A stretch of 64,000 nt of DNA from Antedon mediterranea (lineage: Eukaryota; Echinodermata; Crinoidea; Comatulida; Antedonidae): contig NC_092672.1 in assembly GCF_964355755.1 (NCBI RefSeq), positions 36,824,501 to 36,888,500 on the forward strand. Direction: 5' to 3'. Shown here piece by piece: positions 1 to 64,000 of the stretch. Under the pieces are notes generated by a model. That model searched no databases. It saw nothing but the letters and a program-made list of their open reading frames with translations, and had not been told where the DNA came from. A program made the position numbers and the translations under genes. Numbering within the stretch: the first letter of the stretch is position 1; every line of letters starts with the position of its first letter.

Positions 1-1484
1 ATTTGAAAATGAGTGTTGTTTAATATTTCTATTTCCAAAAATGCTGGTCAAATCTGTGATTAATTTTGATATTCTGATGGAAGGAAGATAAAACTTTTCA
101 AACTCAAATAATATTTGTGGATTAATAGTACCAATAGACAATCCCTAACTGTTTCAGCTAGCTTTACTAGGGGGTGTTTTAATCGGACCATGACCTTACC
201 ATACTGAGAGGTTGTACTGTAGCTTGAACGCATTTGACTTGACCAATTACCTAATATTAATAAATTTTTAATTTATCTAATATTTTCAAGATTAAGAAAT
301 TAAATTGTTGTTTAATGTTAGCAATATATTCTGTTTAATTTTATTTCTTATAAATTAAAAAAAAATTAATATTAGTAATTTAGTATTTAAACATTTCAAA
401 ATAAAAATGATCATTTAACAATAATCGTTAAGATGAAACACAATAGATAATTGATAACTGGTGTTAATTTATTTGTTTAATTGAATTGTAAAAATTAATT
501 AAACTACCTCAATTATGACAATCATTAGTTAATGATCAAGTTAATTATCTGTTTTGTAACTTTAAAGAGGATATTCCTAATTATCACATTAATGTGTTCA
601 TACATACAAAACATTATGTCTTGACCAACATTAATGTCTAAACCAACATTAATGTCTTCATACACAAACTCAACTTTATGCAAAATTAATTACTTGATTA
701 GAAATAACAAACATCATCATACAAAGTATGATGTCATTGTTTCCATGGATACATAATCACAAGCTTGGTTTTAATTTCTAAAGTTAGAAACAGTAATTTT
801 CAGATTTCAACCATAGATTACGATGGCCAGTTATGGAATGATTTTCAATGTTTCTTGTTGATAAAAGTTTATCTGTTTGTGAAAGTGATTCTATAAGTAG
901 CACACAGAAGAGCTTATTATTTTAAACTAGACATAACTATATATACATTCTATTGTTTCACATGTTATTTTTTATCTTTTCATATTCTAAATTGATATTT
1001 ATCTGTATGAAGGGCTAGTACTGCTCTGCTAATTTTTCTGGCAGTTTTACTTTATCATTTTGATTTAGCTTTTTGCTGATTATATTTTGAGATCCAGCCA
1101 CTGATACCCACATCATTGTTATTTTTTCAGTAATTTGCCTTTGGATTTATATATTTATAATACTGTATATTTATTTGTATTTAGAGACCGTGATTTAACA
1201 TTTTTTTATCTTGTATAAATGCGCAAATTTCGGCAAAAATACTGAACAAACAAAAAGCACAAGCATTGTTTTGTTTACAATTACAGCAAGCCAAGGAACA
1301 AAGGAATGCTACAACTCAGTAAAAGACAAAACTATACATTCCAAAATAAAGAAAATAAGCTGCCAAGTTAACAGAAAGAACTGAAATAGAGATGGACGAA
1401 GAGTCACAGAATGGCGAGAACTGAAACGACAAGACGAGGAAGACAAAAAAGATGGAAAGATGACATAAAAAGATATCTGATTTA

Positions 1485-1860
1485 TAGGGTATTGCTAAAC
1501 ACTGCAAACCCCCGCAAACCTCCAAAAAACCATAGCAAACCCCACGGAACCAACATAAAAGTGATTGAATAATGTAGTGTACGACCCACTGGGTATATAA
1601 ATTATAAAATTTCTACCATTAACTACTTTTTTGGGGATAAAACATTTTTTGGTTAAAAATTTTTTTTTCATTTTTGACCAAAAAATGATGTTTTACCCCA
1701 AAAATAAGTAGTTAACAGTAGAAATTTAATTTTTTTTTTTACATGGATATACCCAGTGGGTTGTACACTACATGATTCAATCACTTTTATGTTGGTTCAA
1801 TGGGGTTTGCTATGTTTTTTTGGAGGTTTGCAGGGGTTTGCGGTGTTTAGCAATACCCTA
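1485..1860. repeat. Fold-back MITE, ~376 bp
   Basis: Two long inverted arms start with TAGGGTATTGCTAAACAC and end with its complement; they continue through the CAAACCCC, CATAAAAGTGATTGAAT and AGTAGTTAA blocks to a T/A-rich loop near 1640-1690. There is no coding capacity. A decayed relative without clear outer ends lies at 10279-10462. Confidence 0.8.
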
Positions 1861-2381
1861 TCTGGGTACCCTATCTGATTACAGAGAACTGGTCAATAGC
1901 TTTAGAGAAAATGAATTGGAAAATGCGAGAGAAGTTGCATCCATTCCAGCAACTTTCACTTGCAATAAACTTTTGCGAGAGTTTCATGATTTAAATCAAA
2001 TCTCTTTATTCATCTTATCAAAAACAATACACGTAACAAAAAGGAGTAAACACAATTAAAAAAGATAAAAGGGACTTCCAGGGAACCCTAAGGGCTTGTG
2101 ATAGGGGCTGCGAATATTTTTCAGAAAGTATTAATGAGGAGGTTGCGCATATGATGGTTGACGCCAACTTGTAGACAATGGACAAACTGATTCACAAATT
2201 GTTTATGTCGCGAAAGGTTTGGTTTTACAGTAACCTAAAAATGAGTTGTGCTGGGTGTGACTAAGTGAGGGATGTTGATTTTGAAGTCAAATTAAGGTAA
2301 AACTAAGATAAGTTGCAGAAACCGTTCAGAAATGGTTCAGGCATTTTATTTCTGTACCCTTTCTGCTTACTTACAATAAAT

Positions 2382-2466
2382 GTATGGTAGTGATATGACA
2401 TTATCGTGTCCATATATGAGCACATCACATTTTGTTGTCATCATCAAATTTAATAGTATAGACAGA
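2382..2466. repeat. Half copy of the GTCTACACTATCAAACT MITE
   Basis: Matches the right half of the dispersed MITE (TATGGTAGTGATATGACA, then CATATATGAGCACATCACAT, ending near ATAGTATAGACAGA). The left terminal arm is missing. Confidence 0.65.
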
Positions 2467-2617
2467 TTATTAAAGCATATTCTCCGGCTCAATAGAAACT
2501 GCTCAACTGAATTACTGATGTCACTAAATAAATTTTACTGATCAAATGCAAGTGGTGACTCGACCTTGGCAATGAAATATCTCAAGGTCACTATACGCTC
2601 TTTCCCTGTAAACTTAC

Positions 2618-5600
2618 GTTATACTGTCGTTTGTAGAGTTGTTCTCATATGGCCTGACAAACCACTTCCCAATACGTACAAAATTCTGACCCAGGAGGTT
2701 TCTGAAAAAAAAAAAAAAAAAGAAACATTATATTTTAACTGTGGGCCACCCACGATAAACCTGATGTTTACAGGACATACCACAAAAATGTATTAATGAC
2801 TGGTGTGGTAGGTATGATACTGTGGTTTTTACTTGGTGTATGGTAGATGGTACAGTAAGGTCATTAAGTGAACAAATGCTGCACTGGACAGCATGGGGTC
2901 TAGGTGATAGGTCCTGTTAGGCTACTGTACACCCTGGGCTATAGTTAAAGTCCTGCTAGGTGATAGATTCGACTAGGCTGTATACAGGCTGGGCTACTGT
3001 ACATCATAGGCTATAGTACTGTATAAAACCTGCTAGGTGATAGATCCGACTAGGCTGTACACAGCCAGGGCTATTGGTCCTGCTAGGCTACTGTACATCA
3101 TAGCCTATAGTACTGTATAAGACCTGCTAGGTGATAGATCTGACTAGGCTGTACACAGCCTGGGCTATTGGTCCTGCTAGGCTACTTACTGTACATCATA
3201 GGCTATATAGTACTGTATAATACCTGCTACTAGGTGATAGATCTGACTAGGCTATACACAGCCTGGACTATTGGTCCTGCTAGGTTACTGTACATTCTAG
3301 GCTATAGTACAAGTCCTGCTAGGTGATAAATCTTACTAGGCTGTACACAGCCAGGGCTATTGGTCCTGCTAGGCTACTGTACATCATAGGCTATAGTACT
3401 GTACAGTACCAGCGAGAATTACTGCCCCTTTTTGGACGCGACGGACGCGTCGAGTGTCCGTCCAATTTGCGTCCACGACGCGTCCATTCATAAACTAAAC
3501 CAATGATTTGGACGCACTTTCGTCGGGCGGGCCGTGACCTCGCTATCTGAGTCTGTTTTTGTTATTGTTCGCGACCGTATTCATATTCAAATGACATCGG
3601 AAAACTAAGCCTGACTGTTGAGCAGGGTCGGCTGTATTGGTGTTTGTTTATAAAATACTTTCACATTCACAAACAATATAATTAAAAAATAAATAAAGTT
3701 AGCCTACGACTTGTGTGTGTTGTGTTTATTTTTATCTGCCGAATAATTCGTCCAAAAAGCCAGTTTCGTGCGAAACTGTGTCTATATCCATCGCTAGCCC
3801 GCCGTGTGATCTAGCCGGCCGGTTCACTGTCTAGCACGTACACCACCGCCTGAGATCGGCCTAGCGTACTCGATCAATAATCATCGTCATGATACAGTAT
3901 ATTTTGTTCATATGAATCATTTTATGGAAGAATATTTTTTTAATAACGAGGCCTCTATTTCATGTTGAATTATTGATATGATCATAGAGAAATAAGTTAT
4001 ATTTAAATGTAATATGATGAGTTAAAACTGTGGAAGAAGGCTCAACAAAATCATGTAGCCTACAGTATGTACTGTACACCAAAGATTATATAGCGCAATC
4101 TTTGCTGTACACTGTCAATTTATATCTCCATGGTCGTCATAGCGCGCAACAAAGAGCACGTGATATTTTTCTACTCCATTTTGGATCCCAGCAATATTGC
4201 AACCATGTTCTACCGCTGCTGAAAAGCGGGTTGATGACCCTGTTGATGACGTACAGTACAACACTAGGCATTCTGTGTACGCTTTGCTTATAAATATTAA
4301 GAAATATTTTTTTTACGCTATAATGATGTTCCTCTCTGATCATGTTAAGATTACAGTGTTTGTATAATTGTAATAATGACTGTAATAATATTTTTTTAGT
4401 TAATGTTATTTTGTACCAATTTTGGGGTCTAAGCATAGAGATATTATAGTGAAGTTCACTATAATATCTCTATGCTTAGACCCCAAAATTGGTACAAAAA
4501 AACAAGGGCGGGTGTTAGAATTTGATACACTGAATAGAAAAAGACAAAGCGATTTAAAACAAAAAAGCCAAGGGCGGGTGCTAGAATTTAATATAATGAA
4601 TAAAAATAGGTTGAGGATATTATATAGTGTTACAAAACTACATGTACTGCACCATTTTTGTCCATTACAATGTGTCGATTTTTTAATTAGTATATAAAAT
4701 TCATTGCTTCGCTCGGACAGCAAAAGCAAACTATTTTTCACACACTCGGGTCGCCGCGAACGGTCGAGTTAGGTAAATATGCTATCACGTGGTTTTACTG
4801 CATGGCAGGCACACGTGGTTTCAGCACTGCATTTCCCGCAAGTCCCGTTCGGCGGTTTCTTTTCGTTCTTTTTAGGCGGCGTGCCAAAGAAGTTTTTTGA
4901 CATTCGATACTCACAATTCATTGCTTCGCTCGGACAGCGAAAGAAACATATTTTCACACACTCGGGTCTAGTCGCCGAACGTTCGAGTTTGGTAAATATG
5001 CTATCACATGGTTTTACTGCATGGCAGGCACACGTGGTTTCAGCACTGCATTTCCCGCAAGTCTCGTTCAGCGGTTTCTTTTTAGGCGGCGTGCCAAAGA
5101 AGTTTTTTGACATCCGATAATAATTTTACTCACAAAAAATCAGTCTTTCTTGCCCATATAGTAAGCTGTAGTACTAATGAACTGGTATCTATACGCACTT
5201 ATTCATTAATTCGTTTTTTAGAGGTTTTTTTTTTGCATGTTATTAACTACTGTAGTATAAAATACATTTCGTTTAATACAGGTTTTCACGGGTTGAGAAA
5301 ACATCGTACAGAATATAACTGTAGTACAGTAACAATGCGGAGCTTTTGTTTACGTTAACACCGGCGTGGTTAGCTCAAACACAAAGGACGTTGGTCTAAG
5401 GTCAAATCACGTCAGACGCGTCGATATAATGGACGCGAAGTGGACGCGTCATGGACGTATTCATGCCGCGTCTGCCGCGTCCGAATTGGGCAGTAATTCT
5501 CGCTGGTACTGTATAAGACCTACTAGGTGATAGATCCGACTAGGCTGTACAGTACAGAAAGAAAATACTGCAACTTTACCTACGAAGTAGCTTCGTAGAT

Positions 5601-8600
5601 AGAACGTAGGCTACGTTGTTGGGTTCGTAGGTTCCATTGTTTGGCTTCGTAACCTCAATAAACAACTTTCAATGAGCTACGTTCTGAACTTCGTAGGGAG
5701 TTCGTAACCAAAATAAACAACCCTACGATGTTCTTAGTGAAGTAAGGTGTGAAATTAATGTGTTAAATTTAATTGGCGGAGGACAAAGTTGTAAATTAAT
5801 AAAAAATAAATAATATTTTTTAAACGTAATATTTTCCTTCGTGCGTGTTTACCTACTCAACGGCAAATATAAATTTCCCACAATGTAACGTAGAGAGAGA
5901 CACGATCCAACACAGGTGAACCGCAACGAACATGCCAACTAATAAACATAATATAGCGAACGTCCCATCCAGAAACGATGCCGAAAAAAAAAAGATCGTA
6001 AACAATTCATTCTAAATATAGCATCAGGACGTTCAATCGGTCGTTCAAAAAGACTGCCGACAGAACGACCGTAATTAATACAGACCTAGTTTTTTTTTTG
6101 GTCACTTGGCATGAAACGCGATACTCTCTGCTTACCGCAATCTCTCACATGTTTTTTTTTTAGGGTGGCTACCGTCTGACGACGATAAAACAGTAATTAA
6201 GATCGTGTACCTGGATTTTGTGTCACATGACATGAAACATAATACTCTCTTTAAACTGCTCAGCTCACATGTTTTTTCCCCTCCAAATTCTGGTCGGGCC
6301 TTTTTCTTTATACATGTCGTAATCATTTTAAAAGGCCTATTTATTTATGTTAAATCTTAATATGGAATATATATTTATTTTGCATATATTTTGTTGGTGT
6401 CCTAGCCTAGTTGTCGTTGTTTTTATAATTCGCTAACCCAACAAGGTAGGAATAAATAATTTATAGTGTAGGCCGCCGAAACAGGCTAGCTAGGCCTAGC
6501 CTCGACTCTCTCTACGTGAGCTGATGTCCACCGGCCCGATGTCGTTTCGTCGGCGGATTTCCGTCCAAATTAGGATAACAAACAATTCATCGTAGGCTAC
6601 AAACAATACATCGTAGGAGAGAACAATTACCTACGATGTAGGGCGGCTACAAAAATTGACCTACTATCTTTAGGTAGGATTTTAATTAGCAAACAATACA
6701 TTGTTTGTTTGCATTGTCCATGCTTCTTTCTACGAACCACCCTACGATCGAGGCGTAGCCTAGATTTCATAACAATACATCGTAGGCTACGAACAATACA
6801 TCGTAGATAGGAGAGAACAATACATCGTAGGCTACGAACAATACATCGTAGGAGAGAACAATACATCGTAGGCTACAAACAATACATCGTAGGCTACAAA
6901 CAATACATCGTAGGAGAGAACAATGACCTACGTTCTACCTACGATCTACCTACGAAAGCCTACGCGTAGATACGAAGCAGTAATTTCTTTCTGTACTGTA
7001 CACAGCCAGGGCTATTGGTCCTGCTAGGCTACTGTACATCATAGGCTATTCCATTTTGTGTATTATTCTTTTAGAAATAACAGTACATTGTGTATGCAAG
7101 CAAATCAATATGTCTACACCCCCAAGAGCAGCTTGGCAGGTGAATGCTCAGGTTAAGAACCCCAGTCTACCTACTACAGTACAGCAGGTTACCAGTTGGA
7201 ATGACGTTCAGGGTCAAAGATACAAACAATAAAACTGATGACATTGTCCTGACCTTGTAATTATTCTAACATGCATTTATTCCTATGTGCAAAAGGAAAT
7301 GTGTTATATTGTATATTCACTGTACAAAGTCTAAATACTAAGAATCAGAAGAATGCAAAGTAATGGTAATGATAACATTCATGTTTTATACATAGTTACA
7401 TCATGGTTACATACAGTATGTAACAGAATCTGTATGTTTACATTGTCACATGATGAATGTATTATGTTGTGTTGTACATTCTGACCTACATTCTTTGCCC
7501 ACCCAGTGCGCTTGACCGCGAAATAATGACATTTGATGCTTTTTAGATTTTCATGAGATTTTAAGGCCCGTTTCTGCTGTGAGCAAATAATTAAATAAAT
7601 TACTCTTGGTATTAGAAATGGTACCAATTTCTTTTTTTTTTTAATTTCTTTTTATTTTATACGCATCCAACAGCGAACCCAAACTCGCCAATTACATGAT
7701 GAATAAACTATTTTATAATTTAATCATGCTTAAAAAGTAAGTCTCATTTGATGCTTAGGGAGTGAAGTTGAAAAAGTCGTGAGGAACAACCCTGGCACTA
7801 GGTCAGGATTGAACCCCGGACCTTGGGATTGGAAGGCAAGCATGTTAACCACCAAGCTCCACAATTTCAAATAATAATATTTCATAACATTAAATAAGCT
7901 TACATTACCTTTCAATAAGGTTGTGCAGTGCCTTAAACAGTAGAGTCCGACACTCATACGACAATCCATCATCCCAATTCTTCTTCTCTTCAACTGAAAA
8001 TACAAATTTATAATTGATTAAAAAAAATTGTTTTACAAACCACTCAAGTACTGTAAGAAGATTTTAACAACCTCCTCTCACCCAACCAGATTTAACATGC
8101 ACATTTGCAAGGTAGACAGAGTTGACCAAGAACAGTTGCAGAATACATGCTGGTCTTTTGGGACTATAAAAGTTGTAACATTACAGTAGTGCCCTTTCGG
8201 GTAAACAAAGGAGTTGTGAGAATTCTAAAGTAAATCTAATTAGTTTTTCATGTAAAACTAATTTTTTTTATTCCAGTTATGATTCTCTGGTCTCACTCAG
8301 TAACATTTTCTTGGTGCTTAAAATGTTGTAAGACACTCATACAGTATAGTACTGTATATGCCATTACATGTCCCGTGATAGACATTTTAATTTATTGATA
8401 TTAGTAAATAAATATATTGTTTACTACTTAGTAATATAATTACAAATTAGCGAAAGCTTTTTATATGGTCTTTTTGTCAAATAAGTTACAAGCAATAAGC
8501 AATCAATTTCCAGCAATATAATTATTAATTATTATTTAACATTAAAGAGATACCGGTATGTACATTTACAGTGTAAATACCAATCAACTTTTATTTTATT

Positions 8601-11600
8601 AAAGCGAGTCCATTAATAGATAAATGATAATTCTATAAGTAGTTAATTATACTATACTAGAGAAAGGTGTAATATAACAATACCAACTATAATGAAATAA
8701 AGCTATATTTGTTTAACTGTGTATCAGTAATTGTTGAAGAAAACAAAGGTTAAAGGTTACAGTACCTTAGCTTTGGTGATGAATGATCAGAATGTACTTA
8801 ATAACTATGTTGTTTATGATTATTACAATTTTGACAATTCAAAAATGAGCATTTTTTCTGCAACTTTGTTTTGTTTGTTAAGTTGCAGAAAAAATGCTAA
8901 TTTTTTAACTTGTCAAACTTTAATTATCATATTTCATCTGATCATTTTCACAACTTAATCATCTTATCAACAATAAAATAGAATTTATTTTCAGATACTA
9001 TAGTCCCTGCGTTTTGCTAACCTTTGTAAATTAATTTATCTAACATTACATTACAATTTTCCTTGTATCATTCTTAAAGTACTATGAAGTGCACTCTAAG
9101 TACTGTAAGAATTGGTATAACTTTGATTCTCTCTGCACAGTGACCTTAGAAAGGTCAAAGGAAGTCATTATTGGAGAGGAAATTAGTTCCTACAAGAACC
9201 TAGTTATTTGTACACTAGTAATCTTACATTTAACTAAATAATAATCCATTCTCTATATTGTTTAAATGTCATTGTCAAGATGTTTATTTCAAGCAAGAAG
9301 TGAAAAAACAAAACAAAAACAAGTTTTCTGTTTTCGACGGGTTCGGCCTGAACATTGATAAAAAACAATTGGGAAGGTATTAAATCACTCGTTAATGTGA
9401 TTACGCACACAGTATACTGATTGAAGATTGAAAAAAACAATTCAATTTGTTCGTATTCTTGGTACTCAGTAGGCTAACTACAGTCTAACAAATAGGCTGC
9501 AACGCTAGGACGTACAGTAAGCACAATGATAGGACGTAAGCGTATCACTAGGACGTAATCACACCGCTGTGAGTTGATCCCAACATGGTGGATCAGTACT
9601 ATCGCATTATACTCAATCAAGCTTTACTGTAAATACAGTAGCTGGGGAAAATGAATAAAACCTTTAACCAAGCTTAAGTCTACTTTACAGTACAGTGTAT
9701 GTACTATAATATCTGGGACATTAACCTATTAACTTTATCAAGTACAGTAGTTGAAACAGCTGTGCTTCAGATCCTTCTTTCACTTACTGTATACAATATT
9801 CATTTGATTACACTATATTCAACCCTTGGACGTTTTGAGAGATGTTTCCCAAGGTACAACACACCTTAACTACACTACAGTAATATGAAATTACTTATTA
9901 TATTACAGCATGGAGAAAACTAGCTTGGACACTGTATACTGTACAACATGTAGGTCCTGCTACTGCACTGTACAATTATACAGTATGATACATTAATACA
10001 AAACTTTACATGTATCCCCATTTACCTGCAATAATAAAGTACTACAGTAGTCACCTAAATCTTGCCTCTTAAAACACTACAGTACAGGAGAATAGAATAA
10101 CCATTAGGTCATCAACTATCCCTAGTTTCACAGAATATCTATTGCATAGAATTTGGTTCAATGCCAAAAAGAAACACACACAGTACTTTAGATCACACAG
10201 ACACTGTGAAGTTGTTCAATATTTAGTACTGTATTTCTCTAGTTAGGTCACTTGTTACGGTTCAGAAAGAGGCAATGTACATTCAATCACTTTTATTTGG
10301 TTTTCATAGGGTTTACTATGGGTTTTTTTTTAGGTTTTAACCCCAAAAATAAGTAGTTAACAATGTTTTAAACTGACATATCAAGTGAGTTGTACACTAT
10401 GATTCAATCACTTTTATGTTAGTTTGCTATGTTTTTTTGTTTAGGTTTTGCAGGTTTAGCAATTAACTGTACACTGATGAACTGTACACTGATGAACTGT
10501 AGTAGCGCATATAAATACTGTAGCTGCGCATATAAATACTGTAGCTGTATGTAACTGTAGTAGCGCATGTTTAAATGTGTAACTGTAGTAGCGCATGTTT
10601 AAATACTGTAGCTGTATGTAACTGTAGTAGCGCATGTTTAAATACTGTAGCTGTATGCAACTGTAGATTCGTTGCAATTGAATAATTTGCTGAATGTGCA
10701 ATGTTACAGTTTACCAGTGTCTTTTTACAATGGATCCGGGTCATACAGTCAGAGACAAATTTCATTTCAAAATTGTGTTTAGCAATTATTGCTAATCAAA
10801 CTGACTTTTGGGTCGAGAAACATACAGTAGTTTTATATTGTATTTTTTGCTACACAATTTTAGAAGTGTACAGTAGCAATAAGGCTGTTTTGTAGCTGTT
10901 TGCTATGCTACACTGGTGAAATTATTCTCTAAAAGTACAGCAGTGTTAACATTCATGACACTGGTGAAATTATTCCCTGAAAGTACAGCAGTGTTTGTTA
11001 ACATTCACGACACTGGTGAAATTATTCTCTGAAAGTACAGCAGTGTTTGTTAACATTCATGACACTGGTGAAATTATTCTCTGACAGTACAGCAGTGTTA
11101 ACATTCATGACACTGGTGAAATTATTCCCTGACAGTACAGCAGTGTTAACATTCATGACACTGGTGAAATTATTCCCTGACAGTACAGCAGTGTTAACAT
11201 TCATGACACTGGTGAAAATATTCCCCGACAGTACAGCAGTGTTAACATTCATGACACTGGTGAAAATGTTCCCCGACAGTACAGCAGTGTTAACATTCAT
11301 GACACTGGTGAAAATGTTCCCCGACAGTGTTAACATTCATGGGTTGAATTGAAACAATACTTTTTAAACAAAACTTTTTTCTATAATGCAGAAATCAGAG
11401 AAAATAAAATATTTAAATTGATTCATGTGATGTCTGATTTTAAATGATTGCAATAAAAACAATTGGATGATTGTTACAATATTCTCTATAATTCAGTAAA
11501 GGGAAATCCTATTTTGGGGATTCCCTTGGAAAAGGTAAGTCTGTACAGTACTGTAAGTACAGTAAGTACAGTATAAGTACTTTACTATAGTACATTAGAT

Positions 11601-13446
11601 ATACTAAAGGGAAAACAAGCTGCTTAAATCGCTACACCGATAACGATATACTGTAACAATTACAATACCTGTTTCTTATTCAAAGTATTTTTACAGTTCA
11701 ACGAAAAAAATAAGTGTCATTGTAAAAAATCCATTATGGGATTATCCCAATTTAGGGGGATTCCCCACATATTGAATCTGTTAATATGTATTATCATAGA
11801 TACTATAATGAATGATCATTCAACCAATTTCTTTAACGCACATTTTTCTAGTCATTCAAACTATAGAGGGCTAACTTAATTCACAGCAGAACACAGCTAT
11901 AATAAGACAGACCAGCTGATTGTATAGGTCATCTGAGAGTAAGACCATTAAAGTTGACACATTCAGCTGGTCAATGTAAACACTAAGGTTAATAATAAAA
12001 TATATAAAATAGATTTTTTTTATATTTAAATGTAAAAATACCTTAATTTTACTACCCTAAATGTTCGTAATAATTGCAACTCATATTTTAGTACATTTCC
12101 TTTCATAAACATTCATTATTAATTATACATAAATAAGCATAATTACAAAGAGAACAAAATATGATTTAATCATCTGCTGTATTACAGCGGTACAGTTAGC
12201 TACAGTATTTACTTTCACAAATTCTACAGATCAAGTTAATTCTTTTTATAATAAAACTAATTTGTTCAATGTTTATCTAGAAATTTTATTAAAGAAAATA
12301 AATAAATAAGAAAAATAAATTATAAATACATGTAATTAAAATGTGCATAATTGTAATTCTTACTCTAGTCAATCAATATTGATATTATGACATTGAGTAA
12401 TATTGCAAGTTTTAACTTTATTATGCAATCACAATTGTTGTTTAGAAAGATAAATATAAACTAAAAGTCTACATGGTAAATCCCAAAATGACAATTACAA
12501 CACAGTTTATTTATATTAATAAACAATGCATAACATCAAGCAAGTATCAAGCAAGTAATATATATTTCACTTGAATTGAATTTGAACAAACATACAAATT
12601 ATTTTACTTTATTGTTTAAAAAAAAATAATTTCATACTTACATTGTAACTCTGCTGGAATTATCTCATTAAAATTTGGATCATCTCCATACCAGTAAATC
12701 CACAACTCTTTGGTTATTCCTTGTTCAGTTTTTTCTGGACCTCCAGGGGTAGTGGGTTCAGTGATTACATTTGTGCATGGTACCCGGCGCCAGGCACTAA
12801 GCATATTTGACGCCTGACATAGTGAATACGCCAGCAGCACCGGGTCCTCGAGAGGGCCTACGGGCTCTGCCGACTGGTACTGATAACTAAAACGACGCCA
12901 TTTGATTCCATACACGTCCGCCTAAAAGGACAGATTTGTAATATTGAAGTTAATAAATAAATACTATATAATTTCGCGATAAGGGTAGATACATTTAATA
13001 TTATTAAAAACAATTTGATGGCCTACAAATGTCGTTAACTGTATTGAATCCGTTAGATCAATTACGATTAATCTGGCCATTTTCATCATACGCACAAGCG
13101 TGAGTCGTGACCCCGGCACAGCTTCGTGGGGAATGACGGTGAAAAAAAAGACGCTAGTGGTTTCAAAGAAATTATCTAAAATTGTATAGTTTAAGTATCG
13201 ATTTATCACCCAGAATCGAAAAATTATAAACTCCCACTGAACTCTTAAATATATTTAATTCAATAGTACTTTGATGGCCCATTTAACCTCATTGTTAATC
13301 GCATTAAGCTGTTCAAAACGAGGAATTAACGAACATTTCTGACATATTCTTCGCTGTGATTATCAGGCCTGACTTACCAGTGCAAACAAATTCGTGTGGC
13401 AATCCTCCAAACTTGCACCATTCGCTGCAGAATTTGCTGCAGTCAT
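2618..13446 (-). CDS. MED13: Mediator complex subunit 13 (MED13/MED13L), N-terminal part, 5' exons only
   Basis: MED13 is the large scaffold of the Mediator CDK8 kinase module, which links MED12/CycC/CDK8 to core Mediator in the nucleus. Four minus-strand coding exons join in phase: 13446-13378 (start ATG at 13446; contains [14 protein letters not shown]), 12921-12642 ([34 protein letters not shown]), 7993-7909 ([16 protein letters not shown]) and 2701-2618 ([14 protein letters not shown]). All have GT-AG borders; the exon 4 acceptor uses the A-run at 2705-2721 as its polypyrimidine tract. The order matches the conserved N-terminal domain of animal MED13. About 172 residues of a protein usually near 2000 are present; the last exon ends in phase 2, so the gene continues beyond the left edge. 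No further exon was found in 1-2617. Introns 2 and 3 are 4.6 and 5.2 kb and filled with repeats. MED13 versus MED13L cannot be told apart here. Confidence 0.93.
4409..4499. repeat. Near-perfect palindrome, 45-bp arms, 1-nt centre
   Basis: The left arm 4409-4453 and right arm 4455-4499 are exact reverse complements, containing CCAATTTTGGGGTCTAAGC and AGAGATATTATAGTGAA. It lies inside the 2.1-kb TIR element. Confidence 0.9.
4699..5119. repeat. ~210-bp direct duplication inside the TIR element
   Basis: Copy 1 (about 4699-4909) and copy 2 (about 4916-5119) share TTCATTGCTTCGCTCGGACA, the CACACTCGGGTC block, GTTTTACTGCATGGCAGGCA and GGCGTGCCAAAGAAGTTTTT. Both strands stay open through the copies, giving Cys-containing reading frames that I do not accept as genes. 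Confidence 0.75.
5551..6997. mobile_element. Second TIR DNA element at GTAC (1.45 kb)
   Basis: Left end AGTACAGAAAGAAAATACTG and right end CAGTAATTTCTTTCTGTACT are inverted repeats flanked by GTAC on both sides (5547-5550 and 6998-7001), a clear 4-bp target duplication. The inner part near both ends is made of short words such as ACAATACATCGTAGG and CTACGAAC in both orientations. The terminal sequence resembles that of the neighbouring 2.1-kb element (AGTAC, then TTACTGC), suggesting one superfamily. No transposase seen. Confidence 0.85.
7651..7863 (-). mobile_element. tRNA-derived SINE copy
   Basis: Read on the minus strand: head with AGCTTGGTGGTTAACATGC (A-box-like) and GGGGTTCAATCC (B-box-like), then a body ending GTTGGATGCGTATAAAATA. 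The same head and tail occur at 30276-30455. It lies 45 bp beyond the MED13 exon 3 donor. Confidence 0.7.
7994..10278. other. MED13 intron 2, first part: no gene seen
   Basis: AT-rich sequence between MED13 exons 3 and 2. No coding or structural signal beyond frequent TACTGTA/TACAGTA words was found. Confidence 0.5.
10279..10462. repeat. Decayed relative of the 1485-1860 fold-back element
   Basis: Shares TCAATCACTTTTAT, CCCCAAAAATAAGTAGTTAA and TTTGCTATGTTTTTTTG with the intact element. It is shortened and rearranged. Confidence 0.6.
10463..10662. repeat. Short tandem repeats (CTGTAGTAGCGCATG units)
   Basis: Units of about 20-40 bp mix GTAGTAGCGCATGTTTAAA, TACTGTAGCTGTATGTAACT and ACACTGATGAACTGT. 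No gene. Confidence 0.75.
10820..11345. repeat. 48-bp tandem array derived from a transposon end
   Basis: From about 10909, roughly nine copies of a 48-51-bp unit (ACACTGGTGAAATTATTCCC, TGACAGTACAGCAGTG, TTAACATTCATG). The flank 10820-10910 (TATTTTTTGCTACACAATTT, AGCAATAAGG, CTACACTGG) matches the reverse complement of the terminal segment of the element at 40678-40781. The array therefore grew from that element's end. Confidence 0.8.
11346..12641. other. MED13 intron 2, right part: no gene seen
   Basis: AT-rich intron with a short GTACAGTA/TAAGTACAGTA low-complexity run near 11540-11580. Nothing else is recognisable. Confidence 0.5.
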
Positions 13447-16438
13447 AGTCCATACATGGCTCTATTATATTCCAAATGGGTTCCTTACTAAAATCCACAA
13501 AAGAGGAGTAAAACCGTCAAAAGTAATCCAGATGTACTCGGTAACAACAAGAGTTAGCGATAATGGCGACCGTGCAGTCCAAAATACAAGGCGGTAAATA
13601 CAACCGATTGATTGGTTATTGAGTGTCACATGACGTCTCTGAGGTTATTTCCTACCTCTATGCTTTCGCTCGCTCTTTCTGCACCTGTCTAGAAACTCGC
13701 AAAGGTCAATGAATTTTCTTGTACAAAATACAACTGTATGTTTTTAATGTTTTGATTTGTTAAAAATTAAAAATTATTGTTTTATTCGTATAAATGTTTA
13801 GATCATTTAAATCTGACATGTATGTAAAAAATATACCTCATCGAATTTAAATAAATCTGTGATATTGTTTCGCGAGAATCTGATGTGATTTGTGTATCAA
13901 TTTGTTTTATATAAATTTATCTTTATATTTTATTATTTTTCTGATGATTCATTGTATTTTATGTTTTAAATACAAATCCAAAATATATTTCTAATTTATA
14001 TAACAGCTTACTATAGGCCATCAATTCAAGGCATTTAAAATAGTGACATTACAAAGATAATAAATGAAGCAAATCTGATATTTCGTTTTGTATTGTCCCT
14101 TAAAATGAAAAAAGATTAATATTATCAGACTTTTAATAGGCTATTTTGCAGTTTTAATACAGTTATTCATTTCAATAGAAAAAATAATGATTTCAAAGTC
14201 AAAATGAATGGTTAATTGTATTGAAAAACACTTTAACACATGCTTTAAATTAGGCCTACACTTCTTTTTAATGTAAATATTTTTTCCATCCAATTTTTTC
14301 AAAGAGAATGTATGTGACATTAGAATGGCATATTCAAGAAAGTGATTTAAAAATAATTCTTTTTTTTTCAGGGAAAAATAGGCCTATAATAGGTCATATC
14401 ATTGTGATACTCATCAATACAAAATATGATCGATCAATTTAGATTATTGATTGATGTCGTTTATCGCCAATAAATGATATTAGTTGGTAATCAATACAAT
14501 TGTGATCGTGTATCTGTCGTCGTCTTGGTGGTATGATCGATTGGAACATGCTGGGCAAACTTTTCCCACGCAAACTCAACTTGTTTAATTTGACCAATCA
14601 CGCGATCAAGTTTTGATCTTTGCTTTGATTGGTCAGATTACTTGCGCTTTTGTGCGCTGTCGAGTCAGTACTATTAATTATGAAACTTAGCCTAGCAACA
14701 AATCATCTTAATGTTTTAATTCAATGGTTGCTTAAGTCATTAATGTGTTCAAACCTCCGATAATTATACATTTTTAAACTGAATTCGGTAACATAGCCTA
14801 TAGGCCAAAAGAACTGTTATGTATTTATGATATATTACATTCCGGTCCTATAGCGTTTTTGCAATGGTTATGTAATTTTTTTTTAATGTAGTTTTTATTG
14901 TCTTATTTTGCCAAGCCAAATGAATTTCCATTTTAAGTGGACCAATAGGCCTACACTTTCTTGAATCTTGGAATTTAATTTCACTTAGGTTAAGCACTGC
15001 TAATTATTTTGACTTAAGCAACAGCATGTGCCCCCTGGATGTCAAAATGAACTAACATTTATTCATCATGGGAATGCGCAAAAATACGTTTATTCTTGAT
15101 GATGACGCAAATGAGTGTGACGAGTTGATGACGTCGTCTAAAATCCTTGTTCATATCCCACACTAATCATGACGTTGGTGAGTCGGGTTCACGGCGGCGT
15201 CCAGACGAACATGACGTAACTTCAGACAACCATCTACAGTAGGCCTAATAGTACTCTCACATGTTGATTGCATTTGTATAAATAAAATGCAAAGTAAACA
15301 AAGCGACCATTAGAAACTAAATCATCTTTAAAATTATTATTTGACAAGTTTCTCTTCTTTTCATTATTCAAGTTAAAATAGAAGTCTAGTTAGAGGTTTA
15401 TTTTAATACTCGTAAAAAATAGTTCTATTTAATTGTTCTCAATCATTAATTCTTTAATTATAAACACATTTCTGAATTCAAATTTAAGGTGATTTTTATT
15501 TAAAGTTAGCTGTTGGATATACAAAACCCGTGAGGCAATTAAAATTAGCACACAAATAGTAGGCGGCACGAGAACAAATAATTAGAGAGGGCGCTATACA
15601 ACATTTTGTTATCTTCACGTTTATTTTTTCGTGTTTACGTTTTGCCGGTTGTATGTTGGTTTCTTTTGTGTATTTTGTTGAGGTAGGCTAGATAGGTATT
15701 AACAATGTAAAGATTCATGTATTTAATACTAACAATAACTCTCACACATAATGCGCCTGAATAACACATAAATGAATTAGTAATTCTTGTAAATCTAGGC
15801 CTAGGCCCTAGTTAGGCCTAAAAAGGCTCATATAGCCAGCCGCAAGGTAGAGCCTGGCCCTGGGTTACTGGCCCTAGCTGGCCTATATAATTGCACTTTT
15901 CATGCCAGTTTGCGTTCCTCTGCGTTGGGGACAAGAAGGTGTGCGTGCCTGGAGTTTATAAACTGCAGTTGAAAAGAAGTTAATATACAGTTACTGCCAA
16001 ACTTGGAATCTCACTTTCTATCTAGGCTTAATAAGTTTAATATTAAATACTGTATTTGAGTATGGTAGAACATTATACCTATAATAATATCTACAAACTA
16101 TTCGTCCTGTAAAAGGAGGCATATACTTTCTGCGGGGCCTAGTTATCAACTAAAACTAAAGCAATCATCTACACAGATCCACTGCAAGTGCATTCTTTTC
16201 TTATTTGTCACTATCGTTACAAAAACCCGAATGCAACCTGACCAGACAACCTTTAAAAATTAAATTTAAAAAAAAATGTACAGTTAATGTTATATAGCAC
16301 GCTTTCATTTTGGAATGATAGACAAATGACAACCGTTAAATCGACCAAATATAGTTCTGAGAATATTAAATGGAACGGTGTGTATACTGGTGCGCATATG
16401 AATCTTTTGTATTACCATCTCCTTCATCTACCATCAGT
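13447..16438. promoter_or_regulatory. Divergent MED13/PSPH intergenic interval
   Basis: MED13 starts leftward at 13446 and PSPH rightward at 16663, so both promoters should lie here. About 165-185 bp before the MED13 start are a CCAAT box (ATTGG at 13619) and a TCACATGACGTCTC stretch with E-box and CRE-like cores. A second pair of CCAAT-type boxes flanks ATCACGCGATCAAG near 14580-14630. No coding region was seen. First non-coding exons could not be placed. Confidence 0.45.
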
Positions 16439-16575
16439 AAAGCTCAGCTGTCTACACTATAGTTTGACAAAAAAAGTGTGATGTGCCCAAATATGGTAGT
16501 GATATGCTTAAATATGGTAGTGATATGATGTCATAAGGGCACATCACATAAAGTTAGTTTGATATAGACAGAACT
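16439..16575. repeat. MITE copy just upstream of PSPH
   Basis: Terminal GTCTACACTAT and inverted ATATAGACAGA ends, with two internal ATATGGTAGTGATATG units. It ends 88 bp before the PSPH start codon, so it probably lies in the promoter or 5' UTR. Confidence 0.75.
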
Positions 16576-16662
16576 TAAAAACAAAAGCTTACTAATCACC
16601 AAATTAAAACAAAAGTTTTCTTTTATCATTTTGTATACCATAAAAGGTAAAATAATTAACAA

Positions 16663-18678
16663 ATGGCCACATTTGAAGAAACAAAGAAAATCTGGAAAGA
16701 TGCAGATGCAGTGTGTTTTGACGTTGACAGCACCGTGGTAACGGACGAGGGAATCGATGAACTAGCCAAGTTTTGCGGAGTTGGTAATGAGGTAACGGAA
16801 CTGTAAGTGTTTAAAAAAAAATGGGAAGAGTAGAGTAAAAGATATTTACTCCTAATTTTAGTTTAAATTTTGCATGTTACAGCGCCGTAGCCACCAGTAC
16901 GGTTTGTAAGGTTTCAACCTGACCACTATTTCACAGAGGCCTTTGACAACCCAGTGGCTTAACAGAGATTGTTCCCTTTTTCTTGTGAACACCGGACCAC
17001 TTTATTTCTTGTGACTGTGTTAATATAACAAACAGATCATTTATGGCAATTTACTGTATTTGGTAAGTGACGTATTATAATATATCTTGTTTTGTTTTAA
17101 ATGCCAAGTTTTTTCTCCTATAGAACAAGAAATGCAATGAATGGTAACATAACGTTTCGAGAAACCTTGATAGCTCGTCTAGACATAATCAAACCAAGTA
17201 AACAGCAGGTTACAGACTTTATAGAGAAAAACCCTCCAAAACTTACCAATGGTGTCAGGTATGGTTTTATTAAAAATAACAGTTAATTTAAAAATTTAAT
17301 GTGAAAATGAATTTCAAAAGAAAAAAAAATTAATTTGCATAAAAAATGTTTGCTACTAGTTGCTACATTTTAAATCCGTTATTCTGATGGTAGTATCATG
17401 GTTCACACTCTGATGTAGTTAAAATTCTTCACACTGTGACCCACATTACATCTGGGTCACAAAACATATGTGTTTTTTTTGCGCCACTCCTTTAAGCAGT
17501 TATATTCAAGAGAATGGAATCATTAGGAAACAGTCATCATAGCAGCAGCTTATTGTTTACGGCTGAAAAAAGGGGTATTTGGAAACTTAGACTGGACATG
17601 CGCACACTCCAAAGAAGGTCTATGAAAACATTTGTTAAATATTAAGATGCATGTAGACGGTAGTTATTGTCAGATGAGAGCCGTTATTTTTGTAAGAAAT
17701 ATTTCTTGTTTGTAGTGAGTTGGTAAACACTCTACAATCTAGAGGGGTTGATGTATACTTGGTGACAGGAGGATTCATGAGTATAGTTTCTGAGGTTGCT
17801 AAGAAACTGAGTATACCAATTGAAAACATCTATTCAAATAAATTAATGTTTTATTTCAACGGTAATTACACAATTATTTACTCCACTTCTAATTGATTTT
17901 CTACCAAATAATAAAACTGATATAATGGGCATGCATCGATTTTGAACCACTCCAATCACAGACTGTCACGTGACATGGTTTGACCCCAGTGTGGAGATGT
18001 GGCTTAGTGGTTATGATGTTTTGCTACCAATCCAAAGGTTCTGGGTTCAAGTCCTGTCATATGTCAGGAATTTTTCTAATGACAAATTACAACTTCACTC
18101 CCAAAGACTTGTATTAAGACTTTGTTTATGTAGAGCATCTAAATATGTTTTTCTTGTGAATAGGATTTCCATGAGTGAATAAATTCACTTTTGGTTTCCT
18201 TGGCAATTTGTCTAAATATATAAAAACAAAACAAATAATGACAGTATACAGGACTCTGTAACTTTGTAAAATTAAACTTTCAGTTTATCTATCTTTTGTA
18301 GGGGACTATGCTGGATTTGATGTGGACCAACCCACGTCTTCGTCTGGTGGAAAGCCAAAAGTGATTGAAAAATTGAAAAAGAAAGGGTATAAAAACTTGG
18401 TGATGATTGGCGACGGATCAACAGACATGGAAGCCTGCCCTCCTGCGGTTAGTTCATACTCCTTGTTTTTTATAATAATTTGTTGCTAAAATAATTTATT
18501 TCAGTTAACAATATGAAAATGTTATTTTAATACAATACATAAATCTATCATTGAATCTTATTTTCAACAGGACGCATTTATAGGATTTGGTGGCAATCAG
18601 GTTCGGCCTAAAGTACAAGAAAACGCAAAATGGTTCGCTACCAACTTTCAAGAACTAATAAGCGTCCTTGCCGAGTGA
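16663..18678 (+). CDS. PSPH: Phosphoserine phosphatase
   Basis: Catalyses the last step of serine synthesis, phosphoserine to serine plus phosphate, in the cytosol. Five exons with GT-AG introns: 16663-16802, 17124-17258, 17716-17861, 18302-18447 and 18571-18678; 675 nt, 224 residues, against 225 in human. HAD-family motifs are complete: DVDSTV with nucleophile D20 and acid/base D22, then DEGIDELA; motif II VTGGF with T109 where human has Ser (both occur in the family); K158 in the SSSGGKPK loop; motif III GDGSTDMEACPP with D178 and D182. The first ATG gives the expected N-terminus. AATAAA candidates are at 19094 and about 19144. The 3' UTR carries a MITE. Converges with PLBD2. Confidence 0.97.
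17985..18230 (+). mobile_element. SINE-like copy in PSPH intron 3
   Basis: The head GTGGCTTAGTGGTTATGATG and GGGTTCAAGTCC resemble tRNA A and B boxes, followed by ACTTCACTCCCAAAGACTT as in the related copy at 7651-7863. The tail is diverged. Confidence 0.6.
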
Positions 18679-18810
18679 ATTGTATGAAGGATACAAGAAA
18701 GAAGCAACCTATACAAATGCCATAAGAAACGAGTTGTTTGTAATTGGAAGATTTATGATGGAAAGAATGGGAGATGAGAAAGGAAAAATGAGGTTACTAT
18801 GGTGCTCTTA

Positions 18811-18960
18811 TGCTGTCTACTCTATCAAACTACTTCAACAAAAAAAAGAGTTATGTGCCCATATATGGTAGTGATATGCTTAAATATGGTAGTGATATGA
18901 CATCATCATGTCCATATATGGGCACATCACATTTTTTGTCACATAAAGTTTGATGTTATG
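18811..18960. repeat. MITE copy in the PSPH 3' UTR
   Basis: GTCTACTCTATCAAACTAC at the left and CATAAAGTTTGATG at the right, two GGTAGTGATATG units and a CATATATGGGCACATCACAT block. It would be transcribed with PSPH if AATAAA at 19094 is used. Confidence 0.75.
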
Positions 18961-19828
18961 ATTTATGATGCACAAATGTATTTTTGTATTCAACTTGAAT
19001 GCTGCAGCTTTAGAAATGTCAAATTTTACACGGTGTCCACAAATGTTTAAAATCGGATACACTACAGACATTTTCACAACACCAACTCATGTGAATAAAT
19101 CCTTTATGGTAGGATAATGAAAAAATGATAATAATTATCATTAAATAAATAAAACAATTTTTATCTAAACAAGTGTGAATCTTTATTTTCCAATTTTTGT
19201 AAGTTTCTGTGGCAAGAGTAGGATAAATAGTGTCTCACTTTCTCCTAGTTTTTTAAAATTTTAAACTAAACTGAAAGTCAGGTTTGCGACGCACATTTCC
19301 AGTTATGTTTCCTTGTAAAAATATCATGTACCGCAAGTGGTCATTCACCGCAAGTGGTCATTCACCATGCAAACCAAACGACAAAAGCAACAGTGTTTCA
19401 TTCTTTTCTGTAAAATCTAATTAATGTCCATTTGTTTAGTAGTAGAAAAAGAGGACAAAAAATGTCAATATATAATTTAGGATTTAGATATCTACAATTA
19501 TTTGTTTATTAAAATTATTACATAATATAAAACTGATTAAATATAATCAGTGCATCTATTGGTTTTTGAAAATCATTACATATTAATGATTATACAATAT
19601 TGTTTATGTAACCAATTTTTTTTTTATTTTGCTTGAGGATAAATTGCTCTAAGAAAACTATAAACAAAATGTTAACTTAAAAATATAAAATTATATTGTG
19701 CATCTCATAGACTATAGATAGTACAGAACTAGAGTGTACACTACTCACTCTACTGGAATACAATGGTAGCTGTACTGGAGTAGAACTCTAGAGGAGTGTA
19801 CACTCTAACCCTAAATATTGCTTGTACT

Positions 19829-22800
19829 TTAGTTTTGCCAATCAACTTTCACTGGTTTAAAATCAAAGACGTCGGGTTGTCCTAAATGAAGTAGTTTTTC
19901 GTTGTAGTCCGACGTGCTCCATTGAAATGCAGGTTGCTGGTCTGTGGTTGGTCCACACTGCGCTATCATCGACAGCGTCTTTTGCATTGAATAGGAGGTA
20001 ACCTGAAAAGATTCAAATTTTAATTGGTTGAATTCTAGTCACATCATTGTACTAAACCTCAGCATTATGTGGTAGGGTGGCCAGTTTCCACGCCACCTTA
20101 TCCTCCCTAGTATTTTCAACCAGGTACTCATTTACAGCTGAGTGGGCTGGGAATTTAACCCGGGTCTCTCTGTATGACAGTCAAGTATCCTAACAGTTGG
20201 CTACCCAACTCTATGTAACATTAGGATTGATGAAAACAACAGAAATATAGGACAGCAGATTGATTGATTCATTCATTCATTCATAAATCAACAACAAAAA
20301 TAAACTTTTAAAAAAAATCAGTAGTTTAAAAAAAAATAGTTAAAACTTTGTTTACCTTCATATCGGTAGCACCATGGCAACGGTGACCAAGAGCACCAAA
20401 TGGATATGATCCATTGATAGGGTTGAGGTCTGAACGAGCAGCTATAGCGTTCTCGGCACTGTACGCAGGGTTACATTTGTCACAGCGGGATAAGGGATCC
20501 TCTTTGAAGTTGTTGTACCTGAACACAAACACAACACATGTTTAGTAAGTAAGCACTATGGATTGGACAACATAAAGCTCAGTCTACACTATCAAACTAG
20601 ATTGACAAAAAAGTGTGATGTGCCCAAACATGGTAGGGATATACCCAAATATGGCAGTGATGTACCCAAATATGGTAGTGATATGACATCATCGTGTCCA
20701 TATATGGGTACATCACATTTTCTTGTCATTTAAAGTTTGATAGTGTAGACCGAGCTTAACACAATCTTCTGGTGGCCATTGTAATGAACATTCTAAAAGA
20801 AAAGACCAGCTGCATTAAATGCTACATAAAATATATTATGTACCTCATTAAACGGATCATTGAATCCATGTCTTGAACTTTGACATGATCACGACGGAAT
20901 ATATTTGCTCTTGGTGATTTATCGTATGAAAACCAGTCACCATATTTTTCCACATTCTCACGACATCCACTGGTATTGAATATCTCTTGAAAATATCTAT
21001 CAAAATTAAAAATGACAATAATAATAAAAGATCAACATAAAGAATAAAGAAATTATTTTAAAGTACGACACTATGCATTTACTTACGGTATATTGTAACT
21101 AGGCCAGTATTGTGTGTCTTTTAAATGTTTTGTCAAATCTTGGCCGACAGTCATACCACTAAAAATAAATATATAGAAATTTATTAAACATGAATCTGGC
21201 CAACTATACTTCGCCTTTGAACTTTTTTGTAGACGAGGCCTACTACTGTAAATTACTTTGTTAGTTGTCTTTGAATTATTTTTATTATATTGTTAATGTT
21301 TCTCTACTGAAACTCTTTGGAAATCAATGCTTCAGCACTGACAGTGTCATTCAGTAGAAAGACAGAATAAATAAATAAAATAATTTGTACTTTAGCTTAC
21401 AAATTTAACTTACGGAATTTGTTCCAGAACGTATAGAACACCTTCATCCGGTAGTGGCTTGCCTGGTGTGAACTCATTGTAATTCACAACCATCCATTGA
21501 TTATTGTATCTTTGGAGAAAAACAAACATAAAAAATAAATGTTTTGAATGAATTACAATTTGTTTGTACTTATTAGGGTCCATAAATTACACAGCAAGAC
21601 AAGTATTAAAGAGTGAAAATTGCACAAAAGTACTTTAGTCATCTCCCGCATACTGAACTACCTGAAAACTGTAAACTCTGCCAAAATGAGGCTTTTCTTG
21701 AGGTCCATAATACATGTTTACCATTAAAACACATTTAAAATACCAAACATATTAGCCCAGCCCAAAGGGTTCAGTTTTTAAAGAGTTGACTATATTTTAA
21801 AATCTTTATACAATATTCAAACTTTTCTTGTTTGTTTTTAATTAAATTCTTTGCGTTTAATTTGGTCTAAACCTGTAGATGGCAGCAGATTAGCAGGCAC
21901 CATTGTAAAAATTCCTTATGCCTTGTCTACACTATCAAACTTTATGTGACAAAAAATGTGCCCAAATATGGTAGTGATATGCCCAAATATGGTAGTGATG
22001 ACATCATCCATATATGGGCACATAAATGATACTTACGTTCCCATGTTGTATAAAGCAAAGATGTCACCCCACTGCTCACCGGCTGTTGCTAAGCGATTGG
22101 CAATGACATTTCTGAACATCTCAAACATGTGGTCCTCTGGTTTGATGTATTTAAATAAAATGGGGTTACTGTTGCCAATCGTGGTTTCCAAAGTCACCTG
22201 GTTTGTAATGGAATTAAAATGAAATTAGAAATATGTATTGCAGCACATTTCAAGTTTGTGGTTTTAAGGTTGGTCGGTGGTGTCCTCTGAAAAGGAGTGT
22301 CCCTGAAAAGAGGTGTTCCAAATAATAATATAAATGTTGACATCAATCACATACCAATCCAGTGTTCATAATATAGAAGTCATCGCCAGAATACAAGACA
22401 CCAGGATACGACGAGAATGACATCACATGACCTGGAATCGCTTCTTTGCCTGAAATAAAAATTATGTTTTCCTTACTTTACATTAAAGGTAAACATTTGA
22501 TGGTTTTTTTTCTGATTATGTTATGCAACTGTCTCAATACACTTTCACTGGTGTTATTGGGAACTGCAATATTGGGCTATTCCTATTATAAATTTTAAAA
22601 TAAACACCAAATATATTTACTTTTTAAATTGATTTTAAAACTATATTTACCTTTACTAACTTTACGGAAAGCGAAATCATATTTTTTAACAATACGTATC
22701 ATTGAGTTGTACACACTCCAAGTGTCATGTGATACATAAATATCTTTGTTGCCAGGTAACAACTTGATAAGGGCGGAGCAAGAACCTGAACCAAACACTG

Positions 22801-24748
22801 GATTTCTGTCAGGTTTGTCTAGCGCAACTTCTAAATCTTCCAAATCTCCAGAAATCTGCAATAATCTGAATTTTGATTTAGATTAAATTGCTTTAAAAAT
22901 GTGTAAATATTAGAATGTAGCAATTTATTATGGATGATTTAAAAATAAACAATTTACGCTAATCTGTGTGTTAAAAGATTACAGCAGACAAACAGTACAA
23001 AACATGGCTTATGAATCTGGGAATATAGCTGCCAAGACAGATGTTGTACAATGAAGGTGGGAATTTAGAGAAATTCTTATAGTTATGGTAAGTTTAGACA
23101 TATTATTTAGATGACTGCAAATGGTAATTTTAACCTTCAGATGGTGTTGAAATGACAATGGAGAGGGTATTGGGAAACTATTAATTTTATTTCTTAAACA
23201 TTTATTTTGATAATAATGACAACAAAAAAAACATTTGAGTAAAAAGAACAGTTATCATAGGCCTTACAGTAAAAAGTAAAACTTGTCTCACTAGGACCCA
23301 GAATTCGTGCTTACATGTAATTTGTAGTTCAACTTACAGAAAGCCAAATGGGTTTACTTCAAGTCTTGGTTGCGATGAACGGTTTGTGTATCCATCTTGA
23401 AGGCCAGCTAATTGCATCAGCAGCAGTTCTGCCTAAAAACAGAATGTTTCATTTATGTACAATCAATCAGATATATCTATATAAATGTATTTTGTATTTA
23501 TAGTATTTTGTACACAAAACTGAGGTACAGTATATCTGTGGCCAAATAAGTAAGGTGCAAAAATTCCTTTTCATTTTATTTTCATCAATATTTCAATTTG
23601 CATTTAAAATATACATATAAATTATGTTTGCTCTGAGATATACAACAACAGATAAATAAAACAAAAACAATTACAATTCAAAGGATCAAATCACTCTCAT
23701 GTAAATGACAAGCATTCAGTGCCCGAATGGCAGCTAGATAAAACCTGTTGGAAACATATTTGTACGAGAGATGATGGACATTATGCAAACATTATGTCAA
23801 ACAATAATATTCCTTTCTTTCACAATTAAGTAGAACTAGGTTTTAACTTTCAACTGTTGGATTTAAAAGCATGATACAAAGGTCAAAATATCATAGAGGA
23901 ATTCTTTGTATTTACCTGGTGAAAATATGCATCATCTGGGTTGTTCTTGATCTTATCTGACAACCATTCCATGTTAGTATTAATAAATGTTTGCAGTCGG
24001 TTGCAGTAATCAGTCTTCTCTAGGCAGTAGGATGACATGGTGTTTACCCAGTGCATATATATGGGACCGGCAGTGATGTAGCCCTCAACAAGACCCGCTG
24101 CATAGGCTTGAACATTGTCATCGTAATCTGGGTTGGTGTTCACTGTCAGATGAGACCATCTAATAGAAAAAGAAATTTAACATAACTTCCATTAATTTTA
24201 ATTCTATTTAAATTAAGAGATTGTTTTCTAAAGAATACAATAAAAACTTAATAAATAGCTTAAAATTAAATTGTGCATGTGTCGAAACAACATACAATAT
24301 AATACCAGAAATATGTAATTGTAAAACAATAACATTAAACACAATTATTAATTAATTCATAATAATTAATATAGTTAAAAAACAGTTAATATACGTCTTA
24401 TTTTATCATATTCAGGTATCCATTTTTTCAGTAAAAATAATTAATATGTATTACAGTTAGTATTTGATAAAATGGCCTATATTACACTAAACCAGGCACC
24501 TATTCTTTCAGCTACCCTCTAATCTAATCTGACAAGACCCAGTGCAACCCCAATAATGCTTACCCGGTGTTTTGTACATCATCAGTGTAGTTTGCCCATG
24601 CAGCAGCCCCAGACAACATTTCTTCCAAAATGACAAATGTACCGGTTGCATGATTATATTGTACAGAAACGAACGTACTCGGGAGAACCGCTGAACACCG
24701 AAGTATATAAGAGGCAAACAGAAATGTTAACACATATGATAAATGCAT
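19829..24748 (-). CDS. PLBD2: Phospholipase B-like 2 (lysosomal Ntn-hydrolase family)
   Basis: PLBD2-type proteins are glycosylated lysosomal proteins of the Ntn-hydrolase fold, matured by autocleavage before a catalytic Cys; the substrate is not firmly known. Eleven exons, all in phase: 24748-24564, 24159-23916, 23432-23338, 22865-22651, 22449-22355, 22197-22037, 21509-21414, 21158-21087, 20996-20844, 20518-20356 and 20002-19829; 550 residues, against 589 in human. A signal peptide is visible (about residues 1-20, ending RCSA). Family landmarks: AYAAGLVEG, IYMHWVNT, SGDLEDLEVAL, GSGSCSALIKLLPG with the predicted nucleophile C204, NNQWMVVNY, YGDWFSYD, NAIAARSDLNP and the C-terminal FKPVKVDW. 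A TTTATT (AATAAA on the minus strand) lies at 19623. PLBD2 is preferred over PLBD1 by overall sequence. Confidence 0.97.
20070..20214 (-). mobile_element. tRNA-like SINE fragment in PLBD2 intron 10
   Basis: On the minus strand it reads GGTAGCCAACTGTTAGGATA, then CCCGGGTTAAATTCCCAGCC, the spacing of tRNA A and B boxes, followed by a 3' body. It differs from the 7651-7863 SINE family. Confidence 0.55.
20575..20759. repeat. MITE copy, three internal units
   Basis: Complete copy: AGTCTACACTATCAAACT left end and AGTTTGATAGTGTAGAC right end. It carries three ATGGTAG-type internal units instead of one or two. Located in PLBD2 intron 9. Confidence 0.85.
21921..22028. repeat. MITE copy in PLBD2 intron 6
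   Basis: The left end TTGTCTACACTATCAAACTT is intact, with two internal units; the right arm is cut after GGGCACATAAATG. It ends 9 bp from the PLBD2 exon 6 border (22037). Confidence 0.75.
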
Positions 24749-25995
24749 TTTAACTGCAAAATTACCACAAAACTACCACCGTTTGTAAAGAAAACAGTGC
24801 GTAGAGTGACAAAAACAAAATGTTTACTATTGGAAGGTCAGCTGACTACCGTCAGGTGACTGAGCGCCCAGAAGTACTAATCCAATCGTACTAATAATTA
24901 CTAATTGTTATGAATACTTTGCGTATTTTGTAATCAAAATGTATTTTTATATCATTTTAGTTACTTTTCTATATTAATTGATAGTTTTGTTTATGTTTCT
25001 GTAAAATTATAGCTTGTTTTTTTGTGCTACTTCAAATTTCTCTTGATTTAGCACTCATACGACGAGTCGAAAAAGTTCGGACATCTGGTACGTGAAAAAG
25101 TGCAGCAAGTGGATTTTGGGATAGGCCATTTTGTGGAAAGGTAGAATCTTTGCGCCGGTAATTATCATTATTTAAATCTTATTTAATCTCATTTGTTAAT
25201 TTATCTATACAAAAAATAGTATTATTAAAATATTTAGATATTATTTATATAAATTTAGTATAAATAATTTTCTGTTTATACCATATATTTTGAATATTTT
25301 TACTAGGCCGACCCCACCTCTATTTCAACACAGTTCTTCCAAGTAGTAAATTCATTCTAACCGGCTATCTAAAAGGGATTGGGTAACGCCTTTTTTTCTA
25401 CAGTAGGCCTATCATTAAAAGAACTAAAGTTCCTTCTTTATTGAGGTTGTCTTGTTTTAATAATTAGTCTAAGCTCTTTTTGAACACATAATATAAATTG
25501 TGGGGGTTTTTTTTCTGAGGAAAACATGGCATTAAAATAATATTTGATACTAAATTGGGCCTAGAGGCCTAGGCCTAGCTTAGGCCTAAAACTAAACAAA
25601 ATATTTTCCTAAATTCTAGAAAAAGGGCTAGCCCTAGCCTAACCCATGTCCCCATATCTGTTAAACTACCTATTATATTTTATATATTTTTATATTAATG
25701 TACAATTTCAAATACAATTCATTCATCTCATTTATTTTGTCAATATAAATTTCAGATGCTGCTTTTTGTATTGTATTTGCTATATGCCACAATAAATAAA
25801 ACGATATGATCTAGATACAAAGCGTAGCATTTTATTAATAAAACACCAAAGTTGAATGAATATCGCAACAAAAAATTGTACATTAAAAAAGTACAGTAAA
25901 TACCTAGTTTTCATAATATGTCATTTTCTTTCTCAAAAACCACACAGGGAACAAATTTGATTTGAAAAAAAAAGAAATTCATTTGCATTGTCAAC
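24749..25995. other. Divergent PLBD2 / beta-adaptin intergenic interval
   Basis: Head-to-head starts lie 1.25 kb apart. A possible non-coding 5' exon of the adaptin gene ends near GGAAAG|GTAGAA at 25142; this is weak. The rest is AT-rich with several AGGCCTAGGCC-type words near 25560-25640. No coding region. Confidence 0.4.
24826..24860. promoter_or_regulatory. CCAAT-type box and two E-box 10-mers upstream of PLBD2
   Basis: TATTGG (CCAAT on the minus strand), then GTCAGCTGAC (24837-24846) and GTCAGGTGAC (24851-24860), 89-112 bp upstream of the PLBD2 start. They resemble, but are not identical to, the lysosomal CLEAR site GTCACGTGAC. A regulatory role is inference. Confidence 0.35.
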
Positions 25996-28900
25996 ATGTC
26001 CGATTCCAAATATTTCACGACCACCAAGAAGGGCGAGATCTTTGAGTTGAAAGCAGACTTGAACAGTGAACGCAAAGAAAAGAAGAAAGAGGCTGTCAAG
26101 AAGGTGATCGCAAGCATGACAGTCGGAAAAGATGTCAGGTACTCAGAAACCCTAATCTACAATATCAAACTAGTTTGACAAAAAATGATGTACCAAAATA
26201 TGGTGGTGATATCCCCAAATATATTGTATTGATATGACATGTCTATATATGGGCACATCACAAGTTTGATAGTGTAGATAAAGCTCTGTTTACACTATCA
26301 AACTAGTTTGACAAAAAAGGTGTGATATTCCAAATATGGTAGCATGCCAATATATGTGTACCTCCCATTTTTTTAATATTATTGGTTTATTTTAATGAAC
26401 ATTTACTCTGTAAATTGAATAATGTTTAAAAATAACAAACTTGTGCTTTTGAATATGTTACTGTTTTATTTATGAAGTGCTCATTTATTTATGTAGTGCT
26501 CTTTTCCCGGACGTTGTGAACTGCATGCAGACTGATAACCTGGAATTAAAGAAGCTTGTTTACTTGTACTTAATGAACTACGCTAAGAGTCAACCTGACA
26601 TGGCTATCATGGCTGTCAACACATTTGTCAAGGTATGATGTAGATAGTTAGATTATGATTGGTTCCCACTAGAGACGCAACGCAAGGACGCAAGAGTGGT
26701 TCGATAAATCTTAATTTCAAATCATTCGATTTTTTTAAAACGAACAAAATATATGTCTGATTTAAATTTATACATGTTACAAAATATGTTTGTAAACAAT
26801 GAAACCCATAAAATTAAGTCTTTTGCAACTTACTTATATAAAGCTTATGAAAAAAGATAAAGCTGTGTGTCCGTAAATAATATAGATTTTATTTTGTGAA
26901 ATGGGCCGGGGGCTATTGTTTATTGAAATAAGAGAAAGAACAATGGATTATCGAACTATAGCTTGTCATTATTCAACTTGCTTGCGCTGCGTCTACGTGT
27001 TGCATCTCTAGTGCGAACCAAGCTTATTGAATGTGGTGGTACATTATTGTGATGTTTGTATGGTATGTTTGACCTATGATGATAACCATTATCATTCAAA
27101 TCAAATGATGGAATAATGATCAATGATGAGGATTCTGATCAGTGAGATAATGATTTTGATAATTCCTAATCTTCCAGGATTGCGAAGACACCAATCCTCT
27201 AATCCGTGCCCTTGCCGTCAGAACTATGGGATGTATCCGAGTCGACAAAATCACTGAATACCTGTGTGAGCCGTTGCGTAAGTGTCTTAAGGATGAAGAC
27301 CCGTACGTTCAGAAGACCGCGGCTGTGTGTGTAGCAAAGCTGTACGACATCAACCCACAGCTGGTGGAAGATCAAGGGTTTACAGAACAGCTGAGAGATC
27401 TTCTCACAGCCTCAAACCCTATGGTATGTACATTTGATTCTCTGAAACCTATGGCATTTGACAACGTTCCTTTAATATTTGAATTCTGATGAAATATTCT
27501 TGTTTATATTTACAGGTTGTGGCAAATGCTGTGGCTGCATTATCAGAAATCAATGAAGCGTCACCAAATGCTTCTGGTTTAGATCTCAGCACCTCCACCA
27601 TCAACAAGCTACTTACCGCCCTCAACGAATGCACTGAGTATGTCTATGTTCAACCTAATCTTCTGCATTATGCCTTTCCTCTATTATTTATTATTGCTAT
27701 TAAAGAAATCTTAAAATGAATAAAGCTTTCCAACAACTGATGAGTTGTTGCTTGTCGCCTAGACCTAGAATTCACCAAAGCTGTATCATGGAATACAATG
27801 AGAAGGCATATCCTTATTTTACCTGCATGTCCTACCTTATATTACCTGCATGTCCTTTGTGAATTACTCAAATTGAAAGCTACAAACAAATCTGAAAATA
27901 TAGTACTCAATTCTGAAAAAGTTTGATTTCATCTATATTATTATTATCAATAATAGTAAAACTAAAGTGGATGTTATATATCTTTGTAAAGAAACACCAT
28001 AAAAATTGTTATACATTACAGAGATATAGTTTAAAGTTTTGTGCTTTTTTTCTTTAGATGGGGACAAATTTTCATCCTCGACTCACTTGCCAACTTTAAT
28101 CCTAAGGACGAGAAAGAAGCCCAGAGCATATGTGAGCGTGTCACACCGCGACTTGCTCACGCCAATGCTGCTGTCGTTTTGTCATCTGTTAAGGTAACCA
28201 TATAACTATGTAACATCAATGATTTCAATGTTTTTTTTAAAATAAATAATTTGTTTATGAAATGAGTATTTAATTGAATTTTTTTTCTGATATTTTTTTA
28301 GGTGTTGATGAAATTCATGGAATTCATGTCTACATCAAATGCTTATGTAAGCAGCCTAATCAAGAAACTATCGCCTCCTCTTGTCACATTGTTGTCAGCT
28401 GAGCCAGAGGTACAATATGTCGCCCTCAGGAACATTAATCTCATCGTCCAGAAAAGGTAATCACAATCTTACATTTTACTAGTAAAACCCCTATTAAGGG
28501 GACATCCTGAGGCCCAACATACTAGTGTCCCCTTGATAGTGATCTTCCCCGAATAAGGGTTGGCCTTGGTGTTAAAAGATATATTGCCCCATATTTATTA
28601 TCATAGGAATGTGTCCCTGTAAAATAGGGAAAATAGTACTTTGTGAATTAAAAGAACATACAGTATAGTAATAGTATCTTTATAATCATGATCATAAATT
28701 CTGTATTTGCCTATTAAAATTAATTGTTTTGAAAACTGGCATAACATATATAAATAAAACAGTAAAAATACACAGACAAATTTCACCAGCACAGATAAGC
28801 ACTAAAACAACAAAGAAAAACAACACAATTCTCTGATAAAAAGTTTATTGATTACAGACCAGAGATCCTGAAGCAAGAAATGAAGGTGTTTTTTGTGAAA

Positions 28901-31900
28901 TACAACGACCCAATTTATGTGAAGCTGGAGAAACTAGACATCATGATCCGTCTAGCAACTGAACAGAACATCGCCCAAGTCCTTGCTGAGTTGAAGGAGT
29001 ATGCTACAGAAGTCGATGTGGACTTTGTCAGGAAGTCTGTCCGTGCCATTGGACGTTGCGCCATCAAGGTTGATGTGAGTATCATTGTCATTATGTTTAT
29101 GGGATCGATAGAAGTTCTGTTTTTAACCTTGTTCAACCAGGCGAACAATATACACAAATTGGGTTTTCATATTAAAGTTGCATTGTCCCCCAAAAACATG
29201 AAAAATAAAAATTAATAAATCAGACTTTAAATAATCCATTTTGCAGTTAAAGTTATTCACTTCTGTAACAAAAAAATCCAACAAAAATAATTATTTCACT
29301 TATAAAAAGACAAACGAAATGGTTAATTTTAACCAAAAACCATTGTCTTTAAGTACTTTTTTTCCAGTAAATCTCTTTTTTTTTTCAACCCAGTTTTTGG
29401 TCAAAGTGAATAACTATTACGTGACATTAAAATGGCATATGAAAAAAACAATTTTTAGGGTACAATATGTCTTATATTTTGTGTTTGTTTTTGTAGATGT
29501 CTGCTGAGCGTTGTGTTAGTACCCTGCTGGATCTGATCCAGACAAAGGTGAATTATGTGGTACAGGAAGCCATAGTGGTGATCAAGGATATCTTCAGAAA
29601 GTATCCAAACAAATACGAGAGCATCATTGCTACCCTGTGTGAGAATCTTGACACACTGGACGAACCAGAAGCAAGGTAAATTACTAAGACTAAATGTTTT
29701 AAGTTGTCTACTTCTTGGTCTGTTTAAGTTGATGCGGTCTTACAATTGTAAATTAGCATTAAGATGGAGCTGTAGCTTGGTAGGTAACATGCTTGCCCTC
29801 CAATCCCAAGAGCCAGTGACCATAATCGCCATTCACACTTAGGCTAAAGGAAACACCCTTAAATTTAAAATAAATCTCCTATCTAAGTGAATACAATTTA
29901 AGGGAAATATCTCATTTAAGTATGATTGGTGAATACAGCCACTGGGTTGTATATAACTGTTTTTACTCCATAAGCTGGAAATAAGAGTTTGTTTACAAGC
30001 ATGATGGTTGGATTTGTATGAAATTAAAAAAAATTAACTGTTTGTTTTCAGAGCCTCAATGATCTGGATTATTGGTGAATATGCTGAACGTATTGAGAAT
30101 GCTGATGAACTACTGGAGAGCTTCCTTGAAGGCTTCCATGATGAAAACACTCAAGTTCAACTACAACTGCTTACTGCCATCGTCAAGCTGTTCTTAAAGC
30201 GCCCTCAGGATACGCAGGAGTTGGTGCAACAGGTGCTTAGTCTTGCCACACAGGTTAGTAAATGAGTTACATATTGTAGTGGAGCTGTATATTTGTGGTT
30301 AACATGCTTGCCTACCAATCCCAAGGGCCGGTGTTCAAACCAGGGTTGTAACTCTTTTTGTCTCAAATGAGACTTATAAGCATGATGAATTATAAAATAG
30401 TTATCCATATCCATCCTGTAATTGGCGAGTTGCTCAATGTTGGATGCATATGAAAATCACATTTTTTTTAAAAATATCCGCCATTATAGAACACTTTAGA
30501 TAAAGTGTAAGAATACATGAATTATCGTTTGTTTAATTTCAATTGCAGGACAGTGATAATCCTGACTTGCGTGATCGTGGCTACATATACTGGCGTTTGC
30601 TGTCTACTGACCCAGCTGCAGCCAAGGATGTCGTTCTAGCAGAGAAGCCTCTGATCTCTGAGGAGACTGATTTGATTGAACCTACACTCTTAGATGAACT
30701 TATCTGCCACATTGCTAGCCTAGCCTCAGTTTACCATAAGCCTCCAAGTGCTTTCATTGAGGGCAGGACCGCTGCAGGCTACCGCCGATCTCTACCAGCT
30801 AGAACACAGGGGTAAGAATGCGGCTTGTTACTCTATGTATACTGTATATTTGTTAAGTTTTACATTAAAGTTACGACTTGTTATTTTTTGTTTTTTTTTC
30901 TGTCCAAGGTTAACACACTGTTATATACATATTTTTTGCACACAATTGTTTTCAAATATTATTATTACTTTGTATGCCATTATGTACTAATGTTTGTGTT
31001 TCTGCTAGAAGTTCTGGATCAACATCACCCGATAGTCCTGAGGCAGCACCAGTTGCCGCGGCAGCTCCACAGCCAACCGTCATCCCACAACCTGCTGGCC
31101 AGGCTGACTTGATCGGCGACCTACTGAGCATGGACCTAGGCCCACCTCAGCCTACTCAAAGCATGACCCAGCAGCCATCAGCTGGTATGGACCTCCTTGG
31201 AGGTGGCCTAGATAGTCTGGTAAGAATGACTCATTGAGTATAATTATACAATTTCAACTACTACTTATGAAAGTAATTAGACTTATAGTGGAGCTTAATG
31301 AAAATTGCGTACAGTATTCTGTGGAAGCGATTTTGCGGGAGAAAATGTCTTAAGAATTTCAATTTTGTAAAAATTATTTTTTAGCTTGGCGGACCAGTGG
31401 CGCCTACAGCTCCGGTTCAGGCTGGCGGCGGGGGTGAGAGTCTTGGGGACATATTCAGCCTTGCAGGCCCAGGCTTGATGGCAGGAACTGTCACATCACC
31501 AAAAACAGTAAGATTTGTTTGTAAAGCTCTGTCTACACTATCAAAATTTATGTGAAAAACAAATGTGATGTGCCCATATGTGGACATGCTAGGCTCGCAC
31601 TGGCCGATCGCCAAGTCGCCATGGGCGAAAATGTTTCTGGATTGGCGAAAAATAAAACGGCTACTTTAGCCATTTTGGCGATGACATTATGATAAAATAG
31701 ATAATTAAATAATCATTTTGGCGAAAGCATAAAGTCCAACTAAAAGGTCCATTTGTCGATCTCCAAGCATTTATTTTGTTCGTTATCACGTTGTTTACTT
31801 CAAGCTCCATTTTTCGTCAACTTGTTTCGTTGTTCCAGGCGTCTCTTTGTTATTTCAAAAAGATGGATATAGCAGAGGTAGACTGCACAGAGAGACAGAC

Positions 31901-34900
31901 GTTACACGACACATGGATGATGAAGTCTACCCAAACTATCACGTGTTGTGTGCTGCACAAACGATCGACTACGTAGCCGACGGTCGGCTAATTACCGGGA
32001 TTGTCTATATTTCGATAGGGGTGTACTTTTCAGATTAAAAAGAAACATTATAGTATCTTCGATGAATGACGTCTTAATCTTATCGAAATCAAAAATGTAT
32101 GCGTTATGCATTTTAGAGTCTTCCAATTTAATGTAGTTTCATATTTTACCCTTAATAACCTTCCCTCGTGCGTCAGTGTAAACAAAACAACATGCGGGAA
32201 ATGGTAGAGTCTAACGGGAATTTAGCTAAACACACACGTGCATCTGAGCGGGGCTGGCCGCTGGAATAATAATCGGGATAAATTTCTCGCCCTGACAGAA
32301 ACGCTTCGGCGCAGCCTTACTTGAGGGATGAAAGACGTGTACAGTACTCTGTGCTTTGGCCTATATTATTTTACGTTTAACAACGATACGAGTGTTCGTT
32401 TGCTAGGAATTTTCCTCAATATTTTTAGCATACGATATACCGTTGCGTTGTTGTACATAATTTTGTAGGCCTAGGCCGGCGGTTCTGCACTTTTGCACCT
32501 CTAGAGCATACCCAATTTAAACATGACCAGCCAAGCGTAAAAAACAAAAGTAACATAGCGTTCAGGGGATTTCAGAAAACTGTAAAATGTTTCTTATTAA
32601 ATTGATAACTGTATGAATGCTGTATGATTAAAAACAATTTGAACAATTGTTTTGATCATGTAAAAAAAATACAAAAAAAAATATTTTTTTTAATCATACA
32701 GTGATTTAGGCATGGTTCTTTATCTCAATGCCTTACAAAAATGTTCAGGGAACAGTGTATAATAGACCTGTTGACATAGATAAATTGACTAAAATGTTTT
32801 TACCACTATATTTCAAAAATTTTAAATTTTGGCTATAAACCGATACATTTGGCTAAATAAAAAAATTTGACTTTAGCCATTTTGGCTATAGATAAACTGA
32901 TTTGACTAAAAAAAATATTTTGACTTTCGCCAAATGGCTAAACAAAATGAAATGTTAGTGCTACCCCAGACATGATGATGTCATATCACTACTATATTTA
33001 AGCATATCACTGCCATATTTCGGCACATCACACATTTTTTTGTCAAACTAGTTTGATAGTGTAGACAGATCCTAATACTTTCAGTAATTTAATCCAATGA
33101 AGAGATATTAATAATTGCTTGTGTTATTGAAAAGATTTTAAAGTTTTGGATGTACATTTTGTTGCTAGGTTTGGCTGTCGGCCGCTAAAGGCAAAGGACT
33201 TGAGATATCGGGATCTTTCTCAAGACGAGGGGGTCAAGTATTTATGGATATGACATTCAATAATAAAGCCATGCAACAAATGGCTGGATTTGCCATTCAA
33301 CTTAATAAAAACAGGCAAGTACTCTAGAGCTATTATGTACAGTAATTTAATTTCACATAGTAATTGAGAGGCTTTACTATTTCATCTAACATTTATATCG
33401 TGGCCTAGGTTCTAAAGAGACTACATTTTGGTTTTGCCATGACTTTTTTCTGTTTTCATTAAGCTTGGTTCCCACTAGGATGCAACACAAGTACGTAGAT
33501 GCAACCTAAAGTGATTTGAGCAATGACAAGCAACACTTTATCGCTGTTACGTCGCTGTTATCGCTGTTACGTCGCTGTTATCGCTGTTACGTCGTCGTGT
33601 TGCGTCTCTAGTGAGAACCATGAATTAGGGAAGACCTTTATTGTATAAGCAATTTATTTGTTTTCACCAATAACATCTAACTTTGTCATTAATGTTTATA
33701 TTGCAGTTTCGGTCTTACTCCGGCTGCTCAACTGAATATTCCCGGAGCCCTAATGCCCAATCAGAGCTTGGATTCGTCGTTGGCGTTGAACACAATGGGC
33801 CCGTCACAACTTATGGATCCACTGAATAATTTACAAGTTGCTGTAAAAAATAATATTGATGTATTTTACTTCAGTGCTCTTGTAAATATACATGTACTTT
33901 ATATGGAAGATGGTAATATGGGTAAGAGGAATTTTTTTACATTTTTTCGGGAAATGACACTTGTAAAAGGTGTAATTCATGTATATCCAGGAAGTGATGT
34001 GAAGGTAAAGGAAAAACCTGCGAGTCTAACTGGGCTGGAATTGCACACAAGTATGAACTCCTACAACAGCTATCATCTCCTCTAAAGAGTCCCTTTATGT
34101 CAAGATGCCACCAAACGGCACTCAATCGTCTGTCAACAATTCGGGAGTATCTATAAAGTTGGGAGGGTAGTATTGCGTTTATTAACACGTAATGAATACT
34201 AACGATGAAAGATGTTCATGTACAACTGTATTTATTAACACTTGTGTATCACATACAGCATGGTCAATCTAACCTTTGGCCTCATATGAGGGGCCATACA
34301 TGCCTTTAGCATAACAGTCGTGTAACAGGAAATGGTTTTAAGTGCTGGCCTATGTTCTCAGCATTATTAACATCTCAATTGGTTTTTTTGTTGCTTGTCA
34401 TTGATAATTTTAATGTAATTTATATTGCATTTTCATTCTGGCATATTCTGTTGTGTTTCTGTGCTGTATATATTGAAACGTGGTAAAAAAATCTGGTAAA
34501 ATGTGCTTTGTCACATTGCATGCAAATTGTTATGTTGTTGGAGATGGTGTGTGACTGTGACATTTAGAAATACAATATGTATTTATCACATATTTCACTA
34601 TATCAGCCTTATTTGCTGTAACTGATTAAATTATGCTAATTTATGCTAATAATGATATGTAATCTTGTTTTGCTTTTTATATTTAATGTTTTTTTGGATT
34701 GGAATGTTTTTTTTGCTTCTGTCTACATATTTTAGGTAAAGGTGACCCTAATGGTAAGCATAGCTAATCCCTTCTTCTCACCCTAATCCCTTCCTCTCTC
34801 CCTAATCCCTTCTTCTCTCCCTATTTTCTTCACCTCTCCCTAATTCCTTCACCTCTCCCTAATCCCTTCACCTCTCTCAATCCCCGCATTCCTCCCTAAT

Positions 34901-37900
34901 CCCCTCACTGATCACATCCCCGGTCAGTCACTGACTTCTTGCTGTACTTCCTTTTTTTTTTTTTGGTCAGTGTGTCAAGTTTTCATACATTTTTCGTACT
35001 GTTTCAAACAAAACTGAACCAACAATTTATGGGGTTGTACTGTGTGTTACTTCCTAGTGTTGTCTCTTTAAAATTACTTTGTTATTGTTTTACTTTTGGT
35101 TTTCAGAACTAGTTCGATATTAATAGTTTGTTTTGTTTCCTTGTATTGCCACAATGTTTTTGTAAAGAACTGCTTTTGAAATATGATTAGAAATAAATTA
35201 ATTTACAGTTGTTGACGTTGTATATGGCATAGAATGAACTAGAATTACACTATTATTACTATATAAGGTTATACAGTATTGTTAGCACATTTAACAAGAG
35301 TCACATCCAATGCGGTATAAATAAGTCCCCCTTTCATATTTTCCCCTTGTTCTTATACAGTACCATACTTGACAATGTATAATTCAATTCAATTCAATAT
35401 AATAATAATATAGTATAATATAGTGTTGCACAGAATAGTGTAAGCATTACAATACAAGTATGATATTATAAGTTTAATTAAAGTGGAAAAATACTGTTAA
35501 ATCAAATTACAGAAAACAATGCATAATTCAAGAAACATTTTAGCCTGTACAAAAAAGTCTGTAAAATCAAAACATTTGAGTACTGAACTGAACTTTTATT
35601 GTATCTCTTTTAAATCAGAGGCACGGTCTCAATGAGATGTGCAACAAGTTTACAGTGAAAAATAATACATACACACTTAAATATAAATACAAAACAAGAA
35701 ATTAGACATAAGAACAAAATTACAAAAAAAAAAAAAAAATTTAAGAAAACTGAGACAGATTAAATACTAAGAAAATGAATAAATTAAGTTTGAAAAGGAA
35801 TTGTATTATATATATAATTTCGTGTGTTCCAAGCCATGGTCAGAAGAATTTTACAAAGAATCAAAAAATTTGTGTTTTATTAAGCTATTTCTTTTTTTTT
35901 AGATCGCAAGGTGTTCCTGGCAACCTGGAAGGATATTCCACCCTCAAATGAAGTCAACTATACCTTACAAGATGTTCATTTATCGCCAGGTAACAACAAA
36001 CATTTACAGACTTCAGATAAATTATTTTTATGTGGTTTTCCTGCGATATGACGGTAATATAACTTCCTGAACTGTTACAAAGAATTCAAATGTTTGTTTT
36101 TAAGGAAGCAATCTAGTTGTATAGGAAATTTACATACATTCAACAATAGTACATGCCCAACCCGTTGAACCACAAAAAAATAAGTTATAACAAAAAAATA
36201 AGTTATAACAAAAGCTCTGTCTACACTATCAAACTAGTTTGGCAAAAAAGTGTATGATGTGCCCAAATATGGTAGTGATATGACATCATCATGTCTATGA
36301 GCACATCACATTTTGTTGTCATATAAAGTTTGATAGTGGAACTATAAGTAGTTCCATGTGTAGACAGAGTTTAACCTAATTTATTTCTCCATGAGGGAAC
36401 ACAGACCAGCCAAATCATCCTAAAAATTATTGAGCCTCACATAATAACTATTCTTTGATTAATAATAATAGTAATAATTTTGGAGTGTTAAGTCAATCAC
36501 TCATATAAAGTAAAAGCACAACATGTAAATATATTTAATATGTTATAAGCTTGAATTCGATCCAACTCGGCCCTAAACCGTCTCGGCCAAAGTCAAGTCG
36601 GCCCTACGTCAAGTCGGCCCCAAGTCAACTTGGCCCTACGTCAACTCGGCCTCAAGTCAACTCGACCTCAAGTCAACTCGACCTCAAGTCAACTCGACCT
36701 CAAGTCAACTCGGTCTCACGTCAACTCAGCCAAAAACTAATTCATCAACTCGGCCTCTAAAAACTATGGAACGCAAAAAGTGCTAATATAGTAGTTAATA
36801 TTATAATGGCAGGATAAACATCACAGAGTACGATTGGACTAGGGCCTACATAATAGACGAAATAAAACGGAAAATTCAATATAAATTATAACACACTGGG
36901 CCTGATCGTTTTTCGTTTAATTGATATAGTATTTATTTATATTGTTTGAAATAAATAAATATTTCTTAACATTTTGTATACAGGAGGAATAACTGTCGAA
37001 GAAGACATTTTAATGAATAATATTTAAACAATATACTTCGGTCTACAACTGTATATATCATCAATATAAAATCATGACAAATCAAAGGGCAAGAATACAA
37101 ATTGCATAAGCATTATGGGTATAGGTTACATGCACACACACCCAGACATGAATGTGCATTATTTACTTACGGTTTTTTGTATGACATTTTTATTTTCATT
37201 TCGTTTCTACTTCATAATTAATACAGTACACCATGGGAAGAGAGAAATTTGCTTCCATAACAGTCCATGGGGATGTGATTGTGATTTTATTGTATTAATT
37301 TATGGATTCATGGAATTTGTCATGGTGTGTGTTGTTACTATCATAGGGAATCTTGTGTCCCGTTTTGTAATATCATCTTTAAACTGACAAGATGATCATA
37401 TTGGTGAAGCGTCATTCTAAAAAGAATAATTTCTTCCTCACTATCATCCGATGACCATCCAGAAACGGCTGCCATTTTAACGTTTGCCCGTTGTCACGGA
37501 ATACGTCAAAAAACGGAACAGGTGTGAATGTTTAAAACGGAACGGTGAACGGACGCGCTTCGCGTTGAAAAAACGGCACCGTCTTCCGTTCCACGAAACG
37601 GAACAGGTACGGACGGTGGGAATGCCCCTTTAGGTGATCAATTTTAGTGAACAATACAGGGCGCGGTGGGTGTTAAAAAACAGATGAGAATGCTAAGGCA
37701 ATATTTTGTTGTTTAGGAATTCCGTTGTTTAGGACTCGTTTGCTTGACAAAATAAAAATACGCCATTTTTTCATGATGATTTCTTCAGTGTGTTTTAGAT
37801 TAGTTTTTATGCTTGACAAAATAAAATACACCATTTATTCATGATGATTTCTTCAGTGTGTTTTAGATTAATTTGCCATACATAAAATGTATTCATTGGA

Positions 37901-39247
37901 TTCTCCATTATTATCAAATCACAAAAGTAATAAAAACAATTTGAATAGCGCACAATTGCAATAGAACTTTAACATGACAGAACATTCTGAATTTGTTTCC
38001 ATAATCTCTTCGGTAGTTTGATTGACATCGTCATTGTACACCCGTAACATATTGCTAATAATTTGAGAGAGAATATATACACAAAAAAAAAACCCTTTTT
38101 ATTTTACTGTATTAATTTAATAATATATCTATATAATATATCTATATAATATATAGGCCTTCTAAGAATATTTCGATTATTTCTGGGAACATCCACGTTG
38201 TATCAAAAAATAGATCTAACAAACACATTACTGAGGGTTTTTACTACGACTAACCAACCAACAATATAAATAAATACTAGGCGAAAAACGATCAGGTCCA
38301 GTGTGTTATAATTTACATTGAAATTTCCATTTTATTTCGTCTATTATGTAGACCTAACCGTACTATATCCTGTCATTGTAATAAATGAACTACTATATTA
38401 GCACTTTTTGCGTTCAATACTTTTTAGAGGCCGAGTTGACGGATGAGTTTTTGGCCGAGTTGACTTATGAGTTTTTGGCCGAGTTGACTTGAGGCCGAGT
38501 TGACTTGAGGCCGAGTTGACGTTAGGCCGAGTTGACTTGAGGCCGAGTTGACGTGAGGCCGAGTTGACTTGAGGCCGAGTTGACTTGGGGCCGACTTGAC
38601 GTGGGACCGACTTTGACGTGGGGCCGAGACGGTTAAGGGCCGAGTTGACCTGCACCCATAAGCTTGTACCAGGGCATGTAGGCAACAGTGCTCAATGCAA
38701 AGCAGAATAGAAATTGTCGAAGATGCTAGTTTTATGAGGAATATCTCTATCTTTTCAGTTATAACTAGAGTTGTTGACTTTCTCCAAGTATATGATGAGT
38801 TTTTCATCACAGAATCTTGATTATGATTTTCATTAATTAGTAGGTCTAAAACTTTACGAAATTTATTTTCTTTAGATGCGGTTTTACAAAAATTGGAAGC
38901 ATCAAATGTGTTTACGGTTGCTAGACGACAGGTCGAAGGTCAAGAAATGATATATCAATCAATGAAACTGACCAATGGTGTCTGGGTCTTGAGTGAACTG
39001 AAAATAAGTCCTGGTAATCCTGTAATTGGGGTAAGTTTATTGTTTTGTTGTTGAATTTAAATTTCTTGTCTGATTCTATCATCAATTTAACAATTTTATC
39101 CGATCAAAATTTACAAAATACAATTTTGGGTTGAAATCGTAACATATTAATAAATTTTTTTTTTTTTTGCAGTTATCAATTAAATCCCGTGCGATGGAAG
39201 TAGCATCCTTTGCTATGGAATCTTATAATACCATACTTCATCAATAA
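25996..39247 (+). CDS. AP2B1: AP-1/AP-2 adaptor complex beta subunit (beta-adaptin)
   Basis: Large subunit of the clathrin adaptor complexes at the plasma membrane and trans-Golgi/endosomes. Seventeen exons: 25996-26138, 26497-26632, 27178-27423, 27516-27637, 28058-28193, 28302-28456, 28858-29074, 29497-29675, 30052-30253, 30549-30811, 31009-31219, 31385-31507, 33169-33314, 33707-33921, 35903-35989, 38876-39030 and 39173-39247; 2811 nt, 936 residues (human AP2B1 937). The trunk (about 1-600) starts [19 protein letters not shown]. The Pro/Gln/Gly-rich hinge has a clathrin box LLSMD at 638-642. The ear (from about 712) has [24 protein letters not shown] and [16 protein letters not shown]. Intron 13 is GC-AG. 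Many invertebrates use one beta subunit for both complexes, so the AP1B1/AP2B1 split need not apply. AATAAA candidate at 39514. Confidence 0.98.
26153..26372. repeat. Two MITE copies in tandem, adaptin intron 1
   Basis: Copy 1 (26153-26289) ends AGTTTGATAGTGTAGATAAAG; copy 2 starts at once with AAGCTCTGTTTACACTATC and decays after CCTCCCATTTTT (26372). Confidence 0.75.
26659..27021. repeat. MITE with GGTTCCCACTAGAGACGCAA ends
   Basis: Imperfect terminal inverted repeats: TTGGTTCCCACTAGAGACGC at the left and GCATCTCTAGTGCGAACCAA at the right, 363 bp, non-coding. Located in adaptin intron 2. A shorter relative lies at 33465-33619. Confidence 0.75.
29762..29815 (+). mobile_element. SINE head fragment
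   Basis: GGAGCTGTAGCTTGGTAGG, AACATGCTTGCCCTCCAATC matches the tRNA-like head of the SINE at 7651-7863. The body is missing. Adaptin intron 8. Confidence 0.55.
30276..30455 (+). mobile_element. tRNA-derived SINE copy
   Basis: Head GTGGTTAACATGCTTGCC and GGTGTTCAAACC, body with CAAATGAGACTTATAAGCAT, end GTAATTGGCGAGTTG then TTGGATGCATATGAAAA. Same family as 7651-7863. Adaptin intron 9. Confidence 0.7.
31523..33072. repeat. MITE copy split by a 1.38-kb insertion
   Basis: Left half 31523-31588 (AAAGCTCTGTCTACACTATC to TGTGGACATG) and right half 32969-33072 (GACATGATGATGTCATATCA to TTTGATAGTGTAGACAGA) together make one full copy. The insertion duplicates GACATG. Confidence 0.85.
31589..32968. 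mobile_element. 1380-bp insertion of unknown class, 6-bp target duplication
   Basis: Flanked by GACATG on both sides (31583-31588 and 32969-32974). Near both ends are words such as CTTTAGCCATTTTGGC, TTGGCGAAAA and TTTCGCCAAATGGCTA, but no strong terminal inverted repeat. Short open frames near 31776-32136 have no recognisable product. Confidence 0.65.
33315..33706 (+). other. GC-AG intron 13 of beta-adaptin
   Basis: The exon ends AACAG and the intron begins GCAAGT, the usual context of functional GC donors; the acceptor is TATTGCAG. Protein phase and family similarity (LNKN-SFGLTP) fix the junction. Confidence 0.85.
33465..33619. repeat. Short copy of the GGTTCCCACTAG MITE
   Basis: Ends TTGGTTCCCACTAGGATGCA and TTGCGTCTCTAGTGAGAACC, with an internal repeat of ATCGCTGTTACGTCGCTGTT units. 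Adaptin intron 13. Confidence 0.65.
34736..34753 (+). other. Candidate 18-bp in-frame cassette micro-exon of beta-adaptin
   Basis: Inside intron 14 an acceptor CATATTTTAG and a donor GTAAGC bracket exactly 18 bp. Joined in phase between exons 14 and 15 it would add six residues (GKGDPN) to the ear domain directly after EDGNM, leaving the frame intact. The constitutive 936-residue reading skips it. A CU-rich tandem repeat starts a few bases downstream. Alternative splicing is inference. Confidence 0.5.
34763..34915 (+). repeat. Pyrimidine-rich tandem repeat after the micro-exon
   Basis: About seven 19-21-bp units of the type CTAATCCCTTCTTCTCTCC or CTTCACCTCTCCCTAAT. CU-rich tracts of this sort are the usual binding context of PTB-family splicing factors; a role here is inference. 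Confidence 0.7.
36212..36372. repeat. MITE copy in adaptin intron 15
   Basis: Ends AAAGCTCTGTCTACACTATC and TGTGTAGACAGAGTTTA, one internal unit, plus a small GGAACTATAAGTAGTTCC palindrome inserted in the right arm. Confidence 0.8.
36554..38657. mobile_element. Fold-back (MULE/FB-like) element, 2.1 kb, 9-bp target duplication
   Basis: ATAAGCTTG flanks both sides (36545-36553 and 38658-38666). Each arm starts with tandem CAACTCGGCC/TCAAGTCGGCC units (about 210-240 bp), followed by unique inverted sequence (AACTATGGAACGCAAAAAGTG through CTGGGCCTGATCGTTTTTCG) to about 36920 on the left and 38280 on the right. Arms of simple tandem units are typical of fold-back elements, and a 9-bp duplication is typical of Mutator-like elements. 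The interior is non-coding apart from a possible transposase remnant. Adaptin intron 15. Confidence 0.8.
37341..37475 (-). pseudogene. Possible N-terminal remnant of a transposase-like ORF
   Basis: A 44-residue frame begins [19 protein letters not shown] and continues [15 protein letters not shown]. An acidic start followed by such a helix is seen in some HARBI1-like proteins, but the piece is too short to assign. CGGAACAGG-type inverted words upstream may be the end of a second element nested in the fold-back element. Confidence 0.2.
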
Positions 39248-40011
39248 AAACTATAAAAAAAATTAAAGTCAACTTCAAATATAGTTTATCTTGCATTTAT
39301 TATAATGTTTATTTCCTTATACTGTACAAAGCTTTTATAATTGTAATACTGAAGTTGTGTCAGCATGTTTAATAATGTACATGTACTGTATCCTAAACAA
39401 TTAGTACAAATTCATAACAAACAAAATTAAACACCAAATATGGAATTATGATATTGATAACTTCCTTTTTTCATTCCTGTTAAAGTAATATATAACAATG
39501 TTATTGTTCTTAAAATAAAGCATGTAGTTTTATTATTATAATAATATAGCCTTGTGCTACCACACCTTATTTAAGCAACTCACGTAGTATCAAAGTTTAA
39601 AATACCGCATTGTATTTTGTAATGTTAATTATTCTCTATTGATAAACTGAACACAAAATTAACTATTTGAATATTAAGTTAATAATTATAAAGTTTTATA
39701 ATGTTTTGACTCATACGTAACATACAAATGTCATATTGGACAACAGTAAGCGATCAAAGTTTATAAAACAATGAAGAGGAATATAATAATTAATATATTG
39801 TTATATACATAAGCATGCTATTATTGCTATTATTTTTTATTATTTCATAATATTTTACTGTTATTAGTGTTGATAATATTAAATCATGCTGAAATTATTA
39901 AATGTAGTAAATGTGATAAAATGTAAAAGAGTAAACTTTGTTAATTGATGTCATTGCAACAAACAAATAAATAAATATACAATTAAAACTGTAACCATGT
40001 ACTGAGACTAT
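39248..40011 (+). other. Beta-adaptin 3' UTR and flank
   Basis: AT-rich sequence after the adaptin stop, with AATAAA candidates at 39243 and 39514. The stretch from about 39270 to 39980 is repeated in part at 49217-49490 and again from about 51993, marking the left end of the duplicated block. Confidence 0.6.
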
Positions 40012-40677
40012 CGCCCGTATTCTTAAACCGGACTTTAGTCGTAGTTCGTTCGAAGTTCGACTTGGAAAAGTCGTAGTTCGAGCTATTACTTCAAATTCGA
40101 TTCAAAAACGAAGTAGTCGAAGTTTGCAGTTCGACTTAACTGAAGTCGAGCTTTTAGTCGAGTTGCACACGTCTGGGTAACAAAGGCTATACATTGGCCA
40201 ATGACAAGAGAGTATTGAGGAGCAGACGAAATTTTGCGCATTGATATCACTTTCCATTTCTTACAACACTTTTTACGCATCAGGACTATATACATGAAAA
40301 ATAATTTTAATCGTTAATTATTAGAACAATATCAGTATTAATTTAACAGTGAAGTATATTTGATTAACAACAAATAAAATCTTAAAAATATATTTAGGAA
40401 CCATGGCGGTACGGTAACTTTTATATTTTCTAGGCCCCCAACAAACTATGATCGCCACGAACCACGCACTTCATAGCGTGACAAGAAAGCGCTAGGCCCC
40501 CTAAACATTCCATCGCGTGGTGAATTGCCGCATCTCCCATTGTCGCTATGGCGTGACGTAGCTCAAGTCGGACTTGCGCGAAGAAAATAATGTAATTTGT
40601 ATACAGTTGTAAATAAAGATGATTTTCATTATTATAATTTATACCAATGTATATTTAATTAAGCTAATATAAATATA

Positions 40678-41780
40678 CAGGGAACATTTTCGCCAGTGTA
40701 GCGTAGCAAAAAGCTATACAAAACAACCTTATTGCTACACATTTTGAAAATTGTGTAGCAAAAAATACAATACAAAACTATCGCCCGTATTCTTAAACCG
40801 GACTTTAGTCGTAGTTCGAGCTAAAACTAAAAAAATGACGTCATTTTAATTCATAAACCGAACTTCAACTAAATCACCGACTAAATCAGGCCAACCTCGA
40901 CTAAATCGAGACGGATTTTGATCGATTTTTTTAGTCCTGGAGGGGGCAGACTAAATGGTCGACTAAATGTTTTTTAAACGATGTTTATAAAAAACGTAAC
41001 AGTCATTGAGTTGTTATATTGGCCAGATATTGAAGAATGAAATATCTATATTTATATTAGCTTAATTAAATATACATTGGTATAAATTATAATAATGAAA
41101 ATCATCTTTATTTACAACTGTATACAAATTACATTATTTTCTTCGCGCAAGTCCGACTTGAGCTACGTCACGCCATAGCGACAATGGGAGATGCGGCAAT
41201 TCACCACGCGATGGAATGTTTAGGGGGCCTAGCGCTTTCTTGTCACGCTATGAAGTGCGTGGTTCGTGGCGATCATACTTTGTTGGGGACCTAGAAAATA
41301 TAAAAGTTACCGTACCGCCATGGTTCCTAAATATATTTTGAAGATTTTATTTGTTGTTAATCAAATATACTTCACTGTTAAATTAATACTGATATTGTTC
41401 TAATAATTAACGATTAAAATTATTTTTCATGTATATAGTCCTGATGCGTAAAAAGTGTTGTAAGAAATGGAAAGTGATATCAATGCGCAAAATTTCGTCT
41501 GCTCCTCAAATACTCTCTTGTCATTGGCCAATGTATTTGTTACCCAGACGACGTGTGCAACTCGACTAAAAGCTCGACTTCATTAAGTCGAACTGAAAAC
41601 TTCGACTACTTCGTTTTTGAATCGAATTTGAAGTAATAGCTCGAACTACGACTTTTCCAAGTCGAACTTCGAACTACGACTAAAGTCCGGTTTAAGAATA
41701 CGGGCGTATGTTTCTGGACTTAAAAATCAGTTTGATTAGCAATATTGTTAAACAACATTTTTAAATGAAAATTTTCCCTG
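40678..41780. mobile_element. Middle element of the nest (CAGGGAA ends)
   Basis: Ends CAGGGAACATTTTC and GAAAATTTTCCCTG, flanked by ATATA on both sides. Only about 178 bp are its own sequence (40678-40781 and 41707-41780); the rest is the inner element. Its left part is the sequence amplified as a tandem array at 10.9-11.3 kb. Confidence 0.75.
40782..41706. mobile_element. Inner TIR element of the nest, 925 bp, intact
   Basis: Same family as the outer element, reversed. Inverted ends CGCCCGTATTCTTAAACCGG, with TAT on both sides as a possible 3-bp target duplication. No coding capacity was found. Confidence 0.85.
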
Positions 41781-42705
41781 ATATAGATATTTCATTCTTC
41801 AATATCTGGCCAATATAACAACTCAATGACTGTTACGTTTTTTATAAACATCGTTTAAAAACCATTTAGTCGACCATTTAGTCTGCCCCCTCCAGGACTA
41901 AAAAAATCTATCAAAATCCGCGTCTCGATTTAGTCGAGGTTGGCCTGATTTAGTCGGTGATTTAGTTGAAGTTCGGTTTATGAATTAAAATGACGTCATT
42001 TTTTTAGTTTTAGCTCGAACTACGACCAAAGTCCGGTTTAAGAATACGGGCGTGAAACTGGGCTGAATTGCCATACATATTATCTTCTAAATGGGTTTCT
42101 TGCCACAAAAAATTGCTCATTCGTCTGTCCACAATGGCCGTGATTTCAGTTTTGTTTAAATTTAAAGGTACTGTAGGCCTATAGCAATTTTAAAGGCGAT
42201 TTGTCTAACATAAAAGCTAAAATTAAATACATGTGGGAAATAGGTAATAAGCCCATAGTTTAAGTTTGAATTGTACATGCATACTTTTTAATAACCATTT
42301 TACGCAATCACACAATTTGTATTTTACCCTAATATTATTATTAATTATTTAGTATTGAACGATATCTTTAAATTGGTACATTTAAGTAGACTCTAAATTG
42401 AGTCTCGCCTTGTCATTACATAACCACTAATCAAAATTTAGTTTCAAAAGCTAATAAATTTGTTTATGTAGTTTAGTTGCATTTCTTTCAAGTCATGAAA
42501 TATTCTGTAAACAATGCATTGTTTCTATTAATTTTCGAAAAGAAGTTTTTGAAATTCTTTACAGATAGGAAGCCAGAACAATAATGTACAATACTTTAAT
42601 TTTAAAAACTGCAATTAAATTTGTCAACTGATGCCCATCCACTTTAGAAAAACACATTTTAGACTTTTTATTAAATCCTGGCAGAATTTATGCCTTTTGT
42701 ACTAT

Positions 42706-45700
42706 TTAGGATGTTTGTACTGTAAAGTAAAATGGTTTTTCGTCACCATTAACGGCATCTGGTTGAGCATCAGGTGACATCTTAACACCCTTGTTAACCT
42801 CGAGAATGTTATAATCATCATCTCCAGCAAAGACATCAGTAAAAACAGACATTTCTGGATTGTCATCTTGGTCAGAGCTTTTCTCAAGAACATAATAGTC
42901 ACCCTCTGCAAGAACATTCTCTACGTCCAAACGAGACGTTTGAGCCGGACCAACGTCTCTCTCAAGGACATGATAGTGACCCTCTGCAAGAACATTCTCT
43001 ACGTCCAAACGAGACGTTTGAGCTGGACCAACGTCTTTACCGGAGTCCCTCTCAAGGACATGATAGCCACCATCTGCAAGAACATTTTCTACGGCCAAAC
43101 GAGACGTTTGAGCTGGACCAACGTCTTTACCAGAGTCCCTCTCAAGGACATGATAGCCACCCTCTGCAAGAACATTATCTACGTCCAAACGAGACGTTTG
43201 AGCTGGACCAACGTCTTTACCAGAGTCCCTCTCAAGGACATGATAGTCACCCTCTGCAAGAACATTCTCTACGTCCAAACGAGACGTTTGAGCTGGACCA
43301 ACGTCTTTACCGGAGTCTCTCTCAAGGACATGATAGCCACCATCTGCAAGAACATTTTCTTGTATCTCTACGCGGCGAGGTATTTGTCCCGATTTAAGAA
43401 GAGGGTCATCTGGATACGCGTATTCGTGATCATCAGCATTCGATCCAACAATCTGATTGGCTCTACTCGAAATATCGGTGCCATTGTTGTGAGAATTCTG
43501 GCTTGTTGAATTGCCAATATTGGCGACTCCTCTACCAAGAACATTGTAGTCGCCTCCGGCAAAAGATTTTTCAATATCTGTTGATACGCCGCGACGAGTT
43601 ATTGGACCTGATGCAAGTATCGGATCATCTGGATAAGCATATTCGTGGTCGTCTTCGTTAGTAAACTGCGCTCTACCATCATGCGTCTGATACCGAACTT
43701 CACCTGAAGCACGGGACGCAATGGCAACTGTTGCAGATGTGTGCTCAGTTCCTGGTGGCAATGAAGACACACTCGGTGGTTCTGGTGACAAGTGAACTAT
43801 AGCACTGGAGTATCCGCTGCTGATTACGTTTTTTGGTTGACGTTGTAGTCTCATGTATTCATGATTGGATTGATCTCCAGTGTCAGTGTGAATGTCTTGA
43901 TTCAAGTGTGGTTGTCGGTTTTGGTGTTCTGTTACTGAATTGTCATGCACTCTTTGTGAGTCATCTGTTACTTTAAAACAAATCAGATCTTATTAGACAT
44001 GATGTGTGTAATGAAAACTAAATATACAAATTTCGCCAAAATTATCAATAAATAAGACTACCTGTTTTTAATTTCACGTTCTCTTGAACTGTAGCAACTT
44101 TCGTTGTGTTTCTAAGGAGATATAATTATTTGGTGCTTTATCTTTATCGTCATCATTTATTTGAAAATTATCATTGAATATCGTCTTTAATTCTCTTTAA
44201 TGACATTGTCACATTATAACACTCTTTTCAGTACTATCACGATCATTATATTATTCCAATTGTAATGAAGTAGAAGTCTTCAAAACAGTCTACAGTGCAA
44301 ACAAGCATAGTTAGTTAGTCACTGAGAAATGTAATCACTACCATGATAACCAAAACTAAACATGATAACTAAAGTAAATTCAGATAATTAGCGCTACTTT
44401 CATAATATAATTGTACGAAGCCGACTGAATGATAATAACACGTTACTTTGTAACACATTCACAAATGTGTTCTTAATATATACTCAGTATTCAGTAAAAT
44501 TACGGCAGAAAAAAAACGTCAAAACAATTAATAGGCCTACATAATTATTAATTAAAAATGCACTTCTTGAACCTACCTTTGATTCTGTCTTCGATGGTAG
44601 AAATATATCGCTAACATAATCATAAGTAGTATTAGAACACAAATCGGTATGTATATCTGTGGATTCTGCTTTGTTGAATCTTGGAGTGACCCTCCAACAA
44701 AGTCCCTGGTTGTAGCATAGTTGGGAGTAGTATCCTGATAATTTGTTGAAGCGGGTGATGTCAATTGTGGGTCTTTTAGTGACTCTAAAAATAATTGTTA
44801 TTGAATAAAACAAAATAAATATACTCAATATAAAAACAATTAAGCCGCTAAAATGTTTTGAAATCGTTTACACTCAGTGTTGTAGCCTTATTGTAGGTCT
44901 ACTTACAGTTTTCTTGACTAGTTTCTAAAACTTCAGGCCTACAATCAGTTTACCGGTATTATACTTGCCGTAAGAAAGGAAACCCTCTTAACCCTTGTTG
45001 AGCCATGAAATGGGCAAAAAGTCAAATTTATGAAAACATGGCACTCTCAAATGTGCAAATCTGTAAACAATTCTTAATCCACTAATGTGCCGTTAAGTGT
45101 CCAAACGATCAGTTTTGACGTTAAATGTGCAAAGGAAATTCTACAAATGTGCAAATCATTTTGAAAAATCGAATAACAGAAGGAACATTTTATAGATGAA
45201 GAAGGCATGCATAGGGATAAATAATAATCCTTAGGCAAATGAAATGATGCGCGATTTAATATAGCGCAAAGATTTTGTTGCCCAATTTGAATTTGCACAA
45301 CAACCTTGTATAATTTGAAATTGCGCAAGGAAATCTTTGAGCAATTTCAATAACATTTTTTGTTAAACTTGCATTTTTTTTAGTATGCGTAAAAGATTTA
45401 TAAATGAGCTTTGGTTTGATCAAATACTGAAAATACATTGCGCTGTTTGAAATTTTCTGCGCAATATTAAGTTTTATTTTGATACAATTTGTGCACAGAA
45501 ATCCTTGAAATTTAGGCTACATTGATCAAATCTCGCATAACATAAACATGCACTTTAAATAAAATGTAGAAAATATAATGCACTCAGTTAGGTCTAATTA
45601 TATTTTGTAATTTCCTTTTAAATAAGAGAACATCTAAGGAACTTAAATTCCAACGGTATGGAAGTATTGCCATCTCCAGCAAGCAATACCACGTGTCAGT

Positions 45701-46669
45701 CCTGAATCCCCGGATCATTGTAAAAATGTTGTAAAACACAACACAGATTATTTCAGGCTGTATTACTATCAATGACGCCAGTGGCAATATATCGAAAACA
45801 TTATGTTAGAAAAACCCATGGATAGTTAGAATCATTTTTATTTTAACTAGTCCTATGACTAAACTTATTTTGGTTGAAGAAAATTACAGTATTTGCACAT
45901 TTGTAGAATTTCGTTTTCAAATCTAACGTCAAAACTGATCGTTTTGAGGGTGCAATGTTTGCACTAATTCAATCTTTCATTAGTGGAAAATTACTTCCAT
46001 TTATTGTCATTTGCATAAAAAATACATAGGCATAGGAATTATGTTTGCTCTATTTATTAGTATTCTTACGAAAAAAACACACATGCAGTTTTCCGCGGGA
46101 AAGGTGGTACCGCAGTTTGAACTTTCGTAAGAATACTAATAAACAGAGCATAATAAAATTTTACTACTATTAATATATTACTACTGTAGGTACAGACATT
46201 GTATTACAAACGAATTTGTATTACCATCAACACAAACTTTAGGCCACTCATGCCTTTCCGTTGAACTCTTGAGTACGCCTACATATATGCAATCAATGTC
46301 GTTTTGTAATATTATTATTCTACAGTTGTTTGATTGAAATCTGCAGTAGAATGTTTGTTTAACGGTCATTGCTTGATTAAATGTGCATTTTTTCATAATA
46401 CAGCAAGCAGGCCTACAGGTTGACGCAATACGTGTGTTCTCTGTTCCATTGAAAAATATGCACCAAATAGCTTTTTTATAAAATGTACATTCATTGTTAA
46501 TTTTAATTCCATTACAATGACAGATCAGCCAGGAGAACAGCCTACCATCTATACTTTGTTTACATGTTCTCATATTACCGTCGCTCAGATTTGTGGGGCC
46601 TGAAATTTCGTTAGGACTACAGCAATAGTCAGTACCTTCTACCACCAACAGACTCATCATCCAAACCAA
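42706..46669 (-). CDS. Receptor A: single-pass membrane protein with YxxL-repeat tail
   Basis: Not a family I can name. Four exons join in phase: 46669-46225 (short hydrophobic start, then a Cys-rich ectodomain of about 135 residues, e.g. GTDYCCSPNEIS and CRPACCIMKKC), 44784-44577 (Ser/Thr stalk, then membrane segment IYIPICVLILLMIMLAIYFY and HRRQ stop-transfer), 44111-44062, and 43970-42706 (421-residue cytoplasmic tail); 655 residues in all. The tail holds DHEYAYPDD twice, HEYMRL, DYNVLG, six ~30-residue units with a Y(H/Y)VLE core, and DDYNILE: nine YxxL/I motifs. These could be SH2 docking sites after phosphorylation or YxxPhi sorting signals. Exons 2-4 closely match receptor B; the ectodomain does not. 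The start is uncertain: an upstream signal-peptide exon is possible, as the frame is open to about 46715 without another ATG. Confidence 0.75.
42880..43356 (-). repeat. 90-bp coding minisatellite in receptor A tail (about six units)
   Basis: Each 30-residue unit reads ENVLAEGDYHVLERD then SGKDVGPAQTSRLDV. Units differ at a few sites (A/D E/D G/D/H); one has a 12-bp in-frame deletion (YHVLERDVGPAQ) and the last diverges into KSSDQDDNPE. The tyrosine is kept in every unit. Confidence 0.9.
45076..45990. repeat. Fold-back element, ~0.9 kb, in receptor A intron 1
   Basis: Arms of about 80-95 bp (45076-45155 and 45892-45985) share CGATCAGTTTTGACGTTA and GAAATTCTACAAATGTGCAAA in inverted orientation, around an AT-rich centre with no gene. 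Confidence 0.7.
46046..46150. repeat. Short fold-back (28-bp arms) in receptor A intron 1
   Basis: TATTAGTATTCTTACGAAA at 46055-46073 and its complement at 46123-46141, extended outwards by TGCTCT and AGAGCA with one mismatch. Confidence 0.75.
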
Positions 46670-49150
46670 CTGAATTTCCAGAACTAGGGTATAATGTATA
46701 CCGGTAATTAATTAGTCAAAGTATACACAGGACTGAGAATATACACATGTACAGTATTGTTAAAATATTTTAAAAATTGCTATACGTTAATTTATACCGA
46801 TTATACAATATCATCGGATTTTACAGTATTATAAATTGATAATAAAGTAAATAGACCTGGAATTTAACAACGGCCATGGTACCGTCATGCAATGGTCAAT
46901 GTCTACACTTATAATGAATGTTTTGCACAATGAACCACACGATTTCATATTTTAGTATAGTTATAGGCCCTATTCGCACTAAAGGCTACACCATCAAAAA
47001 TCTTATTTGCATTGCAATTTTTTTTAAATTTTGGATCCGCTTTATGTGCTTGTCCTACTTAATTGTAATTTAATTCCATTCTGTTGAATCTCAGAGCCTG
47101 GATTAATATCAAATTGTAATTGTTACTTACGTTTAAACATTATTTGAATTTTCCTATATATATTATTACCAGTATGACTCTTGTTGACTAATGAAAAAAT
47201 CGAACAATCATAACCTCACAGTCAGTATGTTTATACTTCAAGGAAAATCGTAAAAATGATATCAATTTCCTTAGTCATGATGTTCTGACTTTACTCTATT
47301 ACACTGGTATAGCTGCGTCAATTCATGTGTGTTCACTATATCAATAATTATATAAGGAAGCTTAAACGTAATTATTTCTACTCCCGCCCTATAGACAAAA
47401 AAAAATCTATTCTATATTTAGAAAATACAAATAGAATATAATATTCTCTTTCTAGGAAGGGAAATGTTAAATCACTGTTGTTATCGTGTTACCGTCTTAC
47501 ATACGTCCGTGTACTGTCAATGTACGACTGCTGCAAATTTACCTATGTTTTCACCCTTAGGTCTATGTTTCTTTCCGCAAGGTATCAAACAGGACTGGTA
47601 TTGTCCCGGAATGTGTGGAAATTCCACCTCAGTTTTATTTTTTCTAATTGAAGGTTGTTCCGAACAATGGCAATACAATTCTATATTCTGAAGCTAGGAT
47701 TCAACGAAAAAAAGACAAAATGGCCATGTCAGTTTATCATATGAATTCCTTTTAGCGAAAAAGGACAATTCAGAAAACAGCTATTTTGGCACTCGTCACA
47801 GATCAGTGCACACAGCCACAAATATTCTGCTGAGCAGTGTACTGTTTAGACTATTCCATTCTCAAAATAGGTAAATTGTTTATAAGGTCAATTGAATTGA
47901 TTTAAGATTCAAGAAATTTCAACCTCGGTTTCTTAAATAGTTATTACATTATGTTCAACTGCGGTTTTACGAAAATCTATTATCATCTCTTTGGTTTTAG
48001 TAATATTAAGTATTAAGTTCATATTCTCACACCAATTAACAAATGAACAAATTGCAAATAAACAGGTAGGCCAGTTTCAATTCAAACTTTATAGAAACCA
48101 CCACATAATATATATGTATAAAAAGGTCATATATATAGTCCAAATCACTGTTAAATAGTCCCTTAGATATATTAATTCTAACTTTACTAAGAAGAAACAT
48201 AATTATTGCCTACTTATGTTCATTATATTTCCCTTTGATAAAATGGAATAACCCGCTACCAATCCAGCCTAGCCTAGCCTATGTTAGACAATGGCCGATG
48301 CGAAATTTGTTGTATACACTTAAAAGGGCTAGTAGCTTATAGACTATTTAGGTGGTATTATTGCGTATTTTCTCTAAAAAAATTACACAGAATTATTTTA
48401 TATGACTTTAACTACAATATTGATTAACAAATTGTAATGAAAATAAGCAGAATATACTCACATTTGGGTATCAAACACAGGCCAATAGTACACATAAGAG
48501 AATTTCGCGCGGAATTTCCCAAAAATATGCTGTTTAGTAATCAAATTTTCGCGGGTCTCACCATAATCCAATCAAAAAAAATATTACATGGTTAGAAAGC
48601 CACTGTATAGGAGACTACGATGTTAAAAGAACTAAGTTTTAAGAGGACGCTGTTCAAAGTTGTGGCAATTTCAAAACTATACATCAGCGAAAAACGCGAA
48701 TTTCACACAGGAATCGGCTGTTTTTTGGCCGGGACAGGGTATGTTTAATGTAAATTCGCGATTTCCAGCTATCAAAAATTTATTTTTTAAATACATAGTC
48801 AGAAAGTACAATACCTTAGCTTCAACATAGTATGAGAACTAATGTATACTATGCGAGATAAAGATTTTACAAGTATAAATGTGAAAAAAAGTAGTTTCCT
48901 CCATGCACTTAGAATAGGAACAATATCGTGCGGAAGACGTTTTTGGATTAGTGCACCAAAGGAATCCATATGATTTTGTTTATTAGTTGCAGCGGGTACT
49001 GCACCAACAGGATTGTAATTGTTTGCAACCACCGTGGAGTAACTTTGCGTCAAAGTGTTGAGTAAGCCTAATTAGTCCGATGTTTGCCGTACTGTCGTTT
49101 TTTTTCACAAGTATTCTCAATTTACTTAGTATAGAATACAAATTACGTCA
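46670..49150. other. Gene-free stretch between receptor A and the duplicated block
   Basis: AT-rich. A Cys-containing plus-strand frame at 47464-47691 and a minus-strand frame at 48799-49053 (ends SFGALIQKRLPHDIVPILSA-like) were examined and match nothing I know. The interval may include promoter or non-coding exons of receptor A. Confidence 0.4.
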
Positions 49151-49490
49151 GAGTGGTATTACAAAAATTGGAAACACCAACTAGTTGCTAGACGACAGGT
49201 CGAAGGTCAAGAACTTCAAAGATAGCTTCTTGCATATATTATTATTTTTAATGTTTTATTTCCTTATAAAAAGCTTTTACAATTGTAATACTGAAGTTGT
49301 GTCAGCATGTTTAATAACAACATGTATCTTAAACAAATAGTATAAATCCATAACAAACAAAAGTAAACACCAAATACGGAATCCTATTTTAAGAAACTCA
49401 TTCACTTAGTCTTAAAGTTTTAAAATACCACATTGTATTTTGTAATGTTAATTATTCTCTATTGATAAACTGAACACGAAATTAACTATT
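49151..49490 (+). pseudogene. Broken copy of the beta-adaptin 3' end
   Basis: ATTACAAAAATTGGAAACAC and GTTGCTAGACGACAGGTCGA match adaptin exon 16 (38876 onward), with an internal deletion. After CAAGAA the copy jumps to CTTCAAAGATAG, matching 3' UTR sequence at about 39276, so the rest of exon 16, intron 16 and exon 17 (about 330 bp) are lost. Similarity continues through AATACTGAAGTTGTGTCAGC to AATTAACTATT, where a P-like element interrupts it. Confidence 0.85.
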
Positions 49491-49501
49491 GTAGTTAATA
49501 A

Positions 49502-51956
49502 GACACTACCCGCGTTTACGCGTAACACTTTAGAAGCGTCAAATTATAGTGCGCCCCCTCGCTTAAACAAGTAACGAACTTTTGCGTGACGATGATCGCA
49601 GTATTCTTTAGAAAATGGGATTGAGGAGTCGCGCCAAAGTTTGTATGGTTAAGAAACAATGAATGAAAAGAGAAAAAGTGGAGGGATGTACTGTGCTGCA
49701 ATTAATTGTAAAAGCAATTCAAAGGCCAACCCAGAACTTAAGCTTTACAATTTTCCCAAAGACAAGAACAGGTAAATTTATGTAATTAAATAAGTAGCCT
49801 ACATCTTAACATATGCTATGTAGGCCTAGGGACTAATCTTACTTTACTGTATTCAATTTATACATATATTAATAAACTAGGCTAGGTAGGCCTATTATTA
49901 ATAATTATTATTTAAACGTATGAAATGATTATAGTATCATTATTAGGCTACTACTAGTACATATAGTTGGTTATATTACTTATCCTTTAAAATTTAGTAC
50001 CCTTAACAAACAATTTTTAAAACTTTCAATTCAAGAAACATTTATTGACCAAATATATATCATTACAATTGTTGGCATATAAGTAAAAATTTGGTCGAAA
50101 GACTACAATTACAATTGGCATGTCGCTGTAGGCCTAGTCCCTCTTTTTACATTATACAAATAATAATAATAATAATACTTAATATAAACAAATTGTGATC
50201 TTGATTATTTCATGCTTTCCGTCTCATGGTTAATATTTGCTTTCTGTCTCATGGTTATTTGATTTCGTTTAATTTAACTAGCCGTTACATACATTACAGT
50301 ATATTAACGCATGAAATGATTATTATTATCATTATTAGGCTAGGACATTAGTTATAATAACAGTGAAATTACACTATTTGTATTGTTCCCTTGTTATATT
50401 ACTTATCCGTTGAGTAGCCCTAACAAACAATTTTTAATTGAATCTTATACTTAATCTTTATGAAATTCAACCGTTAGTTAGTGGTTTTAGGTTAGGCTTA
50501 AGTATTTGATTTTCAAAATTTGAAAATCAATTAGCATGCACGTAGACGTCCTATAATTACGTAAACGTTAATTATGATAAAGCAAAAACTCACTAGACAA
50601 TTATTAATTTACAGGTGTGCAAAATGGGCCCAGAACACACGACGCGCGGATTTGAGAACGAAACCAAGTTCCTATTTACACCGTAATTGCCACTTGTGCA
50701 ATATTCATTTCGAAGAATCTCAAATACTGATGGTCACAAAAAGATTGTATGGAATGCATTCCCTACAATATTTGATGTCCCAAATCCACCACACCAAGTA
50801 GTTAATGTCCTATCTATCTGTGAAAAGATTTTTGTTTCAAACTTTAACAAATACTTACATACATCAAACATCAGCAGAAAAATAAAGTTAAAAATCGCTA
50901 CCATGTTACATAGATTTGGTATGAAGTTGAATCTTTGTTCACCAGCAATTGAAACATTGCTAATTGAAACGTACGTAAACCTACGCATATTCTTCAACAG
51001 AGACATAATCAGTGATAAGAAGAAGAGTAAAAAATTAATTAAAGTATCACATTTATGAGGTCTGGTAAAGTTGTAAGAGGTCTGTACGCGCTCCGGTCTG
51101 TGCATTATTGGCTAGAAATGATTATCATTACGACGGTCTGGTATGATGATTGAATAATTGTAAATATGATGATTTTATTTCAATGTTTCTACATTTTTTA
51201 TATTTCCTCTGGGTGGCCCGTGCATCATTTCGGAATAGTTATTGAGTTAATTTTAAACTGAGACTACTATAACATAACTTATTGTTATCTCAGGTTTTAA
51301 ATCAATTATAATAATAAATGAATGTCATGGCGAATGATGGGTACCGGTATGCCTAGTATGAATTGTCTCAGAATTGACTATCATAATCTGTTTCATATCA
51401 TGCCTGTAGGCTTAAGCCTATGATTGTTTATAAATATATTCCGAAAAACTACTGCAATAAAATAGTCGAAGTAGTGATTTTAAAAAGTGACTCTTGTTCT
51501 TTTTTAATTGTTTTTAACACACTATTTGACTAATATATTTTCCTAATCTGTACTGTTTTGCTGCTGGATGAAAAGGAAGAACATATCAAGAACAAAAACG
51601 GAATACGATGCGCTTAGTGTTGTTAATACCAGAGGGACCGACTCGCATAAATAAGTAGTAGTGATGTGAGTGATGATTACTCCTAGATGATGATTTTGAG
51701 GATGATGATAAACATTCAATAATAACAACAATATTCAGTAATTAAAACAAATAGATATACAAAGTACAGGAAATAAGTCTATCATTATAATTTAATCGCA
51801 CATTACCACAATTATTGTGATGAAAAAAATTGAGTATTCAGTTACAATACAGTAGACATATCTGATCCATAAATCTACTTGTTTGAGCGAGAGGGCGCCC
51901 TATAAAATGAGCTCCATGTGTGTTACATGAATTGCACGTAAAATTCCGAGAGTGTC
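49502..51956. mobile_element. P-element-like insertion with THAP gene
   Basis: This 2.45-kb stretch is absent from the matching place of the parental block (about 39660). Diverged inverted ends: GACACT with CGCGTTTACGCGTAA at the left, complement of GACACTCTCGG with TTTTACGTGCAA at the right, then TCAAATTATAGTGCGCCCCC versus its inverted partner near 51887-51915 (GAGGGCGCCCTATAAAATGA). It carries a THAP-domain frame, the N-terminal DNA-binding domain of P-type transposases. The target duplication is unclear and the exact borders may be off by about 30 bp. Confidence 0.5.
49686..51058 (+). pseudogene. THAP-domain protein, frameshifted
   Basis: Exon 49686-49771 encodes MYCAAINCKSNSKANPELK and YNFPKDKNR; after intron 49772-50614, exon 2 continues with CAKWAQNTRRADLR and CNIHFEESQ. 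This supplies the C-x4-C and C-x2-H zinc ligands of a THAP domain. Near 50722 the frame breaks; the next frame carries the expected THAP end (NAFPTIFDVPNPP) and runs to a stop at 51058. The remaining C-terminus (about 85 residues) is much shorter than a full P-type transposase, so internal loss is likely. Confidence 0.65.
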
Positions 51957-52417
51957 CCATCTTTAGTATATAAGATCTTTGATAATAATACAAGTTTTAC
52001 AATGTTTTCGCACACATTCATAACATTACAAATGGCATATTGGACAACAATCAATGGTCAAAGTTTATAAAACAATGAAGAGGAATCAAATATATTGTTT
52101 AATGTTTAATTTTAATTTTTTATTTGATTATGTTTTTCCTTTGTAATGTATTATATGATGAAATAATAAAAAAAAAATACATTGTTAACATTATATAGAC
52201 CTATACACAAGCATGCTATTATTTCTTATTATTTCCTAATATTTTACAATTATTATTATTGTATAAAATGATTGAATGTAGTAAATGTGATAAAATGTGA
52301 AAGAAAGATAGAAGAAAATAAATTTAATTTAAATATATATTAACCTGAAACTTAACTGGGCTGGAATACCATACAAAATTCTACTAAATGGGTTTCTTGT
52401 ATACTATACTTCGGTTG

Positions 52418-52470
52418 GTTGGTTGGTCGGATGGTTGGATAGTCGGATGGTCGGTCGGTCGGTCGGTAAA
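52418..52470. repeat. GGTTGGTCGGAT-type simple repeat
   Basis: Variants of GGTTGGTTGGTCGGATGGTT followed by (GGTC)n. Non-coding, downstream of receptor B; the matching place near receptor A lacks it. Confidence 0.8.
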
Positions 52471-53006
52471 CACTAACTCAAATTTGGCCTTGTTTTTTTT
52501 TTAATTTAAAGATACTGTATAGCAATTTTAAAGGCGAATTGTCTATCATGAATGCTAAAATGGAAAAATTAAGATAATAATACCTAGTTTAAGCATGAAA
52601 CGCATTCGTTAATAACCATTTTACACAATCACACAATTTGTATTTTCCCCAATATCATTTAATTCTTTAGTATTGAATGATATCTTTAAATGGGTACATT
52701 TAAGTAGACTCTTTTAAGTAGTCTCGCCTTGTCATTACATAACCACTAATTAAAATTTAGTTTCAAAAGCTAATAAATTTGTTTATGTAGTATTAAGGTT
52801 TAGTTGCATTTATTTCAAGAAAGAAGTTTTAGAAATTATTTACAGATAGGAAGCTAGAACAATAATGCTTTTTTTTAAACACAAGTATAAATAATATAAG
52901 TACAATACTTTAATTTTTTTTTAAACTAGATTAAAATTGATGGACTGATGCCCATCAACTTTAAAAGAAACAATTTAGACTTTTTGTTCAATCCTGGCTT
53001 AGGTCT

Positions 53007-55620
53007 CTAAGATGTTTGTACAGTAAAGTAAAATGGTTTTTCGTCACCATTAACGGCATCTGGTTGAGCATCAGATGACATTTTTCCACCCTTGTTAACC
53101 TCGAGAAGGTTATAATCATCGTCTCCAGCAAAGACATCGTTTGATGATAGAGGCATTGGTGGTGTATTACCATCAGTACAAACAGACATATCTGGATTGT
53201 CATCTTGGTCAGAGCTTTTCTCAAGGACATGATAGTCACCCTCTGCAAGAACGTTCTCTACGGCCAAACGAGACGTTTGAGCTGGACCAACGTCTTTACC
53301 AGAGTCCCTCTCAAGGACATGATAGTCACCATCTGCAAGAACATTCTCTACGGCCAAACGAGACGTTTGAACCGGATAAACGTCTTTATCGGAGTCCCTC
53401 TCAAGGACATGATAGCCACCCTCTGCAAGAACATTCTCTTGTATCTCTAGGCGGCGAGATATTTTACCTGACTTAAGAAGAGGGTCATCTGGATATGCGT
53501 ATTCGTGATCATCATCAGTCGATCCAACAATCTGATTGGCTCTACTCGAAATATCGGTGCCACTCGTACGAGCATTCTGGCTTGTTGAATTGCCAATATT
53601 GGCGACTCCTCTCTCAAGAACATTGAAGTCGCCTCTGGTAAAAGACTCTTCGATATCTGTTGATACGCCGCGACGGGTTGTTGGACCTGACGCAAGTATT
53701 GGATCATCTGGATACGCGTATTCGTGATCGTCTTCGTTAATAAACTGCGCTCTACCATCATGTGTCTGATACCGAACTTCACCCGAAGCACAGGACGCAA
53801 TGGCAACTGTTGCAGATGTGTGCTCAATTCCTGGTGGCAATGAAGACACACTCGGTGGTTCTGGTGACAAGTGAACTATAGCACTGGAGTATCCGCTGCT
53901 GATGACGTTTTTTGGTTGTCGTTGTAGTCTCATGTATTCATGATTGGATTGATCTCCAGTGTCAGTGTGAATGTCTTGATTCAAGTGTTGTTGTCGGTTT
54001 TGGTGTTCTGTCACAGAGTTATCTTGAATTCTTTGTGAGTCATCAGTAACTTTAAACAAAATATGGATATATCGTTAGACACATGGGGTTCTGTTTAGGT
54101 GTAGGTGATTACCTAAGTTAATTTGCCAAGGCAAACTAGTTCCAGAAAAATGACATAGCCTACCTGTTTTTAATCCAACGTTCTCTGGTATCGTATTAAT
54201 TTTCGTTAAGGTTCTAAAGAGAAAATAATGTTTCTTTTATCATCATCATCATTATTAAGAATATGATCATGTCGTCATCGTCAACTTATCTTAAGTCATT
54301 GGCGGTTCCGTTTCATTATATTGTAATCATCAACCTAATTTTGTATTACAGTACCATCACCGATCATGATTATCATTGTTGTCATTGTCAAGATTGAATG
54401 AAGCCCAAATACCTATCGAGATCTCCCAGAGTGTACCGTAATAAGTGTATATTGCAGACACTATTGTATCAACAAATTTTAATTAATTAATGATTTTACA
54501 TTGATTAAAATGTGCGCTGCTTGACCTACCCATTTCTCTGTCTTCGGTGGTAAAAACATATCGCTACTATAATCAACATTATTACAATACATATACAAAT
54601 CAGTATAATAATGTATTTCTGCTTGGTTGAAAGCCTATTACTCGTCTTCGGAAGTGTAGACCCATCATGAGCAGCATCAGGGGTAGTAGTAGTACTAACA
54701 GGACTATTACTAGCAGGAGTAGTAGTACTAGCAGGAGTAGTAGTACTAACAGGACTATTACTAGCAGGAGTAGTAGTACTAGCAGGAGTAGTAGTACTAA
54801 CAGGACTATTACTAGCAGGAGTAGTAGTACTAGCAGGAGTAGTAGTACTAACAGGACTATTACTAGCAGGAGTAGTAGTACTAGCAGGAGTAGTAGTACT
54901 AACAGGACTATTACTAGCAGGAGTAGTAGTACTAGCAGGAGTAGTAGTACTAACAGGAGTAGTAGTACTAACAGGACTAGTACTAGCAGGAGTAGTAGAA
55001 CTAGCAGGAGTAGTAGTACTAGCAGGAGTAGTAGTACTAGCAGGAGTAGTAGAACTAGCAGGAGTAGTAGTACTAGCAGGAGTAGTAGTACTAGCAGGAG
55101 TAGTAGTACTAACAGGAGAGAGATATGAGATGTCCTGTTTATTTCCAGCTATAGTGTACGTAGAGTCAGTAATAACAGTAGGCCTAATGGTTGTTGAAGT
55201 AGCTTTTGTAGCAGTTTGTGTAATGTTATTGGCATTGCATCGAGCATCTATTATATTTTTAAGACATTGTGTGCTTAATAGTTCTTTCTCAATCATGGTA
55301 GTACAGGTTTTGCAAATCTTCACTTCTTTACAATTGTCTTTTATCATACAAATTGAGTCTAGTAATTCCAAGCATTTCGTCTTATTATTTCCAATGCCTG
55401 GTGGATTAAGGTTATTATAAGTAGGCATATAGCCTTCTGATGTTGATTCTTGCAAACATTCTAGGAGATTATTGTCAAGACAAGCACGTGGTGGTGGTGG
55501 TGGTGGGAGTAAACAGGAGGGTGGATTGGTAACCCCATTAACTTCTTTACCAGTTGCATATTTGATCAAGAAAGTGAATGTCCAAACAAGTTGGCATACA
55601 CAAATTATTTTTATATTCAT
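53007..55620 (-). CDS. Receptor B: mucin-stalk membrane protein with YxxL-repeat tail
   Basis: Tandem paralogue of receptor A. Three exons join in phase: 55620-54530, 54213-54164 and 54049-53007; 727 residues. Order: signal peptide (MNIKIICVCQLVWTFTFLIK), Pro run, ectodomain with ten Cys (e.g. KICKTCTTMIEKELL), Thr/Ser/Pro mucin stalk of SPVSTTTPASTTTPASN units, membrane segment YIIILICICIVIMLIIVAIC, HRRQ, then a 348-residue-frame tail. The tail keeps HEYMRL, two DHEYAYPDD, three Y-H-V-L units and DDYNLLE; the site matching DYNVLG in A is DFNVLE, so that tyrosine is lost. An in-frame ATG at 55686 would add 22 charged residues before the signal peptide; 55620 fits secretion better. Function unknown; architecture suggests a cell-surface signalling or adhesion receptor. 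Confidence 0.78.
53219..53440 (-). repeat. 90-bp coding minisatellite in receptor B tail (three units)
   Basis: Three 30-residue units of the same type as in receptor A (GGYHVLERDSDKD, GDYHVLERDSGKD, GDYHVLEKSSDQD). Half as many as in the paralogue. Confidence 0.9.
54683..55112 (-). repeat. Coding repeats of the receptor B mucin stalk
   Basis: Near-identical 51-bp units (SPVSTTTPASTTTPASN), nested on an 18-bp STTTPA pattern, make about 140 residues with Thr/Ser at most positions, suited to dense O-glycosylation. Receptor A has only a short Ser/Thr stalk. Confidence 0.9.
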
Positions 55621-55772
55621 TGGTGATGTAGGCCTATTTTTAAGCTGAGGTTTATAGCGCGCGGCAGCTTTTTCTTTCTTGTCCAAACAGCAAATCTGAA
55701 AAGAATGTGTATGTTATGATTATTTATTTTCTAAAGAATTACGTCTATCTATTATTTTTGTCAATGATTTTA

Positions 55773-56330
55773 TATAGCCGAAGGCTAGATAGCAAACTGC
55801 AATGTTATCGCAGCAGGTAAAAAAAGTGATTCTCCATGGAGAGAGGAACCAACAAGATGGCGGCTGCAATCGACCAATCAGATATGCCCTACGCAGTACG
55901 CACTGCTATACGCGTGCTGTGTTGAGCCTATCTGCGTGAGAACGATACGCAAGGCAGCGCGTTAAGCGTATAAACGCGATCGCATTCTATATGATCCTCG
56001 TATACATAATATGCTAGATTACCAAGAAATTATTCATTCCATTGCGATTAACAATAATTATATTTAATTTTATAAAAACTTCACTGTGCTTTGACAAGAA
56101 TATGTGTTGTAATTTATGTGGTCTTAATGTAGCCACCATCTTGTTGGTTCCCTCTCCATATGAAGAATCACTTTTGAACTGCGATAACATTAAAAGATTG
56201 CCATCCAGCCTTCGGCTATTACAGATCACTGTTTTTAACACATTTACGGCCGCCATCTTGTTGGTTCCCCCCTCCTCCTGTTGGAATCACTTTTCAGTCT
56301 GGAGTACGCCCTCTAGCCTTCGGCTTATTA
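55773..56330. repeat. Fold-back MITE with an extra arm upstream of receptor B
   Basis: Arms 55773-55866 and 56131-56221 share TAGCCGAAGGCTGGAT, AATGTTATCGCAG and GGAACCAACAAGATGG inverted. A third arm in the same orientation as the second lies at 56249-56330. Non-coding; it may overlap the receptor B promoter. Confidence 0.75.
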
Positions 56331-56465
56331 CATGTAGTATATGCACGCGCACATATATATATATGCGTACTGCGCATATGCTCTGACGACTTTAGCCTAC
56401 AAAACGTTCTATACTTGTTCATGACTACTAGGCCTAGTTGGTTTCATTAAATACGTTCATTATTA

Positions 56466-57300
56466 TGTAACAGGGTAACAGGTATGCTTATACCCAAATA
56501 CTTGAATGATTTATCTGCTGAATCTGACTTGAATCTGAGAAACCTTGTGGGACCCATTAAAGTAAAAGCTGGAATGATAAGTGACCATGCTATAAATAGA
56601 TGAGTCACCTCATCCAAGTGGCGGGAAAATGGTCATGAATATTTAGTGTATAATGTTTCAGTATGGGTCAGTTCATAAATGGACAAGGGATTTTGTTAAT
56701 TGATTTGCATTTTTAATAGTTTCTTTTTTTTGTATAACCGAACTTTAAATTGATAATTACATGTGTGTGACTCGAGTTACAATACAAACGGTCTGTAAAC
56801 TACGAAATAACGTTATGGTAAATGTATATACCATCGGTTAAAAATTGTAATAGTACCCAACTGGGAATGGATGACACTTACTAGTGCCTAGCCCAAAGTG
56901 AAGGTTTTCATCTCCTTCCGACTGGTTACTAGGTAAGCATCTATATTTTTATCTCTCTTAATTTTAGAATTGTTTTACTATAGTTAATATAGTTGATTAG
57001 TTATTTGATGTTATACTATAGTTAATATAGTTGATTAGTTAATCGATTGTTATACTAGACACAACGCAATAGCAGCCTATACAATACTGTCGTTAATGAT
57101 ACGATCACTGATGTTATCTTAAATAGTAACACTGTTGTTGTTATCTCCTTCCGACTGATTACTAGCTTCAATAAAAGAATATAACTTTTCCAAACCAAGA
57201 ACTGTCTCTGTGGATGATTTTATTGTGTTTGTGGCAATGCTGCAGCTCCTGAAAATACTACGCGATAAAGCTACGACGCTAGTAGTACGAACCTGTTACA
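56466..57300 (+). repeat. 5' LTR
   Basis: 835 bp, TGTAACAGG to CCTGTTACA; contains the 42-bp internal duplication near 56980-57045. Confidence 0.88.
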
Positions 57301-57302
57301 TT

Positions 57303-57320
57303 TGGTGCCGTGACTAGGAT
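57303..57320 (+). other. Primer-binding site, tRNA-His type
   Basis: TGGTGCCGTGACTAGGAT sits two bases after the LTR. It matches the complement of the 3' end of animal tRNA-His (TGGTGCCGTGACCAGGAT) except at one position, judged from memory of that tRNA. Confidence 0.6.
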
Positions 57321-57414
57321 TTGCTGTTCAGCCAGGAAGGGATCACTCTCAAGAAAGACTACGATAAGTGCTGATTAGTCTTTTCTTAAGTTTTAACCAG
57401 CCATTTGGAAAGAT

Positions 57415-57759
57415 GTGGATCTTACTCAACCTTACGTCCCTGAAGCTGCAGTACCAGAATCTGCTAATACAATATCCATAGAACAACAAGAAACACCATC
57501 TATCAACCCTGCTTCTGTCCATGCATCTGTGGAACCGTCAGAAACTTCTCCTTCAACTGAGCATGATATCACTCCCGTCGCAGTCGTCATGGATCATACT
57601 GATGATGATAACTCCTCAGGAGAAACACGTTCAGAACCAACCTTAAGTCTCCAACGTTCGAAACGTGTAATTAAACCGCCAGACCGATACGGCTTTATTT
57701 CTAAGTGGCTCTGGGGAACCCCTGCACTAACATCCCATGTGGGTTGTTTAGATGTTTGA
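57415..57759 (+). CDS. Short residual ORF of the LTR element
   Basis: 114 residues, acidic and Ser/Thr/Pro-rich, ending with RSKRVIKPPDRYGF, a basic motif of the kind often seen near the C-terminus of LTR-element polyproteins. Probably the remnant of a much larger polyprotein; whether it makes a product is unknown. Confidence 0.45.
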   Translation: MDLTQPYVPEAAVPESANTISIEQQETPSINPASVHASVEPSETSPSTEHDITPVAVVMDHTDDDNSSGETRSEPTLSLQRSKRVIKPPDRYGFISKWLWGTPALTSHVGCLDV

Positions 57760-58330
57760 TTGTTTAAACTGTATTAATTTTGCTTGATACTTAACTTGTT
57801 TTTTATATAATTATGTCTGAGAGAAGACAATTTTACTTGATTTTAATTTTAATCTCAATAGTTTAATTTGTTACCTTTATTGTATACTGTATCTTTTGTA
57901 TGATCATGTTTTTTTAACATACTTGTTTGCCATGTGTATGGCTTGTGTTATGTTGGTACGTCACCTTGTGTTTGGTGGGATTGAACTTTCGAGTAGTAAT
58001 CGCAGGATTTCGAGAAACTTCTGAAGTGTAAACGGGCACTTCTGTACACCGACTATTGTGGGGATGGCCACCCTTCAATAGTAATCCATTTGGATAAATT
58101 GTTATTGGTTGTTTCTAATAATTCTGTATAACTTGCTCTCATTGGTTCAATCAGGTACAGGTATACTGTTGTGATATAACAGTTTCATTTTTTTTATAAA
58201 TGCCATTTAGTTAAGTTTTTTTATGTAATTCCCTATGATGTCATTTTCATTGTATAAATCGTGACTTGTAAATGTACCGGTGTATTTAGGTTTAGGTTAA
58301 TGAATTTGTATATAACTGATATTTAGCAGA

Positions 58331-58345
58331 TAAATGGGGGGTGAG
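58331..58345 (+). other. Polypurine tract
   Basis: TAAATGGGGGGTGAG lies directly before the 3' LTR, where plus-strand priming would occur. Confidence 0.6.
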
Positions 58346-59138
58346 TGTAACAGGGTAACAGGTATGCTTATACCCAAATACTTGAATGATTTATCTGCTG
58401 AATCTGACTTGAATCTGAGAAACCTTGTGGGACCCATTAAAGTAAAAGCTGGAATGATAAGTGACCATGCTATAAATAGATGAGTCACCTCATCCAAGTG
58501 GCGGGAAAATGGTCATGAATATTTAGTGTATAATGTTTCAGTATGGGTCAGTTCATAAATGGACAAGGGATTTTGTTAATTGATTTGCATTTTTAATAGT
58601 TTCTTTTTTGTATAACCGAACTTTAAATTGATAATTACATGTGTATGACTCGAGTTGCAATACAATCGTTCTGTAAACTATGAAATAACGTTATGGTAAA
58701 TGTATATACCATCGGTTAAAAATTGTCATAGTACCCAACTGGGAATGGATGACACTTACTAGTGCCTAGCCCAAAGTGAAGGTTTTCATCTCCTTCCGAC
58801 TGGTTACTAGGTAAGCATCTATATTTTTATCTCTCTTAATTTTAGAATTGTTTTACTATAGTTAATATAGTTGATTAGTTATTTGATTGAATATACTAGA
58901 CACAACGCAATAGTAGCCTATACTGTCGTTAATGATACGATCACTGATGTTATCTTAAATAGTAACACTGTTTTTGTTATATCTCCTTCCGACTGGTTAC
59001 TAGCTTCAATAAAAGAATTTAATTTTTCCAAACCAAGAACTGTCTCTGTGGATGATTTTATTGTGTTTGTGCCAATGCTGCAGCTCCTGAAAATACTACG
59101 CGATAAAGCTACGACGCTAGTAGTACGAACCTGTTACA
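58346..59138 (+). repeat. 3' LTR
   Basis: 793 bp, same ends as the 5' LTR. It abuts the gypsy remnant 48 bp before that element's primer-binding-like site. Confidence 0.88.
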
Positions 59139-59360
59139 TATACTCATCTCAACGTACTTATTAATTTGTCTACGACGATACACGACACTGGCGACGAGGA
59201 TGGGATCACATTTACATAGAGAAACGGAAGTATAATAATATTATAAAACTAGGCTAGCAGTTTTTGATTTTCCAACAACGGCAACAGTAACCAAGGAACC
59301 ACACAGGCTAATAGTAATAACGATTCTGAGCGCCCTGAACGTACAGAGCGAAGCGCGGTA

Positions 59361-60251
59361 ATGGCAGCGGCTAATACCAGAATTCTATTCGAGGAATTCA
59401 ACGTCCAGGATGGAGACATAGATACGTATGTGGACAGGCTGGAACAATATTTTGTGGCATTAGATATCAATGACGGAGGTAAGAAAAGAGCGATATTATT
59501 GAGTAGTTTAGGAGAGGCTGGATACACAACGATACGAGATTTGTGTTTTCCTGATAAACCAAGTACAAAATCGTACGATACGCTCACAACCAAGCTCAAA
59601 GAGCATTACAAACCTACTCGAATAACGATTTCTGAACGATTTATATTCAGAAATGTAAAACGGACACCGGGACAGACTATTTCTCAATTTGTATCACATC
59701 TAAAGAAAAAGGCGATACATTGTGGTTTTGAAGGAGAGGCATCCCGAGAGGCATTGGAAAACGCACTGCGTGATCAGTTCGTATGTGGACTAATAAGTCA
59801 GAGCATCCAAAAGAAATTATTGACAAAGAACCATACGTTCAAGGAAGCAACAGACATAGCCATAGCCTCGGAGGCAGCAACAGCGAATATGAAAAGTATG
59901 TCGCACGATGTTGACAAGCCAATCAACCACGTTACGTCTAACAGCAGGAAGTCTACGAAAACTTATCAAGCGTCAAAACTAACGCGAACGCAGAAATGTG
60001 ACCGCTGTGGTATGAACAATCATACAAGAGATACGTGTAAATACAAAAACGCTACATGCTTTAAATGCAACAAACAAGGACACCTAAAATCAGAATGCAG
60101 GCAGTCGAGTAAATCAACAAAACAATATAAACCTAAATCCATCAAGCAAGTAGAAGCACCGGATTACGACGAAGGTAATGACGATTTTGTAGATAAAATG
60201 TTTTGCGTAGGACAATTCGGTACCACCAATAACGGTACAGATGCGAGTTGA
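59361..60251 (+). CDS. gag: gag-like protein
   Basis: 296 residues in an open frame. The N-terminal part (about 10-180) resembles the capsid region of gypsy elements (DTYVDRLEQYF, TISQFVSHLKKKA, REALENALRDQFVCGL). Two zinc knuckles of the CX2CX4HX4C type follow: CDRCGMNNHTRDTC and CFKCNKQGHLKSEC. The last 11 nt overlap the protease frame, so pol would be reached by ribosomal frameshifting or fusion. Confidence 0.85.
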   Translation: MAAANTRILFEEFNVQDGDIDTYVDRLEQYFVALDINDGGKKRAILLSSLGEAGYTTIRDLCFPDKPSTKSYDTLTTKLKEHYKPTRITISERFIFRNVKRTPGQTISQFVSHLKKKAIHCGFEGEASREALENALRDQFVCGLISQSIQKKLLTKNHTFKEATDIAIASEAATANMKSMSHDVDKPINHVTSNSRKSTKTYQASKLTRTQKCDRCGMNNHTRDTCKYKNATCFKCNKQGHLKSECRQSSKSTKQYKPKSIKQVEAPDYDEGNDDFVDKMFCVGQFGTTNNGTDAS

Positions 60252-62952
60252 TGATATAGATATTGATTTTGAAGTAGATACGGGCGCAGCAGTATCGATA
60301 ATTAGCTTTGACGATTACGAAAGCAAGCTTAGCAATCTACCATTAAAGTCAGTAAAACGTACACTTCACGCATACACAGGTACTAAGCTCGATATAGCAG
60401 GAGAAATTAAAGTCACCGTGAACTATAGGGGCCAGAGTAACGTTCTCCCACTGATAGTAGTGAGAACGCAGCGACGAAACTCACCACCCTTGCTTGGAAG
60501 AACCTGGTTAGAAGTGATTAAGTTGGACTGGAAGTCATTATTTCCACCATCGCTTGCTCAGAATTCGGTAGAAATAGATAACGATGTCGGTCAGTCATTC
60601 AAACGGAAGTTCCCAGAAGTTTTCCGAACGGAATTAGGTACGGTTCAGGGACACAAAGCGACATTACATCTAAAAGTGAACGCAATCCCAAAATTCTGCA
60701 AAGCTCGAAATGTTCCATTTGCGCTACGCTCCGCAGTTGAGGTAGAGTTAGACAGAATGCAAAACGAAAGGAGTTATTTATCCGGTAGACTTTAGTCAGT
60801 GGGCAACCCCATTGGTATGTATTCCAAAGGCCGATGGCAGGGTACGTGTCTGCGGAGATTATAAAGTAACAGTCAACCCGAGTTTAAATTGCGACCAATA
60901 TCCAATTCCGACCCCAGAGGAAGTTTTCACCAAGTTGGGAGGTGGAAAGCGATTCTCTAAGATTGATTTGAAATGTGCGTACCAGCAGTTAGTACTGGAA
61001 GACGAGGCGCAAGAGTTGGTAACGATCAACACGCACCGCGGATTATATCGATACACGAGGTTACCGTTTGGTATTTCGTCCAGTCCAGCCATATGGCAGC
61101 GATTCATAGAACAGGTGATAGCAGGACTTAAAGTAACATGTGCGATCATGGACGATGTTCTTGTTACAGGTGCGTCTGATAAAGAGCATATTAGTAATCT
61201 TGAGAAACTATTTGAGAGATTTAACAAGTATGGTCTCAGAGTGAAAGCTGAGAAATGCGCGTTTGTACAAAAGGAAGTAGTCTACATGGGACGTAAGCTA
61301 TCAGCAGCAGGAATTCAACCGACAAACGATAAAGTGAAAGCCATCAAGGATGCACGAGCACCACAGAATGAAACAGAACTAAGATCCTGGCTAGGACTAG
61401 TTAACTATCACGCGTCATTTATTCCACGATTATCGACGATGATACATCCTTTGAATGAGCTGTTGGGAAGCAAACCATGGTCATGGACTGTCGACTGTAG
61501 TAAAGCGTTTAACGCGGTAAAGCGAATTATTAGTGAAGACATGATGTTGACGCATTATGACCCATTAAAACCACTGGAACTATACACGGACGCATCACCA
61601 TACGAGTTGGCGCAGTCATTTGCCACGTAAACGAGAACAATATCAAAACACCGATCACGTACGCATCGCGAAGCCTGCATAAACACGAAAAGGGTTATGC
61701 ACAACTAGACAAGGAAGCCCTAAGCATCATGTTTGGACTTCAAAGGTTTAGAACATACTTATACGGACGGAAATTCACGATAAGAACTGATCATAAGCCA
61801 CTTGAACGCATTCTAGGACCTAAATCAGCTATTCCGACACTGGCCGCACAGAGATTACAGCGATGGGCAATCGTACTGTCAGCGTTCGAATAGGATTTAA
61901 AGTTCATTCCTGGAAAACAGAACGTAATTGCCGACGCACTCTCACGTCTCCCAATGCCATACGAAGGACGGGAAGACGATGCAGTATACAACATAGCGGG
62001 GCATACATTAGACAATTTGCCAGTCACGAGTACGAACGTACAACAGCATACCACGAAAGACTCGCTATTGAGCAAAGTGTTATACATGGTACAGACAGGT
62101 TTATGGCAGTCAGAAAACGACGACGATCTAAAACCATTCCTACACCGAAGAGACGAATTGAGTGTAGAACAGGACTGTTTGCTGTGGGGATACAGGGTAG
62201 TGATTCCACCGAAACTCAGAGGGGCAGTTCTGGAGGAGCTTCATTGTGCTCACCCCGGAATCGTGCGTATGAAAGAGATTGCGCGAAGTCATGTCTGGTG
62301 GCCCCAGATAGATTCCGACATTGAACGATTGGTGAAGCAATGTCAAGCATGTCACCAAACACAAAGTCGACCAAGCGTAGCACCAATGATGCCCTGGATC
62401 TGGCCAAATCAGCCTTGGACACGAATACATATTGACTATGCGCAGAAAGATAAACGAGATTATCTAGTAGTGGTTGACTCATATTCGAAATGGCCAGAAG
62501 TCGTTCAGATGAACAGTACGACGAGTGCAGCGACCATCAAAGCGATGAGAGAGTTGTTCAGTAGATACGGATTGCCTGTTCAACTTGTAAGCGATAATGG
62601 ACCTCAATTTGTTAGCGACGAATTTGAATTCTTCTTAAAGCAAAACGGGGTGAAACATGTAAAGGTTGCACCTTATCACGCCGCAAGCAACGGAGCAGCA
62701 GAACGAATGGTTCAATCTTTCAAAAGATCGTTAGCGGCAAGCCGAGCGAATGGGAAGGATTTCCAACAATGTTTGGACAGATTTCTTTTATCGTATCGCA
62801 CAACAAAACACGCAACTACGGGACAAACGCCAGCGAAGTTATTCATGGGCCGTGAGTTACGTAGCCATAACATCGGCATGGGTTCGAGGCTCACTCACTC
62901 CATGGTTCTGGTGGTAGAACGAGTCTTCTCGGATAAGGACTATAAACCGTAG
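60241..62952 (+). pseudogene. pol: pol region: protease, reverse transcriptase, RNase H, integrase; broken
   Basis: Protease active site DTGAA lies near the start. Reverse transcriptase blocks include WATPLVCIPKADGRVRVCGD and a catalytic IMDD in place of the common Y-x-DD. RNase H begins with ELYTDAS. Integrase carries an HHCC zinc region (HCAHPG, CQACHQ), then the DDE triad in HIDYA, VSDNGPQF and the AAERM segment. Frame breaks fall near 60770 and 61605; a TAG stop is at about 61891. The frame from 61954 is open to 62952, where it ends within a SINE-like insertion. The element cannot make a full polyprotein. Confidence 0.85.
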
Positions 62953-63135
62953 GTCCAGTGTACACATCTAGCTCGTGTGCACTTTAAAGAACCTAGTACA
63001 TCTTTCGAGACGAGTAGGGGGTTACCCCGGTGTATTAGTACATCACAGCCACTGATCACCAACTGGGCCCTCTGGGAGACCAGTCTTTGACTGAAGAGGT
63101 TACCCAGTATAAATATATATTTCAATTCAATTCAG
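62866..63135 (+). mobile_element. SINE-like insertion in the integrase region
   Basis: 270 bp interrupt the integrase frame after CGTAGC; frame and similarity resume with TTGAGAACGCGAGTATC. The insert holds GGTTCGAGGCTC, close to a tRNA B box, and ends in TATAAATATATATTTCAATT-type A/T-rich sequence. Its length is a multiple of three, but it supplies a stop. No A box or clear target duplication was found. Confidence 0.5.
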
Positions 63136-63483
63136 TTGAGAACGCGAGTATCACTTTTACATCCCAGTACAGAAAACAAGGTACACAAGCAGAGTGATCA
63201 GAAGCTTCATCACGACAAAACGAAAGATCTACGAGAATTTTACCCAGGTGAAATGGTATTAGTGAAAGATTTCCGACAAGAGGGAAAGTGGTGGCCAGGT
63301 ACCGTGATAGAACGTACCGCTCCAAAATCATACGTAATTAGTGTTGAGGATGGCCGAGTGTGGAAAAGACACATTGACCAGTTGAAAGCGACAGACGCGG
63401 ACGCTTACGCGAGTAAAACCCCTACTTCACATAGCGAGTTGGAACACAAGATTAAACAGACAGTACCAACAAAGATTGTATAG
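63136..63483 (+). pseudogene. C-terminal integrase module of gypsy pol
   Basis: After the insertion, the frame encodes EFYPGEMVLVKDFRQEGKWW and PGTVIERTAPKSYVI, the small SH3-like module found at the end of gypsy integrases. It ends at a stop supplied by the next TIR element. Confidence 0.7.
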
Positions 63484-63932
63484 CGCCGCTACGCTGCGCA
63501 AGATAGGTAACTGGGTGAGACCTTTGTAATCCATGGACGCCATTCCGGCGGACAAGTTTGAACCGGAATAAAGTCGTTGTCAAGGCAATATCCACGATGT
63601 TTCGGTTAAAGAACGAAGTTGTCTAACCAAACATATCAATGTAAACACACAGAATTAATCGGAAGGTGTCCAGATCCCAAAGAAATTTTTATTTTACTTT
63701 GTTTACATAATTTCTTCTCTTTTCGATCAATCAATCATAAAGATGGTTAACCACAGATACTTCAAGGCGGACCGCAAAATTTAAACCATTTACATTTAAA
63801 TCACAATAATAACCTGTCCGCCCGAATGGCGTCCATGTATTTACTGGGCGCGTAGTGTTATAAGATAGGAGCTTGGCAACAGTTACCTATCTTGCACCGC
63901 GTAGCGGCGCTATATAATCTTTGGTACCAATA
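63463..63932. mobile_element. TIR element (~470 bp) inserted in gypsy pol
   Basis: Inverted arms of about 50 bp: TATAGCGCCGCTACG and GCAAGATAGGTAACTG at the left, their complements (CAGTTACCTATCTTGCACCG, GTAGCGGCGCTATATA) at the right, possibly extended by GTACCAA...AAGATT. Second inner inverted words GGCGGACAGG/GTTTGAACCGG-type are less clear. Non-coding. Confidence 0.75.
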
Positions 63933-64000
63933 ACGATTTTGCGAGCGAAACGATTGCGAACAAAGAGCAAACATCCACCAACCAACCGGTTGAAGAGGAA

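Follow-up and report, generated by a model that had tools for sequence, protein, structure and literature searches.

Two adjacent predicted receptor genes in the crinoid Antedon mediterranea with a common tyrosine-rich tail and unlike ectodomains

Results

Receptors A and B are adjacent genes on the minus strand, at positions 42706–55620 of a 64,000 nt stretch of Antedon mediterranea DNA (the window). From their gene models they are predicted to be paralogous type I single-pass receptors, which confirms the observation of a tandem pair in the initial annotation. The tails are near copies of each other and the similarity of the ectodomains is at chance level, i.e., the constant tail with unlike heads that had been described is found. 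The overall reading, to which we give about even weight, is that of paralogous recognition receptors with an old duplication, a later copying of the 3' half, and a tail that would serve in SH2 docking.

Gene models

Open frames, together with splice consensus and phase, guided the manual placement of exon boundaries. The predicted proteins are 663 aa (A, counting a tentative first exon) and 727 aa (B). The tentative first coding exon of A is 10 nt (M-F-K plus 1 nt, positions 47131–47140) and, joined to the following exon, gives a complete signal peptide. It is one of five candidates with a donor of at least 7/9 and the right phase; its donor AAC/GTAAGT matches 8/9 consensus places, and a rival candidate at 48462–48495 is equal at 8/9. 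The ectodomain exon (46225–46683, phase 1-1), placed by its open frame and splice phases, encodes the remaining signal peptide and a domain of 136 residues with 15 Cys and two N-glycosylation sequons. It is followed by a stalk and transmembrane (TM) exon (44577–44784), a juxtamembrane exon of 50 nt (44062–44111) and a tail exon that includes the stop codon (42706–43970). The tail exon has nine YxxL motifs and a 90-bp tandem repeat (42882–43360) of six [ED]NVLA..YxVLE units.

In B, the first coding exon (54530–55620) encodes the signal peptide, a Cys-rich domain of 108 residues with 10 Cys, a Ser/Thr/Pro stalk and the TM span. Most of the mucin-like stalk is encoded by a minisatellite with a 51/18-bp unit (54685–55118), and S, T and P make up 75% of one 163-residue stretch. 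The juxtamembrane exon (54164–54213) is again 50 nt with the same phases as in A. The B tail exon, including the stop codon (53007–54049), has five YxxL motifs and three ENVLA..YxVLE units. The two Cys-rich heads, one of them on a mucin stalk, are thus as first described.

The ectodomain exon of A could be mis-modelled, as a chance frame or a part of another gene, and the difference between the heads would then be partly an annotation error. Its donor, gtaata, is weak (6/9 consensus places), and the exon is absent from the list of an exon scan that required 7/9. The scan itself is without power because codon-use scores were negative for every exon listed. Among 1000 first-order Markov simulations of the 8.2-kb stretch, 3 gave a frame at least as long as the one observed (176 codons from stop to stop), and there is another Cys-containing candidate exon of phase 1-1 at 47543–47681. 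Against such an error, the phases fit on both sides, 15 Cys are present within 136 residues, and the in-frame signal peptide, with the tentative first exon, is similar to that of B (6 of 2000 shuffles as good). We regard a mis-modelled exon as quite improbable. The candidate at 47543–47681 (minus strand, CHC...IPCG) was also considered as an additional exon of A and left out of the model as doubtful; it would place the hydrophobic signal-like segment of A in the middle of the protein. A genome search found it in single copy.

Shared and differing parts

The membrane span, the 50-nt exon, the long tyrosine-rich tail exon and the intron phases are common to A and B. The 5' exons differ: the ectodomain of A is a separate exon and B runs from signal peptide to TM in a single exon. 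The exon structure proposed as shared therefore holds for the 3' exons and fails for the 5' exons. The shared membrane anchor is upheld, as the TM plus 50-nt exon comparison has a score of 110 that was reached by 0 of 2000 shuffles. The shared long tail is equally clear, with 335 aligned codons, dN of 0.048, dS of 0.175 and omega of 0.28; the tail shows purifying constraint between the copies. Compared without signal peptides, the ectodomains align at chance level (579 of 2000 shuffles as good). They were considered as diverged homologs on a comparison that included the signal peptides (34 of 500 shuffles as good), but this was rejected on the comparison without them. The two ectodomains are not detectably homologous.

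Two ages of the pair

The tail exon and its downstream DNA form a block of homology that appears young. In the A copy it spans 38880–43983 by collinear blastn matches of 75–93% and takes in the tail exon and, downstream of it, about 3.8 kb of flank; about 1.2 kb of the flank is alignable, in seven pieces. The collinear matches in the B copy span 49155–54062, again with the tail exon and the flank 3' of it. Flank identity is 392 of 465 aligned bases (84%) in the cut that was tested, and varies with the alignment (75% by blastn over 549 columns, 79% and 82% in two other cuts). Identity in the introns is near the shuffle means of 45% and 46%, i.e., 27/69 between the 50-nt and tail exons (39% without splice ends, 61% over 91 bases with them) and 148/302 between the TM and 50-nt exons (50% or 49% by alignment). 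The flank differs from both (Fisher p of 1e-14 and 3e-25, respectively), with the qualification that intron and flank figures are alignment-dependent and that it is chiefly the longer intron that carries the two-age reading. Some 13 bp before the acceptor of the tail exon the similarity of the block ends, and on the 5' side of the TM blastn found nothing in common at the DNA level except two chance 18-mers (E = 0.73). The dS values are 0.52 in the TM and 0.30 in the 50-nt exon versus 0.175 in the tail (p = 0.02 for tail against the other two pooled, from rounded counts).

A young tail and flank, set against an older TM and 50-nt exon and introns that do not align, suggest that the 3' half was copied later between older paralogs. 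The TM span and the 50-nt exon are homologous as well but of greater age than the tail copy, and homogenisation of the 3' half at a later time accounts for most of the likeness of the tails. The alternative is a single tandem duplication of the whole gene, with no later 3' copying, after which ectodomains and introns diverged fast, perhaps under positive selection. It is consistent with the apparent relationship of the signal peptides noted above; both ectodomains are flanked by similar signal peptides and homologous TMs; the short stalk of A also has a TSPAS..TTP stretch like the repeat of B, and the synonymous contrast by itself is weak. However, it does not fit well with a flank that is far more similar than the introns, nor with ectodomain similarity at chance. 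A single duplication without later copying is already disfavoured, and we consider it unlikely.

Motifs of the tail

YxxL motifs are in excess in both tails. The nine in A compare with a shuffle mean of 1.1 and were reached in 0 of 5000 shuffles; the five in B were reached in 5 of 5000. These motifs are not independent, because six of the nine in A and three of the five in B belong to one repeat. All nine repeat units keep N-V-L-A-x-G-x-Y-x-V-L-E, with G, D or H preceding the Tyr, although the units were selected by a pattern that already requires most of those residues; translations show no further unit in the arrays. The Y-x-V-L-E codons have one silent change across the nine units. With so little silent variation, constraint on the motif within the repeat is not proven, and the identity of the units may reflect recent minisatellite homogenisation.

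This bears on the possibility that the tail is disordered and its YxxL array no more than a neutral minisatellite, with function residing in other motifs, i.e., HEYMRL, DDHEYAYPDDP and the C-terminal YFTV. The difference in unit number of the 90-bp repeat (six versus three), the near lack of silent variation in the motif, and an omega of 0.53 in the repeat compared to 0.24 elsewhere in the tail exon are all in accord with neutrality. On the other hand, the reading frame is preserved in every unit, and the motif also occurs beyond the array, where both genes have DDDYNIL/DDDYNLL and A has GDYNVL. We consider a neutral array unlikely.

The tails could also be endocytic or sorting tails, with YxxL as YxxPhi signals and A and B as scavenger or cargo receptors that have different binding heads. 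YxxPhi is a signal motif for the AP-2 adaptor, and one normally suffices, located near the membrane. All nine YxxL of A and five of B fit YxxPhi, as does the C-terminal YFTV. But the array is far from the membrane and its flanks have acidic residues. Counted from the membrane-proximal FYHRRQ, the distance is about 60 residues to the first YxxL and about 235 to the array, which also speaks against the SH2-docking reading. We give a sorting role a small chance.

The tails were also compared with the hemITAM, whose consensus is DGYxxL in the excerpted text of PMC3819593. An acidic residue is found within three places upstream of every YxxL (9/9 in A, 5/5 in B). The three residues before Y are NHE, GGD, DGG, EGD, EGG, EGH and DDD in A, and NHE, EGG, DGD, EGD and DDD in B; an acidic triad is present only in DDDYNIL/DDDYNLL. 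None of the YxxL matches DGYxxL (0/9 in A, 0/5 in B), and 0 of 14 have D-G directly before Y. Neither gene has a pair of YxxL/I with ITAM spacing (6–12 residues); the unit period is 30 residues. None of the 18 tyrosines of A or the 14 of B fits the ITIM pattern [S/I/V/L]xYxx[I/V/L], with T also allowed in first position. The predicted tail repeat resembles a hemITAM but departs from its consensus.

Searches for known families and further members

The initial annotation recognised neither ectodomain and named a match to a described family as evidence against its view. Neither a Pfam match above cut-off nor a PDB sequence match was obtained. The best Pfam match of ectodomain A is Psg1 (E = 0.01; 16.1 bits, below the cut-off of 30.1), the head of B has no Pfam match, and each ectodomain gave 0 matches to PDB sequences at E up to 10. 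Ig or sushi domains gave no Pfam match in either gene at E up to 5. Weak Pfam matches of the TM plus tail (eight families, best E 0.01, none above cut-off) were taken as chance. Single-sequence AlphaFold2 models of the ectodomains have a mean pLDDT of 37.0 for A and 47.5 for B, values that are insufficient for searching by fold.

Further tandem members with shared tails, which had been anticipated, were not found by tail, motif-pattern or ectodomain searches of the genome, which score the best candidates only, such that distant members may escape. The tail search gave seven matches, all within A and B, and the seven places with the pattern G-x-Y-[HN]-V-L-E likewise belong to these two genes (control 0). 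A DNA pattern for DHEYAYPDDx with up to three mismatches gave 14 places, i.e., four exact, all in A or B, and ten with two or three mismatches (reversed control 2). Seven of these ten inexact places are at three sites outside A and B, which were rejected since none of the frames are tail-like: one of 168 aa has EHEYTYPDG before a hydrophobic stretch, one of 61 aa has EHEYADPDD, and the third site is a simple Asp/Tyr repeat. For a second copy of the ectodomains, the genome has only weak matches on C9 to that of B (E = 1.16 and 3.28) and a weak match on C2 to that of A (E = 7.74), all taken as chance. Separately, a bindin match was obtained in the same genome (E = 2.3e-28), in keeping with an echinoderm, as bindin is not known outside this phylum; a COX1 search gave no match. 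A literature search, in which most papers were judged from listings, found no published description of the pair.

Discussion

The history proposed is that an old duplication would have given the common membrane anchor, the 50-nt juxtamembrane exon and the identical splice phases, and that later the tail exon of one copy, with about 3.8 kb of downstream DNA, was probably copied onto the other. Both steps have support in sequence. Gene conversion, unequal crossing-over or a local duplication may have done the copying. The two Cys-rich heads would bind different ligands and feed one output. Clustering may allow Src-family kinases to phosphorylate the repeated [DE]-G-x-Y-x-V-L-E tyrosines, and the phosphorylated repeats would form a multivalent array for SH2 docking. 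Its likeliest partner would be an SH2 protein of the Syk type or a similar one, as with hemITAM receptors. The copy number of YxxL, nine in A and five in B, would tune signal strength. Coelomocyte immunity, self/non-self contact, and egg or sperm surfaces are possible settings, and the data do not choose between them. Syk is listed in a sea-star egg transcriptome, in the excerpted part of PMC11593052.

A bolder proposal, which we put forward tentatively and with low expectation, is an undescribed self/non-self or immune pair of echinoderms, in which gene conversion would keep a multivalent hemITAM-like tail common while the heads are free to diverge or be exchanged, and repeat number would set signal strength. 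It would be an independent counterpart of fester and uncle fester. To our knowledge, few single-pass receptors with tyrosine motifs have been described in echinoderms. If correct, A and B would represent a second, separate recognition-receptor pair made by copying the signalling half while the binding half differs. They would offer a compact, testable pair, in which two orphan Cys-rich heads have a tail in common and the numbers of docking sites form a natural series.

Comparison with known systems

Most modules in A and B are preceded by [DE]Gx, and the pair has no Pfam lectin domain, unlike the hemITAM lectin receptors. The latter are type II proteins. CLEC-2, Dectin-1 and DNGR-1, which are hemITAM C-type lectin-like receptors, are similar to A and B in that their YxxL modules are single and have acidic residues upstream, in several cases with a nearby glycine, as far as the excerpts of PMC3819593 and PMC12669754 describe them. 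They have one N-terminal DGYxxL-like module, in contrast to the up to nine modules on the C-terminal side in A and B.

The excerpted text of PMC12065747 and PMC3549757 gives invertebrate precedents for hemITAM tails and for genes in which the 3' half is duplicated and the 5' half unrelated. The closest parallel there is fester and uncle fester, in the fuhc locus of Botryllus schlosseri. As described in those excerpts, they arose by partial duplication, with nearly identical 3' exons and unrelated 5' exons coding for the ectodomains, and have an equivalent architecture with both genes in one locus. A and B likewise have shared 3' exons and unrelated 5' exons. Fester is described as spanning the membrane three times, with Ig and sushi domains outside the tail and, in the short tail itself, no known signalling motifs. 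A and B belong to a different phylum and differ in having one TM, unrecognised Cys-rich heads in place of Ig and sushi domains (by Pfam), and a long tyrosine tail. The Fester co-receptors (FcoR) of Botryllus, in the excerpts of PMC12065747, have Ig/sushi ectodomains and 53 loci so far, as compared to two genes without such Pfam domains here. They are similar to A and B in being type I with long tails, and these tails can carry core YxxI/L/V and hemITAM motifs.

Organization of genes A and B

The pair of neighbouring predicted type I receptor genes, A and B, is real. The window is C3:36824501-36888500 of a 354-Mb genome, and its minus strand carries both genes. An echinoderm source is suggested by a bindin hit on C1 that exceeds the Pfam cut-off (E 2.3e-28, with a single stop in its frame), bindin not being known outside echinoderms; a COX1 search returned no match. 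Gene A encodes 663 residues, including a tentative start in exon 1 (47131-47140, one of five candidates), and continues with an ectodomain exon (46225-46683, phase 1-1, weak donor), a third exon (44577-44784), a 50-nt juxtamembrane exon (44062-44111) and a tail exon (42706-43970). B encodes 727 residues; its first exon (54530-55620) holds the signal peptide, Cys domain, stalk and membrane span (TM) together, and is followed by a 50-nt exon (54164-54213) and a tail exon (53007-54049). The common exon structure of the initial annotation holds for the 50-nt and tail exons, which have equal phases in A and B, but it is limited to this 3' end because the A head is a phase 1-1 exon of its own, whereas the corresponding B parts form one exon. 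Phase 1-1 exons are the classical shuffling type. A candidate phase 1-1 Cys-containing exon, assigned to neither gene, lies between A and B (47543-47681, minus strand), with one copy found in the genome.

Close upstream of B are a repeat pair (56466-57301 and 58346-59139, 93% identical) and frames of a Ty3/gypsy-like element (approx. 59.2-63.5 kb, ORFs judged by eye), within 56466-63483. Elsewhere, a beta-adaptin-like exon is present at 28799-29215 on the plus strand (Adaptin_N, E 8.5e-20); on visual inspection the frame 33693-34085 (plus) resembles a further, later exon belonging to this gene, but it has no Pfam adaptin match. A tandem repeat (10910-11341) contains a repeated open frame.

Additional tandem members with common tails and diverse heads, named initially as support, did not emerge: genome searches with the tail, motif patterns and both heads found no third family member, and as these score best candidates only, distant relatives may be missed. 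Seven of ten inexact places of one tail motif pattern were read, and none is like the tail. A separate locus (G000:C1:11908700-11910800) has an open frame of 168 aa in which an acidic stretch, EHEYTYPDG, precedes a hydrophobic TM-like segment; the resemblance is at motif level only.

Ectodomains

The A head has 136 residues, 15 Cys and two N-glycosylation sequons. The B head is different, with 108 residues, 10 Cys and one sequon; after it come a linker and 163 residues of mucin-like sequence (S+T+P = 75%), most of it encoded by a minisatellite. As proposed, the two heads show no recognisable relationship, their similarity being at chance level (579/2000 shuffles as good); the signal peptides look alike (6/2000). 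Both heads also stay unrecognised. The sole Pfam match of the A head-to-TM part at E up to 5 is Psg1, under the cut-off (E 0.01, 16.1 bits, cut-off 30.1); the B head has none at the same limit, and neither head matches PDB sequences at E up to 10. Single-sequence structure models are too poor for use (mean pLDDT 37.0 for A, 47.5 for B).

A probable two-age history of the gene pair

Collinear A/B DNA similarity extends from the 3' flank (38880/49155) through the tail exon to 43983/54062, stopping approximately 13 bp past the acceptor of the tail exon. Insertions that the copies do not share break it up, and in the 3.8-kb flank some 1.2 kb is alignable, in seven pieces. The 3' flank has 392/465 identical positions, whereas in the same comparison the introns between TM, 50-nt exon and tail have 27/69 and 148/302, near shuffle level (means 45% and 46%); values vary by cut and method, and other versions put the flank at 75-82% and the introns at 50-61%. 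The 50-nt exon and TM are recognisably similar at the protein level (0/2000 shuffles). The tail exon has a dS of 0.175; the values for the 50-nt exon (0.30) and the TM (0.52) are based on 12 and 17 synonymous sites, respectively. From these contrasts the DNA on either side of the acceptor seems to be of different age. A two-age history is judged likely, and it is the firmest result. The simplest account would be an old tandem pair in which the 3' half was later copied between the genes, in either direction and possibly by conversion, unequal crossing-over or local duplication.

A segment of approximately 2.5 kb (49490-51979) is missing at the corresponding place of the A copy and is possibly an insertion postdating the copying event. 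It has plus strand frames at 49681-49770 and 50565-50801 and weakly matches the THAP domain (E 6.8e-05, 24.0 bits, cut-off 23.9), the remainder of which seems by eye to run on in another frame. A foldback-like inverted-repeat pair (40012-42052, arms 97-98% identical) is in the 3' flank of A and absent from that of B.

Tyrosine motifs of the tails

The description of conserved tyrosine-repeat tails is borne out. Counted from the juxtamembrane FYHRRQ, A has 18 tyrosines and B 14; YxxL motifs number nine and five, every one with an acidic residue no more than three places upstream. A motif check of all tyrosines gave no ITAM or ITIM in either tail. Over 335 codons of the tail exon, omega is 0.28 (0.53 in repeats, 0.24 outside). 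N-V-L-A-x-G-x-Y-x-V-L-E is kept in all nine repeat units (six in A, three in B), but recent homogenisation alone could account for this, since codon variation among units is very low. Two DDHEYAYPDDP elements are common to both tails, and the Tyr of GDYNVL in A is Phe in B. Signalling by SH2 docking is about an even prospect for these tails.

Comparison with known systems

Botryllus uncle fester is described as a partial duplication of fester, with exons 4-9 nearly identical to fester 6-11 and exons 1-3 unrelated (PMC3549757; PMC12065747), the same construction as A/B. FcoRs of the fester locus, as presented in PMC12065747, can bear hemITAM and core YxxI/L/V motifs. The hemITAM consensus is given as DGYxxL, with a role for a triacidic stretch (PMC3819593); the role of the glycine adjoining the tyrosine is covered in PMC12669754. 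Invertebrate Syk and SHARK kinases are treated in PMC10253181; PMC11593052 lists Syk for the eggs of a sea star. By the tests made, A/B belongs to neither the fester/uncle fester nor the hemITAM family. By analogy, the pair would work like a fester/uncle fester construction joined to a hemITAM-like tail.
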